Source of the DNA: Halorhodospira halophila
Lineage (GTDB): Bacteria; Pseudomonadota; Gammaproteobacteria; Nitrococcales; Halorhodospiraceae
Length of the DNA: 64,000 bases
Assembly (NCBI RefSeq): GCF_016653405.1
Contig: NZ_NHSN01000016.1
Coordinates: 124,001 to 188,000, forward strand
Reading direction: 5' to 3'
The notes below the pieces were generated by a model that worked only from the letters and a program-made list of their open reading frames with translations, searched no databases and was not told where the DNA came from. Positions 1 through 64,000 of the stretch are shown one piece after another (the stretch's first letter is position 1; every line of letters starts with the position of its first letter). The translations under genes and the position numbers were made by a program.

Positions 1-3000
1 CATGCTCGTCCGTAAAGCTCCCGCGGTCGGCGACGTACAGCGCCAACTCAAGCTCGCGGCGCACCTGCGGATCGCCGGCACGCTCCATCTGCTCACGCAA
101 ACGGCGCGCGGCCTCCCGCCTGATCGCCTTTTTGCGCCGACCGGATTCGTGGCCCCGGTCGTATTCCATCAGGCGCTCGGCATCGAGGGCCTGCTCCTCC
201 TGTTGCCGCTGACGCTCCTGCTCGCGCTCGGAGGGCTGTCCCTGGCGGCTCTCTCGCTCGGCGCGGACATCGGAGAGGTCTTCGTAGGCCGCCCACGCCT
301 TGGCGGGAACGTCGAGCCCGAACTCACGGGCAGCGAGCACCCGGCGCAAGTGGGTCGGGATCTCGCCAATCTCGCCGCCGTCGAAGTAGCCGGCGGCGAC
401 CTCACGGTTCAGGTTATAGCTGTCCTGGACGTTCTGATCGCCGCGGGCTTCCAGGAACTCCTCCAGGCCCTTCTGCCAGTCGTAGGCCCCGGTGTTGCCG
501 GTGTCGTGAAGCAGGGAGCGGACCTTCTTCGGGAAAGCGCCGGGATGCTGCCGGATTAGACCCTGCTCCCGGGCGTCCGCCACGCTCAGTTCGCCGGCAT
601 CGTAGCGCCGGGCGATCTCTGCGCGCTCGGTGAGGGCCGAGTCCGGGTTCTCGCGGCGCCACTGCTTCACGCGCTCGCGGATCTCGGCCACCCGGCCGTT
701 CTTGGCCAGGCCCAGGGGCGCGAGGATCTGCTCCTTGATCGTCTTGCCGGTGAGCCGGTCCACCCCCTCGTCGATCCGACGCGCCGCCTCCAGGGCCTTC
801 TCTGCGCGCTTGCGGGCATCCCCCTTCGACTCGTTCGAGCGCGGCAGCGGGGCGCCGAGTGCGCGAAGGATATGCCGGGGCTGCTGCTCATCAATGGCCG
901 CGGCCTGCGCCTCATCCCGGGTCCGGGTGAACGCATCCTCGTTGAGCACGATCAGGGTGCGCGGGAGTCCTTCGGAACGGATCAGGTTGTAGACATCCAG
1001 CGAGCCCTCCACCGTCTCGAAACCGCGTTCGGGGAAGGCGATGGCGTCGCAGCCCTGCTCCTGCGCCTGGTCGATCACCTGCTGCGCACGGTCCCGGCCA
1101 CGGGGCATCCGCTCGACCTGCATCACGCGGGCATCCGGGGCCAGGCGGAAGGTCAGCACCGAGCCGCGTGCGTCATCGGGCGGCATCCGCGAGGCTTGCA
1201 ACTCCCGCTTGTTCTCGGCCCACTGGCCGAACAGTTCGGCGGCCCGGCGGCTCTCGGTCAGGTAGAAGTGATCGCCCTGGTCAAAGGCGTTCATGCCGAC
1301 GCCGGAACCGGAGCGCTCGGCGTCGAAGCGGTCGAAGTCGATGCCGGCGGCGGTGCCGTGGTACAGGTCACCATCGAGGCCCAGGGCGCTCGCCGTGTCC
1401 TCGGCGCCCTGCGCTGCCGCGGGCTCGGCGGCCGTCTGCTCGGCTGCCGGCTGCTCGGCGGCCTCCACCGGCTGCTGGCGCTCGGCGGGGAGCGGGCGCG
1501 CATCGGAGTCGATGATCTCCTCACCGGCCTGGTTGACGTACACCCCGTCCTCGTCCTCCAGGGCGCGGACCAGTTCGCCGTCGGATGCCTCGTGCGTCGG
1601 CGTGAAGGGCTCGCTCGGGGTGGTCGCGGCCGGCTCCGCGACGGGCTGGGGCTCCGGCGTCGGCTCGGCCACGGCCTCCGGGGACGGCTCGGGGTTGGCC
1701 TCGGCCGGGGCGGCGGTCTGCGCGCTCGGCTCGGCCTCCGTCTGCGGGGGGCGAAGCGCCCAGGCGCCCTCGCCCACTTGCTCCGGGGTGTGGTCGGGGA
1801 GTTTGCGGCTGCGCGCGGCGGCACGGGCGGCGGCCTGCGTCGGGTACGGGCTGCCATCGGCCTTGTAGACCAGTCCCGGGGCGGCTTGGGCGTCGGCGAT
1901 GTCGGTCTGCGCCTGCGAGCCATCGAACAGCGCCCCCTCGCCGGCGCCGGCCGGGACGTGGCCGGCCTCTCCGCCGGATAGGCGCTCATCGACGGCGCGC
2001 TGCTCATCGTGAAGGCGCTGCTGCTCCGGCGTGGCGCCACCGATCATGTCGCCCTGCGTCGGGGTGGGAGTCTCGGCCGGGGCCTCGCGCTGCTCGGGCA
2101 CGGCCTGGCCCAACAGGTCGGTCTGCCCCTCGGCAACCGGCCCCGGGGGCTGCTGCTCCTGCGCCGGTTCCTGCGCTGGCGCCTCGCCCTGCGTTTGCTG
2201 GAGAAGCGAGCGGCGAAGCTCGGGGTCGGTGTGCCAGCGCTGCCACCGCTCGCGCTCGGCCTCCAGGGAGCGCAGCCGCTCGCGGGCCCCGGTTTCATCC
2301 TGCACGTCGATCCCCAGCTCGCGGGCGCGCTGCGGGTTCTTCGACGGGTTGCGCAGAAGCCGGATGTCCTCGCTGATCTCCCGCTGCCGCGCGGCGGCCT
2401 TCTTCGCCAGTTCCTCGGCCTGACGCATGGCCGAGTCGTCGAGCCCGAACAGATCCACCTGCTCGGGCCCGCGGCCCTCGGCGCCCATCGCCTGCACCGC
2501 CTGCATCATGGCGGTGGCCGTCTCGATGCTCTCCCCGCGCTGGATGCGCTCGATGCCGAGCGCCTGCAGCCGCTCGTCCTTGGGTGCTGCCCGGGCTACC
2601 GCTGCCGCTTGCCGGTCCCCGATCTGCTCACTCTGGTGTAGTTGATAAAGGGTTTCCGATCCTTGGGACGCGATGGCGAATCCATCTCGGCCCTTAGCGC
2701 GTTCGAGTAAGCCTCGGCGTTGCGCTTGCGCCTCATCCGTTCCGCGTTGCTTGAAGTACGCCGCATAGTCGGCAACCTCCCCTTGTCCGTCGCGGATGTT
2801 CATTTCCGCATCCGCGACCATGGCATCCTCGCGCGTGAAGCCGTCGGCCTCGCGCACGACCTGTGCCGGAATGGTCTGCTCACCGGTGCGCCGAGCCAGA
2901 TCCAGCCGGTGCCGCCCGGTAATCACCTCCTGGCGGCCGTCCTCACGCTCCCATACCAGGATTGGCGCCGTGCCCAGGCGCTCGTACTGACCGCCCAGGG

Positions 3001-4606
3001 GCTCGACCACCCCCGATTCATCCGCCCCGCGCTTGAACTGTGGCACGTCGTGCGAAAGCTGGAGTTGCGCGACCGGCACCTCCTGCATCGGGAACTCCAC
3101 CCCGATCTCATCGGCGGCCATCGACGGCTCGGCGTGCGGCGCCTGCTGCGCGGGCTCCTCGCCCTCGGCAACCGGATCCGCGTAGGTGCCCGGTCGGGCC
3201 ACCCAGCCCGCCTCGTACTCGGTCGGCTGCTCTTGCTCCAGCGGCGTGTCCGCCTGGCTGTACGCATCATCCTCCGGCTGCACACGCTCGAATCGCTCGG
3301 ACGCGGCCGTGGGCGACTGCTCCTCCTGGCCGTAGAGCGAATCGAGCGGGGCATCCTGCTCGGTGTCACGGGTGGCCGACGGGCCGCGCGCACCGCGGCG
3401 CTGGAGCGGGAACAGGAGCGCCTGGAGGGCTGCGGCGCCAACGGCCGCCGTCTCGCCGCGCTCGGGCACCTCGTCCCAAATGGGGTGGTCCTCGTCGTAC
3501 TCACGGCGCAGAAGGTTCTGCAACAGCGCGCCGGCATTCTCGACGGTGTACTCGGTCACGCCGGCCTCAGCCATGCGGCGCAACAGATAGGCGCTGGCCG
3601 ACGGGCGCATCGGCTCCGGGATCTGACGCAGGATCGGCCCCAGGGAGAGGATCTGCACGATACCCGGCAGACGGCCCTCCGCGGAAAGCTCCAGGGCGTA
3701 CTCATCGTCAATGCCCAGCTCGGCCGCCCGCTCCGGGTTCTCCTCCATGAACTGCTTGACGTTCTGATACGCCTCGGACTGACCGGCCGCCTGCGCCGAG
3801 AGCGCCGGGGCGACGTACTGCGCCCCACCCCGGGTCATACCCGCACCCCTGCCCGCCACGGCCAGGCCGGCGTAAAACGCCAGCGAGCCGCCACCCTCGG
3901 CCGCTTGCTGCACGAAGCTCTGCTCATAGGCCGGGTGCGGCGCCAGGCGCTCCCGCACGCCCTCGGAGAAGAACTCGCCGGCCCGGTACAGCCTGCCTTC
4001 CTCCACCGGGCGATCCGGGCCAACCCCCCGGCGATGCTCCATCCGGTCTGCATCAAGCTGAAGGCCCTTGAGCGTCTCGCCCAGGGCGCCCGTAGCGCCA
4101 CGGGCCACGGCCTTCGGCGCCTCGACCAGATGGCCGGCGACGGTGCGCTCGGCGGCATGGCGCTCGGCCACGGCCTTGCGATGCACCGACTCATCCAGGC
4201 CACGCATCAGGTCCGACCAGTCCTCGGGGCCGCTCGGCTGCGCGGTGGGCTCGGGCTGCGGTGACGGCTCCGGGGTGGCTGCCTCGGCGGGAGCCGGCTC
4301 CTGGCGGGGTGCTATCGGGGCGCCGGCGGTCACCGGCTGCGGCAGCTTCGCCAGCGTCCCCTCCACCTCGGCGGGATCGACGCCAAGACGGGTGATCTGC
4401 TGCCGGATCTGTGTCGGGCTCAGGCCCTCCTCGGCCAAGCGCGTGACCAGGCGGGATTTGCGCTCCGGGGACCAGCGTGGGACTTGAGCACGGATCCGCT
4501 CGAACGTGCGCTGGCTATCCTGCGCCGCCATGACAGCTCTGCCGTCCAGGGCACGCTCCTGGTCCGTGAGCCCCTGATTCTTCCACCCGCCCTCGAGCTG
4601 CGCCAT
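1..4606 (-). CDS. Giant polyvalent internal virion (ejection) protein, partial
   Basis: The reading frame opens at the ATG at 4606 and stays open to the window edge, at least 1,535 residues, so the C terminus is missing. After a charged N terminus (1-60) and a Pro/Ala/Glu linker comes an Ala/Gly-rich segment (about 230-270) that could cross or bind membrane. Residues about 505-615 look like a ParB/sulfiredoxin-type domain (motif ITGRHRLDLARR). A Gln/Glu/Pro-rich linker region follows. Residues about 1075-1205 look like an ADP-ribosyltransferase of the polyvalent-protein type (LYHGT, then FD, then a later FYLTES motif). It starts 2 bases after the preceding gene and is third in a row of ejection proteins, the position of T7 gp16. 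Domain calls come from motif recognition; both activities are inferred. Such proteins usually enter the host with the DNA. Confidence 0.75.
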   Translation of the reverse strand, partial: MAQLEGGWKNQGLTDQERALDGRAVMAAQDSQRTFERIRAQVPRWSPERKSRLVTRLAEEGLSPTQIRQQITRLGVDPAEVEGTLAKLPQPVTAGAPIAPRQEPAPAEAATPEPSPQPEPTAQPSGPEDWSDLMRGLDESVHRKAVAERHAAERTVAGHLVEAPKAVARGATGALGETLKGLQLDADRMEHRRGVGPDRPVEEGRLYRAGEFFSEGVRERLAPHPAYEQSFVQQAAEGGGSLAFYAGLAVAGRGAGMTRGGAQYVAPALSAQAAGQSEAYQNVKQFMEENPERAAELGIDDEYALELSAEGRLPGIVQILSLGPILRQIPEPMRPSASAYLLRRMAEAGVTEYTVENAGALLQNLLRREYDEDHPIWDEVPERGETAAVGAAALQALLFPLQRRGARGPSATRDTEQDAPLDSLYGQEEQSPTAASERFERVQPEDDAYSQADTPLEQEQPTEYEAGWVARPGTYADPVAEGEEPAQQAPHAEPSMAADEIGVEFPMQEVPVAQLQLSHDVPQFKRGADESGVVEPLGGQYERLGTAPILVWEREDGRQEVITGRHRLDLARRTGEQTIPAQVVREADGFTREDAMVADAEMNIRDGQGEVADYAAYFKQRGTDEAQAQRRGLLERAKGRDGFAIASQGSETLYQLHQSEQIGDRQAAAVARAAPKDERLQALGIERIQRGESIETATAMMQAVQAMGAEGRGPEQVDLFGLDDSAMRQAEELAKKAAARQREISEDIRLLRNPSKNPQRARELGIDVQDETGARERLRSLEAERERWQRWHTDPELRRSLLQQTQGEAPAQEPAQEQQPPGPVAEGQTDLLGQAVPEQREAPAETPTPTQGDMIGGATPEQQRLHDEQRAVDERLSGGEAGHVPAGAGEGALFDGSQAQTDIADAQAAPGLVYKADGSPYPTQAAARAAARSRKLPDHTPEQVGEGAWALRPPQTEAEPSAQTAAPAEANPEPSPEAVAEPTPEPQPVAEPAATTPSEPFTPTHEASDGELVRALEDEDGVYVNQAGEEIIDSDARPLPAERQQPVEAAEQPAAEQTAAEPAAAQGAEDTASALGLDGDLYHGTAAGIDFDRFDAERSGSGVGMNAFDQGDHFYLTESRRAAELFGQWAENKRELQASRMPPDDARGSVLTFRLAPDARVMQVERMPRGRDRAQQVIDQAQEQGCDAIAFPERGFETVEGSLDVYNLIRSEGLPRTLIVLNEDAFTRTRDEAQAAAIDEQQPRHILRALGAPLPRSNESKGDARKRAEKALEAARRIDEGVDRLTGKTIKEQILAPLGLAKNGRVAEIRERVKQWRRENPDSALTERAEIARRYDAGELSVADAREQGLIRQHPGAFPKKVRSLLHDTGNTGAYDWQKGLEEFLEARGDQNVQDSYNLNREVAAGYFDGGEIGEIPTHLRRVLAAREFGLDVPAKAWAAYEDLSDVRAERESRQGQPSEREQERQRQQEEQALDAERLMEYDRGHESGRRKKAIRREAARRLREQMERAGDPQVRRELELALYVADRGSFTDEH

Positions 4607-4608
4607 GC

Positions 4609-6351
4609 TTACTCGGCCCTCTCCATTGTCCGGCGTGCCAATTCACGCAACCGGCGCATCAGCGCCGCATCGACCTGATCCTCATGCTCCAGCGCCCAGC
4701 GGATCGTCTTGCCCAGGGCATCCCGATCCGGGGTCCGCCCCTGAACGACCTCCTCGATGGTCGCCGCCACATCCTCCGGCGGGGCCTCGGCCCGGCGCTG
4801 GAACAGCCCGGCGACGTTCTGACGAACGCCCTCGACGGTCTCGTAACCCCGCCACCAGGCATCGCCGGCCTTGCCGATGCCTTCGCGCAGCCCAGCGGTA
4901 TTCCGCTGGTACATACCGTCGGGGTCGGTGTAGTAGTCCCGGGCCGTTTGCATGGAATCGCCCACCGCATCGAGCGCCCGATTCCGAGCCTGGACGGCGG
5001 CGCTGTCGTTGACCCGCACCGGGTTATTGGAGATTGTCTCAGGGCGTTCGAGACCCATCCCCAACTGATCCCGCGGCAAGATGGGCCCGCCGGCCATGCC
5101 CTCGCCGAACGACAGCCCCGTGCGCTGATCCCGGTAGGGGAACGCGTCGGCCGCGCCCAGTCCTTGCTCCGCCTGCTGCCCGGCGAACATCTGCTGCCCG
5201 CCGGGGGTCATCTGCTGACCGGGGGCCTGCCGGCCCGCGCCCTGGCCGGCGTACATTTGGGCCAGTTCCGCGCGCAGACGCTCGGCCTCCTCGACCTGAA
5301 TCTGCTGCGCGCGGGCTTGTACCGCTTCTTCATCCACATGGCGCCGGCTCATGCGCCCCTCGCCGGCTTCCTTGCGCTCCTGGTCGATCTGCTCGGCGGC
5401 TGCCTCCATCGCGCGTTGCGGGTGCAAAAGTGGATAGTCGCCCGAGAAGGCCAGCCGGGCTGCGGCGTTGCCAACCTCGTGCGGAGGCATCAGGTGCCCG
5501 GCCTCGGCCTCCTGGCGGTAGACGTTTAGCGCCGCATCCCGCGCCCAGCTCTCGACGTGGGCCACGTTCGGGTCGCCGATGAACTCCTCGCCTACCTGGC
5601 GGCGGACGTAGTTGTTCACCTGCTGACCGAGGGTGTCGTAGATCCGGTTGTAGTCGGTGCTGCCCGGGGTCAGGTCCAGCCCCGCGCCGGCGCCGGTGCC
5701 CGAAGCCCCGGGTGCGTCGAGTTGGTAGAGCCGCCCATCCGGGCCACGCTGCACCCAGCCAAGCTCCTCGTGGCGCATCGGCTCGCTGAACTGCGAGCCC
5801 TGGCTCATCATTTCCCGGTGATCGGCCACCGGATCCCCGGTGCGCTTATCGAAGTACACCCCGTCGCGGTACTCGAGTTCCGGCTCTAGGGCCTCGATCC
5901 CGGCAAAGCGCGCCACGTCCTCGGGCCGAAAGCCCAATACCTGATCCTCGGCCTGCGCCGAGGGCTGCCCGTCCTGCGTCCACAGCCCGGCAGTGCCGGT
6001 GTGCTCGGAGCCGATCAGAAGCGACCACTCGCCATCGTCGGACACCTGCGCCGCGCCAATCGGGTGGCGCTTCTCGTCCAGGTGCAACGCCGCGCGGAAG
6101 ACCTCCGGGTTCTGCTGGACGATCCGCGTAGCCATCGCCTCGTCGCCGGATTGCATCGCGCCGTAGAAGTCCCGAGCGGTGCGCTGCATCTGCGCACGCT
6201 GGTGCTCGGCCATCTGCTGATCGTGGACCTGCTGCGCGCGCTCATTCTGCGCCCGTCGCAGACCAGCGATCTCGCGCTGGTTACGAAGCTGCGCGCCGGT
6301 GCTCACCCCCTGGGTCAGCCCTTGGGCCATGCCGCCGAAGAATCCAGCCAT
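4609..6351 (-). CDS. Internal virion / DNA ejection protein (gp15-position)
   Basis: A 580-residue acidic, Gln/Ala-rich protein with no recognised catalytic motif. The N terminus (MAGFFGGMAQGLTQG) is Gly-rich and probably amphipathic, followed by a helical Gln/Arg-rich stretch (20-60), a compact middle region (about 60-330) and a low-complexity Gln/Gly region near 350-390. It lies between a glycine-zipper ejection protein and the giant polyvalent protein, 2 bases from the next start, so the three are almost certainly cotranslated. The position matches the middle protein of podovirus ejectosomes (T7 gp15). The function is inferred from context and composition, not from a diagnostic domain. Confidence 0.6.
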   Translation of the reverse strand: MAGFFGGMAQGLTQGVSTGAQLRNQREIAGLRRAQNERAQQVHDQQMAEHQRAQMQRTARDFYGAMQSGDEAMATRIVQQNPEVFRAALHLDEKRHPIGAAQVSDDGEWSLLIGSEHTGTAGLWTQDGQPSAQAEDQVLGFRPEDVARFAGIEALEPELEYRDGVYFDKRTGDPVADHREMMSQGSQFSEPMRHEELGWVQRGPDGRLYQLDAPGASGTGAGAGLDLTPGSTDYNRIYDTLGQQVNNYVRRQVGEEFIGDPNVAHVESWARDAALNVYRQEAEAGHLMPPHEVGNAAARLAFSGDYPLLHPQRAMEAAAEQIDQERKEAGEGRMSRRHVDEEAVQARAQQIQVEEAERLRAELAQMYAGQGAGRQAPGQQMTPGGQQMFAGQQAEQGLGAADAFPYRDQRTGLSFGEGMAGGPILPRDQLGMGLERPETISNNPVRVNDSAAVQARNRALDAVGDSMQTARDYYTDPDGMYQRNTAGLREGIGKAGDAWWRGYETVEGVRQNVAGLFQRRAEAPPEDVAATIEEVVQGRTPDRDALGKTIRWALEHEDQVDAALMRRLRELARRTMERAE

Positions 6352-6363
6352 GATCGCGTTCCT

Positions 6364-7218
6364 CTATTGGTACTGCTGCTGCCAGGGGGAGAGCCCAAAC
6401 CCGGTGGAGGGCGTGCCGTGGACGTGGGTGGCGACTTGCATGTTGTTCATCGGGTCGGGGCGCCACAGCCCGGCGGTGTTGCCCGAGGCCGGGGCTGCCG
6501 TCGGTGCGGCGCTGGGGGTGTACTGGAAGGTTGGTCCACCGCCGCCACCGCCCATCGCGCCGCCGCCAATCGACGCGCCCGCCATGGCGCCCGCCGGCCC
6601 ACCGATCATGGCGCCTGCGACACCGCCTACGACCGTGCCGATCATCTGTCCGGTGCCCGCGGCCCGCGCGTCCGCCGCACCGGCCTCCGCCTGGTGCATC
6701 GCCGCCGTGTTCTGCATCGCACTCACCCGCCCGGCATGGGCTGCGTCCGTGGCCGAGTGCGCCAGCGAGAAGCGGTGCGAGCCCATGCTCATCGCCCCAC
6801 CGCGCAGCGCATCGGTACGCGCCTGCGCCCGCTGGTGCTCGGCCCGACGCGCATGGTTGACGGTGCCGGCGGTGGCCGTCGCCTCGGCAAGCCCAGCCTG
6901 CCGGTCCATGCCCTGAAAGCGCCCGGAACTCGGGTCGATGCCGAAGGCGGCCATGCGCCGGCGCTCATCCTCGCGCTGGCGCTCGAACTGCTGCGAGACA
7001 TCGGCCGCGGCCCGATCCGTGACGCCTGCGTAGTCGGCCTGAGCGCCACGCTCGGCCTCGGCGATCATCCGGTTTTCCAGGTCGCCGTAGAGGTCGTTGT
7101 ACTCGTCCATCTGCCCCTGGGCCCACTTGAGCCGCTGGGCAGCCAGCTTGTTGGCTTGCTCCTGGGCCTCGCGCATCCGCCGCCGCTCACGCCGGGCCGC
7201 GCTGCGTCCTCCGCTCAT
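6364..7218 (-). CDS. Glycine-zipper internal virion protein (gp14-position)
   Basis: 284 residues: a strongly basic, helical N terminus (1-60, many Arg/Gln), a long Ala-rich helical middle, then a glycine-zipper membrane segment (about 190-225, pattern GxxxGxxxG with Ala) and a Pro/Ala-rich tail. This layout fits small podovirus ejection proteins that insert into the outer membrane at infection. It overlaps the upstream GNAT-like gene by 4 bases (ATGA) and lies 12 bases before the 580-residue ejection protein. The exact family was not recognised; the role is inferred from the membrane zipper and gene order. Confidence 0.6.
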   Translation of the reverse strand: MSGGRSAARRERRRMREAQEQANKLAAQRLKWAQGQMDEYNDLYGDLENRMIAEAERGAQADYAGVTDRAAADVSQQFERQREDERRRMAAFGIDPSSGRFQGMDRQAGLAEATATAGTVNHARRAEHQRAQARTDALRGGAMSMGSHRFSLAHSATDAAHAGRVSAMQNTAAMHQAEAGAADARAAGTGQMIGTVVGGVAGAMIGGPAGAMAGASIGGGAMGGGGGGPTFQYTPSAAPTAAPASGNTAGLWRPDPMNNMQVATHVHGTPSTGFGLSPWQQQYQ

Positions 7219-7907
7219 GCTGTCACCTCGATTGGTTCAACCCGGCCGGGCTGGATCAGGTAGAACGCCCCGTCGCAATGGACGATGGCGGAATCGTGCG
7301 TGTATCGGTGGACCTGGACCATCGGCGCCTCGTGAACCGCTGCCCACTCGTTGTAGAGCGCCGCCCCGCGCAAGGCGCCCCCGGCATGGGTCAGCCTACA
7401 CAGCGCACCGAGCATGATCCCCAAGGGTCCGTCGAGCCCCGAGGCCGCTCGCATCCAACGCTCCAGGCGCCAGGGCCAATCCTGGATGTTGAGCGCGGTG
7501 TAGACCTCGCCCTCGTGCTCGTAGAGCCGCTGCATCCCGCTCTTGGAGGCCATGTGCAGCGTCGGGCGGTTGTCCGCCTCGACCTTGCCAAGCAGCCGCG
7601 AGTAGCCCAGGGCGCCGAAGGCGTGCGCTTGCCCCAGGCGCACCGCCTCGGCCTTGTCCGAGCAGCGGCGGGTGAGCAGGTTGTGAACCTGCGCACTGGA
7701 ATCGCTGATCCGGTCGATGGCGAAAATGCCGGTAATCTCACCACCATCAAAGACCCCCAGCACCGTGGTCGCCGGGTCGCTCAGGTAGGCGTCCCAAGCA
7801 CTGCCTTGGCCGCACCGGCCCGCGACCTCGGGGCTGTCCATGATTTTCTGTATGCGCCGTGGGTCCGTTGCTTCATAAACGGATTGGGTCAAGATCGTTT
7901 TCCTCAA
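7215..7907 (-). CDS. Phage GNAT-like protein (DUF2824-type) with C-terminal extension
   Basis: 230 residues. The first 150 resemble the GNAT acetyltransferase fold seen in phage late operons (DUF2824-like): a strand pattern with TTVLGVFDGGEITGIFAI, then GQAHAFGALGYSRLLGKVE. The last 80 residues form a separate region of unknown role. It sits between the main fibre gene and the ejection proteins, as in several P22- or T7-like phages where a GNAT-fold protein acts in assembly or modifies a virion component. The acetyl-CoA loop is not clearly conserved, so enzymatic activity is uncertain. Confidence 0.5.
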   Translation of the reverse strand: MRKTILTQSVYEATDPRRIQKIMDSPEVAGRCGQGSAWDAYLSDPATTVLGVFDGGEITGIFAIDRISDSSAQVHNLLTRRCSDKAEAVRLGQAHAFGALGYSRLLGKVEADNRPTLHMASKSGMQRLYEHEGEVYTALNIQDWPWRLERWMRAASGLDGPLGIMLGALCRLTHAGGALRGAALYNEWAAVHEAPMVQVHRYTHDSAIVHCDGAFYLIQPGRVEPIEVTA

Positions 7908-7919
7908 AAGCCCGTGCGC

Positions 7920-10028
7920 TTATCGTTTCAGCCCCGTCGCCGTCATCGTGCCGCCCCGATTTTCAAAGGCCATATTCGAGCCCGTGTACCGGGCCTGGAC
8001 CGTATAGGTATTCGTCCCGGTTCCCGGGCTTTGATCGAGGTACGAAAGGCTCATTGGACCCAACCCCTGCGAGAAGATATACAGGTAGCCAAGGGAGTGG
8101 GCCCACGTCACATAACTGCCGACGTTGCCCCAACTATGCACCGTGCTCCCGTTTTTCAAAAGGCGGGCCTGCACGCGGCCTATGCTGGTGCTTCCCTGGC
8201 TGAATGAGACATACCATTGGCTGCTATCTACAGGAATGTCCGCGCCGAATAACATGGCCATCACGTCAATACGCGCCGGCTGCCCCTCGGAATTGAGATT
8301 CACACTGCCGAGTTCGCGCCAGGAAGTGCTCAGGCTCCTTGCGGTTAGATTGGAACCCCGCGTAATAACGACATTGTTGCCGCCGAGGGTGAGGATATTA
8401 TCAATATCCGCCGAGGTCGCATGGATATTGCCCCGAAAATACCCATTCATAAACTCGGCGGTACCGTCACGCCGGATCCTGAAACCGGAGTTTCCGGGCG
8501 CGAAGTTGTCACTCTGTATGGCGTTCTCAACGCCAAGATCCCATACGTTCAGGTCGCCGATGTACGCCTCGGTCGCCTCCAGGGAATCGGCAGCGATCTG
8601 ATCGACCGCGGCCTGTTTGATCTGCGCGTAGCTGATCGAGGCATCCTTGATGACGGCCTCGTTCAAATAGACCGTCCCGCCGTCCACGACGAAGGGGTAG
8701 ACCTTGCCCTCTTGGCTGTAGTCCACCGACGGGTGGCCGAGCCATAGGCGGTCCACGTTGAGTCCGAAGGTCACCGCATCGCCGTCGGCCTCCAGGCCGA
8801 TGCCACCGACTACCGGCGTCCCGTCGTTGGTGGTCTGGAGCCGAAGGGTCCACTGCGCGTTTACGTCATTGCCGTCTACCGCTACCTTCGCGCGCTGCTC
8901 GATGGCAGCGTTCGCCTCATCGACGGAGCCGGAAAGCTGCGAGACTGTCTCCGCGAGTGCGCCATCATCATCCGCAATGGCCGATTCCAGACGGGCAACG
9001 TCGGCCTTACGCTCCGATTCCTCGTCATCCACGCGCGCGCTAAGGCTATCGAAGGCACTGACCCGGGCGCTCTGCTCCTCGGCGATGGCCGTATCCAGCC
9101 GCGTGACCTCGGACTCGGCATCACCCATGCGGGCCGTCAGGGAGTTAAAGCGCGTGCTGACCGATAGCGCCGAATCCACTTCGGCTATCGTGAACTGGAT
9201 CGCCTGCGCCGCATCACCACCGAAGGCGGCGACCAACTGCCCGAGTTCGATGGCCGCTGCCGACTCCTCATCGGCGTAGCTCTTTAGCTCCGAACGGGCG
9301 TCCGCGATGGCCTGCTCCCGCTCGTTGGCCTCCGCCTGGATAGCCTCCTGGCGCTCGTCGGCCTCCTCGGCAATGCGCGCGGCAACCGAGCCCTCCAGTT
9401 CTGGCGGCCCATCGACCAGATCAATGCGTTCGCGCAGCGTGCGGGCAAGCTGCGATTCGCCGATCTCCCCGGTCAGTTGCTCCAGGAAGTAGTCAGCGTC
9501 TCGGGCCGTCTCGGCGTAGCGCGACTGCGAGAACGGGCCCCGAACCCCAGCCAGGGAGACGTTGCGCACCCAATAGTAGCCACCCCAGCTACTCCCCACG
9601 ATGTCGGTGTGGATGCGCGCGAACTGCACCCCGACCATGACCGCCTGGCCGATGTCGGCGACCTGCGCGCGCCAGATTTCGACGTGGGAGTGGTTGCTGT
9701 ACTGCGGCCGCCCCCAGGTCAGCAGCACCCGGGTAAAAGACGCCTGGGCCTGGAAGTCGGCCACCCGCGGCGGCGTGGTGACGTTCGGCGGCGGCTCGAC
9801 CGGCTCCAGGGTGCCGCCGGCGCCAACACCCGCGCGCAGCCCCTCCTTGAGTTTGGCGAGCCCGATCTCCACCAGGTCACGCCGGGTCAGCTTGGCATCG
9901 AGCGGGTCGCCCCGCTGGCCCTCGCCAAGCTCGATGACCTGCTTCACCGCATCGAGAAACTGGCGCTCGGCTGGGCTGGCGTCGGTGGGCACGCTGGGAA
10001 GCTGGGTGGTCCGGGTCGGATTGCTCAT
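7920..10028 (-). CDS. Tail fibre / host-specificity protein with lambda gpJ-like C-terminal module
   Basis: 702 residues. A helical N terminus (1-75) probably docks on the virion; a fibronectin-III-like domain follows (about 85-170), then a long coiled coil (about 195-380, repeating Glu/Ala/Ser heptads). The DUF1983-type module known from lambda gpJ homologues comes next (about 385-520; motif VDGGTVYLNEAVIKDASI), then a beta-rich tip (about 520-702). The tip-coding DNA, about 7920-8560, is visibly richer in A/T than its neighbours, a sign of modular exchange of the receptor-binding end. Its start overlaps the end of the tail hub gene by 4 bases. Host recognition is inferred from the gpJ-like module and fibre architecture. 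Confidence 0.75.
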   Translation of the reverse strand: MSNPTRTTQLPSVPTDASPAERQFLDAVKQVIELGEGQRGDPLDAKLTRRDLVEIGLAKLKEGLRAGVGAGGTLEPVEPPPNVTTPPRVADFQAQASFTRVLLTWGRPQYSNHSHVEIWRAQVADIGQAVMVGVQFARIHTDIVGSSWGGYYWVRNVSLAGVRGPFSQSRYAETARDADYFLEQLTGEIGESQLARTLRERIDLVDGPPELEGSVAARIAEEADERQEAIQAEANEREQAIADARSELKSYADEESAAAIELGQLVAAFGGDAAQAIQFTIAEVDSALSVSTRFNSLTARMGDAESEVTRLDTAIAEEQSARVSAFDSLSARVDDEESERKADVARLESAIADDDGALAETVSQLSGSVDEANAAIEQRAKVAVDGNDVNAQWTLRLQTTNDGTPVVGGIGLEADGDAVTFGLNVDRLWLGHPSVDYSQEGKVYPFVVDGGTVYLNEAVIKDASISYAQIKQAAVDQIAADSLEATEAYIGDLNVWDLGVENAIQSDNFAPGNSGFRIRRDGTAEFMNGYFRGNIHATSADIDNILTLGGNNVVITRGSNLTARSLSTSWRELGSVNLNSEGQPARIDVMAMLFGADIPVDSSQWYVSFSQGSTSIGRVQARLLKNGSTVHSWGNVGSYVTWAHSLGYLYIFSQGLGPMSLSYLDQSPGTGTNTYTVQARYTGSNMAFENRGGTMTATGLKR

Positions 10029-11920
10029 TGCACCAGCGCCTCCATGCTATCCCCGAAGGCGACCTCATCCACCGTGTCGGTGCCGGTGACCTCCCACTCG
10101 AAGGATCGAGCCAGGTATCCCCCCGGCAAGGGGAAGGGGTCGGGGTCGGTGACCGTATGCTCGTGGACCTGCTCCCCGTCGGCGAACAGGCGGAACGTGG
10201 TGCCCTCGTAGCTGCGGGCGATCACCTGGGCGGCGCCGGCGTTGGCCGGCAGCGGTGCCGGGAACAGCGGTGAGCGGTAGTGCATCGGCATCCGCTGCTC
10301 GGCGCTGTCCCAGCGCTGGATCATCCCGTCGGTGTCGAGAAGGTAGAGCCGGTCATCGAGCGGGTCGCGGTGCCCGGACAGGGCCTCCAGGTCCAGGTCG
10401 ATGAAGCCAAGCTCCGGTTGCCGCGGGTCGAAGATGAACCCGCCGCCGTCGTAGAAGCCAACGTACCGCCCGCCCCACTCGAAGGCGCGGATGGTTTCGG
10501 GCTTGTACGCCGCCCACTCGCGCTCGGTGATGTGCTGATGGGTCAGCAGTTCGGCGCCACGGGTGCTGATCTGCACCAGGCCGGCCGGGGAGGCGTAGAC
10601 GCAGGCATAGCCGAACGAGACCATCGACGCCGGCGAGGCGCACGACTCGTTGACCTCCAGGCGCCGGGCCTGGAGTGCGCGCGGGTCGGAGCCGGTGACA
10701 AGATACGGTCGCCCGGCCGTGACCACCGCGATAGAGACATCGAAGACGCCAAGCGCGGTGATCGACTCATCCAGGCTCAGGCTGTATAGCTCCGGCCAGG
10801 CGTGCGGGCGGTACGGCTCGCTGGCGTAGAGCCGGTTGTCGGTGAACCCGAGCATGAAGCCGCCCGGGTGCGTGTCGAACCCGCGCAGCCCCTTCGGCGG
10901 CGGATCCCAGGCCGTGCTCTCCAGCGCCGTACCCAGGACCGTGCTCCGCAGCGTGTCGGTGAAGCTCTGATCGGAGAGTTCCACCTCGGCGACGAAGCGA
11001 AACTCCGCCCCCTGGTTGCCCGAGGCCGTGCGGTAGATGCGCCGGCGCTCGATCAGCCGCCCGGCGCCCTCATCGACCGAGAGCGGGGGAAGCTCGACCT
11101 CCACCGCCTGCGTCACACCGACCGTGATCTGCACCGGGTCCGGTGTCGGCGGCCCCTCCTCGCCAAGTTCGGTGACCAGGGTGTGCGTGTAAAAGCGCAC
11201 CTCCTGCCACTGCTCCGGGTAGAAGGGGCGGAACATGCCGGAGACGAACGCGCTGTAGGCCACGTTCTCGGCGTCGGTGTTGTTGAGCGTGAAGGTGGTC
11301 TCATCGACGACCCGGATTTGAAAGCCGTCGAGGTGGTTCAGGTACTCGGCCAGGTGGTTCTCGCCCTCCTCCTCATCCGGGCTCTGCGCCTCGATGTCAA
11401 AGCGCACCACCTCGCCGTCCTCCAGGCCGTGCTCGCCGTCGGTGACCACCCGGATAGGCCATTCCCGGTGGATCTGCGCAATGGCCACCGTGGGCGGCTC
11501 GACCGCGCTGACGCCAAGCTCATTGCTCGGCGCGGGCACGCCCAGCCGGTAGCTCGTCACCGGGTACCGCTCACCGCCCTGGTAGGCGGCCGGCGTGTAG
11601 GTGTAACGCGGCTCGTCATAGCGGGGGTCGCCAGCGAAGTAGATCCGCTGCCATACGTCGTCGTTGAGCGGGCCAGGGGCCACGTCCACGCGCCCCGGAA
11701 AGCGCAGCCAGTAATCCTCGCCGCCGACGCGCCAGCGGTAGATCGTGCCGACCGTGTGGCCATCCAGGTCCACCGGCTCCACCGGCTCGGGCTCGCGCAG
11801 GGGGCGCAGCGCGCCGCTGTCCAGGTCGCAGTTGCGCGCCGCCTGGGCCTGCCCCGCCTCCAGCAAACGAGCCGAGCGCCGCGGCCAGGAGCCCCGGAAG
11901 AACCGTGTGCGATGGTGCAT
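10025..11920 (-). CDS. Tail hub/nozzle-like structural protein (P22 gp10 / T7 gp12 position)
   Basis: 631 residues. The middle and C-terminal parts carry repeated beta-strand blocks ending in short polar turns (for example DNRLYASEP, GRPYLVTGSD, DDRLYLLDTDG), which look like beta-propeller blades; a beta-sandwich-like block lies at about 140-330. Large beta-propeller hubs close the tail in P22-like and T7-like virions. The gene lies directly after a fibre-associated gene and before the main fibre, fitting a hub that carries fibres. No signal peptide or catalytic motif is seen. The family is inferred from architecture and order. Confidence 0.55.
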   Translation of the reverse strand: MHHRTRFFRGSWPRRSARLLEAGQAQAARNCDLDSGALRPLREPEPVEPVDLDGHTVGTIYRWRVGGEDYWLRFPGRVDVAPGPLNDDVWQRIYFAGDPRYDEPRYTYTPAAYQGGERYPVTSYRLGVPAPSNELGVSAVEPPTVAIAQIHREWPIRVVTDGEHGLEDGEVVRFDIEAQSPDEEEGENHLAEYLNHLDGFQIRVVDETTFTLNNTDAENVAYSAFVSGMFRPFYPEQWQEVRFYTHTLVTELGEEGPPTPDPVQITVGVTQAVEVELPPLSVDEGAGRLIERRRIYRTASGNQGAEFRFVAEVELSDQSFTDTLRSTVLGTALESTAWDPPPKGLRGFDTHPGGFMLGFTDNRLYASEPYRPHAWPELYSLSLDESITALGVFDVSIAVVTAGRPYLVTGSDPRALQARRLEVNESCASPASMVSFGYACVYASPAGLVQISTRGAELLTHQHITEREWAAYKPETIRAFEWGGRYVGFYDGGGFIFDPRQPELGFIDLDLEALSGHRDPLDDRLYLLDTDGMIQRWDSAEQRMPMHYRSPLFPAPLPANAGAAQVIARSYEGTTFRLFADGEQVHEHTVTDPDPFPLPGGYLARSFEWEVTGTDTVDEVAFGDSMEALVQ

Positions 11921-11931
11921 GGTGATCCCTC

Positions 11932-12477
11932 TTAGAACCGGCTCGGCGCCGTGCGGATCGGGTCGGTGGTGAAGTTGCGGGCCCGCTCAAGCTGGAAGCG
12001 CGAGAGGTGATCGCGGTAGAGCGCGCGGTAGTGCATCCCAAGCTCCGGTGCGCTCCACTCCACCCCGGGCATGACCAGCAGCCGCGCCTTGGCTCCCGCG
12101 GCAATGGCCTCCGCCCCCCTACTCAGCAGCCAGCCGGGCACCTCGTTGGACTGCTCGGCAAGGCCCAGCAGCACGTCGGCGCTGTGCGCCGGCTCGTCGC
12201 CCTCGGGCTCGACACGCTTGGGCGGGGAGAAGCGGGCCGGAATGACCTCGCCTTCCGCGTCCCGGGCGTGGACCAGGGCCAGGGCCACCGAGCCCTGCTG
12301 GGGCTCGAACTCGTAGCCCCCATCCTCGGCCGGGGTCAGCTTCAGGCGGACCTGCCACCCCCGGCCATCGCGCAGCCACTCATTGAGCGCGTGGCGCACC
12401 GCGTTCAACGCCACGACCTTGGGGCAGCCGGGCGCCTCGGGCAGCACGTCCCGCAGCAGCGTGTCGATCTTCTCCAT
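11932..12477 (-). CDS. Phage virion-associated protein of unknown function
   Basis: 181 residues with no recognised domain. The N terminus (MEKIDTLLRDVLPEAPGCP) is helical, followed by a predicted beta-rich middle and a C-terminal helical region ending in an Arg-rich tail with LYRDHLSRFQLERARNF. It sits 11 bases before the hub gene and 12 bases after the repeat-rich tail protein, so it is expressed with the tail genes. Comparable small proteins in phage tail operons serve as neck or tail completion proteins; here the role is only a positional guess. Confidence 0.5.
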   Translation of the reverse strand: MEKIDTLLRDVLPEAPGCPKVVALNAVRHALNEWLRDGRGWQVRLKLTPAEDGGYEFEPQQGSVALALVHARDAEGEVIPARFSPPKRVEPEGDEPAHSADVLLGLAEQSNEVPGWLLSRGAEAIAAGAKARLLVMPGVEWSAPELGMHYRALYRDHLSRFQLERARNFTTDPIRTAPSRF

Positions 12478-12489
12478 GGGGAACCCCGG

Positions 12490-14706
12490 TTAGTTGTAGG
12501 TGGCCGGGCGATAGAGGGTCTGCGTGCCCTCGGCCGGCCGATAGAGGGTCTGCGTATCGTCGGCCGGGTGGTGGATGGCCCCGTGCAGATAGCCGCCGAT
12601 GCTGCGCGAGGAGGCGTCGGTGCTCGACGACACCAGGGCCTTCGCCACGACGATGGCCCGTGCGCGGGCCACCATGTCGGTGACGGCCTGGACGTTTGCA
12701 GCATCGCCGTCCGCCCACGTCCCCCGGGCAAAGCCGCGGGTAAGGGCCTCGGCCCGTGCGGCCGCCCACCGGCGACGTGAGCCGATGCCGAGGGCGAACG
12801 TGCGGCTGGTGCCGAGCGCGCGCGCATTGCTCGTGCGCTGCCCCGAAGCCAAGGCATCGCCTGCCGAGCGGCCATGGGCGCTGACGCTGCGGACCCGGCG
12901 CGCACGCTCGCCGCCGGCGGTGCTCTCGGCGCTCGTCTGCGCCGCCACACGGCGGGTCCGGGCGGGGATTGCCCCGGCGCGGGTCTGCGCCTGCACCCAC
13001 AGCGAAGTGTCCCCGGCCAGCAGCCCGAGGGCTCGCGCCGAGGTTTCGGCGTGAACAGCGGCACGGCCGCGTAGCTCGATCCCGGCCAGCGCCTCGCTGC
13101 CGGTTCTCGCCCCGGTCGATGCGGCATCGGAGCGAATCAGCCGCGCCGAGGCGCGCACCTGGGCGTTGGACTCGACCCGGGCAGCCAGCAGGCGCAGCCG
13201 GATCGCAGCCGAGGAAAGGCCACTGGTGGCCGCGATGCTGAACGCCCCACGCCGCTCGCGCTTGGGCAGGGCGCGGGCCTCGGTGCTCGACTCGACGCGG
13301 GCCGAGGTGATCCGCCTGCGGCTCACCCGCAAGGCATGGGCGGCCGACTGCGCGCAGGCACGGGCCGACGCCGCGACGATCCGACCCGAGCCGGCCCGGG
13401 CGGAACTGACCGCCTCGGCCCCAGCCTGCGCCGCCGCCGTGCGAATCCCGCGCGCGCTCACCTGCGTGACGGCGCGGATGTCGGTCGAGGCGTTGGTGAA
13501 GACGGTGAAGCCGATCCGTGGCGGGCGAACGCCGTTGATGCCAAGGCTGACGGGGCCGGCAACGAAGTTATGGCCGCCGGAGTGGCGGAAGCCCACCGCG
13601 CCGGTGGGGTGGCTGTTGTTCGTCCCGGTTACTGTCCACTCGGTGGGCTCGCGCTCGTTCGCGGGCCAGACCTTCATGCGCAGGGTAGAGCCCGACGCCC
13701 GGGCGCGCAGGAGGAAAAGCCCACTCGTCGCGCTGGTAACGCCCTCCTCGGCAATGACCGAGATGCTCGACGGGCTGGTGCCTATGACGGCCGAAAGGCC
13801 CGGGATCCCCGTGGTGTTGCGCAGCAGGAAGAAGTACCCGTTGCCGGTCGATTGCAGGCGCAGCGCAACACCGAACCCGTCCGCCCACGACGTGCTGTGC
13901 GAGGGGTAATCAATGGCCGCCAGGACTTCCTGCTCGTCCGTGTCATCGGGCGGGGTGTCCCAGCGGACCACCGAGTAGATGCTGCTATTCGGACGCAGCC
14001 CGACCCCTTCGGGCATCACCGGGCTCTCGGTGACGGTGTACGCCGACATGTCGCCGACAAGCCGGGTGATATTCTCCGGGGTTTGTCCCAGCGCCACCCC
14101 GGTCCACTGCTCCAGGTACTCGTCCGGGACGGCCGGCCGGGACTCGCCGCTTGCACTGACTGCCGTGGTGGCGGTGGCAGCAGCGGACGCCGCCCGGGTC
14201 AAGACCGGCTGGGCGCTCGCCGAGGAGGACGCCAGGACGCCGGCACTGGCCCTGCGGACCCGCAGGATCACCACCTCGTTCGCGCTCGCCGCCGTGCTTG
14301 CCCCTACGCTGGCGCTGGCCTCCCGAAAGCGCCGACGCCCCGCGGCAACCGCCATCGACGTGACCGCCCCCGCGCTCGCGCTGGCCTGCACAAAACGCCG
14401 GCGTCTCGCGGTAGCAGCCATTGAGGTGACCGCCTGCGCGCTGGCCGCGAGGAGACGCTGACGGTTTGCGGAGGCCGCCGTCGAGGTGGACGCCTGCACA
14501 CCCGCGCTGGCCTCCTTGGCCGCCCGGGTGGTGAACGCCTGCCACTCGGACCAATCACCAGCCTCGTCGCCCTCGACCGCGCGCACGCGCCACTGGTAGT
14601 CGGCGCCGGGGGCCAGGCCGGTCAGTTCGTAGTGCGTGTCGGGGATGCCCTCGACCAGCGTGCTTGGCCCGCCGAGTTCGCGCCACTCCAGGTCAAAGGT
14701 GGTCAT
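12490..14706 (-). CDS. Repeat-rich tail protein: partial FN3, Ala/Arg repeats, lectin-like domain, more repeats
   Basis: 738 residues from the ATG at 14706 (an in-frame TTG lies 12 bases upstream). Residues 1-60 are strands C to G of a fibronectin-III domain (FDLEWRELGG, YELTGLAPGADYQW); the missing first strands are encoded at the end of the preceding gene in another frame. Then come about six repeats of 20-23 residues rich in Ala, Ser and Arg, a lectin-like beta domain (about 195-390) paralogous to the preceding gene product, and about 14 further repeats. The C terminus has two copies of TQTLYRPA. The alternating small/polar pattern suggests a beta-helical fibre shaft. ATGA overlap with the upstream gene couples translation. 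Confidence 0.6.
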   Translation of the reverse strand: MTTFDLEWRELGGPSTLVEGIPDTHYELTGLAPGADYQWRVRAVEGDEAGDWSEWQAFTTRAAKEASAGVQASTSTAASANRQRLLAASAQAVTSMAATARRRRFVQASASAGAVTSMAVAAGRRRFREASASVGASTAASANEVVILRVRRASAGVLASSSASAQPVLTRAASAAATATTAVSASGESRPAVPDEYLEQWTGVALGQTPENITRLVGDMSAYTVTESPVMPEGVGLRPNSSIYSVVRWDTPPDDTDEQEVLAAIDYPSHSTSWADGFGVALRLQSTGNGYFFLLRNTTGIPGLSAVIGTSPSSISVIAEEGVTSATSGLFLLRARASGSTLRMKVWPANEREPTEWTVTGTNNSHPTGAVGFRHSGGHNFVAGPVSLGINGVRPPRIGFTVFTNASTDIRAVTQVSARGIRTAAAQAGAEAVSSARAGSGRIVAASARACAQSAAHALRVSRRRITSARVESSTEARALPKRERRGAFSIAATSGLSSAAIRLRLLAARVESNAQVRASARLIRSDAASTGARTGSEALAGIELRGRAAVHAETSARALGLLAGDTSLWVQAQTRAGAIPARTRRVAAQTSAESTAGGERARRVRSVSAHGRSAGDALASGQRTSNARALGTSRTFALGIGSRRRWAAARAEALTRGFARGTWADGDAANVQAVTDMVARARAIVVAKALVSSSTDASSRSIGGYLHGAIHHPADDTQTLYRPAEGTQTLYRPATYN

Positions 14707-15416
14707 GGCAGTTCCCAACCCAGCCGGGCGGAGCCTGCGGTGATCTGCGTGCTCTGGAGACTGACCGGGATCGGAGGCGGGCCACCCGGAGCGGGCGGCG
14801 GATCACCGTCCGTCCCGGCCGCCATCGGCCCAATAAAATAGGGATGGTTCTCCCGGTGAGACAGGCCGACAACGCCGGCGTCCCATTGGCTGTTGGTCGC
14901 CTCCAGCGTCCAGGCGGCAGGCTCGGGGGTTTCGTAAGGCCACACCTTGAGGCGCAGGTTCGAGCCCTGGGCCTGGGCGCGCAGGCTCCATAGGCCACCC
15001 GTGGACGGGGCAATCACCGTCTCGGTGTAGATATTCAGCCCCGTAGTGCCCTGGCCGATGGCAGCCCGCAGGACGTGATCCTCGCCCCAAACATGCTGCG
15101 AGTAGAGCCCGAGGTGATACCCCCCGCCGGAGAGGTTCGAGCGCAGCATCACGCCGATGTAGCACTCCGTCCAGCCTGGGGTAATGCTCGGGTAGTCCAC
15201 CACGGTCAGGACTTCCTGATCCTCGGAGGGGAAAACGTCTACCCAATGGGCGTGGGTCATCGGACTGGAGGAAGGCGGGCGGGCCCCTACGCCGTCGGGC
15301 AGGGAGCCACGCGACTCGACGATCCAGTTCTGGTCGGCGCCGCCGTAGTAGCCAACGATATTCGGCGGGGTAGTGCCGATGGGCACGCCGGTCCAGTCCA
15401 CTTGGTATTGAGCCAT
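14703..15416 (-). CDS. Lectin-like tail protein ending in the first half of an FN3 domain
   Basis: 237 residues. Most is a single beta-rich, laminin-G/concanavalin-like module beginning YQVDWTGVPIGTTPPNI and ending near residue 200; a closely related module lies inside the next gene product. After a Pro/Gly linker, the last 20 residues are strands A and B of a fibronectin-III domain (ITAGSARLGWELP), which then stops at TGA. The remaining strands continue in the next frame after ATGA. The pair therefore looks like one former fibre gene cut in two, or two coupled genes whose products complement each other. Carbohydrate binding is inferred from the fold only. Confidence 0.55.
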   Translation of the reverse strand: MAQYQVDWTGVPIGTTPPNIVGYYGGADQNWIVESRGSLPDGVGARPPSSSPMTHAHWVDVFPSEDQEVLTVVDYPSITPGWTECYIGVMLRSNLSGGGYHLGLYSQHVWGEDHVLRAAIGQGTTGLNIYTETVIAPSTGGLWSLRAQAQGSNLRLKVWPYETPEPAAWTLEATNSQWDAGVVGLSHRENHPYFIGPMAAGTDGDPPPAPGGPPPIPVSLQSTQITAGSARLGWELP

Positions 15417-15456
15417 CAGACACCCCCGACGCGCCGCATCGTTAGCCGCTCACCCA

Positions 15457-15819
15457 TCAGTCGATGGACACCTGGACCTCGCCGGCGGGGAACCGGAGGA
15501 TGTCGCCCTCCAGGATCTCCCGGGCCGTTGCCAGGGGGGCGATAGCCAGGCGCGTGCCGCCGGAACTGGCGTCGTAGACGGCCACCTCATCGACCTCGCC
15601 CCAGGTGCCGGTCGCCTCGGAGAACTCCACGTCGGCGTTGGTGAACACGGCCCGGCCACTGCTCGATGCCGCGGTCGGAGCGCCGAAACTCGCCGCCTGG
15701 CGGCTGTGGCCGTTGCCGCTCACCTCACTGCCGCCGACACGGGCGGCCAGGTAGACGGTGCCGCTGCGAAAGACATGATCGAGAGCCATGTCGCGTGCTT
15801 CATTGGTAAAGCCTGTCAT
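15457..15819 (-). CDS. Small phage tail/structural protein (Gp80-like family)
   Basis: 120 residues. The opening MTGFTNEARDMALDHVF and the central blocks EVSGNGHSRQAASFGAP and NADVEFSEATGTWGEVDEVAVYD match a widespread small phage structural family in which a short helix is followed by a compact beta domain ending in RFPAG. Members occur near tail-fibre genes and are thought to be minor tail or fibre-base proteins. It lies between the lectin-like tail gene and the adaptor genes. Family recognition is by pattern; the exact role is not known. Confidence 0.55.
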   Translation of the reverse strand: MTGFTNEARDMALDHVFRSGTVYLAARVGGSEVSGNGHSRQAASFGAPTAASSSGRAVFTNADVEFSEATGTWGEVDEVAVYDASSGGTRLAIAPLATAREILEGDILRFPAGEVQVSID

Positions 15820-15842
15820 GGTGGCCTAGTCCTCTTGTCGTG

Positions 15843-16502
15843 CTATGCCCGCTGGTGGGGCTCTTGGGTGCGGGGGTCTGTGCGCTGGGAGACAGGCACC
15901 TTCTCGCCAAGCGCGTGGTAGAACCACTCGTAGTGGGCTTGGGCCTTCGGCTCGATGCCCGCTCGGGTGTCCTTGAGCCAGGCGCGGTAGAGCATCCAGT
16001 GGCGCAGCGGCTCGCGGTAGTGGCTGGGCATCTGCCCAAGGGTCGGGTAGGCGCCAACCTCGAAGGCCGGAGGCTGCTGGATGTAGACGATCTGAACGCG
16101 CGTGCCAGGGCGCACCGCCGGCACGGTGTGAAAGACCCGGGGCTGGCGCTCATCCCACAGGTAATGGTCCACCTGATCGGCCTCGGGGCGGCCGCGCCAG
16201 GCCGGGTCGAAGCGGGCCAGGGTCGCCCCATCGACCCGCGTGATCGCCTCCCCGGGAAGGCCCTGGTCCACGTTCGCGGTGACCTCCATCAGCCGCACGC
16301 CATCCTCGGGGATGTGGTGGGTCACGCCCCGCTGCAAGGCGACCGAGGCCACCCGCTGGAACGCCTCGGGGCGCACCAGGGCAAGCTGGTCCAGGGCGGC
16401 GCGGAGCATGTCGGAGAAGTGCTCATCGGTCCACGCCGGGTAGTCGGGGTGCTCGATCAGGTCAAGCTGGACGCTGCGCACGAGGGCGGCGGTATCAAGC
16501 AT
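15843..16502 (-). CDS. Head-tail adaptor-like protein, second paralogue
   Basis: 219 residues, paralogous to the 225-residue protein encoded immediately upstream. Both share an N-terminal helical region, a central VxLMxVxxN strand, an F/YxWDER or FDERxP..F block and a C-terminal helical hairpin of the kind seen in phage adaptor proteins. This copy has LMEVTANVDQG, LWDERQPRVFH and YREPLRHWMLYRAWLKD. It overlaps the first copy by 8 bases. By position between capsid and tail genes it probably forms part of the connector below the portal, like P22 gp4. The assignment to the DUF6682-like group is an inference. Confidence 0.6.
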   Translation of the reverse strand: MLDTAALVRSVQLDLIEHPDYPAWTDEHFSDMLRAALDQLALVRPEAFQRVASVALQRGVTHHIPEDGVRLMEVTANVDQGLPGEAITRVDGATLARFDPAWRGRPEADQVDHYLWDERQPRVFHTVPAVRPGTRVQIVYIQQPPAFEVGAYPTLGQMPSHYREPLRHWMLYRAWLKDTRAGIEPKAQAHYEWFYHALGEKVPVSQRTDPRTQEPHQRA

Positions 16503-17172
16503 GGCCGATGCCCTCCTCCACGCGCTGATGCGCCCGGACCTGGTGCATATCCCGCTGCGCCTCGATGCGCCCGGTCACGGCCGTGACGAACTGCTCGTAG
16601 TAGAGGGTGGCAAGCTGCGGGCGCGGGGTGCTCGACTTGGCGTGCGCCCGGGACATGACGTAGTAGTAGATCGGGGTCTGGAATACGTCATCGAGCGTGA
16701 TGGGGCTCTCCAGGCTCTCCACCTCGGCCGGGGATGCGGAGTAGACGATCTCCAGGTGGCCGGCCGGATCCGGTTGCCCCGGGGTGACGTAGAACGTCTT
16801 GGGGTCGCGCTCATCGAAGACGAAGTGCTTGACCTCCGCGCTCGGTGGCTCCGTGTGCCAGTCCGGGCGGGTGGCGTCGAGGATGGCCCGGCGCACGGGT
16901 CGCACGGCACGGCCGGGGGTGTTGCCGTCACCGCCCATGTTGCGCACCACGTCGATCAGCGTGATGCCCCCCTGCGGCAACCGCTGCCGGGTGCCCGGGG
17001 TCAGCGCCACCACGTCGTTGAGGGCGTTGGCCGACGGCTTGAGAATGACGATCTCGCGCTGCGCGTCGGAGACATAGGTAAGCAGGTCGGCCGACCCCCA
17101 GCGCACGCCGGCTTCATCGTTGAGCGTGCTCGAAGCCCGGTCGAGGATCATCTTCGCCGTCACCGTCGGCAT
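16495..17172 (-). CDS. Head-tail adaptor-like protein (DUF6682-type), first paralogue
   Basis: 225 residues. The pattern ILDRASSTLNDEAGVRWGSADLLTYVSDAQREI is typical of phage adaptor proteins of the DUF6682 group; downstream come ITLIDVVRNMGG, VFDERDPKTFYV and a C-terminal helical pair with YYYVMSRAHAK. The protein most likely binds the portal from below and sets the interface to the tail. It starts 4 bases after the stop of a small acidic head gene and is followed, with overlap, by a diverged copy of itself. Two adaptors in a row suggest a two-ring connector. Confidence 0.65.
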   Translation of the reverse strand: MPTVTAKMILDRASSTLNDEAGVRWGSADLLTYVSDAQREIVILKPSANALNDVVALTPGTRQRLPQGGITLIDVVRNMGGDGNTPGRAVRPVRRAILDATRPDWHTEPPSAEVKHFVFDERDPKTFYVTPGQPDPAGHLEIVYSASPAEVESLESPITLDDVFQTPIYYYVMSRAHAKSSTPRPQLATLYYEQFVTAVTGRIEAQRDMHQVRAHQRVEEGIGHA

Positions 17173-17176
17173 CGTC

Positions 17177-17575
17177 TCAGCCCCCCGTCTCCAGTCGGCG
17201 GATCTCCGCGGCGAGCGACTGTGCCGAGCGGCGCTTGTCGAGCTTCACGCCGTGGCGCTGCTCGGCGTACTCGGCGAGCACGTCGCGGGAGAGCTTACGC
17301 ACGGGGTAGAACTCGCCGCGGATCTCGATCACCAGGTCTTCCGCGCCCTCGCCGTCCTCCTCGCCGCTCTCGGGCTGCTCGCCCTCCTGGGCCTGCTTCT
17401 GCCCGGTGTCGGTCGCGCCGCTGACCAGCGCGTACTGATCGGGGTGGCGCTTGAGCATCCGCTCGGCGATCTCCTGCCCGACCTCCTGCACGTCGCCAGG
17501 GCCGGACCAGAACACGCCGCTGCCGTAGAGCCGATCCCGGTGGGTCGGCTCGCGGCCGATGTACTTCACCTTCAT
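17177..17575 (-). CDS. Small phage head protein with SAP-like C terminus
   Basis: 132 residues in three parts: an N-terminal domain (1-60, MKVKYIGREP to HPDQYALV), a strongly acidic Gln/Glu linker (60-85) and a C-terminal helical unit (95-130, VRKLSRDVLAEYAEQRHG to AAEIRRLE) that resembles the small SAP/HeH motif. Proteins of this form are common between capsid and adaptor genes in phages and may be minor head or head-completion proteins. The ATG at 17575 is preceded by a GGAGG ribosome site just after a strong hairpin. Function is not known. Confidence 0.5.
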   Translation of the reverse strand: MKVKYIGREPTHRDRLYGSGVFWSGPGDVQEVGQEIAERMLKRHPDQYALVSGATDTGQKQAQEGEQPESGEEDGEGAEDLVIEIRGEFYPVRKLSRDVLAEYAEQRHGVKLDKRRSAQSLAAEIRRLETGG

Positions 17576-17591
17576 GGGGCTATCCTCCGGC

Positions 17592-17612
17592 GGGGCGGCG
17601 CGTGGCCGCCCC
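17592..17612 (-). other. Intergenic hairpin between decoration and minor head genes
   Basis: Perfect 8-bp stem GGGGCGGC/GCCGCCCC with a 5-base loop, in the only untranslated gap between the decoration protein and the next head gene. It has no U-tract on the minus strand, so it is more likely an mRNA processing or stability element, or a partial brake on expression, than a full terminator. The next gene's GGAGG follows directly. Confidence 0.5.
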
Positions 17613-17623
17613 GGATTGCGGGG

Positions 17624-18025
17624 TTACTTGCCTTGCCAGTCGTAGGTGGCGACGACGGTGATCTCACCGTCCACGCCGGCGCCGAGCGAGGCGATGATGT
17701 CGCAGACCTCCTCGACCACCTTGGGGGCGTGGTTCGAGTCGGCGCGGATGCGACCAGCACTGGCCAGCGACTTGGAGCCGGTGAAGTAGGTCGCCTCGGT
17801 GTCGTTCTCGGTCATGTAGCCGAACGAGGCGCTGGCCCCGCTGCCGCAGGCACCGTGGACCACCATCAGATCCAGGAGCCGGGTGTGGGCCGGCAGGCGA
17901 ATGAAGTGGACGGTATCGCCGCTGGAGCCATCGACGTTGAGGGTCGCGGTGGCCGTGGCGGTGTTGCCGTACTCGCCGGCATGGATGATGTCGGTGTGAA
18001 GCTGCTCGAAGTTGATGCGAGCCAT
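17624..18025 (-). CDS. Capsid decoration/stabilisation-type protein
   Basis: 133 residues, predicted all-beta, with no charged N-terminal signal. Blocks such as ATATATLNVDGSSGDTVHF, FIRLPAHTRLLDLMVVHGA and DGEITVVATYDW are typical of small beta-sandwich proteins encoded directly after phage capsid genes and often called head decoration or structural proteins. It lies 60 bases after the capsid gene stop and is followed by a strong hairpin, consistent with high, separately tuned expression. The family is not certain; the capsid-adjacent position and fold pattern carry the call. Confidence 0.6.
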   Translation of the reverse strand: MARINFEQLHTDIIHAGEYGNTATATATLNVDGSSGDTVHFIRLPAHTRLLDLMVVHGACGSGASASFGYMTENDTEATYFTGSKSLASAGRIRADSNHAPKVVEEVCDIIASLGAGVDGEITVVATYDWQGK

Positions 18026-18085
18026 GATTCAGTCCTCCAGGGATTCAGAGAGAGGGGACGGCGCTGGGCCGCCCCCATGGCCGGC

Positions 18086-19330
18086 TCAGGCGGTCGGATC
18101 CGGCGCGTAGGAGTCCACTGCGATCACGCCGTGGTCGGTCATCAGGCCGGTGTCCTGGCGCTTGAAGCGGACCTTGGCCTTGCCGCCCATGAACGCCATG
18201 GAGACCTCCATGCCGTTGTCGTGGTCCACCTTCTCCTCGTGCCAGTTCGCGTGGTAGCCGCTGGTGCCGTGGTTGCCATACGCCTCGGCGAGCGCCTGGG
18301 CGCCGAGCAACAGGGCCCGGTCCACCGGCGCAGCCGCCTCGTTCTCGACCACAGCACCGCTGGAGTTGTGGCTCTTGACCGGCGAGCCCTGGTAGAAGCG
18401 AACCGCGCGGTTGTGTTTCTTCACGAGGATCCCGTTCCACATGCCGCACTCGCCGAGAAACAGCGGGTGGTTCCAGCCCTGGCTGCGAGCGTGGGCGTTC
18501 GAGATGAACGTGCGCCAGTCGTTGCCCGACGTGCTCTGGAGGAACTGGTACCACTGCCGGCTGGAGATCGTGAGCAGGTAGAGCGGGTTGTCGTCGGCCT
18601 GCGGGTCCATGTTGCCGCTGGCGTCTTGCAGGCGGATCGGCTGGAGCGGGAACACATCGTCATCGAGGGTCGCCCGGAGCATGTCGATGGTCTCCAGGGT
18701 GATGATGTTCGTACTCCCGATCTGGCTCACGTTGTCCGCGCTGCCGGCGCAGAAGTACCGGCCGTAGGACGGCGGCGCCACGTCGTTCACCACGATGTCG
18801 GCGAACTCCTCGTGGCTCTCCTTGGGCACGGCCCAATCAATGCCATCGTCGTCACCGCGGGCACCGGCCATGTGGACGTGCGCAAGCTGATCCTCCAACC
18901 GTGCGCCGTAACCAGCCAGGTTGGCCTTGGCGATGCCGCGAAGCTGGTGAACAGTGCGCTTTTGCGTCATGCGACCGCCGGTGTCCACGCCAGCGCGGTA
19001 CTGGTCGATGCGCAGGTCCATGGAACTGAACGTCAGATCCATCATGCGCCCGGCCAGCTTGCGATCACCCATCGTCGGGCGGCCGGTGATGATGTTGAAC
19101 AGGTCCACGCTCACCTGGTCGCCGGCGCCGGTGCTCAGGTCGCGGATCTGCACGATGGGATAGTCCGGGCTGGTCTGCCCCTTGAGCTTGGACTCCGCCC
19201 CGGACTGCTTGGGCGCGGGGCCGGTCAGTCGGCGACGGAACGACGGCCGGCGCTGGGTCTCAGCGAAGGCCGCAACGGAATAGAGCTTCTTGGCCAGCGG
19301 AGAGCCGACCGGGATGTTGGTACGAGCCAT
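18086..19330 (-). CDS. Major capsid protein, N4-gp56/DUF4043 family
   Basis: 414 residues. The pattern of this capsid family is visible throughout: an N-terminal MARTNIPVGSPLAKKLYSV, then PIVQIRDLSTGAGDQVSVDL, a central QKRTVHQLRGIAKANLAGY, and the C-terminal blocks PLYLLTISSRQWYQFL and NPLFLGECGMWNGILVKKH-like sequence. It follows the scaffold gene by 18 bases and precedes the decoration protein. The HK97-like fold is known for the family. No protease gene is seen nearby, consistent with assembly on a separate scaffold without a cleaved delta domain. Confidence 0.85.
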   Translation of the reverse strand: MARTNIPVGSPLAKKLYSVAAFAETQRRPSFRRRLTGPAPKQSGAESKLKGQTSPDYPIVQIRDLSTGAGDQVSVDLFNIITGRPTMGDRKLAGRMMDLTFSSMDLRIDQYRAGVDTGGRMTQKRTVHQLRGIAKANLAGYGARLEDQLAHVHMAGARGDDDGIDWAVPKESHEEFADIVVNDVAPPSYGRYFCAGSADNVSQIGSTNIITLETIDMLRATLDDDVFPLQPIRLQDASGNMDPQADDNPLYLLTISSRQWYQFLQSTSGNDWRTFISNAHARSQGWNHPLFLGECGMWNGILVKKHNRAVRFYQGSPVKSHNSSGAVVENEAAAPVDRALLLGAQALAEAYGNHGTSGYHANWHEEKVDHDNGMEVSMAFMGGKAKVRFKRQDTGLMTDHGVIAVDSYAPDPTA

Positions 19331-19348
19331 GATCTTCGTCCTCGGCTA

Positions 19349-20437
19349 CTAGAGCCGGGCCAGAAACTCCTCGCGTTGGGAATCGCTCATCCGCTCGAGC
19401 TTCTCGGCAAGCTGGGTTGCCGACATGCGCTCGACTTCCTCGGATTCACTGGCCCCCGCGGCAGCGCCGCCCGGCAGGTCGGATAGAGAGTTGGGTGTGT
19501 CGTCGCTGGTCCGCTCCGCCTCTTGCAGCCGGCGGGCGGCAGCGGCGGTCACGTCCTCGGTGTTGCGTTGCGATGCGGTGGAGATGCCGAGCATCTTGAC
19601 CACCTCGCGGAAGCGATCCTCCAGCGAGTAGTCCTGATACTTGGGGTTCGCGCGAAGCTGCTCATCGAGGGCCACAGCGGCGGCATAGCGCGGGTCGCCG
19701 CTTTGCTCCCATTCGATGAGGACCGGCTTGCCGTTGGCGTCGGTGACCGCGGCCTTGGCCTGATCGACCTCGGCCTGGATCCGCTGCTGCTCGGTCTGCT
19801 GCACGCGCTCCTCGGCCTGCTGGTGGCGACGCTCGATCTCCTCGCGGAGTTGTTGGTTCTGCCGGTAGAGCACCTCCAGCGGCTTCGCCAGTTCGTCGCC
19901 GTAGTCGCGCCGGAACGCCTCCAGGTCCAGTTCCTCGGTACCGCCCTCCTCTCCGCTATCGGGGGAGCCGCCGTCTTGCTGGGGGGCACCCTGGGCGCCC
20001 TTTGAAGGGGCCTGGCCCTGGCGCAGTTGCTCCAGCTCTTGCCGGAGCCGTTCAGCCTCGCGCTGGTACTCGCTGGCCTGCTTGCGCGCGCCTTCGAGCA
20101 CCGAATACGGGATCTCGTGCCGGCCATCCCGCGTCTTGACTACCCGCTCGGGCTCATCGTCCGTGCCGGTGTTCTCGCCCTGGCCCTCCTGCTGCTGGGC
20201 CTTCGGGTCGTCGCCCTGCTTGGACTGCTGCCCGCTATCCGCCACCGCGCCCGTTTGGTCCGCGGCCGGTTTGCCGGCATCGCCCCCGCCCTCGGCATCC
20301 GAGCCGGCTGCATCAATCGAATCGCTGCCTTGCTCGTCGGATTCGCCTTCGAGTTCAGCCAGGATCCGGTCGATCTCCTGCTCATCGTTCGGGATACCTT
20401 CGGGGTTGCTCAGGTAGTCATTGGTATTTCCACTCAT
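19349..20437 (-). CDS. Capsid scaffolding protein
   Basis: 362 residues, highly acidic and Gln/Glu-rich. A disordered N terminus (1-90, Asp/Gly/Gln-rich) is followed by a small region with TRDGRHEIPYSVLEGAR, a coiled coil (about 115-150), a second linker and a long coiled coil (about 195-235), and an acidic helical C terminus (MSATQLAEKLERMSDSQRE). The composition, length and place between portal and capsid match P22 gp8-type scaffolds. A terminator-like hairpin separates it from the portal gene, so its level may be set independently. Confidence 0.8.
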   Translation of the reverse strand: MSGNTNDYLSNPEGIPNDEQEIDRILAELEGESDEQGSDSIDAAGSDAEGGGDAGKPAADQTGAVADSGQQSKQGDDPKAQQQEGQGENTGTDDEPERVVKTRDGRHEIPYSVLEGARKQASEYQREAERLRQELEQLRQGQAPSKGAQGAPQQDGGSPDSGEEGGTEELDLEAFRRDYGDELAKPLEVLYRQNQQLREEIERRHQQAEERVQQTEQQRIQAEVDQAKAAVTDANGKPVLIEWEQSGDPRYAAAVALDEQLRANPKYQDYSLEDRFREVVKMLGISTASQRNTEDVTAAAARRLQEAERTSDDTPNSLSDLPGGAAAGASESEEVERMSATQLAEKLERMSDSQREEFLARL

Positions 20438-20497
20438 CGCGTCGTCTCTCCTATCGCCTGGAGTTGCGTGGTCGGGGACTGTCGTGCCCCTAGAACG

Positions 20498-20522
20498 AAA
20501 AAGCCCGGCTCAGAGGCCGGGC
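20498..20522 (-). terminator. Intrinsic terminator overlapping the portal stop codon
   Basis: On the minus strand GCCCGGC, a 6-base loop and GCCGGGC are followed by TTTTT. The stop codon of the portal gene (20510-20512) sits in the loop. Because capsid and scaffold genes lie downstream, it must be partly read through or suppressed by antitermination; it may balance portal against capsid. Confidence 0.7.
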
Positions 20523-22693
20523 GTTTCGGTGTGCCGCGTCTGCTGCGGCGAGGGGGGTGGGCCGTGTCGTGGCCCCTCCGGTGTCTGTTGCGCTGCCGCC
20601 TGTTCATCCCGGCGCAAGCGGGCCCCGCGCTCGAACAGTTCGGCGTGCTGGGCGGCCTCGGCGCGCATGTCCTCGTGGGATCCGCGCTCGATCTCGCTGA
20701 TGGTCTTGGCGGTCTGCGCGGCCTGGTGTTCGGTATCGACGCCGGCGGTCTTCTGCGCCATGGCGATGGCGCGCTGGGCGTCGGCCATGGCCTTCTCGGC
20801 ACGAGCCTCCAGGTCGCGGACCCGGGCCTCGCGCTCGCGCAGTTCCAGCTCGGCGGCCTGCTGCTGCATCTCGGCCTGGCGCTGCTCGGCCTCGGCCTGC
20901 TGCTGCGCTTGAAGGGCCTCCTCCTCGGTCTGCGGCTGCTTGCTGCCGCCGCCCATGCCGGTGACCGCGCGGATGCGCTCGACGAACTCCTTGCGGTTGG
21001 GTAGGTCGGAAGCCTCGATGATGATGTCCATCACGGCCGCCTGCAGTTCTGGGGGGAGCGTCTGCGTCAGCTCCATCATCCGCGCGAGCAAGTGCTGTCG
21101 GTACGTCGTGCTGCTCGGGGTCTCGTCGAGGGCGACCTGGGTGCGCAGCTTGAGGATGTCGTTGGTCCGGTACTCGTAGCCGAGCTCATCGTGCTCGGGG
21201 TGGTTCAGGAGGACATCCTTGACCTCGCCGGTGACCGACTCGACGCGCACCGGCAGGTCGGTCTTCTGGCCCAGGTCTTCGACGAGCATCGACATGAGCA
21301 ACTCGGCGGCCAGACGCCGGCCGTCCTGGTAGTTCTCGATGATCTTGCCAAGCACCTGCTGGCCCTGCTCGACCAGGCTTTTGATCGCCTCGCCCGACTG
21401 CCCGGATCCGGCGCCGCGACCCATCATCTCGTGGAATAGGCCCGAGGCGTCCTGGATGTTCTGCTTCGCCTCCTGCATCACCTCGAACTGCTGCGGGTTA
21501 AGCCGCGCGTCGGTGTCCACGTTGAACCCATTGGCGTTCTGCCGGCTCGGGTTCGTGATGATGTAGGCGTCCGAGCGCGCGACCTCCTGCGCCGCCTGGG
21601 CATGGTCGTCCACCGCATCCCGGTCGGCGATCACCCGGCGGGTGGAGAGGTTGTAGAGCATCTTGCTGCGCCGGGCGTTGACCTCCTCCTGCGGGGATTT
21701 CATCGCGCGGATCAGCCCGTAGGGGGCGCCGCTGCGATCCTGCCTGTAGCCAACGAACGGCACATAGGGGAAGTAGCCGTGCTTGTACGGCGAGGGGCGG
21801 TCGGCGAGCTGGTGCGGGCCAAGATAGTAGGCCACGCGCAGCCGGAAGGAGCGGGCCTTGCGTGGCGTTACGAGACCCGCGGCAACGGCGTTCAGGTGTC
21901 GGCGGTCTTCGCGGTTGAGTTCCACCACCCGGCCATCGGGCAGGTCGAGCACCCACATATCGGTGTGGACGCGGTACCACACTTCGTAGAGCGCAAGCCG
22001 GTGGCGCTCGGTGTCCAGCCACTCCTCCTCTTGTAGCGAGGTGGTCTGCTCGATCTCCCAGGAGCGGCCAAGTGAGACATCGACACCGTTCGGGTCATCC
22101 CACGCCGGGCGCTGGGCGACCGACTGGCGGATCAGCCGCTTGTGCCGCGGGAAGTGGCCCTCCAGGTCGTCGGCGTCGTACCAGCGTTTGCGTACCAGGT
22201 ACCGGGCGTCCCGGAGCATCGGGTCGCGGGAGCGGTAGTCGAACCAGATTTCGTCGCGGTGGACGGCCTGCACGCGGTACGGGTACTTGAACGGGTCGGA
22301 CTCGCGGCTGACCTCCAGCCACCCGATGCCGACCTTCACTTGCGATTCGTGGGCCTCCGAGCACCCGGTGTTGAAGCGTGCGAGGCGCACGGCCTCCTGG
22401 AGTTTGACGTTCAGGGCCTCGGCCACCTCGGTGGCCTGGTCGTCCTCGCCGCGCACGATGGGGTCGGTGCGGGTACGCGCTTCCAGGCCGAGCACGGTGT
22501 CGATAGTTGGGCGAATCAAATTGACGACGATGGGCGCGATGCCCAGCTCACGCATCCGCTGCATCGTCTCGGTATCAAGCTGATTGCCGTCGTAGAAGTC
22601 GGCCTCGCGCGCGGCCTCGGCACGCCATGCGGGCTCATAGCGCAGGTCGGTGAGGATCTGCTCGATGCGCTCGCGGGGCAGTGGCTTTGTCAT
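20510..22693 (-). CDS. Portal protein, P22-like
   Basis: 727 residues, almost the length of P22 gp1 (725). Recognisable features are the N-terminal MTKPLPRERIEQILTDLRYE, FYDGNQL near residue 50, PIVVNLIRPTIDTVLGLEAR at about 70-90, the wing with WFDYRSRDPMLRDARYLV and the central TRRVIADRDAVDDH. The last 130 residues are a Gln/Glu/Ala-rich coiled coil (about 590-690), fitting the barrel at the DNA-entry vertex. It lies 5 bases after the large terminase gene. The portal forms a dodecamer that receives the terminase and later the adaptor. Confidence 0.85.
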   Translation of the reverse strand: MTKPLPRERIEQILTDLRYEPAWRAEAAREADFYDGNQLDTETMQRMRELGIAPIVVNLIRPTIDTVLGLEARTRTDPIVRGEDDQATEVAEALNVKLQEAVRLARFNTGCSEAHESQVKVGIGWLEVSRESDPFKYPYRVQAVHRDEIWFDYRSRDPMLRDARYLVRKRWYDADDLEGHFPRHKRLIRQSVAQRPAWDDPNGVDVSLGRSWEIEQTTSLQEEEWLDTERHRLALYEVWYRVHTDMWVLDLPDGRVVELNREDRRHLNAVAAGLVTPRKARSFRLRVAYYLGPHQLADRPSPYKHGYFPYVPFVGYRQDRSGAPYGLIRAMKSPQEEVNARRSKMLYNLSTRRVIADRDAVDDHAQAAQEVARSDAYIITNPSRQNANGFNVDTDARLNPQQFEVMQEAKQNIQDASGLFHEMMGRGAGSGQSGEAIKSLVEQGQQVLGKIIENYQDGRRLAAELLMSMLVEDLGQKTDLPVRVESVTGEVKDVLLNHPEHDELGYEYRTNDILKLRTQVALDETPSSTTYRQHLLARMMELTQTLPPELQAAVMDIIIEASDLPNRKEFVERIRAVTGMGGGSKQPQTEEEALQAQQQAEAEQRQAEMQQQAAELELREREARVRDLEARAEKAMADAQRAIAMAQKTAGVDTEHQAAQTAKTISEIERGSHEDMRAEAAQHAELFERGARLRRDEQAAAQQTPEGPRHGPPPSPQQTRHTETPGL

Positions 22694-22698
22694 ACGGG

Positions 22699-24141
22699 TC
22701 AGACTCTCCAGTCGGGTGCCGGGCGGGCGACGGTGGTGCCGGCGGATGCGGACGGCGGCTCGGCGTGGCGGATCATCATCAGCGCGTACCGGGTAGCGTC
22801 GAGCAAATCGTCGCGCTCCTTGACGATCTTCCCGTCCTTGCGGTGGTAGAGCCGGAACTCCTCAAACCAGTCTTTGAGGTGGCCGAATACCTTGAGCCGA
22901 CCGGTCTGCATTCGGTCGAGCATTTCGGCCAGGCCGGCCTCCACACTCGTGCGCGAGAGCCGGGTGTCGTCTCGAGTTTCTGGGAACGCGGCGTGGGTGG
23001 GAAGCATGTTGAGCCCCTGCTCCCGGTACTGCTCGGCAAGCTGCACGCCTGAGCCCTTCTCGGTCTGGTACCCATCGTGCGGCCAGGCCCATGGCAAGCG
23101 CGGCCCCCAGGGCTTGAGCGCCGCGGCGTGGATCACGGGCGTCGCCTGGCTCTTTCGGTAGCCGTTGGTGACGTAGATCGTGTCCGAGTCGCGGTCCCAT
23201 ACGATCTTCGCGGCCGCGGTCGGGTGGTCCCAGCCGAAGTCGAGGCCACCGATCACCGGCCAGATGGCAGGCACCGTGAACGGCTCGACGCTGATCTCCT
23301 CCTCGGCGATGGGGAAGATCCGCCCGGAGCCGAGGGTCGGGATGCCGTGGGCGCGAGCCTCGCGCTCGTGTGCCGGGAACGAGGCGATGATCCGCTGGCG
23401 CTCCTCGGCGTCGATGTGCTCGGCGTCATGGATGGTCATGTTCGTGTCGTGGCGCTGATCGGAGTCTTCCATCAGATACCTCGACACGACCGACGACATG
23501 CCCATCAGCGGGGTGAACGAGAGCGCGACGATCCCTCCCGTGGCGATGGTCCGCGCCAGGCCCTCGTCGTAAATGTCCTCGGGCGGTTCTTCGTCATACC
23601 AGACGAAATCGACCGGCGGGCCCTGCCACTTGCGCCGGCCCTGGGCGTAATAGCGAAACCGAAGGAAGGAGTAGCCGCCGCTTGCGTGCTTCACACGGAT
23701 GTAGTCGTAGAGGTGGCTGACGCCGGCGGCCATGCCGTAGTCGCTGGTCAGGCACCGCTTGGGGATCAGCCCTGTGCCCTCCTCGCCCGGATGCCCGAGG
23801 AGTACGCGCTGGCCGTTGTCGCGCGTCGTCTCGCCGGTCTCACCACTCGCCCACACCACTACGGGGCGATCCCAGCGCCGGCCGGGCCACCAGTCGGGGT
23901 ACTCGCCGGTGAGGTGATAGGCGACCTCCGCACCCGTGGCGTAGGTCTTGCCCTGCTGGTTGCCTGCCCGTAATAGCCTTTCGCGGAAGCTCGCCCCGGC
24001 GGCGTGGAACTCGCGCTGCTTGGCGTAGGGTCGGTAGTCGGCCAGGCGCTCCTGGGCAAGCTCCTCGTCAATCTGCGCGAGGATCGCGCGCCGCTCCAGG
24101 GGCGAGAGCCGCTCAATGAAGCTCGGGTCGAGAACCTGCAT
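22699..24141 (-). CDS. Terminase large subunit, P22 gp2-like
   Basis: 480 residues. The ATPase Walker A motif AGNQQGKT is at about 59-66, and the Walker B with catalytic Glu (FVWYDEEP) near 179-186. The C-terminal RNase H-like nuclease begins near PVIGGLDFGWDHPTA, whose first Asp is a probable metal ligand; further acidic residues follow near the C terminus (DLLDATRYALM). Length and motifs match the headful P22/Sf6-type terminase. It overlaps the small subunit gene by 29 bases, so the two are translationally coupled. Headful packaging is inferred from the family. Confidence 0.9.
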   Translation of the reverse strand: MQVLDPSFIERLSPLERRAILAQIDEELAQERLADYRPYAKQREFHAAGASFRERLLRAGNQQGKTYATGAEVAYHLTGEYPDWWPGRRWDRPVVVWASGETGETTRDNGQRVLLGHPGEEGTGLIPKRCLTSDYGMAAGVSHLYDYIRVKHASGGYSFLRFRYYAQGRRKWQGPPVDFVWYDEEPPEDIYDEGLARTIATGGIVALSFTPLMGMSSVVSRYLMEDSDQRHDTNMTIHDAEHIDAEERQRIIASFPAHEREARAHGIPTLGSGRIFPIAEEEISVEPFTVPAIWPVIGGLDFGWDHPTAAAKIVWDRDSDTIYVTNGYRKSQATPVIHAAALKPWGPRLPWAWPHDGYQTEKGSGVQLAEQYREQGLNMLPTHAAFPETRDDTRLSRTSVEAGLAEMLDRMQTGRLKVFGHLKDWFEEFRLYHRKDGKIVKERDDLLDATRYALMMIRHAEPPSASAGTTVARPAPDWRV

Positions 24142-24703
24142 CGCTGCCCTTCTTCACTGGCGACTGCTCGGCCCGCTGCTCGGCGGCCTTCACCTGCTCC
24201 CGCAGGGCCTTGAGCGTGTCGCGGTCCAGGGTGCCGAACATGCCCCGCTGCTCGTTATCGGCCTTGTACCCACCGACGTGCTTCATCAACTTGTCGAGGG
24301 CCTGGTTCTTGTCGATCAGTCGGTACTCGAGCACCTGCGCCTCGCTGCCCGGGATGGCGCGCACCTTCACCCGGGAGAGCGCGGCGGCGGTCTGGTCGTC
24401 CAACTCCTGGACCGGCTTCGGCGAACCGTCCTCGCGGAATAGCTTGCGCGGGTCCGCCATTGCCACTCGGGCCAGCTCCTCGATCACCCGCTCGGCGGTG
24501 ATCTCCAGCTTCTGAGCCCGTTGGCTTTGGCCTTTGTCGATTTCCGCACGCACCCAAGGTTTTCCAAGTAGTTCCGGGCCTATCCGCGATGCGGTCTTCT
24601 CGCTGTAGCCGGCGCGGATCGCCGCCTTCGAGGCGTTGGCGTCAATCAGGTATTCCTGCACGAACCGGCGCTGCCGGTCGGTAAGCCCGGAGGTCTTGCC
24701 CAT
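24113..24703 (-). CDS. Terminase small subunit
   Basis: 196 residues from the ATG at 24703, chosen because it follows an AGGA ribosome site and begins the conserved part (MGKTSGLTDRQRRFVQEYL). The N-terminal HTH of the Terminase_2 type is clear: NASKAAIRAGYSEKTASRIG. A central helical region (AERVIEELARVAMADPRKLF) drives oligomerisation in relatives, and a basic Lys/Gln/Glu tail follows. It would bind the pac site; pac often lies in this gene in headful phages, but no site was identified here. Confidence 0.85.
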   Translation of the reverse strand: MGKTSGLTDRQRRFVQEYLIDANASKAAIRAGYSEKTASRIGPELLGKPWVRAEIDKGQSQRAQKLEITAERVIEELARVAMADPRKLFREDGSPKPVQELDDQTAAALSRVKVRAIPGSEAQVLEYRLIDKNQALDKLMKHVGGYKADNEQRGMFGTLDRDTLKALREQVKAAEQRAEQSPVKKGSDAGSRPELH

Positions 24704-24757
24704 GGTTTTGATCCTGCTTCTACGGAGCCCGGTCACGCACACGAACCGCACCGGTGA

Positions 24758-25120
24758 TCAGTGGCCGCGTTGCTCCAACACCTGTTCTGCCGCTTCCTGG
24801 GTGTGTTTATATACAGCCCCGGAGATTTGCGCGCGGTGGTACTCCGTCAGCCCCCACATGACGATGCCGAGCATGAGGGCGACGAGGGCGCCGACGACGC
24901 TGGCCACCTTCCAACCGCCGGATCCATACCCTCGGCGGTAGGCCAGATCATCCCGCAGCGAGTCGAGTTTCCCGCCCAGCGTCTCGCCCATCCGGTCTAC
25001 CTTGACCTCGATACGATCCTGGCCTTTCTCCAGGATCACGACGCGGCCCTCGACGTGGCCCAACTCGCGGTGCAGGTTGACGTACAGTTCCGCGTTGGTT
25101 TGGTCTGGTGGCTGGGTCAT
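24758..25120 (-). CDS. Coiled-coil single-TM phage protein, holin candidate (XhlA-like layout)
   Basis: 120 residues from the ATG at 25120, which overlaps the hydrolase stop (ATGA). Residues 15-65 are a coiled coil (LHRELGHVEGRVVILEKGQD and on); residues about 73-93 are one membrane segment (VASVVGALVALMLGIVMWGL), then a polar tail. This order, cytoplasmic coiled coil then one C-terminal membrane span, is that of XhlA-type lysis accessory proteins. It is the only membrane protein in the lysis cassette apart from a lipoprotein, so it is the best holin candidate. It could also be a membrane adaptor. Confidence 0.5.
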   Translation of the reverse strand: MTQPPDQTNAELYVNLHRELGHVEGRVVILEKGQDRIEVKVDRMGETLGGKLDSLRDDLAYRRGYGSGGWKVASVVGALVALMLGIVMWGLTEYHRAQISGAVYKHTQEAAEQVLEQRGH

Positions 25121-25704
25121 TGGTCTTCGATCAGGTTTACGATCCGTGGTAGCCAGTACCCGGCGTGCTCCTCTCGCCAGGCCGTATGCCCGATAGTGTC
25201 GGCCTCGCGCTCGGTGTCGATGCCGCGCACGCGCTGGTCTTCGGTTTGTGGGCCGTAGCGCCCCATCGCGCCCCAGTGGTGGCGCCAGGCCCAACTGACC
25301 GGATTGACCCAGGCCCAAAGCCGCGCCATCTGCACTGCGAAATCGCGCCGGTTGTAAAGGACCGTGATGCTCCGGGCGCCGGGGCCGAACTCGGCGTGCT
25401 TGGTGAGCGCTGGCTGGATCAGCAACATGCGGTCACACTTCATCCCCGCCTCCAGGGCCTCCCAGCAGACCAAGGCGCCATTGGAGAATGCGACGACGTG
25501 ATCCTCGGGGCCGATGTCGGTAGCCAGGTCGTGCCCAACTCGACGAGAGCGCCGGCGCGTCGTCAGTGGGCCCACCCAGCCGTAGTCGTGGATCACGGCC
25601 TCGCAACCAGCAGCGATCAGTTCGGCGGCCAGGGCGTCCCAACCCGAGGCGTTCTTGTTGAACGCCCCGTGGATGAGGTGAACAACGGATCCGCGCTTAC
25701 TCAT
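25117..25704 (-). CDS. Alpha/beta hydrolase in the lysis cassette
   Basis: 195 residues. Oxyanion-hole motif HLIHGAF is at 9-15, and the nucleophile elbow VVAFSNGALV puts Ser at about 74 (AFSNGA rather than the usual GxSxG). The likely acid is Asp121 in LYNRRDF and the likely base is a His in DTIGHTAW (about 173) or near 180. There is no signal peptide. It lies between a lipoprotein and a coiled-coil membrane protein, both overlapped by 4-8 bases, so it belongs to the lysis operon. A lipid- or envelope-directed esterase is plausible but unproven; a non-lytic role is possible. Confidence 0.6.
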   Translation of the reverse strand: MSKRGSVVHLIHGAFNKNASGWDALAAELIAAGCEAVIHDYGWVGPLTTRRRSRRVGHDLATDIGPEDHVVAFSNGALVCWEALEAGMKCDRMLLIQPALTKHAEFGPGARSITVLYNRRDFAVQMARLWAWVNPVSWAWRHHWGAMGRYGPQTEDQRVRGIDTEREADTIGHTAWREEHAGYWLPRIVNLIEDQ

Positions 25705-25948
25705 CGCAGTTCACCCGGACGCTGTGCGGGGCCGCGGCGGCGTTGGCGCGCTGGCGAAGCGCCTGCCGGTCTTCCTTGCCGGTTGCCAGGCAGTAGTCAT
25801 GCACCGCCTGGCCGACGCGCTCGGCGGCCCGGTCGCCGCGCTCGGTGATGGCCGCACAGCCAGCCATCACGGACACCACCAGGCCGATGCCGGCGGCCAT
25901 GACGAGAAGCAGCCGCCCGTGCCCGAGCCCCTGGTATCGTTCGATCAT
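25697..25948 (-). CDS. Small phage lipoprotein, outer-membrane lysis component candidate
   Basis: 83 residues from the ATG at 25948 (ATGA with the endolysin stop). A hydrophobic signal (LLLVMAAGIGLVVSVMAG) ends in a lipobox with Cys31 (VMAGC), followed by a short Arg/Ala-rich helix and a C-terminal region with two more Cys (DYCLATG and VNCDE), which could form a disulfide. It sits straight after the endolysin, the position of Rz1-like outer-membrane spanins, but it is not Pro-rich like Rz1. It may instead be a lysogenic-conversion lipoprotein. Confidence 0.55.
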   Translation of the reverse strand: MIERYQGLGHGRLLLVMAAGIGLVVSVMAGCAAITERGDRAAERVGQAVHDYCLATGKEDRQALRQRANAAAAPHSVRVNCDE

Positions 25949-26439
25949 TCCTCCCACCCCGCCTGGATCAGTCGGTCCACGTATTCCTGGTTGACGTAGC
26001 GCCCATCGGTCATGCGCGGACTGCCAGCGTTGTACGCCGCGGCAACGCCCGTCCAGCCATGCTGATTCCCGAAGCGCCGGTATAGGCGCATCAGATACTC
26101 GCACCCGTATTGCAGGTTGGTTTCCGGGTCGCAGAGCTCGGAGAGGAAGGTTCCCTTGAATCCGATCTCGCGCGCGGTGGCGCCCATGATCTGCATGAGC
26201 CCCCAGCTCGTACGCTGGCCATAGGACTCGGTGGGGCGCGAGGCGCCGGGGGGTGCGTAGAAGGGGCCGCCACGGTGAGGCGCGTTGTGGCGCACGTCCC
26301 ATAGCCAGCGGTAATTGGCTTCCATCCGCATCGCGTAGGGATTGCCGGCGCTCTCGACCTCGATGATCGCGCGCAGCAGGCGCACAGGGATCCCGTACCG
26401 CTCCGAGAACCGGGCGGTAAGCTGGTCGATGTCGTGCAT
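25945..26439 (-). CDS. Endolysin: soluble lytic transglycosylase
   Basis: 164 residues of the SLT/goose-lysozyme-like type. The catalytic Glu is in IIEVESAGNP (about residue 29); the other signature blocks are SWGLMQIMGATA, NLQYGCEYLMRL and AAYNAGSPR. It cuts the glycan strand between MurNAc and GlcNAc, forming 1,6-anhydro ends. No signal peptide or SAR anchor is visible, so release through a holin is expected. It is the first gene after the terminator at 26.48 kb, making it the first late gene. Confidence 0.85.
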   Translation of the reverse strand: MHDIDQLTARFSERYGIPVRLLRAIIEVESAGNPYAMRMEANYRWLWDVRHNAPHRGGPFYAPPGASRPTESYGQRTSWGLMQIMGATAREIGFKGTFLSELCDPETNLQYGCEYLMRLYRRFGNQHGWTGVAAAYNAGSPRMTDGRYVNQEYVDRLIQAGWEE

Positions 26440-26463
26440 GTGGGGGGCACCGGGGGGCAGGAA

Positions 26464-26496
26464 TAAAAAAACCCGGCGATCCGCGAGGAAGCCGGG
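26464..26496 (-). terminator. Strong intrinsic terminator between early-left and late operons
   Basis: On the minus strand GCCCGGC-type stem (CCCGGC/GCCGGG plus flanking pairs), a 13-base loop and then TTTTTTT. It separates the gene in Q position from the endolysin. In lambdoid layouts such a terminator just after the late promoter is what the antiterminator overcomes. Confidence 0.8.
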
Positions 26497-26540
26497 CTTG
26501 CTTACACCAGTGGCATGGTAGTTATCAAGACATAGTATTG

Positions 26541-27110
26541 TCAGACCTGCTGCGCGTCAATATCAGGCAGCCGACTATCGAGCACCGCAGCCACCCTTTT
26601 GAGTCCTACCGCCTCCCAATCGTCGATCTGGTCGTGCGCCGCCTGCACCACCCGCCGGTAGTTCGGCCAAGACTGTCGCGGGAACCCCACCTTGCGCGCG
26701 TAGTCCGCGGGGCGCAGGCGCGGGTTGCCGAGTCCGGTCCACCGCTTATCCCCCATCGCCGCGAGCATCAGCGACTCCAGGCGATCCGCTGCCACCTTGA
26801 GCCCGGGAATCCGCTCCCGCACGGCGAGGGTCAGCAGGTCGTGCAACCGGAACACGCCCTCATCGGACACCCATTCCGCGGCCGGCTCAGCGTAGGCGAT
26901 GTAGAGCCACAGCCGGGAGGGCTCAGGGCAGTCATCCACGGCCGCGAGCACCCGGCCGCAGTCGATCCCATGGGCAACGGCCCCCGCCGTGCTGGTCGCA
27001 GGCGAGAAGTCGATCCGGCAGCGGTAGCGCATCTGATCGGATTCCGGCGTCTGCCACCCGTGGAGCGTTGCGATGGTGATGGCCAGCTTGGCGCTGTAGG
27101 TCCGTATCAC
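26541..27110 (-). CDS. Phage protein of unknown family in antiterminator-Q position
   Basis: 189 residues from the GTG at 27110, which overlaps the RusA-like gene stop (GTGA). The N terminus is a beta-rich block (MIRTYSAKLAITIATLHGW, then YRCRIDF), the C-terminal half is helical with LHDLLTLAVRERIPGLK and QSWPNYRRVVQAAHDQIDDW. No known Q family was recognised. The gene is the last of the leftward early operon, directly before a strong terminator and the lysis genes, which is where lambda-type Q genes lie. The Q role is therefore a positional hypothesis. Confidence 0.5.
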   Translation of the reverse strand: MIRTYSAKLAITIATLHGWQTPESDQMRYRCRIDFSPATSTAGAVAHGIDCGRVLAAVDDCPEPSRLWLYIAYAEPAAEWVSDEGVFRLHDLLTLAVRERIPGLKVAADRLESLMLAAMGDKRWTGLGNPRLRPADYARKVGFPRQSWPNYRRVVQAAHDQIDDWEAVGLKRVAAVLDSRLPDIDAQQV

Positions 27111-27496
27111 GCCTCTCCCTCCCCCTCTACGGGCACAATCTGAACGCGGGTCCACCCCTTCTTCCTCGGTGCGAACGTCGGCTCGGCGGTGAGTCTCACG
27201 ATGCACTGCGGGTCGTCGTCTTCGATGATCCCCAGGCCGTGCGGGTTGCGCTTTGTGGGGCGAACGAGGCAGTCGAGCAGCGGCTTGAGCCCGCCGTAGA
27301 GCCCGTCCCAATCCGGCAGCCGCTCGCTGTAGCGCTGGATGTGAACCTGGCAGCGTGCGACAGGCTGCGCCGGCGGCGTCACGGCTGCGCGCACCATCCA
27401 GGCCACGGCTTCGGTGTGCCGGCGCCGGTCGCGCCAGTGCATCCGCTGCCAGCGGTTGAGCAGGATCGTCGGCTCCGGCAACTCGAAGTCGATCAT
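27107..27496 (-). CDS. RusA-like Holliday junction resolvase
   Basis: 129 residues. The pattern PDWDGLYGGLKPLLDCLV, followed by LGIIEDDDPQCIVRL and an end in GWTRVQIVPV, corresponds to RusA: an Asp-containing PDxD block, a conserved Asp in the next helix and a DDD metal site before the final strand. RusA-type enzymes are dimers that cut four-way junctions made in replication and recombination. The gene is within a nin-like cluster (NinB, YbcO) and overlaps both neighbours by 4 bases. The usual Asn after the first acidic pair is Gly here, so activity needs proof. Confidence 0.65.
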   Translation of the reverse strand: MIDFELPEPTILLNRWQRMHWRDRRRHTEAVAWMVRAAVTPPAQPVARCQVHIQRYSERLPDWDGLYGGLKPLLDCLVRPTKRNPHGLGIIEDDDPQCIVRLTAEPTFAPRKKGWTRVQIVPVEGEGEA

Positions 27497-27708
27497 CCGT
27501 CACCCTCCGCGGCCCGGAACCCGCGGCAACGCCGCCCCCGGGCCGGACGCCTGAGCCCCTTCTTGCACTCGGTCACCAGCTCGCCCCATGCGCTGCCGAG
27601 GTCTCGGGCGTAGAGGCAGATTTCGCACTGGCGCTCGCGGATCTGCATGGCATGAACGGCCTGCTCGACGGAATCCAGCGCGTCTCGAGGTACATGACGC
27701 CGACTCAT
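27493..27708 (-). CDS. Small Cys-containing basic phage protein
   Basis: 71 residues, Arg-rich, with CEIC, then ECKK and RRCRG: four cysteines that could form a zinc site. N-terminal helix MSRRHVPRDALDSVEQAV. No family recognised. It sits in the nin-like cluster with TGATG and ATGA overlaps on both sides, so it is translated with RusA-like and YbcO-like proteins. Confidence 0.5.
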   Translation of the reverse strand: MSRRHVPRDALDSVEQAVHAMQIRERQCEICLYARDLGSAWGELVTECKKGLRRPARGRRCRGFRAAEGDG

Positions 27709-28070
27709 CAGAATCCCTCCTCATCGACGCGCGGCAGGGCGAATCCCTCGACGCGCAGCAGCCCCATTTGCAGCCAGATCGCCCGGGTCCGGGCCGCGGC
27801 CAGGATCCAGGCGCCGAAGATCGCACCCGGGCCCAGGTGATCCGGGCACGGCACCCGGCCGTCGAGCACGTCATGGCAGGCCGAGCAGCAGAACGCGCCT
27901 TCGAGGTCCGAGCCTTTAGTCGCCATGCCCCCGTTGCCCAGGGGCGGGTGGGCAAGCACCACGGTCTCGGGATCCCAAGAGCACACGCCGGGCAGGCGAA
28001 GCTGGCATTGCTGACCTCGGGCGGAGTCGCGGAGCTTCTTCGAGCGCACCGGCGGCGTTTTCTGGAGCAT
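27708..28070 (-). CDS. YbcO-like putative nuclease (DUF1364)
   Basis: 120 residues from the ATG at 28070 (TGATG with NinB). Like E. coli YbcO it has a basic N terminus with LRDSARGQQCQLRLPGVC, then ETVVLAHPPL, GTKPPD-equivalent TKGSDLEGAF and CCSACHDVLDGR, giving a Cys/His metal site related to HNH nucleases. It ends in ARTRAIWLQMGLLRVEG, equal to the family's conserved tail. Such proteins are common in lambdoid nin regions and are thought to be DNA-processing nucleases; the substrate is not known. Confidence 0.7.
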   Translation of the reverse strand: MLQKTPPVRSKKLRDSARGQQCQLRLPGVCSWDPETVVLAHPPLGNGGMATKGSDLEGAFCCSACHDVLDGRVPCPDHLGPGAIFGAWILAAARTRAIWLQMGLLRVEGFALPRVDEEGF

Positions 28071-28516
28071 CACGCAAGTTCCCTCCCCGCCCAATCCGGC
28101 TCGGTCAGCCCCATGCCCAACCCCGTGAAGTGCTGGTAAACGTCATCGAGGTACTGACGCTTCTCAGGCACCGTCATCAAGCGGGTCACCGGAAAGTCGA
28201 TGGGCACCTGCATCAGCAGCAGCTTCATTTCGTACTCAAGCGGGCGCACCACCCGGTCGTACTGCTCGCGGAAGTCCTCGTGAGCGGCCCTGAGAATCGG
28301 CACGCCGAAGTGCAGCTTGCAGAACGCCCGGTACTCCTCGGCGCTTTGATCCCCCTGCTCCTCGGCCTCGTTCATCCACAGCCGTTGCAGCCGGTTTTGC
28401 TTCAGTGAGCGTGGCGCCCCTTTGCTCAGGCTGGCCGTGAAGGGCGGCTTGCGGCTCTGGATCAGAGCCATGAGCCGCCGGCGGTCGCTTTCGTCGCGGA
28501 CTGCGATCTGCGTCAT
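28070..28516 (-). CDS. ninB: NinB-like recombination protein
   Basis: 148 residues from the ATG at 28516. Family features are the early SLKQNRLQRLWMNEAEEQG (about 37-55), then EYRAFCKLHFGVPILRA and the C-terminal MTVPEKRQYLDDVYQHFTG. Lambda NinB (Orf) binds single-stranded DNA and SSB and can take over RecFOR functions in phage recombination. Here it would work with the phage ERF protein and SSB, although those are in the rightward operon. It overlaps an HTH gene upstream and the YbcO-like gene downstream. Confidence 0.75.
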   Translation of the reverse strand: MTQIAVRDESDRRRLMALIQSRKPPFTASLSKGAPRSLKQNRLQRLWMNEAEEQGDQSAEEYRAFCKLHFGVPILRAAHEDFREQYDRVVRPLEYEMKLLLMQVPIDFPVTRLMTVPEKRQYLDDVYQHFTGLGMGLTEPDWAGRELA

Positions 28517-28704
28517 CGAACATCCCCCGTCAGCCGGGTTCGGGTGCGGTACCGGATCCAGTCGCACACCGTGAAGTAGTGGTACCCAAGGCGCCGGGCG
28601 ATCTCGACCGTGCTAAGGCCCTGGTCATGTAGATACCGGGCCCGCTCGACGGTCTCATCCGTTGCCCGCGCCCGAGGGTGTCGCTCGCCGTGCGACATCG
28701 GCAT
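28513..28704 (-). CDS. Small helix-turn-helix protein
   Basis: 63 residues from the ATG at 28704 (a second ATG lies at 28698). The core ETVERARYLHDQGLSTVEIARRLGYHYFTVCDWIRY is a resolvase/Trp-repressor-like HTH: two helices and a recognition helix with YHYFTVCDWI. Basic tails on both ends fit DNA binding. Position in the nin-like cluster gives no clear target; it could be a local regulator or a replication accessory. Confidence 0.55.
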   Translation of the reverse strand: MPMSHGERHPRARATDETVERARYLHDQGLSTVEIARRLGYHYFTVCDWIRYRTRTRLTGDVR

Positions 28705-28709
28705 AGGGC

Positions 28710-29171
28710 TCACACCTTGTTCCAGGGGCGCATCGAGGCAGCCCATTCGGGGTTCGGGAACACGCCCATGAAGCGATACCCGCGGTCGTCGATGGTCACC
28801 AGCGCCGGCGGCTTGCACAGCGGCCAGCGCACTTGGCGGACCAGCCAGCGCCCAGCCCTGTGCGCCTCCTCGTTCAGCGACTCGGCGCCGAGCTGGTACC
28901 CGGCGTCGATCCAGGGTTTGCGATTCGTGGTCAGGAATGCCCCGGCGGCGTGCCGGCGCATCCAGCGCTTCATCGCGCGCCGGCCTCCGAGCCGGTGGCT
29001 ACGCGAGGAGTGGATCGCCACCTGGTACCCCTCACCGAGCGCCTCGAGGATGAACTCAAACGCCCCGGGCACCGGACCATCCGGGATCACGCGACCCCCC
29101 TGCCAGCCGCTTTCATAGCTATGGATGACGCCATCGAAGTCCAGGCAGATGATCGGCTGCATGTCAGTCAT
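28710..29171 (-). CDS. HAD-superfamily phosphatase
   Basis: 153 residues. Motif I is IICLDFDGVIHSY (nucleophile Asp and acid/base Asp), motif II is IHSSRS, a basic residue follows in NRKPWIDAG, and motif IV is LVTIDDRGY. The small cap and size match phage HADs related to nucleotidases or polynucleotide-kinase phosphatases. It may dephosphorylate nucleotides or DNA ends; with dUTPase and thymidylate synthase it could belong to a dNTP-handling set, but the substrate is a guess. It overlaps a 38-residue membrane ORF by 8 bases. Confidence 0.7.
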   Translation of the reverse strand: MTDMQPIICLDFDGVIHSYESGWQGGRVIPDGPVPGAFEFILEALGEGYQVAIHSSRSHRLGGRRAMKRWMRRHAAGAFLTTNRKPWIDAGYQLGAESLNEEAHRAGRWLVRQVRWPLCKPPALVTIDDRGYRFMGVFPNPEWAASMRPWNKV

Positions 29172-29280
29172 CCCCCGTGCCCATCAGCCATACCAGCGCA
29201 TCCATCACCCCGCGCACCGTGACCACGAATGCCACGACCACGGCCGGAATCATTGCCACCCACATAGCTGCTGTACTCAT
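29164..29280 (-). CDS. 38-residue single-TM microprotein
   Basis: A short ORF with ATG at 29280 directly behind AAGGAGGTCGC, a near-perfect ribosome site, and ATGA overlap with the upstream nuclease gene. The product (MSTAAMWVAMIPAVVVAFVV and on) is one hydrophobic span followed by RGVMDALVWLMGTGDD. Its stop overlaps the HAD gene start. Strong translation signals on such a short frame suggest a real membrane microprotein; its function is unknown. Confidence 0.5.
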   Translation of the reverse strand: MSTAAMWVAMIPAVVVAFVVTVRGVMDALVWLMGTGDD

Positions 29281-29777
29281 GCGACCTCCTTGTTCGCTCG
29301 CGCGAGGATCTTTCCGGCGCTCACCACCCAGCGAGCGCCGTACCCAAAATCCCGTTGTTCGCCGATCTCGCGGACACGCTCGCTACTGATCGGCGGGTAG
29401 ACGGTGCAGACATCCGGCCAGGCGATCTGGACCAGGACGTAGTGAACTCCAGGGCGCAGATGCTCGGCGTTGAGCTTGAGCATCGGGTCGGCCCCGGTGT
29501 AGGTCGTCGCCTTGACCTCCAACTGCCGCCCGTCGCGGGCGGTCAGGTCGGCGGCGTGCCCATCGCCCTGCGGGCGGACGGTCTGATCGACGCGGGCCCC
29601 GTAGACCCGGGCCGCGGCCAGTTCGGAGAGCACGCCGGCAAGATGCATCCCATAGGGACTGACCTTGGCCGCCTGGAATCCGACCGGGCCGGCCTTGGTC
29701 GCCAGGCGTTGCGCGGCCAGCGTCGAGGCGAACGCCACCTCGGCCGGGGTCAGGCGCACCGCGGTTGGCGCGATCAC
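29277..29777 (-). CDS. PD-(D/E)XK-type nuclease
   Basis: 166 residues. After a helical start (FASTLAAQRLATKAG) comes VLSELAAARVYG, then GDGHAADLTARDGRQLEVKAT, where Asp-Leu and Glu-Val-Lys fit the D...ExK catalytic core with a preceding helix Glu. YVLVQIAWPDVCTVYPPI continues the central sheet. Phage enzymes of this fold act as recombination or host-DNA nucleases. It is in the leftward replication operon, overlapping DUF6378 and the microprotein genes by 4 bases each. Substrate unknown. Confidence 0.65.
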   Translation of the reverse strand: MIAPTAVRLTPAEVAFASTLAAQRLATKAGPVGFQAAKVSPYGMHLAGVLSELAAARVYGARVDQTVRPQGDGHAADLTARDGRQLEVKATTYTGADPMLKLNAEHLRPGVHYVLVQIAWPDVCTVYPPISSERVREIGEQRDFGYGARWVVSAGKILARANKEVA

Positions 29778-30073
29778 CGCGCACCGCGTGCGGCAGACTC
29801 CGCCGCCAGGGCGACGTAGCCCACGTCATCGAGATAATCGTCTTCGCGGTACTCGCCCTGGGCGCCGCGGACCTTCTTGAGCACCGACATGAACTCCCAG
29901 CCCTCGGTCTCGGCCATGTACCCCCGGGCAAGGATCCGCGCCCCGTAGATCGTCCAGAACGCATCGACGGCGGCGGCCATCGACCGCTCCCCGTTCTCCT
30001 GGTCCCGGCTCTTGCCGCGCTGATTCATCACCTCACCAGCCCGGGCCAGGTAGTCAGCGGCGGTATTCGTCAT
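29774..30073 (-). CDS. DUF6378-type phage protein
   Basis: 99 residues from the ATG at 30073. The family pattern is plain: RGKSRDQENGERSMAAAVDAF, a central ILARGYMAETEGWEFMSVLK and a final EDDYLDDVGYVALAAES. Related proteins sit in phage replication regions and are mostly helical, resembling all-alpha NTP-pyrophosphohydrolase folds, which could mean dNTP house-cleaning; this is speculative because no clear EExxE set is seen. Confidence 0.6.
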   Translation of the reverse strand: MTNTAADYLARAGEVMNQRGKSRDQENGERSMAAAVDAFWTIYGARILARGYMAETEGWEFMSVLKKVRGAQGEYREDDYLDDVGYVALAAESAARGAR

Positions 30074-30450
30074 CGCCCCTTCCTCCCCTGCCAGCCCTCG
30101 CGTACCGAGCGCTCCAACGCCGCGGCGGCCGGCTCGCCGTAGATCGAACGGAACCGCTCCAGTGCCTTCCGACGCTGCTCCCGTGTTGGTGCGTGGAGAA
30201 TCTGCGCCGCCTGCTCGCGCAACGGGGCCGCGCACGGCCCGATGACCTGCTCCCGGTACGTCGCCACCCGGGCCGCCCCGCCGGCGGTACCCCCGACCTC
30301 TCGCACCTCGACCCGGGTGCCGACCTCGTGCCCGTCCTGCTCGGCGTAGGTCATCCGCCCATCGAATGCCGCTTGGAGTTCGGCCAGAACCGGATCCTCG
30401 ATCAGTGCCGAGAGAGCCTTGCGGTTGTGTTGCCGGATGTCCTCGATCAC
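30070..30450 (-). CDS. Phage protein of unknown function
   Basis: 126 residues from the GTG at 30450, picked because it overlaps the upstream stop as GTGA, the rule in this operon. The product begins with a helix (IEDIRQHNRKALSALIED), has a beta-like middle (TRVEVREVGG) and ends in two helices (REQRRKALERFRSIYGEPAA and LERSVREGW) that resemble a small conserved motif of several phage replication-region proteins. No function is recognised. Confidence 0.5.
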   Translation of the reverse strand: MIEDIRQHNRKALSALIEDPVLAELQAAFDGRMTYAEQDGHEVGTRVEVREVGGTAGGAARVATYREQVIGPCAAPLREQAAQILHAPTREQRRKALERFRSIYGEPAAAALERSVREGWQGRKGR

Positions 30451-30761
30451 GACGCCACCTCCCGCAGCAAGCGCATCCACTTGGCCAGGAACCAGTCACC
30501 GCCCTGGCTCGACGGCCTCGGGAAGACCTGGTGGGGCTGGAACTCGCAGAGCAGCCAGACCCGCGGGGCGCGCAGCCGGATATGGGGCGCATCCGGGGCC
30601 TGGCAGATATGGAAGAACGGCCGGTGCGCGTAGCCGCGCTTGCGCCCGCCGTCCACCGCCTCCTGCCAATCGCCGAGCTGATAGCGATGGCTGCGGCAGA
30701 AGTAGAGCGGCGCGTAGCCGTCCCCCATCCGCCGCATCAGCTTGTAGCCAAGCTGGATCAC
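30447..30761 (-). CDS. Conserved phage protein of unknown function
   Basis: 104 residues rich in aromatic and basic residues. The pattern GYKLMRRMGDGYAPLYF, then GYAHRPFFHICQAPDAPHI and RVWLLCEF, matches a small family often found near phage primase or helicase genes; the HxPxAPHxRxxxRxW block is the recognisable core. The fold and role are unknown. It overlaps the primase gene by 4 bases. Confidence 0.55.
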   Translation of the reverse strand: MIQLGYKLMRRMGDGYAPLYFCRSHRYQLGDWQEAVDGGRKRGYAHRPFFHICQAPDAPHIRLRAPRVWLLCEFQPHQVFPRPSSQGGDWFLAKWMRLLREVAS

Positions 30762-31663
30762 TCCGCCTCAACCTCCCGACGCGCATGCAGCACGTCGTTC
30801 CAATCAGTGCCCGGCACGGGCGGGAAATGGACCTCGACATCGAAGCCCGTGAGAACCAGACGGTGCGCCAGGCCATAAGCCGCGGCGTGACCGGCGTAGT
30901 TGTGGTCGTGGTCGGCGTAGATCCGCACCGACCGCGTGCCGGCCGGCGGGGTCCAGGACTTCATCAGGGCGGTGTTGATGAGCGCCCACACCGGGACGCC
31001 GTGGAGCATCTTCGCGGCAATGGCCGACTCGATCCCCTCGGCAACACCGAGCACCGGCCCAGGTGGGTAGAGCGGGATCGACGCCCCGGCGAGCGAGCCG
31101 GACTTGCTCGGCAGGATCTTCCGCGGCTCCATGCCCGAGAGCTTCTGCCCGCCTTGCAAGTAGGTGACGTGGTAGGTCTCGAAGGCTCCGTCGCGTAGCA
31201 CGGGCGCGCACATCGCCGGGTAGTGGCCGATCACTCGCTGATGCTCGTCGTAGTAAGCCAGGGAGCGGTGCCACCGCAGCCCAGGGGCCATTTCCAGCCC
31301 CCGGCTCTCCAGGTACCGACTGCGCCCGCTGTGCTCCACCTCCCGCTGCAACCGCTCGGCGCGGGTTGGCTTGCGCCGGGCCGGGATCGGCCCGGCGCCG
31401 ATCACCTGTTCGATACGCTCCGCCGCGGCCTTGAAGTCGAGCCCCAGGCGACACATCACCAACTGCACCCCGTCTCGATCCCCGTTCGAGCAGTGGCAGA
31501 AGAAGCTGCCCGAGCCGTGATGATCGGAGAAGCGGTACTTCGGCTTATCGTCCGGGCGGCAGGGGCAGCGTTGGTGCTTGCGGCTCTCGATCCACTGCGG
31601 GCCCAGGATCTCGCTGATGATTCGCTCCCACTGCCCGCGGCAACGCTGGCGAAGGTCGCTCAT
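30758..31663 (-). CDS. Phage primase (zinc-binding plus Toprim)
   Basis: 301 residues. The N terminus has a zinc-binding region (QRCPCRPDDK, then FFCHCSNG with a nearby His pair), about 30-65, followed by GDRDGVQLVMCRLGLDF as in bacteriophage primases. A helical linker (95-115) leads to a Toprim core with VAEGIESAIAAKMLHG, then IYADHDHNYAGH (acidic pair) and GTDWNDVLHAR. It would make RNA primers at the phage fork, working with the SF2 helicase encoded next and the O-like protein. No DnaB-type helicase is fused or nearby. Confidence 0.8.
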   Translation of the reverse strand: MSDLRQRCRGQWERIISEILGPQWIESRKHQRCPCRPDDKPKYRFSDHHGSGSFFCHCSNGDRDGVQLVMCRLGLDFKAAAERIEQVIGAGPIPARRKPTRAERLQREVEHSGRSRYLESRGLEMAPGLRWHRSLAYYDEHQRVIGHYPAMCAPVLRDGAFETYHVTYLQGGQKLSGMEPRKILPSKSGSLAGASIPLYPPGPVLGVAEGIESAIAAKMLHGVPVWALINTALMKSWTPPAGTRSVRIYADHDHNYAGHAAAYGLAHRLVLTGFDVEVHFPPVPGTDWNDVLHARREVEAE

Positions 31664-33195
31664 ACCGTCACCCCCGCCTGCTTGGCCTTGGCCTTGCCTT
31701 TGGCGAATGCGATCTGCCGGCTCTTGACCCAGGAGAGCATCGCCGGGCCCGGCTCACGCGGGGCGACGTTGCGCAGGCTCGGGTGGTTCGGCCAGGTGCC
31801 GAACTTTTCCTTGAACTTGTTGGCCGCCCAGCCGTCCTTGTAGCCGCGTTGTTGCGCCACCCCACGCAGTTCGGCGTAGAAGCGGGCTTGCTCGACCAGG
31901 CGATCCCCCTGGGCTTGCTGCTTTGTGCGCCCCTGCTCGTCGGTCTCGAGCAGATCACCCTCGACGAACGCGACCTCGCGGCGCTTGCGCGGCGGCTCCC
32001 ACCCGCACGCAGGACAGTCTCGGCGGTGCTCGTAGACCAGCGAGCACTCGCCGCAGGTGATCGGCTCACTCTCCTTCTTGCGCCGGCTCACGACCCGATC
32101 CTGGACCCGCTCGGCGCCCGAGAGCGTCCACTCCACAGGGTCCGATACCCGCCCCAGGGTTCGGCGCACGCCGCCGTGGTCGATCACGATGGCGTCCTCC
32201 TTGCCCGGCGCGGGGCGCAGCACCCGGCCTACGGTCTGGTGGTAGCGCACGAGGCTTTTGGTCGGACGGGCGAGGACGACGCAGGAGAGCGCAGGGGCGT
32301 CGAAGCCGAAGGTGAGCACGTCCACGTTGACGACCACCTGGCTGGCGCCGCTGTAGACCCGCTCTGTGACCGCATCGCGCTCGGCGCGCTGCATCCCGCC
32401 GTGGATGTAGTCGGCCCGGACGCCGACATCACGGAAGCGGTCACGCAGGCTCAGGGCATGGGCCACCGAGTTGGCGAAGACGACCGTCTGCCGATCCGGG
32501 GCGATCCGTCCCCACTGCTCCACCACGTCACCGACCATCTTGGGCGTGTTCCACCGCTGCTCGATGCCGGCTGACTCGAAATCGCCGCGGGCCTGCTTGA
32601 GCCCGGACAGATCAGCCGGGGTCGGCTCGAAGTAGCGCGCCGGCACCAGGTAACCGTCTTCGGTGAGTTCCTGCACCGTGGCCGCTTGGATGATCTGCTC
32701 GTAGAGCATCCCCAACCCCCGGCCGTCACCGCGCGCCGGGGTGGCGGTCAACCCGAGGATGATGGCGTTCGAGTAGTGCTCGCGGAGAATCCGCAGGTAG
32801 GTCGGAGCGACGGACAGGTGCGCCTCATCGACGATCACCAGATCGGCGCCTGGGGCCCGGCCGATGCGCCCCTTGTCGAGCCAGGAGCGCAGCGTGTCCC
32901 AGGAGCAAATCTGCGCCGGCTCTTGCGGGCACCGCCTCTGACCGGCCATGACGATGCCGTGAGGCACCTGAGCCCGGCCGAACGTGGCGCTGGCCTGTCG
33001 GATCAGCTCGCGGCGCGGAGCGAAGAACGCCACACGGCGGCCCTTGGCAACAGCCCCCGCGGCAATGGCCGATGAGATCATCGTCTTGCCGGAACCTGTG
33101 GGGCTACTCAGGATCAGCGCGCGAGAGCCGGCACTGATGGCCCGGCGCAAGCGGTCGATGGCCTGGGCCTGGAAGGGACGGAGGCTGCTCACCAT
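31660..33195 (-). CDS. DEAD/DEAH-box SF2 helicase with C-terminal zinc motif
   Basis: 511 residues. Helicase motifs in order: Q-like MVSSLRPFQAQAIDRLRR, Walker A SSPTGSGKT (about 32-40), Ia APRRELI, II VDEAH (about 127), III GLTATPARGDG, then a C-terminal RecA domain with QTVVFANSVAHA, GGMQRAERD, NVDVLTFGFDAP and motif VI HQTVGRVLRPAPG. Four cysteines (ITCGECSLV and DCPACGWEPP) near 395-415 form a zinc ribbon. This family replaces DnaB-type helicases in several temperate phages. It overlaps the primase by 4 and the O-like gene by 7 bases. Confidence 0.85.
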   Translation of the reverse strand: MVSSLRPFQAQAIDRLRRAISAGSRALILSSPTGSGKTMISSAIAAGAVAKGRRVAFFAPRRELIRQASATFGRAQVPHGIVMAGQRRCPQEPAQICSWDTLRSWLDKGRIGRAPGADLVIVDEAHLSVAPTYLRILREHYSNAIILGLTATPARGDGRGLGMLYEQIIQAATVQELTEDGYLVPARYFEPTPADLSGLKQARGDFESAGIEQRWNTPKMVGDVVEQWGRIAPDRQTVVFANSVAHALSLRDRFRDVGVRADYIHGGMQRAERDAVTERVYSGASQVVVNVDVLTFGFDAPALSCVVLARPTKSLVRYHQTVGRVLRPAPGKEDAIVIDHGGVRRTLGRVSDPVEWTLSGAERVQDRVVSRRKKESEPITCGECSLVYEHRRDCPACGWEPPRKRREVAFVEGDLLETDEQGRTKQQAQGDRLVEQARFYAELRGVAQQRGYKDGWAANKFKEKFGTWPNHPSLRNVAPREPGPAMLSWVKSRQIAFAKGKAKAKQAGVTV

Positions 33196-33728
33196 GGCAC
33201 GTCCTCCTCCGAGGCGAAGCCCCCGCGCGCATCCTCTCCCCTATCTACTACCTCTATATCCCCCTTCCTATTGCCGGGGGAGTTCTTTTCTGTGTCTGAG
33301 TCTGTATCTGCCTCTGTATCTGGCCCGTTTCGGGAACGTTTCTGTAACGTTTCACCCGTTTCACTCGAAGCCTTCGCCCGCTTGTTCGCCCGGTGCGCCT
33401 GGACCCGGGCGGTGCTGTTGTCGCTCTTGTACTGGCGCTTGTGCCAGCCAAGGGGCTGCCAGTTCTGGTCAATCAGCCCGACCTCACGCAGCCGGCGGTT
33501 CAACTCGCCCAACTCTCGGACCTGGAGCCCGAGCTTGACGGCCAGCTTGCGCTCCAGGAGTTCCACGTCGGTGTTCTGGTCGAGGATTCCCTTGCCCTTG
33601 CAAGCCAGTAACGCGACGTAGTGCCAGCGATCCTCGAACGCGAGTAAGCGCAGCTTCTCGTCGTCCACGATCTCGGTGTAGAGGCGGAACCAGGGCAGGG
33701 ATTGGTTGCTGTTCTTGTTCTTGGCCAT
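33189..33728 (-). CDS. Replication-initiation O-like winged-helix protein
   Basis: 179 residues. The first 100 are a winged-helix-like domain: LPWFRLYTEIVDDEKLRLLA, HYVALLACKGKGIL, then LGLQVRELGELNRRLREVGL and a following hydrophobic strand. The rest is disordered, charged and rich in Ser/Thr/Asp (ETGETLQKRSRNGPD to the C terminus). Proteins of this form in the gene order helicase, primase are phage replication initiators comparable to lambda O, and their own gene often contains the origin. No iteron array was noticed. TGATG links it to a 30-residue ORF. Confidence 0.6.
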   Translation of the reverse strand: MAKNKNSNQSLPWFRLYTEIVDDEKLRLLAFEDRWHYVALLACKGKGILDQNTDVELLERKLAVKLGLQVRELGELNRRLREVGLIDQNWQPLGWHKRQYKSDNSTARVQAHRANKRAKASSETGETLQKRSRNGPDTEADTDSDTEKNSPGNRKGDIEVVDRGEDARGGFASEEDVPW

Positions 33729-33820
33729 CAGCGTTGCCCCCCGCTGCTGACGGCCGCTTTTACCGGGTTCGACTTCGCTGTCTGCACTAGGTGCTTGCCG
33801 ATGCTGTCCGTGAGTGTCAT
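33728..33820 (-). CDS. 30-residue leader ORF before the replication genes
   Basis: ATG at 33820 with GAGG 9 bases upstream; the product is MTLTDSIGKHLVQTAKSNPV followed by KAAVSSGGQR. Its stop overlaps the next ATG as TGATG, so it may couple translation of the replication genes or be a small regulator at the place where lambda has cII. Too short to assign. Confidence 0.4.
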   Translation of the reverse strand: MTLTDSIGKHLVQTAKSNPVKAAVSSGGQR

Positions 33821-33849
33821 GCTCAAATCCTCAACTTAAGGGTTGATCC

Positions 33850-33895
33850 AGAACCCCGGCTCATGGCCCGTCACAGCCGCCGGGGTTCTTTTTTT
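33850..33895 (+). terminator. Rightward intrinsic terminator-like hairpin downstream of cro
   Basis: AGAACCCCGGC and GCCGGGGTTCT form a perfect 11-bp stem with an 18-base loop, followed by TTTTTTT on the plus strand. Reading leftward from cro, the stem has no U-tract, so it should not stop the early-left transcript. It would stop rightward transcripts entering the switch region, or act as an RNA structure in the leader of the replication operon. Confidence 0.65.
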
Positions 33896-33913
33896 GCCCT
33901 ACTCATTGCCCAT

Positions 33914-34171
33914 TCACCGCTGGGCCACCCCTCCCTCCTTTGCTGCCTCGCTCCGGTGTGGTGATGTGAAAACATCCGGCCTGAGCTCCTCGGCGGTCAC
34001 TGCCCCGCTGGTCAGGCGCTCGATCACCCGGCACCGCTCGGCGGAGACACGCCGTATCCCGTACATCCAGTGCTTGACGGCGCTAACGCTGACGCCGATT
34101 TCGCGCGCCAGGCGTGCGAGCGTCGTTCTCACTGGCTCGTCCTGCCCGTACACCCACGCTCGTAGATCCAT
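33914..34171 (-). CDS. cro: Cro/YdaS-like DNA-binding protein
   Basis: 85 residues. A five-helix lambda-repressor-like HTH: TTLARLAREIGVSVSAVKHW (helices 1-3) followed by MYGIRRVSAERCRVIERLTS and TAEELRPDVF, as in YdaS/Cro proteins of lambdoid phages. The C-terminal tail is polar. It is divergent from the CI-like gene, with 223 bases between them, and is the first gene of the leftward operon. It would repress the repressor promoter during lytic growth. A GGTAC-N5-GTA site lies about 10 bases upstream of its start codon. Confidence 0.75.
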   Translation of the reverse strand: MDLRAWVYGQDEPVRTTLARLAREIGVSVSAVKHWMYGIRRVSAERCRVIERLTSGAVTAEELRPDVFTSPHRSEAAKEGGVAQR

Positions 34172-34179
34172 ACCCTAAA

Positions 34180-34192
34180 GGTACTCGCAGTA
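34180..34192. promoter_or_regulatory. Operator-like site near the cro start
   Basis: GGTACTCGCAGTA: TAC and GTA half-sites around TCGCA, with TACT/AGTA forming a perfect inverted repeat. It shares the layout GGTAC-N5-GTA with sites at 34290 and 35173. It overlaps the likely minus-strand -10 region for cro, so binding would block cro transcription. No protein binding has been shown. Confidence 0.5.
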
Positions 34193-34289
34193 GCGCACCA
34201 AGGCAAGAAAGGGGAGCAAATGTCACAAGCGCCAAGCGGGCGCAGACCAGTGGAAAGATCGAGCGGCTTGTCTAAACTTGAGGCGCAAG

Positions 34290-34303
34290 GGTACATTGAG
34301 TAC
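34290..34303. promoter_or_regulatory. Operator-like site in the cro/cI intergenic region
   Basis: GGTACATTGAGTAC: GTAC at both ends is a perfect inverted repeat around ATTGA. Same layout as the sites at 34180 and 35173. It lies about 92 bases before the repressor start; a weak plus-strand promoter TTGAGG-N17-TACACA spans it, so it is a candidate for autoregulation of the repressor. Confidence 0.5.
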
Positions 34304-34394
34304 ACACACCCCTTGCACGGGCAATCCGCCCAAAAGAAGGGGGGAGGGAAGTGAAAAAATCCGCGCGCGATGAACTAACGAAAAGGTAAGAGCT

Positions 34395-35000
34395 GTGTCT
34401 GAAAACTCTTGGAGGGAGCGAGCACGCGAACGGATGCGTGAGCTGAACCTAACGACGGACGACCTCGCGGCTGCGCTAGGGGTTACCCGCTCGGCGGTCG
34501 GCCACGCACTCCGCGGACGCACCCGGATCAACACCGACCAACTGCTCACCCTCTCCACAACCCTGGAGTGCTCCCCGACTTGGCTGCTTATCGGCGACCA
34601 ACATGGAGCGGAACTAGACCCGGGCATCACCCCCCTCTACCAGTGGGAGGTTGCCCGTCAACTAGGTAAAGGAATGAAGCCTGATAACGACAGCGTTGTG
34701 GACTGGTTGCCATCGCCGGAGCCACACCGGACTTACATTGCCTTCAGCGTGCCTCACCTAATCTCGGTGGCCGATCACTTTGCCGAAGGAGACCGAATTT
34801 ACATCGATGTCGACCTCGAACCCGAGCACATGCGGTTTGTACTTGCCCTGATTGACGGAGAACCGATGATTCGTCGCTACCTCAAAGAAGGGGGGCAAGC
34901 CTTCCTCGCGCCCACCAACCCGAACTGGCCTGCCCAGCCAACCCCGGCCGAGCAAGCCGAGATCATCGGCGTTATCACGCAGCGAATCCAAAAGCTTTAG
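34395..35000 (+). CDS. CI-like phage repressor (HTH plus S24-like domain)
   Basis: 201 residues from the GTG at 34395. The HTH is at about 10-60: NLTTDDLAAALGVTRSAVGH and RGRTRINTDQLLTLS. The C-terminal half has the S24/LexA dimerisation fold: SVADHFAEGDRIYID aligns its Ser with the nucleophile of the SMxPTFxxGD motif, and GEPMIRRYLKEGG aligns with the strand bearing the catalytic Lys, where this protein has Arg. DNA in this gene is less GC-rich than around it. It should keep the lysogen silent by binding the GGTAC-N5-GTA sites; autocleavage is doubtful. A clear terminator follows at 35087. Confidence 0.8.
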   Translation: MSENSWRERARERMRELNLTTDDLAAALGVTRSAVGHALRGRTRINTDQLLTLSTTLECSPTWLLIGDQHGAELDPGITPLYQWEVARQLGKGMKPDNDSVVDWLPSPEPHRTYIAFSVPHLISVADHFAEGDRIYIDVDLEPEHMRFVLALIDGEPMIRRYLKEGGQAFLAPTNPNWPAQPTPAEQAEIIGVITQRIQKL

Positions 35001-35086
35001 CTCCCCCGCCCCCCCCCTCCGCAAGACCACCGAGCCTCGTGACTGCGACACCCTGACACATATACTTTTGTTCATTCAGCCCTGAT

Positions 35087-35114
35087 GCCCGGCGCGCACC
35101 GCCGGGCTTTTTTT
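35087..35114 (+). terminator. Intrinsic terminator of the repressor transcript
   Basis: GCCCGGCG, a 5-base loop CGCAC and CGCCGGGC, followed by seven T. The stem is perfect over 8 bp. It lies 86 bases after the repressor stop and before the early rightward promoter region, so it insulates the early operon from the repressor transcript. Confidence 0.85.
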
Positions 35115-35138
35115 GCCTGCCTGTGTGACAAATAGTAC

Positions 35139-35185
35139 TTGCAAGTGGTACCGCACCTGTCTACTCTTTGAGGTACAGAATGTAG
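35139..35185 (+). promoter_or_regulatory. Early rightward promoter with operator-like site
   Basis: A candidate -35 TTGCAA (35139-35144) and -10 TACTCT (35162-35167) with a 17-base spacer. Just downstream, GGTACAGAATGTA (35172-35184) repeats the GGTAC-N5-GTA layout of the two sites in the cro/cI gap. ACTTGCAAGT (35137-35146) is also a perfect palindrome over the -35. The early operon starts at 35202. Repression by the CI-like protein at this promoter is an inference. Confidence 0.5.
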
Positions 35186-35201
35186 CCCAGGAGCGTCCGT
35201 C

Positions 35202-35513
35202 ATGTACCGCCTCCCCGGACACACCGACCCGATTGACCTTGCCGAGCGGGTCCATGCGCACCGCGAGGGACTGATCTGCGCCCGTGAGGACGCCATCGAC
35301 CGCCGGGCCGCCGAGCACATCCAGGACGCCGAGAACGGGCGGCATGACCTGGAACTGATCGAGTACGCCTTCCAGCACGACCTGGAGCACCGGCTGTTCC
35401 GTGCCCTGCGCAAGTCCGCCCTGGCCGGGCATGAGCCGGCGCGTACCGCCTACTACGACCTGATGGACCGCTGGGCCCGCGAGCGGGTCGAGGACGAGGA
35501 CCGCGAGCAATGA
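35202..35513 (+). CDS. First early rightward protein, unknown function
   Basis: 103 residues, acidic and helical: DPIDLAERVHAHREGLICAR, then HIQDAENGRHDLELIEYAF and a C-terminal RTAYYDLMDRWARERVEDED. No family recognised. The ATG at 35202 follows a GGAG. As first gene of the repressible early operon it may be a host-takeover or regulatory protein; nothing in the sequence decides this. Confidence 0.5.
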   Translation: MYRLPGHTDPIDLAERVHAHREGLICAREDAIDRRAAEHIQDAENGRHDLELIEYAFQHDLEHRLFRALRKSALAGHEPARTAYYDLMDRWARERVEDEDREQ

Positions 35514-35590
35514 AAGACGCCATGGGGGCCGTGCTCGCTGTCACGGCGCTGATTCTTCTGATGGGCCTGGAAACCGCCCTGGGAGGGTGA
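35510..35590 (+). CDS. 26-residue single-TM microprotein
   Basis: ATG at 35510 overlaps the preceding stop as ATGA; the stop lies 1 base before the next ATG. The product has a short polar start (MKDAM), one hydrophobic span (GAVLAVTALILLMGL) and an end in ETALGG. The tight fit between two coupled genes suggests it is translated. A membrane microprotein of unknown role. Confidence 0.45.
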   Translation: MKDAMGAVLAVTALILLMGLETALGG

Positions 35591-35591
35591 C

Positions 35592-35816
35592 ATGGACGAG
35601 AAAACGGCCGACGAGGTTATCGACCGGATCTTCGCGGCACGCATGGCCCTGGCCCGCGCCGAGTTGGACGAGTGGACGCAGGTGCTGGCTTCGGTGATCG
35701 GTGGGCTGAAATCGGACCTCGCCACGGTGGCGACAGCGCCCAACGCACAAGGTGCGCTTCTCAGCATCGCGCACCGCCTAGAAGCGCGCGCGGCAGGGCT
35801 GGAGGAAGGGCAATGA
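35592..35816 (+). CDS. Small helical phage protein, unknown function
   Basis: 74 residues, nearly all helix: MDEKTADEVIDRIFAARMAL, then LDEWTQVLASVIGGLKSDL and SIAHRLEARAAGLEEGQ. It starts one base after the microprotein stop behind GGGAGGG. No family is recognised. Confidence 0.5.
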   Translation: MDEKTADEVIDRIFAARMALARAELDEWTQVLASVIGGLKSDLATVATAPNAQGALLSIAHRLEARAAGLEEGQ

Positions 35817-35950
35817 GCGCCCCGTTCACGGAGGGCGTCCGCGCTCGCCAGCGCGGCGAGGAGAGCGACCCACCGGCCGAGCCCGAGGCGCGGGAGCAGT
35901 ACGAGGCGGGCTACGTCGCCGCCGAGGACGTAGAGGAGCTAGGGCTGTGA
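35813..35950 (+). CDS. 45-residue acidic phage protein
   Basis: ATG at 35813 overlaps the upstream stop (ATGA), and GTGA joins it to the next gene. The product is MSAPFTEGVRARQRGEESDP, then a Glu-rich end with YEAGYVAAEDVEELGL. The pattern F..G..ARQRG.....P resembles tiny conserved proteins (Rmf-like or CrpP-like) that start with a short helix containing a G-x-x-A motif, but this is too weak to name. Unknown function. Confidence 0.4.
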   Translation: MSAPFTEGVRARQRGEESDPPAEPEAREQYEAGYVAAEDVEELGL

Positions 35951-36249
35951 AAGACACCCCTGCACAGACGATGACGCCATCCGTCCGCGCCGCGGTGATC
36001 CGGGAAGCGCGCCAGCGCACCCGCGAGTCCTTGCAGGTGGCCCTGGCGAGCCTGGATGAGCACGAGCGCGATGCACTGGCCGACGCCCTCGCAACGTGGA
36101 TCACCGAGCGCACGTTTTGCGCCACACCCGGCGAGCGGGCGATCAACGGCATGGTCACCGACGCCCTGGAGCGCCGGGGAATCGACATTTGGGAAGGGCC
36201 GATTGGCCCGACTGTAGAGCGGGGCGACCCCGCTGAGGAGGAAGCGTGA
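35947..36249 (+). CDS. Early phage protein, unknown function
   Basis: 100 residues from a GTG. Helical first half (TPSVRAAVIREARQRTRESL and SLDEHERDALADALATWI), then GERAINGMVTDALERRGIDI and a short acidic tail. It lies directly before the recombination genes with a 4-base overlap, so it could be a recombination accessory. No family recognised. Confidence 0.5.
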   Translation: MKDTPAQTMTPSVRAAVIREARQRTRESLQVALASLDEHERDALADALATWITERTFCATPGERAINGMVTDALERRGIDIWEGPIGPTVERGDPAEEEA

Positions 36250-37046
36250 GCGAGAGCACTGCCATTGAGCACAACCGGGAGTCTGTGCCGGCACGCTCTG
36301 AGGCACCCGACAACGGGAGCCTGGTTCAGAAAATCATCCGCGCGGCATCCGACCCGTCAACCGACGTGGAGAAGATGGAACGCCTCTGGTCGATGTACGA
36401 GCGGATCGAGGCGCGCAACGCCGAGGCCGAGTTCAACCGCGCGATGTCCCGCTGCCAACGCCAGATGGGGCGGGTCTCGGCTGACGCCAATAACCCGCAG
36501 ACCCGTAGCCGGTACGCCACCTACGCGCGGATGGATGCCGCCCTGCGCCCGATCTACACCCAGGAGGGCTTCTCGCTGTCGTTCGATACCGAGGCGGTGC
36601 AGGACGGCTGGGTGCGCGTGCTCTGCTACGTCTCGCATGAGACCGGCCACACCCGCACCTACCGGGTGGACATGCCCTCCGATGGGATCGGCGCCAAGGG
36701 CAACGCCGTGATGACCCGCACCCACGCCAGCGGCTCGGCGATGAGCTACGGGATGCGCTACCTGCTCAAGCTGATCTTCAACGTCGCCATCGGCGAGGAC
36801 GACGACGACGGCAACGCCGCCGCCAACCCACCCCGCCCTGCTGCCCAGGGCAGCCAGACCGTCAACGCCGAGCAGCTTGCCGCCATCGAAGGGGCGCTGC
36901 GCCGCTGCCCCGAGGGCACCCAGGGCCGCGTGCTCAAAAGCATGAAGGTCGAGCGCCTGACCGACATCCCGGCCTCGACTGTGCCCACCGTACTCAAGCG
37001 ACTGGAACTGACCGCGAAGCATCACAGCCAGGAGGCATCCGAATGA
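36246..37046 (+). CDS. ERF-family single-strand annealing protein
   Basis: 266 residues from the GTG at 36246. Family features: LVQKIIRAASDPSTDVEKME, an Arg/Asn-rich helix (NAEAEFNRAMSRCQRQMG), RYATYARMDAALRPIY, GFSLSFDTEA and the core MTRTHASGSAMSYGMRYLL, ending in IGEDDDDGN. P22 Erf anneals complementary strands in RecA-independent recombination and helps circularise the genome. The C terminus (from about 200) is a separate helical tail, as in other ERF proteins. Its natural partner is the exonuclease encoded next. Confidence 0.85.
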   Translation: MSESTAIEHNRESVPARSEAPDNGSLVQKIIRAASDPSTDVEKMERLWSMYERIEARNAEAEFNRAMSRCQRQMGRVSADANNPQTRSRYATYARMDAALRPIYTQEGFSLSFDTEAVQDGWVRVLCYVSHETGHTRTYRVDMPSDGIGAKGNAVMTRTHASGSAMSYGMRYLLKLIFNVAIGEDDDDGNAAANPPRPAAQGSQTVNAEQLAAIEGALRRCPEGTQGRVLKSMKVERLTDIPASTVPTVLKRLELTAKHHSQEASE

Positions 37047-37753
37047 TCGTCCACGACGTGGAACAGGGCACCCCCGAGTGGCACCGCGCCCGCGCGGGGG
37101 TCATTACCGCAAGCCGCTTCGCCATGCTGCGGGAACGCATGAAGACGGGGGCGAACAAGGGCGACTGGAAACAGGATGCACGCAAGTACGCGATGCGCCT
37201 GGCTATCGAGCGGATCACCGGCTGGCCGCTGGACGTGGACGAGTACCAGCCCTGGCAGGCCGAACGTGGTCACCGGCACGAGGAGGAGGCGCGGGAAACC
37301 CTGTCGCTGATCCTCGGCGCCGACATCGAGCAGGTCGGCTTCGTCACCACCGATTGCGGCCGCTTCGGATGCAGCCCCGACGGGCTGATCGGCTCGGACG
37401 GGGGCGCCGAGTTCAAGGCATTCCTCGACCCGACCAAGATCATGGCCATGTGGCTAGACGACGACTTCTCCGAGGTCCGCGACCAGGTGCAGGGGTGCAT
37501 GTGGATCTGCGAGCGCGACTGGTGGGCGGTCTTCCCCTACCACCCCGGCCTGAACCCGAAGCTCCACCGCGAGCACGCCGACCCGGACTACATCCAGGCG
37601 CTCACCGCCGACCTGACCGCCTTCGACGCCCTGGTGGAGTCCTACCAGATTCGCCTGGCCGATGACGGAACCCGCGCCCCCGAGGAAACGGCCGCCTCGC
37701 AGAGCGAGGACGACGAAAGCGTCGTGGGCATTTTTGAGGGAGGCAGCGCGTGA
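37043..37753 (+). CDS. YqaJ/lambda-exonuclease-family recombination nuclease
   Basis: 236 residues. Motifs in order: QGTPEWHRARAGVITASRFA at the N terminus (typical WxxxRxGxxTASxF), QAERGHRHEEEARE (conserved Glu in GxxxEExA), FGCSPDGLIG and GAEFKAF (Asp and E-x-K metal site), and a later VRDQVQGCMWICERDWWAVF, matching the QxQxxmxvt helix. It should degrade one strand of linear duplex DNA 5' to 3', leaving 3' tails for the ERF protein. It overlaps the ERF gene by 4 bases. Confidence 0.85.
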   Translation: MIVHDVEQGTPEWHRARAGVITASRFAMLRERMKTGANKGDWKQDARKYAMRLAIERITGWPLDVDEYQPWQAERGHRHEEEARETLSLILGADIEQVGFVTTDCGRFGCSPDGLIGSDGGAEFKAFLDPTKIMAMWLDDDFSEVRDQVQGCMWICERDWWAVFPYHPGLNPKLHREHADPDYIQALTADLTAFDALVESYQIRLADDGTRAPEETAASQSEDDESVVGIFEGGSA

Positions 37754-38475
37754 TGCAGCACGTCTTCCGCGTCGTGGACCTGGAGACAACCGGGTTGGAT
37801 CCGGAGCGCGACGGGATCTGCGAGTTCGCCTCGGTCGATGTCGCGGTCGATACCGCGACCGGAGAGAGCGAGGTGATCGCCTACTGCCAACAGATCACCA
37901 ACCCGGGGCAACCGATCCCCGCCTCGGCCAGCGCCATCCACCACCTGACCGACGAGGACGTGGCCGATGCCCCGTCCCCGATGGACTGGCTAGCGCGAGC
38001 CGCGCAGCACCCGGGTCCGCTGGTCGCACACAACGCCGAGTTCGAGCGGGCATTTTTCGAGTGCCACGGCATCAACAACGCCACCTGGCTCTGCACCCAG
38101 CGCCTTGCAAAGCATCTGCTGCCGGGCCTGGAAAGCTACTCGAACCAGTTTCTTCGCTACCACCTCGGCCTCATTGCCCCGGGCGCGAAGGGGATGCCGG
38201 CGCACCGGGCCCTGGCCGATTGCTACGTCACAGCCGCGCTGCTGGGCAACCTGCTGGCCCGCGATCACGGCTGCCCGAGCATCCGCGCCTTGATCGACTA
38301 CGCCGATCAGCCGGTGGCCCTGGAGCGAATGATGTTCGGCAGGTACCGCGGCCGCCGGTGGGAGGAGGTACCGACCGATTACCTGCGCTGGATGCAGCGC
38401 CAGGCAGACGGATGGGACCGCGACACCGAGCACACCCTGGAACTGGAACTTCAAAACCGCTGCGTCACGGTCTGA
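37750..38475 (+). CDS. DnaQ-like 3'-5' exonuclease with DUF3820-type C terminus
   Basis: 241 residues. DEDDh motifs: ExoI VVDLETTGLD, ExoII VAHNAEFERAFF, ExoIII MPAHRALADCYV with His. The C-terminal 50 residues (MMFGRYRGRRWEEVPTDYLR) match the short DNA-contact region that follows this domain in exodeoxyribonuclease X-like proteins. It may trim 3' ends in phage recombination or proofread. It is coupled to the YqaJ-type gene by a GTGATG-type overlap. Confidence 0.8.
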   Translation: MMQHVFRVVDLETTGLDPERDGICEFASVDVAVDTATGESEVIAYCQQITNPGQPIPASASAIHHLTDEDVADAPSPMDWLARAAQHPGPLVAHNAEFERAFFECHGINNATWLCTQRLAKHLLPGLESYSNQFLRYHLGLIAPGAKGMPAHRALADCYVTAALLGNLLARDHGCPSIRALIDYADQPVALERMMFGRYRGRRWEEVPTDYLRWMQRQADGWDRDTEHTLELELQNRCVTV

Positions 38476-38488
38476 GGAGGCCGCCGCC

Positions 38489-39547
38489 ATGCAACAGATG
38501 ATCGAGATTCAAGCCCAGCCCGGGCTCATCCAGGTCAACTACGAGCAGCTTGAGGCCGCCCTGGCCGAACGCCTGGAGCAGTACCGCCAGGTGGTATCCC
38601 CCGACGGTGTGAAGGCCGCCAAGGCCCAGGCCACGGAGATCAACGCGCTCAAGAAGACCCTGGCTGAGCGCCGGAAGAAGGCGGCCGACGAGGCGCGGCA
38701 GCCGATCACCGAGTTCGAGCGTCAGATGAAGGCCCTCGAACAACGCTGCGAGGAAGCCCGCCAGGATCTACTGGAGCAGGTGCGCCGGTACGAGGACCAG
38801 ACCCGCGAGCGGGCCCGCGCCCTACTGGCGAGTCTGCGCGATGAACTCTGGCAGTCCGAGGGCGTGAGCCCCGACTACCGCACCGCCGACTACGAGGATC
38901 TGGTCCTCCTGAGCAGCGTCACCCCAAAAGGCGCGCTGACCAAGGCGGCACGGGAGAAGCTGCAGGAGCGGGTCCGCAATGACCGCGACCGCGAGCAGAT
39001 GGTCACCACCCGGCTCCTGGAACTGGAGGCCCGCAGCTACCGCGAGGGCCTGCACGCCCCGCTGACCCGGGAGCACGTCGAGCACGTCCTGGTCGCCCCC
39101 GACGACGAGTACGAGTCGGCGCTGCGCGCCACCCTAGACCGCGAACTGGAGCGCCAGGAGCAAGCCGCCCGACGGCAACGCGAGCAGTGGGAGCGCGAGC
39201 AGGCCGAGGCCCGAGCACGCGAGCAGGGTGCGCAGGCCCGGCGCGAACGGGCCGCTGAATTGGAGCGCGCCGGCTGCGAGGAAGGCCGCGCCCTTGAGGC
39301 CGCCCAGGGGGGTGAGTCACCGCAGCCTGCCGCCTCCACCCCAGGACCACAACCGCCCCCGGCAACGGCCCAGAACGGGAAGGTCCGCTACTCCGTGCTC
39401 GCCACCTTCTACATCGAGGTATCGCCGCGCGTGAAGCGTGCGGCCATCGAGGCCGAGTGCCGCCGGGTCATGGAGCGCGCCGGCGTCACGACCCTACAAA
39501 GCGTCCAAGCGCTTCCCATCAACCAAGTCGAGGAATCGTTGACGTGA
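38489..39547 (+). CDS. DUF1351-like coiled-coil recombination-module protein
   Basis: 352 residues. The N terminus ([24 protein letters not shown]) and [20 protein letters not shown] resemble DUF1351 phage proteins of recombination modules. Long coiled coils (about 35-115 and 210-265), an intermediate domain with [12 protein letters not shown], a Pro/Ala linker and a C-terminal beta-alpha domain ([18 protein letters not shown]) follow. It may scaffold or inhibit nucleases; the role is not known. GGAGG precedes the ATG at 38489. Confidence 0.6.
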
Positions 39548-39876
39548 AGAAGCTGCTCATCGGTATGGCACTGGCGTTTGCGGTGACTGCCACCCAAGCC
39601 AGCGAGGACTGCGAAGCGGTCCACGAGTTCGCCTTCCAAGTGATGAAGGAGCGACAGGTCGGGCAGACGATCACCAGCGTCATCGGCCAACTGCCCCGAG
39701 CGGTCGATCCGTCGGTGTGGGGGCTGATGACGATGATCGTCTACGAAGCCTACGAAATGCCACGGAACCTGAGCCCGGACTACCAGCGCGCAGCCGCGAC
39801 CGAGTTCGCAGCCAACTGGTATCTGCACTGTATCCGCGTAACCGAACCCGGCGCCCTGCCGGGGACGACCTACTAA
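39544..39876 (+). CDS. Secreted (periplasmic) early phage protein
   Basis: 110 residues from the GTG at 39544 (GTGA overlap). A signal peptide [19 protein letters not shown] is followed by a mature helical domain: [34 protein letters not shown] and NWYLHCIRV. The two Cys (first block and LHCI) could pair. This fits a common small exported family with C...A..IM..RQ.G and AYE.P blocks found in phages and proteobacteria, of unknown function. Export of an early protein suggests an envelope role such as superinfection exclusion. Confidence 0.6.
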
Positions 39877-39890
39877 TCGAGGGACGAGCA

Positions 39891-40370
39891 ATGGCAGAAC
39901 GCGGCGTTAACAAGGCGATCCTGATCGGCCGATTGGGGCAAGCCCCGGAGGTGCGCCACACCGGCAGCGGCACCCCGGTCGCCCAGGCATCGCTGGCAAC
40001 CAGCGAATCCTGGAAGGACAAACAGACCGGCGAAGAGCAGCAACGCACGGAATGGCACCGGCTGGTGTTCTGGCGCGGTCTCGCGGAAGTCGTCGGAAAG
40101 CACCTGAACAAAGGGGATCGGATCTACGTCGAGGGGAAAATCCAGACGCGCAAGTGGCAGGACCAGAACGGCCAGGACCGCTACACCACGGAGATCGTGG
40201 TCGATCAGATGCAGATGCTCAACACCCAGGGCCAAGGCAGCCAAGGTGGCGGCGGTGGGTATGCCCAGCGGCAACAGCAACCGCCCCAGCAGCCGGCGAA
40301 CGGCGGCGGCGCTCCCACCGACTTCGATGACGACATCCCGTTCATGCGGGTGGACTGGAGGCTGTTTTGA
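39891..40370 (+). CDS. ssb: Single-stranded DNA-binding protein
   Basis: 159 residues from the ATG at 39891 behind GGGACGAG. OB-fold signatures: [20 protein letters not shown], then [40 protein letters not shown] and [13 protein letters not shown] Gly/Gln-rich linker leads to the partner-binding acidic tip DFDDDIPF, which here is followed by eight extra residues (MRVDWRLF), unusual because the tip is normally at the very end. It should coat ssDNA for ERF and NinB. TGATG overlaps with dut. Confidence 0.9.
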
Positions 40371-40849
40371 TGCTCGACCCCTACGGAAGCTGCCTGGTGC
40401 AGCACATCATCTTGGACCCGCGCCTGCGCGAAGAACGCTACAAGATGCGCCGGGCCAGCGCGCAGGCGGCCGGAATCGACGTGCGCGCCTGCATTGACGA
40501 GCCGCTGACCCTTCGCCCGGGCGCCAAGGAGTTGGTGCCGCTGGGCGTTGCGCTCAACATCGACGACGCCTGGGCCTGTGCGCTTCTGATGCCGCGCAGC
40601 GGCCTTGCGCACAAGCACGGCCTGACGTTGAGCAATTCCGTCGGCCTGATCGACAGCGACTACCAAGGCCAGGTCTTCGCATCGGTCTACCACACCGGGT
40701 GCCCGGATCGGGAATACACCATCGAACCTATGGAGCGGATCGGCCAACTGGTCTTTGCCCCGGTGTTCCGGGTCGATCTGGTCGAGGTCACCGAGTTCGC
40801 GCCGAGCGAGCGCGGCGAAGGTGGGTTTGGGTCGTCGGGGGCGGCATGA
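40370..40849 (+). CDS. dut: dUTPase/dCTP deaminase-family enzyme
   Basis: 159 residues from the ATG at 40370. Trimeric dUTPase motifs: I AGIDVRACID, II LMPRSGLAHKHGLTLSNS, III GLIDSDYQGQV, IV RIGQLVFAPV and V RGEGGFGSSG near the C terminus. Motif V, the Gly-rich arm that closes over substrate, points to dUTP pyrophosphatase rather than deaminase. It would supply dUMP for the thymidylate synthase encoded nearby and keep uracil out of phage DNA. Overlaps the next gene by ATGA. Confidence 0.85.
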   Translation: MLDPYGSCLVQHIILDPRLREERYKMRRASAQAAGIDVRACIDEPLTLRPGAKELVPLGVALNIDDAWACALLMPRSGLAHKHGLTLSNSVGLIDSDYQGQVFASVYHTGCPDREYTIEPMERIGQLVFAPVFRVDLVEVTEFAPSERGEGGFGSSGAA

Positions 40850-41091
40850 GCCGGCGGACAACGGTTGACCCGGATCGGAACGGCTGCCACTCCGATTTGG
40901 CGCCGCGCAAGCGGCTGCCGGCCTGGAGTGTCACCACACGATGCGGCGCGTATGCCGGCCGCGCATTCATGAACGAGGAGCACATCCTTCGCCGCTGCGA
41001 TGGTTGCTCCTACCGCTTCCACATTCCGCGCGAGAGTGGGCAATGCCGCGCCCTGATGATTGCTCGTCCAGAGCAGGAGCCGAACCGATGA
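40846..41091 (+). CDS. Small putative zinc-binding phage protein
   Basis: 81 residues from ATG at 40846. Cys residues at SVTTRCGAY, RRCDGCSYRF and GQCRALM with His in DLAP-preceding CHSD and in RFHI could form one zinc finger. It is coupled to dut (ATGA) and thyA (ATGA). No family was recognised; possibly a nucleic-acid-binding protein. Confidence 0.5.
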   Translation: MSRRTTVDPDRNGCHSDLAPRKRLPAWSVTTRCGAYAGRAFMNEEHILRRCDGCSYRFHIPRESGQCRALMIARPEQEPNR

Positions 41092-41906
41092 CCGACACCG
41101 AGAGCACCAAGGTCGTGAGCGCGCACGACATCACCTACCTGGGGCTGCTGCACCGGGTGCTCCACCAGGGCGAAGACTCCTCGGACCGCACCGGCGTCGG
41201 GACACGCTCGATCTTCGGGGAGCAGCTTCGATTCGACCTAGCCGAAGGCTTCCCGCTGCTGACCACAAAGAGTGTGTGGTGGCGCGGGCTGCGCGAGGAA
41301 CTGTTCTGGATGCTGCGCGGGCAGACCGACCTTCACGATCTCCCCGAGGACGTGCGCAAGCTGTGGTCGCCCTGGGCAAAGGCCGGAATGCTCGGGCCGA
41401 TCTACGGCGAGCAGTGGCGGCACGCCCAGGGCTTCGATCAGATCCAGTACATCGAGAACATGATCCGCACGGAACCCCACTCCCGCCGGATTATCCTCTC
41501 GTCCTGGCGCCCGGAGGCGATTCACTTGATGGCCCTGCCGCCGTGCCATGTGCTGATGCACTTCCGCGTGCTCGGCGGCCGGCTGCACTTGCAGCTCTAC
41601 CAGCGCAGTTGTGACTACTTCCTCGGCGGCGCTTTTAACCTCGGGGCCTACTCACTGCTGCTGTCGATGATGGCCAAGGTGACCGGGTATCCGGCGGGCG
41701 TATTCACCTGGACGCTCGGCGACGTGCATCTGTACCACAACCACCTCGCCCAAGCCCGGCGGCAACTGACTGCCCTCGCCGCACCGGCCCCGCGCGTGGA
41801 CCTGGAACCGGCCGCCTCGGTGATCGACTACGCCGAGGGGCGCGCGGCGGTAGAACTCCACAACTACACCCCGGCCGAGCCAATCCCGGCGCCGGTGGCG
41901 GTGTGA
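41088..41906 (+). CDS. thyA: Thymidylate synthase, ThyA type
   Basis: 272 residues. Family blocks: LLHRVLHQGEDSSDRTGVGT, PLLTTKSVWWRGLREELFW, GPIYGEQWRH, RRIILSSWRPE, the catalytic Cys in ALPPCHVLMHF and QLYQRSCDYFLGGAFNLGAY, where Asp and Asn bind dUMP. The usual GxPFN is GGAFN here. The enzyme turns dUMP and methylene-tetrahydrofolate into dTMP and is followed by a long family-type C terminus, though the final residues (PAPVAV) are as expected for ThyA. A phage copy next to dUTPase favours thymidine supply during replication. Confidence 0.9.
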   Translation: MTDTESTKVVSAHDITYLGLLHRVLHQGEDSSDRTGVGTRSIFGEQLRFDLAEGFPLLTTKSVWWRGLREELFWMLRGQTDLHDLPEDVRKLWSPWAKAGMLGPIYGEQWRHAQGFDQIQYIENMIRTEPHSRRIILSSWRPEAIHLMALPPCHVLMHFRVLGGRLHLQLYQRSCDYFLGGAFNLGAYSLLLSMMAKVTGYPAGVFTWTLGDVHLYHNHLAQARRQLTALAAPAPRVDLEPAASVIDYAEGRAAVELHNYTPAEPIPAPVAV

Positions 41907-42136
41907 GCATGGACGAGAACATCAAGCTGCACGGTTTATGGGAACAGGCGGAATGGCGCTGCGCCTGGGAATCGGCCCTGCGCTTCATCCACGAGGACGG
42001 GCCCGGGCTCTACGGCCGAAGCCAGGCGGTCACCTACGAGTACGACGGCGACGGCGAGGACATCGCCATCTGCGTCTGGCGCAACAAGCACGGGCTCAAT
42101 GCAACGCGCGTGTCACTACAGGGAGAAGGGGCATGA
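41903..42136 (+). CDS. Small acidic phage protein, unknown function
   Basis: 77 residues from the GTG at 41903 (GTGA with thyA; an ATG lies 6 bases on). A Trp-rich helix (LHGLWEQAEWRCAWESAL) is followed by a beta region (QAVTYEYDGDGEDIAICVW). No family recognised. Placed between thyA and xis, it is expressed with the early operon. Confidence 0.45.
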   Translation: MSMDENIKLHGLWEQAEWRCAWESALRFIHEDGPGLYGRSQAVTYEYDGDGEDIAICVWRNKHGLNATRVSLQGEGA

Positions 42137-42318
42137 GGCAGGTTCTTTATATCGACGACGTGGCCGAGCGGATGGGGATGTCCCGAGACGCCTTGCGATC
42201 CGCGGTCAAACGCGGCTATGTCCCGCGGCCCGGGCGGATCGGTAGACGCTGGGCCTGGGATCGGCAGGAGTTCGAGGGGTGGCTATCGGAGCATCTGCGG
42301 CGGACGCGGTGCGCCTAA
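42133..42318 (+). CDS. xis: Excisionase-like MerR/AlpA-type HTH protein
   Basis: 61 residues. A small winged-helix: YIDDVAERMGMSRDALRSAV and then KRGYVPRPGRIGRRWAWDRQ, ending FEGWLSEHLRR. This is the form of phage excisionases and AlpA regulators, which bend DNA at the attachment site. It is the last gene of the early rightward operon and converges on the integrase gene with a 4-base overlap, so excision function is produced only when the early operon is on. Confidence 0.7.
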   Translation: MRQVLYIDDVAERMGMSRDALRSAVKRGYVPRPGRIGRRWAWDRQEFEGWLSEHLRRTRCA

Positions 42319-43286
42319 TCCATCTTGCGCGCCAGGTCGCTCGCCCGGTGGTTCGCGTAGCGCCTCAACGTCTGCATCGACTTGTGTCCGGTGATCGCGG
42401 ATACCTCGGTGAGCGAAAACCGGCCCGACTCGACCAGCCGCGATGTCGCCTCATGGCGCAGGTCGTGGAAGGTAAAGCCCTCGACCTCGGCCGCCCGGCG
42501 CAGACGCTTCCAGGCCGAGCCGATGCCATCGGCGCACCACGGCCAGACCGCACCGTCGATCCGACGCGGGATTGACTCCAGCGCCGCCACCGCCGCCCTG
42601 GACAGCGGCACCTCGCGCGGTTCGTTGGTTTTGGAATCCGGCACGCGCACTACCCGGGCGCGCAGATTCACGTCCGCCCAGCGCATCGCGGCGATCTCGC
42701 CGCGGCGCATCCCCGTCTCCAGCGCCACGGTCAGTAGGGCGTCGAATTGCGGGGTGGCGTGCTCACGCAGCCGGCGCTCCTCCTCCGGCTGGAGCCTGCG
42801 ATCCCGGGCTTGCCCCGGGGAGGGCCACCAGATCGACTCGGTGGGATCACGCAGCCCCTCCATGCGCCACTCGCTGCGCGCTACCGTGTAGAGGTGTGAG
42901 AGCAAGGCTAGATCGCGGCGCACGGTGCCCGAGGAGACATCCTCCAGGCGATCATCACGCCAGCGCGCCACGTCGGAGCCGCGCAGGTTGATGAGGGCGT
43001 AAGGCGCTAGGCCGGATCGCAGCCACAGGCGGATCCTGCCACGCTCCTGGCTTTGGGATTTCTTGCGCGGGATGACCTCGCGCTGGTACCGATCCAGTGC
43101 CTCGGCGAGTGTGGTGCGCGCCGCCTCCCGGGTGTCGATCCACTCGCCGCGGTCCATTTCCGATTCCTGGTCACGGACCCAGCGTTGCGCGTCGGCTTTC
43201 GTCGGAAAAGACTTGACCAGCGGCGGGTATCCCTGCCGCCGGATTTGTGCTTGCCAGCGTTTGCCGCGCTTGATGATGGTGGCCAT
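42315..43286 (-). CDS. int: Tyrosine integrase
   Basis: 323 residues. An N-terminal arm-binding domain (1-60, AP2-like: GKRWQAQIRRQGYPPLVKSF), a core-binding helical domain (about 65-160), then the catalytic domain with Arg in ETGMRRGEIAAM, Lys in SKTNEPREVPL, HDLRHEATS (His and Arg), TGHKSMQTLRRY and the nucleophile Tyr in LRRYANH. It lies 113 bases from tRNA-Met and reads away from it, the usual arrangement for integrases that use tRNA 3' ends. It would recombine attP with attB. Confidence 0.95.
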   Translation of the reverse strand: MATIIKRGKRWQAQIRRQGYPPLVKSFPTKADAQRWVRDQESEMDRGEWIDTREAARTTLAEALDRYQREVIPRKKSQSQERGRIRLWLRSGLAPYALINLRGSDVARWRDDRLEDVSSGTVRRDLALLSHLYTVARSEWRMEGLRDPTESIWWPSPGQARDRRLQPEEERRLREHATPQFDALLTVALETGMRRGEIAAMRWADVNLRARVVRVPDSKTNEPREVPLSRAAVAALESIPRRIDGAVWPWCADGIGSAWKRLRRAAEVEGFTFHDLRHEATSRLVESGRFSLTEVSAITGHKSMQTLRRYANHRASDLARKMD

Positions 43287-43325
43287 GGGTGGATCATGCC
43301 ACCACCGCCACTGCGATAGCTAGCT

Positions 43326-43370
43326 CGCTCCGAGTGCAGCAGTAGTGCAGCAGTTGGCGTTTTCGGAGCG
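43326..43370. repeat. Attachment-region repeats: tandem 11-mer inside an inverted repeat
   Basis: AGTGCAGCAGT occurs twice without a gap at 43333-43343 and 43344-43354. It is flanked by CGCTCCGA (43326-43333) and TCGGAGCG (43363-43370), a perfect 8-bp inverted repeat. This lies between the integrase start and the tRNA 3' end, where arm-type integrase sites are expected. The core crossover is probably within the tRNA end; the second att copy is outside the window. Confidence 0.6.
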
Positions 43371-43398
43371 GGGCTGGTGCTGTAAGTATCTGATTTTA

Positions 43399-43475
43399 TG
43401 GTGGCTATGGGTGGAGTCGAACCACCGACCTTCGCATTATGAGTGCGACGCTCTAACCAGCTGAGCTACATAGCC
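43399..43475 (-). tRNA. tRNA-Met (CAT), elongator
   Basis: 77 bases including an encoded CCA. Acceptor arms GGCTATG and CATAGCC with discriminator A pair fully; the D arm contains AGCTCAGCTGGTTAGAG, the anticodon loop is CTCATAA with CAT, and the T arm has GGTTCGACTCC. The first acceptor pair is a normal G-C, unlike the mismatch of initiator tRNAs, and the anticodon flanks resemble elongator tRNA-Met; a tRNA-Ile2 with a CAT anticodon (modified to lysidine) cannot be fully excluded. The 3' end is the likely attB site. Confidence 0.9.
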
Positions 43476-43489
43476 ACGTGGCACCGCGT

Positions 43490-43518
43490 ATTCTCCGAGC
43501 CCGCGCTGATCGTGTCAA
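43490..43518 (-). promoter_or_regulatory. Promoter of tRNA-Met
   Basis: On the minus strand a consensus -35 TTGACA (43513-43518) is followed by a 17-base spacer and -10 GAGAAT (43490-43495). Transcription would start about 8 bases before the mature tRNA 5' end. The stretch from here to 43660 otherwise holds only the untranslated leader of the hpf-like gene. Confidence 0.65.
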
Positions 43519-43660
43519 GGCTGCGGCCGCCGTGTGCCGGGGCCCTTGGTACGCTGGGCCGGTTCCGTCAGAATAAGTGCCGGGGCGCCCGGACGCGGCA
43601 GGTCCGTGCTGTGCGCCAACGACGATCCACCACGAACGACCTGGAGGAGATTCCGCATCC

Positions 43661-44008
43661 ATGCAGATTCAGATCAATCCTGGCGCCGGCGTGCACGTCT
43701 CAGACGCGCTGGAAGAAAGCATCCGTGAGGCACTGGGCGCAGTCGACCGGCGCTTCGGGGAGCAGTTGACCCGCATCGAGGTGCACTTCCAGGACATCAA
43801 CGGCCCCAAGGGCGGGGTCAACAAGCATTGCCGCATCGAGGCCCGCCCCCGTGGGCTGGATCCAGTGCTGGCGGAGAACACCGCCGATGATGCCTACGAC
43901 GCCGCCCGCGGCGCGGCCAAGAGGCTTGAGCGGGTACTTGAGGGCCGCCTGGGCAAGCTCGCCGACAAGCAGCGCAAGGCCGACCGGAACGCGGAACGGC
44001 CGGAGTAA
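43661..44008 (+). CDS. HPF/RaiA-family ribosome-associated protein
   Basis: 115 residues from the ATG at 43661, behind GGAGGAG. The beta-alpha-beta fold of hibernation factors is visible: MQIQINPGAGVHVSDALEES, RRFGEQLTRIEVHFQDIN, then VNKHCRIEARPRGLDPVL and a long C-terminal helix (DDAYDAARGAAKRLERVLEG) with a basic tail. This family binds the 30S decoding region in stasis. It is shorter than the HPFlong form. It is the first chromosomal gene after the prophage and converges on ychF over a hairpin. Confidence 0.7.
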   Translation: MQIQINPGAGVHVSDALEESIREALGAVDRRFGEQLTRIEVHFQDINGPKGGVNKHCRIEARPRGLDPVLAENTADDAYDAARGAAKRLERVLEGRLGKLADKQRKADRNAERPE

Positions 44009-44015
44009 GGCTTTC

Positions 44016-44045
44016 GGGCGCGGCGGCGGCAGCTGCGCCGCGCCC
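44016..44045. terminator. Bidirectional terminator-like hairpin between hpf-like gene and ychF
   Basis: GGGCGCGGCG and CGCCGCGCCC form a perfect 10-bp stem with a 10-base loop in the gap between convergent genes. U-tracts are short (CTTT on one side, GCTTT on the other), so it may act weakly in both directions. Confidence 0.55.
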
Positions 44046-44071
44046 GCTTTGCCGCCCCGAGGCGGGCAGTG

Positions 44072-45163
44072 TCAGACGTTGAAACGGAAATGCACCACGT
44101 CTCCCTCGTTGAGGACGTACTCCTTCCCCTCCAGCCGCCAACGCCCGGCATCCTTGGCACCCTGCTCGCCGTTGTAAGCAATGTAGTCGTCGTAGGCGAC
44201 CACCTCGGCCCGTATGAAGCCGCGCTGCATGTCGGTGTGGATGCGGCCGGCCGCCTCGGGGGCGGTGGCGCCGCGGCGCACGGTCCATGCCCGGACCTCC
44301 TTCTCGCCAGCGGTAAAGAAGGTCTGCAGACCGAGTAGGTCGTAACCGGCCCGGATCACGCGGTTGAGCCCCGGCTCCTCGAGCCCGTACTCGGCCAGGA
44401 ACTCGTCGCGCTCCGCGTCATCGAGCACGGCCAGCTCGGCCTCGATGGCGGCGCAGACCGGCACCACCCGGGCACCCTCGCTCTCGGCCAGGGCCTGGAC
44501 GTCGGCCAGCAGCGGATTGTCGCTAAAGCCGTCCTCAGCCACGTTGGCGATGTACATCAGCGGCTTGAGGGTGATCAGGTGGTAGCCTTGCAGCTGCCGG
44601 CGCTCCTCTTCGCTGAATGCCTGGGTCCGCAGCGGCTGCCCCTCGTCGAGGGCCTGGCGGGCCCGCTCGAGTAGATCGCGCAGGCGCACCGCCTCCTTGT
44701 CACCACTCTTGGCGGCCCGCTCCTGGCGCTGCAGCGCCCGCGAGACGGTGTCCAGATCGGCCAGCGCCAGCTCGGTGTGGATGGTCTCGGCGTCGGCCCG
44801 CGGGTCGACGCGCCCCTCGACGTGGTGGACGTCCTCGCTCTCAAAGCAGCGCAGGACCATGGCTACGGCGTCGGTCTCGCGGATATGGGCGAGAAACTGG
44901 TTGCCCAGCCCCTCTCCGCGGGAGGCGCCGGAGACCAGACCGGCGATGTCCACGAACTCCATGGTGGTGGGGATGGTGCGCTCGGGGCGCACCAGCTCCG
45001 CCAGCCGGTAGAGCCGCGGATCGGGGACGGCTACGATGCCGACATTCGGGTCGATGGTGCAGAATGGGTAGTTCTCTGCCGGGATGTCGTTCTGGGTCAG
45101 GGCGTTGAACAGCGTCGATTTGCCGACGTTGGGAAGCCCGACGATGCCGCAGTTAAATCCCAT
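44072..45163 (-). CDS. ychF: Ribosome-binding ATPase YchF (OLA1 family)
   Basis: 363 residues from the ATG at 45163. G1 GLPNVGKST (about 8-16), G3 [17 protein letters not shown], and the altered G4 position with IANVAEDGF instead of NKxD, which gives ATP preference in this family; then the helical arm (about 130-200) and the C-terminal TGS domain ([20 protein letters not shown] to VVHFRFNV). It is involved in translation and stress responses. It lies downstream of pth, as in many gammaproteobacteria. Confidence 0.95.
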
Positions 45164-45231
45164 GGCGCGATCCTGAAAGCGGTTGGGTGACTTGGAGGGC
45201 GCGTGCAGGCCGGCGGGCCGGCCCGTCTCCC

Positions 45232-45816
45232 CTAGGCGTGGAGCTGCTGGCAGGCGCGGTCCCACTCCCCGGCCAGCAGACGCGGTATCTCGTCGGCGGC
45301 GTCGTCGATGGCCCGTTCGAGCAGGCGCAGCTCGTCGGGGGCCGGACGGGAGAGGACGTGCGGGACCACCTGGTCCTTGTGCCCCGGGTGACCGACGCCG
45401 ATGCGCAGCCGGGCGAATTCGGCGGTACCGAGGGTCGACTGGATGTGGCGCAGACCGTTGTGCCCGCCGTGCCCGCCGCCCCGCTTGAGCCGGACGCTGC
45501 CCGGTGGCAGGTCGATCTCGTCGTGGGCGACCAGGATCGCCTCGGGCGGGATCTTGAAGAAGTTCGCGAGCGCACCGACGGCCTGACCGCTGTGGTTCAT
45601 ATAGGTCATCGGTTTGACCAGCCGGCAGTCGTAGCCGTCGATGAGCACACGGGCACAATCGCCGCGGAACTTGGACTCTTCCCGCAGCTCGCCCCCGTAG
45701 CGACGGACCAGCTCATCAACAAGCCAGAACCCGGCATTGTGCCGGGTTCCAGCGTACTTGCTGCCAGGGTTGCCGAGGCCAGCGATGAGCCGGAAATTGC
45801 CTTCCCGGCCGGCCAC
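45232..45816 (-). CDS. pth: Peptidyl-tRNA hydrolase
   Basis: 194 residues from the GTG at 45816, chosen because it begins just before the conserved core and 8 bases after rplY; a longer frame would overlap rplY. Core motifs: [20 protein letters not shown] with the catalytic His, [24 protein letters not shown] and [14 protein letters not shown]. The enzyme frees peptidyl-tRNAs that drop off ribosomes. The rplY-pth-ychF order is standard. Confidence 0.95.
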
Positions 45817-45823
45817 TTCGGCG

Positions 45824-46453
45824 TTACTCGGACTCGGAGGACTCGGCCTCGTCGCCGCTGCTGGCGCCTCGCGTCTTACGAGTTGCCTGAACCGAGACCA
45901 CAGGCGCATCGTGCCCCTCGCCCTGTTGCAGCGCCGCCGACTGGACCCCCTCGGGCAGCGTCAGCTCACTGATGTGGACCGCCTGGCCAACCTTGAGGCT
46001 GGAAACGTCGATATCGATATGCGGCGGCAGATCCTTGGGCAGGCAGACCACCTCGAGATCGAGCAGGTCGTGGTGGAGCACGCCGCCCTTCTTCACGCCC
46101 GGGGACTGCTCCTCGCCGTGGATGTGCAGCGGCACATGCACGGTGATCGGCTGGTCATCGCGAACGCGCTGCAGGTCGATGTGCTGAACCAGCGGTTTGA
46201 ACGGATGGCGCTGCAGATCCTTGACGATGGCCTGCTCGGTCTCAGAGCCCATCTGGACCTGCAGGATCGTGGAGAAGAAGGACTCCTCCTCGAGCAGCCG
46301 GTAGAGCTGATCGTTCTCGAGCGCCACCGGTTGCGGCTCTCTGCCGGCACCGTAGACGACACCCGGGACGCGCCGGGCACGACGCAGACGGCGCATGGCG
46401 CCGCGGCCGGTCTCCGTGCGCGGATGCGCGTCGAGCCTCATTTCCACCGTCAT
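45824..46453 (-). CDS. rplY: 50S ribosomal protein L25, Ctc (long) form
   Basis: 209 residues from the ATG at 46453. The L25 domain (1-95) has [20 protein letters not shown] and [20 protein letters not shown]; a C-terminal TL5/Ctc beta domain follows ([38 protein letters not shown]). The last 20 residues are acidic and Ser-rich. It binds 5S rRNA. It is 25 bases downstream of prs. Confidence 0.95.
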
Positions 46454-46478
46454 GATTGGTTCCACTCCTGGTTGGGAA

Positions 46479-47435
46479 TCACTCCACGAAGAGCTCGCTC
46501 ACCGACTCGTCGTTGCTGACCCGACGCATCGTCTCGGCGAGGATCTCCGCGATACTCAGTTGTCGAATCTTCGGGCACGCGGCCGCTTGCTCGCCGAGCG
46601 GGATGCTGTCGCTGACCACCAGCTCGTCGAGCTCGGAGGCCGCGATCTTATCCACTGCGCTGCCCGAGAGCACCGGGTGGGTGATGTACGCGACCACCTT
46701 GCGTGCGCCCCGCTCCTTGAGGGCGCCGGCAGCCTGGCAAAGGGTGCCGGCGGTATCCACGATGTCGTCGACGATGATGCAGGTCTTGTCCTGCACATCG
46801 CCGATGATGTTCATGATCGAGGACTCGTTGGGCCGTGGACGGCGCTTGTCGATGATGGCCAGCTCGGCATCGTCGAGCCGCTTGGCCACCGCCCGCGCCC
46901 GGACCACGCCGCCAACATCCGGCGAGACCACCACCTTGCGCGGGTAGAGCTGACGCCAGATGTCACCGAGCAGGATCGGCGAGGCGTAGACATTGTCCAC
47001 GGGGATGTTGAAGAACCCCTGAATCTGATCGGCGTGCAGATCCACGGTCACCACCCGGTCGTAGCCGGCAGCCTGCATCATGTCCGCGACCAGCTTGGCC
47101 GAGATGGGCACGCGCTGAGAGCGCGGGCGCCGGTCCTGCCGGGCGTAGCCGAAGTACGGGATCACCGCGGTGACGCGCGCGGCCGAGGAACGGCGCAGCG
47201 CGTCAACGATCGCCAGCAACTCCATGAGGTTGTCGTTGGCCGGCTGACAGGTGGACTGCACGACGAAGACGTCCTTGCCGCGGACGTGCTCGTTGACCTC
47301 CACCATGATCTCGTCGTCGCTGAAACGGCCGACCACCGCGTGCCCGAGGCGGATCTTCAGATGGGCAGCAATGGCCTCCGTCAGTTGCGGGTTGGAGTTC
47401 CCCGCAAAGACCATCATGGGTCCGTTTACTTGCAC
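46479..47435 (-). CDS. prs: Ribose-phosphate pyrophosphokinase
   Basis: 318 residues from the GTG at 47435; an ATG at 47417 would also fit, since relatives begin near MVFAGNSNP. Class I features: [26 protein letters not shown] (catalytic loop with His/Arg equivalents), [11 protein letters not shown], and the PRPP-binding [13 protein letters not shown]. It makes PRPP for nucleotide, His and Trp synthesis. It follows tRNA-Gln by about 40 bases on the same strand. Confidence 0.95.
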
Positions 47436-47474
47436 GGCTAGACGTCCACCTTACAACTCGGTGTGTAGCGGATA

Positions 47475-47549
47475 TGGCTGGGGCGGCAGGATTCGAACCT
47501 GCGAATCCCGGTACCAAAAACCGGTGCCTTACCGCTTGGCTACGCCCCA
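47475..47549 (-). tRNA. tRNA-Gln (TTG)
   Basis: 75 bases including encoded CCA. Acceptor TGGGGCG/CGCCCCA with discriminator G; the U1-A72 pair is typical of tRNA-Gln. The D arm has TAGCCAAGCGGTAAGGC; the anticodon stem CCGGT/ACCGG closes the loop TTTTGGT with TTG; the T arm has GGTTCGAATCC. It lies between ispE and prs, the conserved gammaproteobacterial location, and may be processed from their common transcript. Confidence 0.97.
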
Positions 47550-47561
47550 GTTGTTGACAGG

Positions 47562-48428
47562 TCAGCCGGGGTGAGCCGCCGCCGCCAGCGCAGTGTGCAG
47601 CGGAGACCGTTCCACGGCCCGAGCGACGAACCCGGACCACCTCCCGGGCAGGCGCTCTAGGGCAGCTTGCGCTGGCTCTTCGGCCTGGAAGCCGACGAAA
47701 CAGCAGCTGCCGGTGCCACTCATTCGCGCGTCGCCGTGCCGGGCGAGCCACTCGAGGGCTTCAGCCACCGCCGCCCAGCGGCCCCGGACCACCGGCTCGC
47801 AGTCGTTGCGAACGGCGCCGGCGCGAAGGTCGGCTATTGTGATCGGAGACGTATCGCGTGTCAATTCCGGTGCGCCAAAGACTTCGGCGGTGGAGATGCT
47901 CGCCCCCGGATCGACCACCAGGTACCAGCGGTTGCCCCCCGGCTCGGCGGGCATCGGTCGCAGGTGCTCGCCCACGCCTTCCCCCCAGGCACTGCGCCCA
48001 CGGACGAACACCGGCACATCGGCGCCGAGGGCCAGACCGAGGCCCGCGAGCGCCTCCTCGCCCAGCCCGGCCCGCCACAAGTGGTTGAGGGCTACGAGCA
48101 CCGTGGCGGCGTCCGAGGAGCCGCCGCCAACCCCGCCCCCGGCCGGCAGGCGTTTGTCCACATGGATATCCGCGCCGTACCCGCAGTCGGTGGCCACCTG
48201 CAGCGCGTGAGCGGCGCGCACGGTCAGGTCGTCCTCCGGGGCGACCCCGGGCAGATCGCTGCAACGCACGATGTACCCGTCGGAGCGCGGGCGCAACCAG
48301 ATGCGGTCGCCATAGTCGAGCAGCTGGAAAGCCGTCTGCAGCTCGTGGTAACCGTCGGCGCGCCGACCGAGGACGTGAAGGAAGAGGTTGATCTTGGCCG
48401 GCGCCGGCCACACGCTCCACTCAGCCAT
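47562..48428 (-). CDS. ispE: 4-diphosphocytidyl-2-C-methyl-D-erythritol kinase
   Basis: 288 residues from the ATG at 48428. GHMP-kinase motifs: PAPAKINLFLHVLGRRADGY with substrate-binding Lys, then the ATP loop LPAGGGVGGGSSDAATVLVA and the third motif MSGTGSCCFVGF. It phosphorylates CDP-ME in the MEP isoprenoid pathway. It overlaps lolB by 8 bases, as in many relatives. Confidence 0.95.
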   Translation of the reverse strand: MAEWSVWPAPAKINLFLHVLGRRADGYHELQTAFQLLDYGDRIWLRPRSDGYIVRCSDLPGVAPEDDLTVRAAHALQVATDCGYGADIHVDKRLPAGGGVGGGSSDAATVLVALNHLWRAGLGEEALAGLGLALGADVPVFVRGRSAWGEGVGEHLRPMPAEPGGNRWYLVVDPGASISTAEVFGAPELTRDTSPITIADLRAGAVRNDCEPVVRGRWAAVAEALEWLARHGDARMSGTGSCCFVGFQAEEPAQAALERLPGRWSGFVARAVERSPLHTALAAAAHPG

Positions 48429-49032
48429 CCCCGCGACTCCACCCCGACAGCGCCACCCGCATCTGCGTCGAGCCACTATGTAGATCCACGCGGCTGGGCA
48501 GGTCCATACCGTCCACTTCGGTCCAGCCCTGGAAGTCCACCTCCCAGCCGGCCTGCTCCAGCCGGTCCGGCCGACCGGCGCGATCCAGACTCAGCTCGTC
48601 CACCCCCAGGCCCGCGGCCGGACGGCCAACGATCCAGTCGCGCAGTGCAGTCACCGGCAGCCGGTGGCCGGTCTGCGCGGCCAGCAGATCCTCCGGGCTC
48701 TGCGCCGTGGCACTCTGCCCGGCGCCGTCGCGCAGGGTCACCTGACCCGGCTGGCCTTCGATGCGCACGGCACCGGCCCCGAAGGGCCCGGAGAGGTTGA
48801 TGGTGTAGGACTCGCCCCGCTGCTGCCAGCGCAGGGAGAGGCTGACCGCCTCGCCGTCGGCACGCAGGGCGGCGCGCCCCCTCACCGACCAGTCGCGCAG
48901 CTCGGCGCGCTCCTCCAGGAACGCCTCGTAATGCGCCTGCCGCTCGTCCTCGGGGACGAGCAGCGCGCAGCCCGAAAGCACTCCGACCGCCAGCAGCCCG
49001 GCAAGCAGCCGCGCCCCCCATCTACTCGTCAT
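48421..49032 (-). CDS. lolB: Outer-membrane lipoprotein receptor LolB
   Basis: 203 residues from the ATG at 49032. A signal peptide ends in a lipobox with Cys (LAVGVLSGCALL, about residues 14-25). The mature domain shows the half-barrel pattern of LolB: DWSVRGRAALRADGEAVSLS, then SYTINLSGPFGAGAVRIEG and the C-terminal GWEVDFQGWTEVDG. It takes lipoproteins from LolA and inserts them in the outer membrane. It overlaps the TPR gene by 11 bases. Confidence 0.9.
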   Translation of the reverse strand: MTSRWGARLLAGLLAVGVLSGCALLVPEDERQAHYEAFLEERAELRDWSVRGRAALRADGEAVSLSLRWQQRGESYTINLSGPFGAGAVRIEGQPGQVTLRDGAGQSATAQSPEDLLAAQTGHRLPVTALRDWIVGRPAAGLGVDELSLDRAGRPDRLEQAGWEVDFQGWTEVDGMDLPSRVDLHSGSTQMRVALSGWSRGDG

Positions 49033-50413
49033 CCAGATCCACCTCGTAATCCTCCAACGTCCGCTCCAGAACCCGTCGGCCGCGTTCGGCGTCCAGCGCC
49101 CGGCGCCAAACCTGGCGCGCCTGCTCTCGCTCGCCGAGCTCCCAGAGCACCTCGCCCAGGTGGGCACCGATCTCGCCGTGGGGCTCCTTCTCGAAGGCGC
49201 GGCGCAGATAGTCCAGCGCGGCCTCCGGATCTCCCTCTCGGTAGAGCAGCCAGCCCTTGCTGTCGAGGAAGGCGGCGTTGTCCGGCTCCTGCTCCAGCGC
49301 GCGCTCGATCAGCTCGCGGGCCTCGGCCAGATCGCGCTCGGCATCGACCAGGGTGTAGCCCAGGGCGTTCTGGGCGTGGGCGTCGCCCGGATCTGCCTCG
49401 AGGACCCGACGCAGATCCTCCACGGCGCCGTCCACATCCCCGGTCTCCGCACGCACCAACCCGCGCCCGTATAAGAGGTCCTGATCGTCGCCGTCCGCCT
49501 CCAGCCCGCGCTGGTACGCGCCCAGCGCTGCCTCCGGTCGTCCGGCCTCGCGCAGCAGGTGCCCCTCCAGCAGCGCCGTGCGCGACGTCAGCGCCGGCTG
49601 CGTCTCGCGCACCCGCTCCAGGTGCGCCAGCGCGTCGTCGGTCTCCAGGGCGCCGGCGTGCCCGGCCTGGAAGGCAACCCGCAGCAGGGTCGCCCCGGCC
49701 TCGCGATCCGCTGGCGCGAGCTCGAAGGCCCGCGCGGCCGCCGCCACCGCCTTGTCGTCATCGCCGGCCCGCTCCGCCGCCGCGGCCAGAACCCGGTGCG
49801 CCTCTGGCACGTCGGCGTGGACCTCGGCCAGCTCGGCCAGCACGCGTGCAGCCGCTTCGGCGTCGGCCCCATGCCCGAGGAGCATGCCGAGCTGCAGGAA
49901 GGCCTGTCCCGCTGTCCCCGGCCAGCGCTCGATGGTCTTCTCCAGCTCTTCGCGCGCGGCAGTCTCGTCACCCCTGCGCAGGGCCAGCAGGCCGAGCAGC
50001 TGATGGGCCTCGACCCGCTCCGGGGCAAGCTCCCGCCAGCGCTCGGCGGCCTCGCGGGCCACGCCCTCCTCTTCGAGGACAAAGCTCAGCTGCACCGCCC
50101 GTTCGGCCACGCGCTCGTCGCGGCTGACTGCCATGGCCCGGGCGTAGTGGCTCAGGGCCTGGTCCAGCCGATCCCGGCGCACCGCGATCTCTGCAGCTAG
50201 CACATGGCGGATGGCCTCATCCCGTGGCGAGGGCTCCCACGGCTCGGCCTCAGGGGCCAGGGCAGCCGTCGGCGCTTCAGCGGGGGGATCGGTATCGGGC
50301 TGGGGGCCGGCACACCCGACGACCAGGGCGCAGACGGCCAGCGCGACACCAGGCCGCAGGCGGCGAAACGCCGGACAGCGGCCGCCCCTGGAGAATTCGG
50401 TCGGATCGGGCAT
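49022..50413 (-). CDS. TPR-repeat lipoprotein (PA4667-like)
   Basis: 463 residues. A basic N terminus, membrane span and lipobox with Cys (ALVVGCAGP, about 27-35) are followed by a Pro/Ala/Glu linker. About ten tetratricopeptide repeats then run from residue 70 to the end, each with the spaced small and aromatic residues of TPRs (for example LGYTLVDAERDLAEARELIE, LLYREGDPEAALDYLRRAF). It is next to lolB as in Pseudomonas and relatives. Its partners are unknown; an envelope assembly role is likely. Confidence 0.85.
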   Translation of the reverse strand: MPDPTEFSRGGRCPAFRRLRPGVALAVCALVVGCAGPQPDTDPPAEAPTAALAPEAEPWEPSPRDEAIRHVLAAEIAVRRDRLDQALSHYARAMAVSRDERVAERAVQLSFVLEEEGVAREAAERWRELAPERVEAHQLLGLLALRRGDETAAREELEKTIERWPGTAGQAFLQLGMLLGHGADAEAAARVLAELAEVHADVPEAHRVLAAAAERAGDDDKAVAAAARAFELAPADREAGATLLRVAFQAGHAGALETDDALAHLERVRETQPALTSRTALLEGHLLREAGRPEAALGAYQRGLEADGDDQDLLYGRGLVRAETGDVDGAVEDLRRVLEADPGDAHAQNALGYTLVDAERDLAEARELIERALEQEPDNAAFLDSKGWLLYREGDPEAALDYLRRAFEKEPHGEIGAHLGEVLWELGEREQARQVWRRALDAERGRRVLERTLEDYEVDLDDE

Positions 50414-50433
50414 TTTTTCCGTGGGCGAGACGC

Positions 50434-50462
50434 TTTACCGAAGCGTCCGCATTTCGTAATAA
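50434..50462 (+). promoter_or_regulatory. Candidate promoter of hemA
   Basis: TTTACC (50434-50439), a 17-base spacer and TAATAA (50457-50462) on the plus strand, about 50 bases before the hemA ATG and in the gap to the divergent TPR lipoprotein gene. Match to sigma-70 is moderate. Confidence 0.45.
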
Positions 50463-51783
50463 TCCGGGTTGACGCCTGATGGTGCCCTAACGAAGCCTAA
50501 TGACGCCAGTCTCATGCCATTATTTGCAATTGGACTCAATCACGATAGTGCGCCAGTAGCAGTCCGTGAGAGCCTGGCGTTCAACGCCGAGGCCCTCGGG
50601 GACGCCCTGCAGAGCGCCCGCAGCGAGACCGGTGCCGACGAGGTGGCAATCCTCTCCACCTGCAATCGCACCGAGATCTACATCCGGCTGCCGCATACGG
50701 ACCCCGAGGTGGTCATTGGCTGGCTGACCCGCCACCAGCGGGTGGATCTGCGCAAGGTCCGGCCCCACCTTTACGTTCGCCGCAGCACCGAGGCCATGCG
50801 CCACCTGATGCGGGTCTCGGCGGGGCTCGACTCCCTCGTCCTCGGCGAGCCGCAGATCCTCGGCCAGGTCAAGGACGCCTACCACAAAGCGGCCAGCGCC
50901 GGCTGCCTCGGCGCGGTGCTCGAGCGCCTGTTCCAGCACGCCTTCTCGGTAGCGAAGCAGGTGCGCACCGACACCGACATCGGCTCCAACCCGATCTCGG
51001 TGGCCTTCGCCGCCGTGACCATGGCCAAGCAGATCTTCGACGACTTCCCCAAGCGCACCGCGGTGCTGGTCGGCGCCGGCGAGACCATCGAGCTGGTCGC
51101 CCGCCACCTGGCACAGCAGGGGATTGGCCAGGTGCTCGTCGCCAACCGCAACGTCGAGCGCGCCAAACGACTGGCCGAAGCCCACGACGGCGAGGCCATG
51201 AGCCTCAACGACCTGCCGCGCCGTCTCCCCGAGGCCGACGTGGTGGTATCCTCGACAGGCAGCTCATTACCCATCCTCGGCAAGGGCACGGTCGAGCGGG
51301 CGGTACGCGCGCGCCGGCACAAGCCAATGTTCATGCTCGACCTGGCGGTACCGCGGGACATCGAGCCCGAGGCCGGCGAAATGGACGACGTCTACCTCTA
51401 CACGGTGGACGACCTGCGCGGGGTAGTGGCCGAGAACATGCGCTCGCGCCAGGACGCCGCGACCCAGGCCGAGGCCATCGTCGAGCAACAGGTCCGGCAC
51501 TATCTCGAGTGGCGCCGCGCCCGCGACGCCGGCGAGGCGATCCGTTCGTTCCGCAACCGGGCCGAGAGCTACGCCCGCGCAACCCGAGCGCAGGCGGCGC
51601 GGCAGCTCTCCCGCGGCGAGGACCCCTTTGAGGTGATCGAGTGGTTGACCCACACGCTCACCCGGCGGCTGGTCCACGCCCCCACCGTTGGCCTGCGGGC
51701 CGCCGCCGCCAGCGGCGACCGCACGCGGATCCAGCACGCACTGGAGACCCTGGCCATCGACCAACAGCTGGTAGAGAGGTCTA

Positions 51784-52875
<1,092 letters not shown>

Positions 52876-52888
52876 TGAAACCGCGGCG

Positions 52889-52914
52889 CAGCGCGTGATC
52901 TAGGCCACGCGCTG
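52889..52914. terminator. Hairpin between convergent prfA and dksA
   Basis: CAGCGCGTG and CACGCGCTG form a perfect 9-bp stem with an 8-base loop. It overlaps the dksA stop codon region and lies 14 bases after prfA. No U-tract, so it may act as a weak bidirectional terminator or protect mRNA 3' ends. Confidence 0.5.
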
Positions 52915-53334
52915 GCGCTCGCGGATCTCCTCCAGCGACTTGCAGTCGATGCACATGGTCGCTGTCGGGCGCGCCTCAAGCCGACGCAGGCCGATCTCGA
53001 CCCCGCACTGCTCGCAGTAGCCGTAGTCGCCCGTGCGGATGCTCTCCAGCGCCTGATCGATCTTGCGGATCAGCTTGCGCTCCCGGTCCCGGGCCCGCAG
53101 CTCCAGGGCAAACTCTTCCTCCTGGGTCGCCCGGTCCGACGGGTCGGCGTGGTTGTTGGCGTCGTCGCGCATGTGGTGAACGGTGCGCTCCACCTCCTCC
53201 TGGAGTTCGCGCTTCCACGCCAGAAGCAGCTGTCGGAAGTGCTCCAGCTGCTCGTCGCTCATGTACTCTTCGGTCTCGCCGGCCTGATACGGCTCAAAGC
53301 CCTTGACCGGCATCGCGTGTCTCGTCGGAGCCAT
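52900..53334 (-). CDS. dksA: RNA polymerase-binding transcription factor DksA
   Basis: 144 residues. The coiled coil (about 30-110) carries the tip motif DPSDRATQEEE (DxxDxA) that reaches the polymerase active site; the C4 zinc finger is CEQCG...CIDCK near 107-133, followed by the final helix with LEEIRERQR. It works with ppGpp to regulate rRNA and amino-acid promoters. An alternative start MPVKGFEPY lies 21 bases on. A promoter and a strong leader hairpin are upstream. Confidence 0.95.
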   Translation of the reverse strand: MAPTRHAMPVKGFEPYQAGETEEYMSDEQLEHFRQLLLAWKRELQEEVERTVHHMRDDANNHADPSDRATQEEEFALELRARDRERKLIRKIDQALESIRTGDYGYCEQCGVEIGLRRLEARPTATMCIDCKSLEEIRERQRVA

Positions 53335-53380
53335 ACCGCGTCCTCCTCCCTTTGCGGCCCTCGCCGCCCTCAGCGAAGCG

Positions 53381-53443
53381 CTCGGGCTGTGCTCGCCAGA
53401 GCACTAGCCCGAGAGAAATACATCAGCATTTGCGCAGAGTCAA
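53381..53443 (-). promoter_or_regulatory. dksA promoter with leader hairpin
   Basis: Minus strand: -35 TTGACT (53438-53443), a 17-base spacer and -10 TATTTC (53415-53420). The transcript would begin near 53408 and at once enter a stem made of CTCGGGCT plus GTGCTC (53381-53394) against GAGCAC and AGCCCGAG (53399-53413), 14 bp with one bulge and a 4-base loop. The hairpin could instead serve as the end of the aroG transcript, but has no U-tract. Confidence 0.5.
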
Positions 53444-54520
53444 CTACAGCAGTGCGCGCTCGCGCAGGCTGCCGCGCAGCTGCCCTGCGGCCTCCCGGAG
53501 GACCTGTTCGGTGGTCTCCCAGTCGATGCAAGCATCGGTGATGGACACCCCGTAGTCCAGCGTGCCCGGGTCGGCACCGAGCTTCTGGCTGCCCCATCCG
53601 ATATTGCTCTCGAGCATCACCCCGACGATCGAGCGGTTGCCCTCGCGGATCTGACGGATGACATCCTCGAGGACCATCGACTGCAGCGCCGGGTCCTTGT
53701 TGGAATTGGAGTGGCTGCAGTCGACCACCACGCGCTGCGGCATGCCGGCCTTCTCCAGAGCCTGCTCGCAAAGGCGGATGCTCACCGAGTCGTAGTTCGG
53801 CTGCGAGCCGCCGCGCAGCACGACATGGCCGTACTGGTTGCCGCGCGTCCGGATGACCGTGATGCGCCCCTCCTGATCGATGCCCAGGAAGCTGTGGGGC
53901 GACGCTGCCGATTGCAGGGCGTTGATCGCCACCGTCTGGCTGCCGTCGGTGGCGTTCTTGAACCCCACCGGAGTGGAGAGGCCGCTGGCCAGCTCGCGGT
54001 GGGTCTGGGACTCCGTGGTGCGGGCGCCGATGGCGGTCCAAGAGACCAGATCGCCGTAATACTGCGGCGCGTAGGGGTCGAGGGCCTCGGTGGCCGTGGG
54101 CAACCCCATGGCGGCGATCTCGCGCAGCAGCTCGCGCCCCATGCGCAGACCCTTGTCAATCCGGAACGAGTCGTCCATATCCGGATCGTTGATCAGGCCC
54201 TTCCAGCCCGTGGTGGTACGCGGCTTCTCGAAATACACCCGCATGACCACGTAGATGTGGTCGCTGAGCTCATCGTGCAGCGCCTTGAGCCGCCGCGCAT
54301 AGTCGAGCGCCGCCTCGGGGTCGTGGATGGAGCACGGCCCGACCACGGCGAACACGCGCTGATCCTTGCCATCGAGGATATCCCGCAGGGCCTGACGCCC
54401 CTCCAGCACGGTCTGCCGGGCGGCATCCGTCAGCGGGACCTCGGCCTTGATCTCAGCCGGAGTCGGAAGACGCTCACCGTTGGCTACGTTGACGTCGTTG
54501 ACGTTATCGCTCTCTTGCAT
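53444..54520 (-). CDS. aroG: 3-deoxy-7-phosphoheptulonate synthase (class I DAHP synthase)
   Basis: 358 residues. Class I blocks: PAEIKAEVPLTDAARQTVLE, VFAVVGPCSIHDPEAALDYA, RVYFEKPRTTTGWKGLINDP, SWTAIGARTTESQTHRELAS, PVGFKNATDG and VDCSHSNSNKDP, with metal and PEP/E4P ligands conserved. It condenses PEP and erythrose-4-phosphate as the first step of aromatic amino-acid synthesis. Which feedback type (Phe, Tyr or Trp) it is cannot be read safely. Its own candidate promoter is at 54574-54603. Confidence 0.93.
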   Translation of the reverse strand: MQESDNVNDVNVANGERLPTPAEIKAEVPLTDAARQTVLEGRQALRDILDGKDQRVFAVVGPCSIHDPEAALDYARRLKALHDELSDHIYVVMRVYFEKPRTTTGWKGLINDPDMDDSFRIDKGLRMGRELLREIAAMGLPTATEALDPYAPQYYGDLVSWTAIGARTTESQTHRELASGLSTPVGFKNATDGSQTVAINALQSAASPHSFLGIDQEGRITVIRTRGNQYGHVVLRGGSQPNYDSVSIRLCEQALEKAGMPQRVVVDCSHSNSNKDPALQSMVLEDVIRQIREGNRSIVGVMLESNIGWGSQKLGADPGTLDYGVSITDACIDWETTEQVLREAAGQLRGSLRERALL

Positions 54521-54573
54521 GTCGGTCTCGAGTCGCCCCGCCCGCCGGCGGGTGGTGAATGGCTAGCCGATCA

Positions 54574-54603
54574 ATAGTAATCGCGCTTGACTCAGACCAT
54601 CAA
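54574..54603 (-). promoter_or_regulatory. Candidate promoter of aroG
   Basis: Minus strand TTGATG (54598-54603), 18-base spacer and TACTAT (54574-54579), about 50 bases before the aroG start, in the 89-base gap after the clpX-like gene. Moderate sigma-70 match. Confidence 0.45.
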
Positions 54604-54609
54604 GGAGCT

Positions 54610-55869
54610 TTAGACCGCGTGCCGCACCGCGGCCCGCCAGTAGTAGCCGGGCGAACCGCCGTGCACGGCGGCGGCGTCGATGACCAGCCGCACCACCTCG
54701 CCGCCGGCAGCGGGGACGGAGAACATCGGCTCGAGGAGCACCTCCTCGAGCACTGCACGCAGGGCGCGGGCCCCGGTGCCCCGCGCCTGCGCCCGCCGCG
54801 CCACCGCCTCAAGGCCGTCGGCGGTGATCTCGAGCTCACAGCCGTCGCGGGCGAACAGGAGCTGGTATTGACGGATTAGGGCGTTGCGCGGCTCGGTCAG
54901 GATACGGATTAAGTGCTCGGTGGATAGCGGCTGCAGGCACTCGACCACCGGCAGGCGACCAACCAGCTCGGGGACCAGGCCGAAACGCTGCAGCGCAGCG
55001 GCGCGATGGGCCATGGGCGCCGCCGGGCCAGTGGCGGCAGCGGTGAAACCCGCACCCGGGCGCTCGGCGGCGAGGGCCTCCAGGCCCTCGAAGGCGCCGC
55101 CGCAGATGAACAGGATCTGGCCGGTATCGACGGTAACCGGGCTGCCCTGGCACCCGGCGCTGGAGACCGTCACCCGGCGCCCTTCGAGCAGCTTGAGCAA
55201 CGCCTGCTGCGCCCCCTCGCCGGCCAAATCGGGTCCGCCTTCGACCCCACCCCGGGCGGCGAGCTTGTCGATCTCGTCGATGTAGACAATGCCCCGCGCA
55301 GCCCGCTCCGGATCGGCGTCACAGGCCGCGAGCAGCCGCCCGATCACCGCTTCGACATCCTCGCCGGCGTAGCCGGAGGCGGTCAGCGTGGTGGCGTCAA
55401 CGCTCACGAAGGGGACCTCGACGCAGCGCGCCAGGCACTCGGCCAGGTGGCTCTTGCCGGTGCCGCTGGGGCCGACAAGCAGGATGTTGCTCTTGCCCAG
55501 CTGCACCGACTCGCCGCGGGCGGCAGCGACCAGGCGTTTGTAGTGGTTGTAGACGGCGACCGAGAGGACCTTCTTGGCCTGCTCCTGACCGACGACGTAG
55601 TGATCCAGATAGCGGCGCAGCGACCGGGGCACCGGCAGGGAGGCGAGGATCCGCTGCTGCCGGCGCTCGCGATCGGCCTCCAGCGCTTCGTTGCAGCTGG
55701 CGATGCAGTGCTCGCAGATAAACGCCGCCTCGCCGCCGATCAGCGGCCCGGCGACCTGCTCATCGTGCCCGCAGAAGGAACAGCGCCGCTCGGTCTCCTC
55801 TGGCACACCCGGGATGCTCTCGGGGGCCTCGAGCCAGGCACCGGACACATCGCCACACCATCCCGGCAT
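54610..55869 (-). CDS. Divergent ClpX-like AAA+ unfoldase
   Basis: 419 residues. Zinc domain: CSFCG (about 30-34) and FICEHCIASCNEAL (about 50-63). AAA+ core: QEQAKKVLSVAVYNHYKRL, Walker A LLVGPSGTGKSHLAE, Walker B GIVYIDEIDKLAARGG, FICGGAFEGLEAL, FGLVPELVGRLPVVECLQPL and sensor II RGTGARALRAVLEE. Compared with normal ClpX the pore loop GYVG is GYAG, the RKH loop is missing (SSAGCQGSPVTVDTG in its place), and the ClpP-docking IGF is AGF. It is not beside clpP or tig. It is probably a paralogue with changed partners, not the housekeeping ClpX. Confidence 0.85.
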   Translation of the reverse strand: MPGWCGDVSGAWLEAPESIPGVPEETERRCSFCGHDEQVAGPLIGGEAAFICEHCIASCNEALEADRERRQQRILASLPVPRSLRRYLDHYVVGQEQAKKVLSVAVYNHYKRLVAAARGESVQLGKSNILLVGPSGTGKSHLAECLARCVEVPFVSVDATTLTASGYAGEDVEAVIGRLLAACDADPERAARGIVYIDEIDKLAARGGVEGGPDLAGEGAQQALLKLLEGRRVTVSSAGCQGSPVTVDTGQILFICGGAFEGLEALAAERPGAGFTAAATGPAAPMAHRAAALQRFGLVPELVGRLPVVECLQPLSTEHLIRILTEPRNALIRQYQLLFARDGCELEITADGLEAVARRAQARGTGARALRAVLEEVLLEPMFSVPAAGGEVVRLVIDAAAVHGGSPGYYWRAAVRHAV

Positions 55870-55942
55870 TGCACTCTCCCCGCTGCTCGTTTGCCATAGG
55901 CCTCACCCTGTTCCAACGGCAGGCCAGCAGGAACCTTGAGAG

Positions 55943-55951
55943 TGGTATACT
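55943..55951 (+). promoter_or_regulatory. Extended -10 promoter of the trm112-like gene
   Basis: TGGTATACT, an extended -10, ends 7 bases before the ATG at 55959. No ribosome site is seen between, so the transcript may begin at the start codon itself. Confidence 0.45.
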
Positions 55952-55958
55952 CCCGTCC

Positions 55959-56219
55959 ATGGATCGCAAACTACTCGACATCCTCTGCTGCCCGATCACC
56001 AAGCGCCCCCTGCAGCCGCTCTCGGCGCAGGAGCTGGAGGCGCTCAATCGCCACATCGCCGAGGGACAGGCCCGCTACCTGGACGACACGGTGGTGGACG
56101 CGCCACTGGACGAGGGCCTGATCACCGACAACGGCAGCCGTATCTACCGGGTGGATGACGGCATCCCGGTGATGCTCGAAGAGCGCAGCATCCCGGGCGC
56201 CACCGCCGGGCGCGGCTGA
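55959..56219 (+). CDS. Trm112/YcaR-family small protein
   Basis: 86 residues. MDRKLLDILCCPITKRPLQP is the family's N-terminal zinc knuckle (one CxxC-like pair, here CC-P-I), with a beta domain ending LITDNGSRIYRVDDGIPVML. Eukaryotic and archaeal Trm112 activate methyltransferases, including those that modify release factors; in bacteria the partner is unclear. It lies 26 bases before prmC, the release-factor methyltransferase, which is suggestive. The second Cys pair of the zinc site is absent. Confidence 0.75.
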   Translation: MDRKLLDILCCPITKRPLQPLSAQELEALNRHIAEGQARYLDDTVVDAPLDEGLITDNGSRIYRVDDGIPVMLEERSIPGATAGRG

Positions 56220-56245
56220 GCGGCGAGACCCCTGCGGGAGGGCCG

Positions 56246-57091
56246 GTGAGCGAGGCAGGGCGGAGCATCGGCCAGGCGCTGCGCGAGGGCATCGATGCGC
56301 TGCGGGCGTCGAGCGCGTCGGCGCGGCTTGATGCCGAGCTGCTTCTCGCCGAGGTCCTCGGTGTCGGCCGCAGCCACCTGTTCGCCTTCCCCGAGCGCCC
56401 GGTCCCCACCGCGACCATCGATGCCTACCGGAACCTGCTCACCCGTCGGGCCGCCGGTGAGCCCGCGGCCTACCTGCTGCGCCGCTGCGAGTTCCGCGAC
56501 CTGTCGCTGACGGTGACCCCGGCAGTCCTTGTGCCCCGCCCCGAGACCGAACACCTGGTCGAGCAGGCCCTGGCTTGCCTGCCCGCCGGGGGCAGCCTGC
56601 TCGAGCTGGGCACCGGCAGCGGCGCCGTCGCCCTGGCGGTGGCCAGCGAACGCCCCGACGCCCGGATCACCGCCACCGAGCGCAGCGAGGCTGCCCTGGC
56701 CGTGGCGCGGGAGAACCGGCAACGCCTGGGACTGACGAGCGTGGAGCTGATCGCCGGTGACTGGGACGAGGGGGTGCCGGCCGGCCCCTTCCAGGTCATC
56801 GCCAGCAACCCACCTTACGTCGAGACCACCGCTCCGGAGTGGACCAACGGCGGCCTCGGGCACGAGCCGCGCGAGGCGCTGGCCGCCGGCTGCGACGGGC
56901 TGGCAGCTATCCGCAGCCTGCTTGCACCGGCTGCCGGAGAGCTGGCCCGGGGCGGCTGGCTGATGCTCGAGCACGGCGCTGCCCAGGGCGAGGCCGTGCG
57001 CGGGCTGTTCGCCGCCGCCGGGCTGGAACAGGTGCGCACCGAGCGCGACCTGGCCGGACTCGAGCGACTGACGCTGGGGAGACGACCGTGA
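56246..57091 (+). CDS. prmC: Release factor glutamine methyltransferase
   Basis: 281 residues from the GTG at 56246. An N-terminal helical domain (1-75) is followed by the SAM fold: LVPRPETEHLVEQAL, motif I LLELGTGSGAVALAVA, and the NPPY motif VIASNPPYVE that positions the Gln of GGQ. It methylates PrfA and PrfB. Its coding end overlaps moeB as GTGA. In many genomes it directly follows prfA; here dksA, aroG and the clpX-like gene stand between. Confidence 0.93.
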   Translation: MSEAGRSIGQALREGIDALRASSASARLDAELLLAEVLGVGRSHLFAFPERPVPTATIDAYRNLLTRRAAGEPAAYLLRRCEFRDLSLTVTPAVLVPRPETEHLVEQALACLPAGGSLLELGTGSGAVALAVASERPDARITATERSEAALAVARENRQRLGLTSVELIAGDWDEGVPAGPFQVIASNPPYVETTAPEWTNGGLGHEPREALAAGCDGLAAIRSLLAPAAGELARGGWLMLEHGAAQGEAVRGLFAAAGLEQVRTERDLAGLERLTLGRRP

Positions 57092-57831
57092 ACGACGAGC
57101 AGCTGCTGCGCTACAGCCGGCAGATCATGCTGCCGGAGCTCGATATTGCCGGGCAGCAGCGCCTGGCCGGCAGCCGGGCGCTGATCGTGGGCGCCGGCGG
57201 GCTGGGCTCGCCGCTGGCCCTCTACCTCGGGGCCGCCGGGGTGGGCGAACTGCGCATCGCCGATGACGACACCGTGGACCTGTCCAACCTGCAGCGCCAG
57301 ATCGCCCACCGCCACGACGCCATCGGCCAGCCCAAAGCGACCTCAGCGGCGCGGGCCGTCGCCGCTCGCAACCCGGAGATCACCCTCTCGCCGCTGCAGG
57401 AGCACCTCGAGGGCGGGCGCCTGAGCGCTGAGGTGGCCGCTGCCGACGTGGTCATCGACGCCACCGACAACTTCGCCACCCGCTTCGCCCTCAACGCCGC
57501 CTGCGTGGCGGCACAGCGGCCGCTGGTCAGTGCCGCGGTGATCCGTTGGGAGTTGCAGGTCACCGCCTTCCGCCCCGGCGGACGACCCTGCTACCGCTGC
57601 ATCTACGCCGAAGGGGATGAACCGCAGCTGACCTGCAGCGAAAGCGGGGTGCTCGGCCCCCTGCCCGGCGTGGCAGGGACCCTCGAGGCGGTGGAGGCGA
57701 TCAAGATCCTCTCCGGCGCCGGCGACCCCCTCTTCGGCCGCCTGCTGCTGATCGACGCCCTGCGCATGCGCCTGCGCACACTGACCGTGAACGCCGACCC
57801 CCACTGCCCGGTCTGCGCCGACGCGGCGTAG
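57088..57831 (+). CDS. moeB: MoeB/ThiF-family adenylyltransferase
   Basis: 247 residues from the GTG at 57088. NEQLLRYSRQIMLPELDIAG-type opening, nucleotide loop IVGAGGLGSPLALYLGAAG, ADDDTVDLSNLQRQIAHR (with the catalytic Arg), DVVIDATDNFATR, zinc Cys pairs CYRC and CPVC, and Cys-containing LTCSESGVLGPLPGV. It activates the C terminus of MoaD (molybdopterin) or ThiS (thiazole); MoeB is favoured because of the prfA-prmC-moeB order known elsewhere. Confidence 0.88.
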   Translation: MNDEQLLRYSRQIMLPELDIAGQQRLAGSRALIVGAGGLGSPLALYLGAAGVGELRIADDDTVDLSNLQRQIAHRHDAIGQPKATSAARAVAARNPEITLSPLQEHLEGGRLSAEVAAADVVIDATDNFATRFALNAACVAAQRPLVSAAVIRWELQVTAFRPGGRPCYRCIYAEGDEPQLTCSESGVLGPLPGVAGTLEAVEAIKILSGAGDPLFGRLLLIDALRMRLRTLTVNADPHCPVCADAA

Positions 57832-57838
57832 ACCCCAG

Positions 57839-58729
57839 TCAGTGGTAGCTATCGCTGCCCGGGGCAGCGTTGGCGTCGCTGAGCACCTGCGCCACATCGA
57901 CCCGGTCGTAGCTGTAGGTGGCGCCGCAGAACTGGCAGCGCACCTCGACCACACCCTCCTCGGCGAGCACCTGCTCGACCTCCTCGCGGCCGAGACCGCG
58001 GAGGATGGAGGCGATGCGGCCGGCCGAGCAGCGACACCGGAAGGCGAGCGTGCGCGGCTCGAAGACGCGCACGGTCTCCTGATGGAAAAGCCGGTGCAGG
58101 ACGTCGTGCGCCGGCCGCTCGAGCAGCTCGCGATCGGTCAGCGTCTCGGCCAGGTAGCCGATGCGATCCCAGGCGTCGGGATCCGCCTCGGTGGGCTGCG
58201 TGCCGCCACTGGCGGGCAGCCGCTGGTGCAGCAGCCCACCGGCCCGCCGGCCGTCGCAGGCCAGGTGCAAGCGGGTGGGCAGCTGCTCGGAATCCCGGAA
58301 GTAGGCTTCCAGCGTGGCCGCCAGACCACCGTCATCGATGCCGACTACGCCCTGATAGCGCTGTCCCTCCTCCGGCTCGATGGTGATGGCCAGGCGGCCG
58401 CCGGCGCACAGCTCGGCGAGGCCGCCGCGGGCGGGTTCGCCCTCGTAACGGGCGGTTCCGCGGAGGGTCCCGTCGGAGGCGTCCACCTGGGCCAGCAGCA
58501 TGGACACCGCCGCGCCCTCGCCCCCCTCGACCTGGAGGCTGAGCACACCGTCGGAGCGGATGGTGGCACACATCAGCGCCGCCGCAGCCATGGCTTCGCC
58601 GAGTAGACGCGCCACCGCCGGCGGGTAGTCGTGGTGCTCACGAACGGCGGCGAACACCTGATCCAGCTGCACGATCTCGCCGCGTACGTCCGCGTTCTCG
58701 AAGATGAAGCGTTGACTGGCGTCGCTCAC
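57839..58729 (-). CDS. hslO: Redox-regulated chaperone Hsp33
   Basis: 296 residues from the GTG at 58729 (GTGA overlap with gatB). The N-terminal fold ([39 protein letters not shown]) and the C-terminal zinc switch RCRCS (CxC, about 240) with [13 protein letters not shown] (CxxC, about 270) are intact. Oxidation releases zinc and activates holdase function. Convergent with moeB, 7 bases apart. Overlap with gatB is not the usual E. coli context. Confidence 0.93.
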
Positions 58730-60165
58730 GATCCGTCCAGCTTTCTCTTGAGTAGCTCGTTGACCTGCTGCGGGTTGGCCTTGCCGCCGGAGGCCTTCAT
58801 GACCTGCCCGACGAAGAAGCCGAAGAGCTTCTCCTTGCCCGCACGGTACTGCTCGAGCTGCTTCGGGTTGTTGGCGATGGCCTCGTCGACTAGGGCCTCG
58901 ATGGCCGAGGTGTCGGTGACCTGCTTGAGGCCCTTACTCTCGATCACCTCGTCCGGCTCGCCCTCGCCGGCCCACATGGCCTCGAAGACATCCTTGGCGC
59001 CACGGCTCGAGAGGGTCTCGTCCTCGACCCGGGCCACCAGCTTGCCGAGCATCTCCGGGGTGACCGGCGAGTCGCCGATCTCCCGACCATCCTTGTTGAG
59101 GTAGGCGAGCAGCTCGCTCATCAGCAGGTTGGCAGTGCGCTTGGCGAAGCCGCCGGACTCGCTGACCGCGTGCTCGAAGTAATCGGCCATGTCCCGGGTG
59201 GCGGTCAGCACGCCGGCGTCGTAGGCCGGCAGGCCGTACTCCTCCTCGAAGCGCCGGCGCTTCTCGTCCGGCAGTTCGGGCAGGGTCTCGCGCACCTCTT
59301 CGACCAGCGCCGAGTCCACCTCCACGGGGAGCAGGTCCGGCTCCGGGAAGTAGCGGTAGTCGTTGGCCTCCTCCTTGGTGCGCATGGAGCGGGTGACGCC
59401 CTTGTCGACGTCGTAGAGGCGGGTTTCCTGGACGACTTCACCGCCGGACTCGAGCAGATCGATCTGCCGCTCGACTTCGTACTCGAGGGCCCGCTCGACG
59501 AAGCGGAAGGAGTTGAGGTTCTTGAGTTCGGCGCGGGTGCCGAAGGCTTGCTGCCCGGCCGGACGCACCGAGACGTTGGCGTCGCAGCGGAAGGAGCCTT
59601 CCTGCATGTTGCCGTCGCAGATCTCCAGGTAGCGCACCAGGGCGTGGAGCTTCTTCATGTAGGCGGCGGCCTCGGCCGGCGAGCGCAGATCCGGTTCCGA
59701 GACGATCTCCATCAGCGGCGTCCCCGCGCGGTTGAGATCCACCCCGGTCATGCCGTGGAAATCCTCATGCAGGGACTTGCCGGCATCCTCCTCGAGGTGG
59801 GCACGGGTGATGCCGATGCGCTTGCCGACGCCGTCCTCGAGTTCGATGTCCAGCTGACCACCCTCGACGATGGGCAGGTCGTACTGCGAGATCTGATAAC
59901 CCTTGGGCAGATCGGGGTAGAAGTAGTTCTTGCGCGCAAAGACCGACCGCGGCGCGATGCGCGCCCCGACGGCCAGGCCGAACTTGATGGCCATGCGCAC
60001 CACCTCGCGGTTGAGCACTGGCAGCACCCCGGGCATGCCGAGGTCCACCGGACAGGCCTGGGTGTTCGGCTCGGCGCCGTAGGCGGTCGGCGCGCCGGAG
60101 AAGATCTTGGTGCGGGTCGCGAGCTGCGCGTGGATCTCGAGACCGATGACGGTTTCCCACTTCAT
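58726..60165 (-). CDS. gatB: Asp/Glu-tRNA amidotransferase subunit B
   Basis: 479 residues. [20 protein letters not shown], the kinase pocket with [14 protein letters not shown] and [30 protein letters not shown], then the helical linker and the C-terminal YqeY-like domain ([20 protein letters not shown]). It activates Glu- or Asp-tRNA by phosphorylation for amidation with ammonia from GatA. It follows gatA by 80 bases. Confidence 0.96.
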
Positions 60166-60245
60166 GGGTGCGGTCGCTCCGTAGGCTTTGGGCGCGTCGA
60201 GCGGACGCGGGCGTTGGTTCCAGGGTATCCGGGGTCGCCCCGCAT

Positions 60246-61700
60246 CTACTCGAACCCTTCAGGGACCTGCTTGTGCCAGTCCGTAACCTGTTGGTACTTG
60301 TGCCCGACGTTCAGCAGCCGGGCTTCGTCGAAGTAGCCGCCGATCAGCTGCAGCCCCACGGGCCGGCCGCGCGAGAAGCCGGCGGGGACCGACAGGCCGG
60401 GCAGGCCGGCGAGGTTCACCCCGAGGGTGTAGATGTCGGAGAGATACATCTGCACCGGGTCATCGGCGCGCTCGCCCAGATCGAAGGCCGGGGTCGGCGA
60501 GGTGGGGCCGGCCAGCACGTCGACCTGCTCCAGCGCCTGGCGGAAGTCGTCCGCCACCAGGCGGCGGATCTGCTGCGCCTTGCGGTAGTAGGCGTCGTAA
60601 TAGCCGGCGGACAGCGCGTAGGTGCCAACCAGAATGCGGCGCTGGACCTCGTCGCCGAAGCCCTCGGCACGGCTGCGCTTGTAGAGATCCTCCAGATCCT
60701 GCGGGTCAGCGCAACGGTGGCCGAAACGCACGCCGTCAAAGCGCGCCAGGTTGGACGAGGCCTCGGCCGGCGCGATGACGTAGTAGGCCGGCAGGGCCAG
60801 CTCCATGTTGGGCAGCTGCACCTCGACGAGTTCGGCGCCCTCGCCCTCAAGCACCTGCAGGGAGGCCTCGACCCGGGAGCGGACGTCGGGATCGAGCCCC
60901 TCGCCGAAGAACTCCCGCGGTACGCCGATGCGCAGCCCCTTGATTGAGCGGTTGAGCGACTCGCTGTAGTCGGGCACCACATGGTCGACGCTGGTCGAGT
61001 CGCGCTCGTCCAGGCCGGCCATCGGACCAAGCAGCAGCGCCAGGTCCTCGGCAGTGCGTGCGAACGGCCCGGCCTGATCGAGGCTGGAGGCGAAGGCCAC
61101 CATGCCGTAGCGCGAAACGCGGCCGTAGGTGGGCTTGAGTCCGCAGATCCCGGAGAGTGCCGCCGGCTGCCGGATCGAGCCGCCGGTGTCGGTCCCCGTG
61201 GCAGCCGGGGCCAGGCGCGCCGCCACAGCGGCGGCCGAGCCGCCGGAGGAGCCGCCGGGGACCGCGTCCAGGTCCCAGGGGTTGCGCACCGGACCGAAGT
61301 AGCTGGTCTCGTTGGACGACCCCATGGCGAACTCGTCCATGTTGGCTTTGCCGAGCATGACCACGCCGGCCTCGGCCAGACGCCGCACCACGGTGGCGTC
61401 GTACGGCGCACGAAACGGCTCAAGCATGCGCGAGCCGCAGGTGGTCGCCACCCCGTCGGTACAGAAGATGTCCTTGTGGACCAGCGGCACGCCGGTCAGT
61501 GGCCCGGCCTCGCCGGCGCGCAGCCGGGCGTCGGCGGCGTCCGCGGCAGCTCGGGCCTGCTCGGCGGTGACGGTGATCAGGCTGTTGAGCCCGGGGTCGT
61601 ACGTCTCGATGCGCTTGAGCAGGGCATCGGTGAGTTCACGGCTGGAGACTTCTCCGGCGTGCAACGCCGCGGAGATCTCGGCAACGGTCTTCTGGTGCAT
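60246..61700 (-). CDS. gatA: Asp/Glu-tRNA amidotransferase subunit A
   Basis: 484 residues from the ATG at 61700. Amidase signature: catalytic Lys in [12 protein letters not shown], cis-Ser in the [13 protein letters not shown] loop and nucleophile Ser in [36 protein letters not shown] and the C-terminal [13 protein letters not shown] are as in GatA. It releases ammonia from Gln and channels it to GatB. Presence of gatCAB implies that at least one of Gln-tRNA or Asn-tRNA is made by transamidation. Confidence 0.96.
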
Positions 61701-61716
61701 GGGTGTTCGGCTTCCG

Positions 61717-62004
61717 TTACTCGACGACGCGGGGGACGAGGTACAGGCCGGCCTCGACGGCTGGCGCCCCGGACTGATAGTGATCGCGCAGGTTGGGCTC
61801 GGTGACCTCGTCCGGGCGCAGGCGCTGCGTGGCATCCCAAGGGTGGGCCATAGGCTCGACGCCCTCGGTATCGACGCTTGCCATCTGCTCGACGAACTCC
61901 AGGATCCCCGTCAGGTCGCGGGCGTACCCGGAAACCGCCCCGTCGTCGATCCGGATGCGGGCCAGGTGCGCGATCTGCTGCACCTCATCTGCCTCGATGG
62001 CCAT
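61717..62004 (-). CDS. gatC: Asp/Glu-tRNA amidotransferase subunit C
   Basis: 95 residues from the ATG at 62004 behind [40 protein letters not shown] and RPDEVTEP match GatC, a belt that ties GatA to GatB. First gene of the gatCAB operon, divergent from mreB across 119 bases. Confidence 0.94.
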
Positions 62005-62064
62005 AGAGCCTTTCTCCCCATAACTGGCGCGATAGCAGCCGTAAAACCTACCATAGCCCCGAGC

Positions 62065-63167
<1,103 letters not shown>

Positions 63168-63252
63168 ACGAACCACCGCAGCTGCAAACCCGGGTGGGGC
63201 CTGCGTTAGACTGGCAGGCTCCGCAAGCTGACGCTGCGAGGCTCGGTGAACC

Positions 63253-64000
63253 ATTAAGCCGTTATTCACACAGGGTCCGTCGGCCACCGTGCGCCTGGTG
63301 CTGCTGGCCACGGTCTCGATCCTGCTCATGAGCCTGGACCACCGCGAGCACCTCGTCGAGCCGGTCCGCGAGACCGTCTCCGGGGTGGTGTATCCGCTGC
63401 GGTTCGTCGTCGACGCCCCCTTCTCCATCGCGGAACGGGTCTCCGAGCGGCTGGCCACACGCCATCAGATCATGGAGGAAAACCGCCAGCTGCGCGACCG
63501 GCACCTGGCGTACCAGGAGCGGCTCCAGCGCATGCAGGCCCTGGAGCGGGAGAACGAGCGCCTGCGCGAGCTGCTCGGCTCCTCGGAACGGCTCGAGACC
63601 GAGGTGGCCATCGCCGAGCTGATGCGCGTCGAGCTCGACCCCCACACCCACCTGGTCGAGATCGACCGCGGTGCCAGTCAGGGGGTGTTCGTCGGCCAGC
63701 CGGTCCTGGATGCCAACGGGGTCATGGGCCAGGTGGACCGGGTCGGACCCCGCTCGGCCAGCGTGCGGCTGATCTCCGACCCAAGCCACGCCATCCCGGT
63801 GGAGAACCATCGCAACGGGCTGCGCACCGTGGCTCTGGGCAGCGGCGACCCGCAGCGACTGGAGCTGGCCAACGTGCCGGGCAACGCCGACATCCGCGAG
63901 GGTGATCTGCTCACCGCCTCCGGGCTTGGCGGCGCCTTCCCACGCGGCTACCCGGTCGCCGAGGTCACCTCGGTGGAGGTGGAGGCCGGCGAGCCCTTCG
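63253..64000 (+). CDS. mreC: Rod-shape-determining protein MreC, partial, apparent ATT start
   Basis: At least 249 residues, open at the window edge. The conserved N terminus of gammaproteobacterial MreC (KPLFTQGPS) is encoded immediately after an ATT at 63253; a TGA lies two codons upstream in frame, and the first alternative, GTG at 63289, would remove these 12 residues. GAGG lies 11 bases before ATT. Then come one membrane span (about 15-30), a coiled coil (70-110, NRQLRDRHLAYQERLQRMQA) and the beta domains (VEIDRGASQGVFVGQPVLD, DLLTASGLGGAFPRGYPVAE). It is the periplasmic partner of MreB. Confidence 0.92.
   Translation, partial: MKPLFTQGPSATVRLVLLATVSILLMSLDHREHLVEPVRETVSGVVYPLRFVVDAPFSIAERVSERLATRHQIMEENRQLRDRHLAYQERLQRMQALERENERLRELLGSSERLETEVAIAELMRVELDPHTHLVEIDRGASQGVFVGQPVLDANGVMGQVDRVGPRSASVRLISDPSHAIPVENHRNGLRTVALGSGDPQRLELANVPGNADIREGDLLTASGLGGAFPRGYPVAEVTSVEVEAGEPF

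Follow-up and report, generated by a model that had tools for sequence, protein, structure and literature searches.

A single fibronectin-III (FN3) domain is divided between two adjacent open reading frames of a Halorhodospira halophila prophage, at a stop codon that overlaps the following start codon as ATGA. Strands A-B of the domain end the first protein and strands C-G begin the second. Both frames lie on the minus strand of the window, the whole 64,000-nucleotide stretch that was analysed (contig NZ_NHSN01000016.1). The upstream frame (15416-14703) encodes a protein of 237 residues and closes with a TGA at 14705-14703; the downstream frame (14706-12490) opens with an ATG at 14706 and encodes 738 residues, the four-base overlap occupying 14703..14706. 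The two frames, their stop/start overlap and their summed length of 975 residues agree with the original prediction, and its claim that one FN3 spans the overlap was borne out by comparing joined with separate parts against both the Pfam profile and an FN3 model built free of window sequence. The most likely explanation is an ordinary one: a fibre gene split by a frame break, with a stop that overlaps a start by chance.

The minus strand of the window carries a prophage structural gene cluster, all of it on one strand. The cluster includes terminase genes (22699-24141 and 24113-24751), a P22-type portal gene (20510-22693), a major capsid protein gene (18086-19330), two SU10-type adaptor genes (16495-17172 and 15843-16502) and, just upstream of the gene for the first protein, a gp80-like gene (phrog_240, 15457-15819). 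Past the gene for the second protein lie a phrog_437 gene (11932-12477) and the gene of a phrog_511 internal virion protein (10025-11920). An integrase gene (42315-43286) adjoins a tRNA-Met gene. A P22-type portal, a Phage_capsid_3 capsid protein, an SU10-type adaptor, phrog_240, phrog_437 and phrog_511 thus share one cluster and one strand. The locus is a podovirus prophage structural cluster, Bcep22-like or Lessievirus-like, a likeness that stops short of genus placement and comes with a gene order different from that of Burkholderia phage CSP3. The adaptor and gp80-like genes of CSP3 and its kin are related to those of the prophage. The host, whose genome carries two reaction-centre genes, is a purple phototroph.

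Four-base overlaps are found in 4 of the 23 consecutive pairs formed by the 24 prophage genes listed. The ATGA by itself is ordinary in this prophage; the unusual part is the split domain.

The first protein consists of a ~200-residue domain, predicted at low confidence to be beta-rich, a proline-rich linker and the C-terminal FN3 strands A-B (14706..14777), which run to its last residues, ...ARLGWELP. It has a weak match to phrog_24476. The second protein starts with MTTFDLEWRELGG... and comprises FN3 strands C-G (14527..14706), Ala/Arg/Ser-rich repeats of 20-22 residues each, a second copy of the ~200-residue domain (13501..14121, 39% identical to the first protein) and more repeats. NCBIfam held nothing useful for either protein. 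An AlphaFold model of the first protein, made from a two-row alignment, was set aside as unusable (pLDDT 40). When a profile of the ~200-residue domain was compared with PDB sequences, the best result was a weak match to beta-neurexin (E 0.09), on which no fold is claimed.

The FN3 assignment rests on several profile and model comparisons. Against the Pfam fn3 profile (PF00041, curated cut-off 25 bits), the 67-residue head of the second protein alone matches positions 30-80 of 84 at 32.7 bits (28.4 bits for the whole second protein), and the 31-residue tail of the first protein alone matches no Pfam family. Joined, tail and head match positions 3-80 of 84 at 44.0 bits. Strands A-G do not stand together in a single polypeptide, as the second protein covers the profile from 30 to 80 only. 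Among PDB sequences, the joined stretch matches consensus FN3 designs and natural FN3 domains, with FN3con (4u3h) matched over query residues 2 to 76.

The window-free FN3 model was built from 10 of 11 domains extracted from other genomes (one near-duplicate omitted) and two PDB segments. It scores the joined stretch at 36.9 bits and the head alone at 26.7 bits; the tail alone scores 9.4 bits at positions 5-26 of 97, which is the N-terminal part of the model. When other prophage 31-mers were joined to the head, windows over the FN3 itself being excluded, 4 of 2398 scored as well under this model, as did 1 of 2000 shuffled tails. An earlier independent model showed no gain on joining (24.5 bits joined vs 25.2 for the head alone); that model had drifted to 56 positions. 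A rougher model contained the joined sequence, which makes its scores at this locus circular.

AlphaFold2 predicts the 67-residue head, the C-G part, with a pLDDT of 83. The model's alignment with FN3 chains starts near residue 29 of a 91-residue FN3 (4m6a_B, 29..92, Z 7.1), which points to strands A-B being absent from the head. VIA Z scores run from 7.0 to 8.2 over the 50 matches listed, values that by the tool's own warning can be common, and the best Foldseek E is 2.8e-3; FN3 and cytokine-receptor chains are abundant among the matches, together with others. The junction FN3 is the sole Pfam fn3 match in the host genome and begins at profile position 27. Across the 49 fn3 places listed, from 18 of the 54 genomes of the order, the other 48 (in 17 further genomes) start at position 16 or earlier.

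The downstream frame is -1 relative to the upstream frame and is open for 32 codons before its ATG. When a codon model was trained on 20 other genes of the prophage, its best frame switch fell at 14709-14710, a few bases from the ATGA, with nearby positions almost equal. Downstream of the junction, only the second frame looks like coding sequence, and strongly so. Upstream, the first frame resembles coding sequence over 14760-14731 and drops to near zero in the proline-rich linker (14850-14761), and the switch point is therefore set largely by the final ~15 codons.

At the second start, ribosome binding is put at -4.8 kcal/mol, a value matched by 30% of 354 non-start ATGs, and the usual ribosome-binding motif does not precede it. 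Of the six other overlapping prophage starts, five, among them the three remaining ATGA starts, reach -7.2 or stronger; the overlapping start of the large terminase (24141) is as weak as that of the second protein, at -4.6. In the B-C loop of the junction FN3, six residues separate the core Trp from the next aromatic. The count is eight in 34 of the 46 comparison domains (of 62) measurable by a simple pattern, a set collected by the 56-position model in which many domains come from one genome and a few are misplaced by the pattern. The short loop would be in keeping with a small deletion, a weak point given that FN3 B-C loops vary in length.

On balance, and by a modest margin over even chances, the two frames appear to be the halves of one former ~975-residue virion fibre gene (or fibre-like structural gene) split by a frameshift. 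Of the options named in the original prediction, a frame break is the best supported: it is favoured by the cut through the domain core, by the short B-C loop, by the weak ribosome site of the second start and by the codon-model switch at the junction. Evolution would hardly be expected to place a gene border within the beta-sandwich core, with the B strand and its Trp left to the other chain. We infer that one continuous gene once existed, that its product was a fibre and that the mutation was a small insertion or deletion. Such a change would fall within the codons of the FN3 B-C loop and would have shifted the upstream frame onto the TGA that overlaps the downstream ATG. The first half would be translated from its own start. 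Because the new stop carries a restart codon, the second half may still be made; if it is made at all, it would come mainly from ribosomes that terminate at the TGA and restart at the overlapping ATG.

Phage structural genes split by frameshifts are a known kind, among the interrupted genes of prophages. Like them, the present pair spreads one domain architecture over two adjacent frames, with the switch at their border; unlike them, its new stop exactly overlaps a start codon, and it has no unbroken relative as proof. This last point, the absence of an unbroken relative from the searches, counts against a frame break, as does the rarity of the ATGA: with random one-base deletions in the prophage genes, a stop lay within 6 bases in 5.7% of cases (1205/21246), and no more than 0.7% (154/21246) had an ATGA that close to the break. 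The restart would accordingly be either a coincidence or a feature kept by selection. It also counts against a frame break that both halves are open frames free of further breaks, in this resembling the terminase, portal, capsid and adaptor genes.

A functional fibre of two chains, in which ATGA-coupled genes supply a first chain whose A-B hairpin completes the C-G strands of the second, is somewhat unlikely. Since the ATGA could allow termination-reinitiation, a two-chain FN3 is possible, and such a fibre could possibly work, perhaps poorly; the coupled chains of the original prediction are in this sense a possible reading that nothing at the locus requires. More specifically, the FN3 could serve to join two phage proteins that are translated separately, the ATGA coupling holding the chains together at the ribosome so that they assemble during synthesis, a proposal that we consider unlikely. 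The ATGA is an arrangement known for termination-reinitiation, and the prophage has three other four-base overlaps. In prokaryotic gene pairs, no other short distance is on average nearly as frequent as this overlap, and short-distance pairs are enriched in the subunits of heteromeric complexes and often encode partners (PMC10666635). Two halves of an FN3 can come together again in vitro, though with less stability, as a monobody FN3 cut in its CD loop refolds from two peptides with a Tm of about 45 vs 78 C (PMC11666773), and the C-G fragment alone is predicted here with fair confidence (pLDDT 83). In the T5-like phages DT57C and DT571/2, two fibre proteins replace one (PMC4728585). The likeness to those LtfA/LtfB fibres lies in two fibre proteins in place of one; there, however, both proteins bear receptor-recognition domains (PMC4728585), and neither is known to carry part of a split domain. 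The locus further shares with ATGA termination-reinitiation pairs the four-base overlap, the common strand and cluster and products that would interact, but it differs from them in its weak ribosome site and in a gene border that cuts a folded domain. Subunits of coupled pairs usually start and finish with whole domains. The weak site at the second start argues against two working chains, since in 4 of 5 E. coli pairs reinitiation fell or ceased once the ribosome site was removed, although the site helps without always being needed (PMC6728339). The same holds for the loss of the core Trp strand from the second chain and for the absence of a second example among the collections and genomes searched.

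An assembly or sequencing error, by which the strain would in fact have one continuous gene, is quite improbable. In its favour, the break is known from one draft assembly (2.86 Mb, 45 contigs) and from a single copy of the locus. However, that genome is 99.86% complete with 0.11% contamination, and the only run of at least four equal bases within 14650-14850 is the TTTT at 14838. Programmed -1 ribosomal frameshifting, which would yield a 975-residue fusion beside the 237-residue protein, is the least supported reading and highly improbable. The -1 relation of the frames and the 32 codons open before the downstream ATG would suit it. It also has a precedent in phages such as T3, A2, A118 and PSA, which use -1 or +1 frameshifting to add Ig-like extensions to structural proteins; such Ig-like parts were suggested to have landed out of frame by chance and to have been expressed by frameshifting later (PMC5009743). 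Like these extensions, the locus has a beta-sandwich module where two frames of a virion protein meet, in the -1 relation. Unlike them, it lacks a slippery site and has its border inside the domain; the known Ig-like part is an extension, whereas here the domain itself is cut (PMC5009743). As the original prediction had noted, the 32-codon overlap holds no slippery X-XXY-YYZ heptamer, only four XXX tetramers. The downstream fold, taken free of pseudoknots, is not unusual, with a z of -0.39 over 111 nt and 65 of 200 shuffles at least as stable, and with neither heptamer nor fold this option of the prediction is disfavoured. Inverted repeats near the junction are imperfect or short.

If the ordinary explanation holds, the locus is one more frame-broken prophage fibre gene. 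It would also carry a caution for annotators, as the second gene, with its ATG start and 738-codon frame, would pass as a separate gene. If the halves reassemble, the pair would exemplify, in nature, the complementation of a domain across a stop/start overlap, a kind of complementation known to us only from engineered FN3 fragments. It would then illustrate one route by which a broken fibre gene could stay functional and become two genes. A full-text literature search found no paper that links an FN3 or fibre gene of a phage to frameshifting and reinitiation, or that describes such a gene as split.

The comparison with related phages proposed in the original prediction recovered the junction in neither state: no relative, split or whole, was found in the collections phages, plasmids, viral_contigs and genome_contigs or in the sampled genomes, with pattern scans of the collections that use few short peptides and can miss distant relatives. 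By tblastn against phages, the first protein had one weak match only (Streptomyces phage Dagobah, 27% of the query) and the joined FN3 one match only (Microbacterium phage MO526, 59% of the query); the second domain copy and the second protein had none. The first protein had no match among plasmids. In viral_contigs, the first protein, domain copy A1, the joined FN3 and the second protein were all without a match, and domain copy A2 matched three loci, in the domain only. In genome_contigs, copy A1 had no match and copy A2 had one, a stand-alone 235-aa protein of Ancylobacter polymorphus.

The genome sets, which overlap in part, gave a similar result. Only the host's own genome was matched among 193 relative genomes and among 369 genomes of the class. 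In 54 genomes of the order, one further genome (G027) was matched, in long frames with many FN3 domains. In 398 genomes of the phylum, the own genome was joined by G497, with the stand-alone protein, and by G502; this last match lies in frame with an efflux-pump-like protein and was taken as chance. No second copy turned up when the own genome was searched with the 501 bases that surround the junction, and switching between copies is therefore without support.

Gene neighbourhoods of related loci provide a further comparison. A gp80-like gene is found in 31 contigs and 22 phage records. The window-free FN3 model, applied to 43 neighbourhood loci, gave three weak matches with E below 1 (L017, L009 and L011), that in L017 to a tail-tip-like protein at E 0.0023; a gp80-like gene is not known alongside any of the three. 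In the capsid relatives L006-L008 (60%-identical), one adaptor-like gene is directly followed by a phrog_437-like gene. Their contigs stop 1.0 to 1.4 kb past the latter, and fibre genes could lie beyond. A single repeat-rich gene, not two, comes after the gp80-like gene in phage CSP3 (285 aa) and in contig L014 (387 aa), an arrangement that speaks for a frame break. Neither of these repeat-rich proteins is a detectable homologue of the two junction proteins, and the 285-aa protein has no significant alignment to the second protein (best E 0.22). The 285-aa protein of CSP3 has a repeat period of 20 and 22 residues, as in the second protein.

A domain of about 200 residues occurs twice in the presumed split fibre gene, with one copy in each half (window 14703-15416 in the first protein and 13501-14121 in the second), and the two copies share 39% identity. 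Its distant relatives are a 235-residue stand-alone protein from an Ancylobacter polymorphus prophage (comparison loci L022, L026 and L027) and, in two further loci (L024 and L025), portions of tail-type proteins. The second protein is also repetitive: across window 12490-14520, Ala, Arg and Ser are abundant and the repeat period is 20-22 residues. The gene that follows gp80 in Burkholderia phage CSP3, a podovirus relative of the prophage, resembles this protein in this respect.

Two SU10-type adaptor genes are arranged in tandem at window 15843-16502 and 16495-17172, with an 8-base overlap, and both match a single common stretch in the comparison contigs L006-L009, L013 and L014. The last of these contigs additionally encodes, at 14941-18211, a fibre-type protein of 521 aa and, after it, a 340-aa protein resembling a reverse transcriptase, a gene pair that we take, from its general pattern, to resemble a diversity-generating retroelement. 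In contig L017 (6775-8982), a 735-residue tail-tip-like protein contains an FN3-like stretch, a weak match (E = 0.0023) to the fibronectin-III profile built without any window sequence.

An integrase gene adjoins tRNA-Met at window 42315-43475, and this site is likely an attachment end of the prophage. A thymidylate synthase gene is carried inside the prophage region on the forward strand (window 40941-41906).
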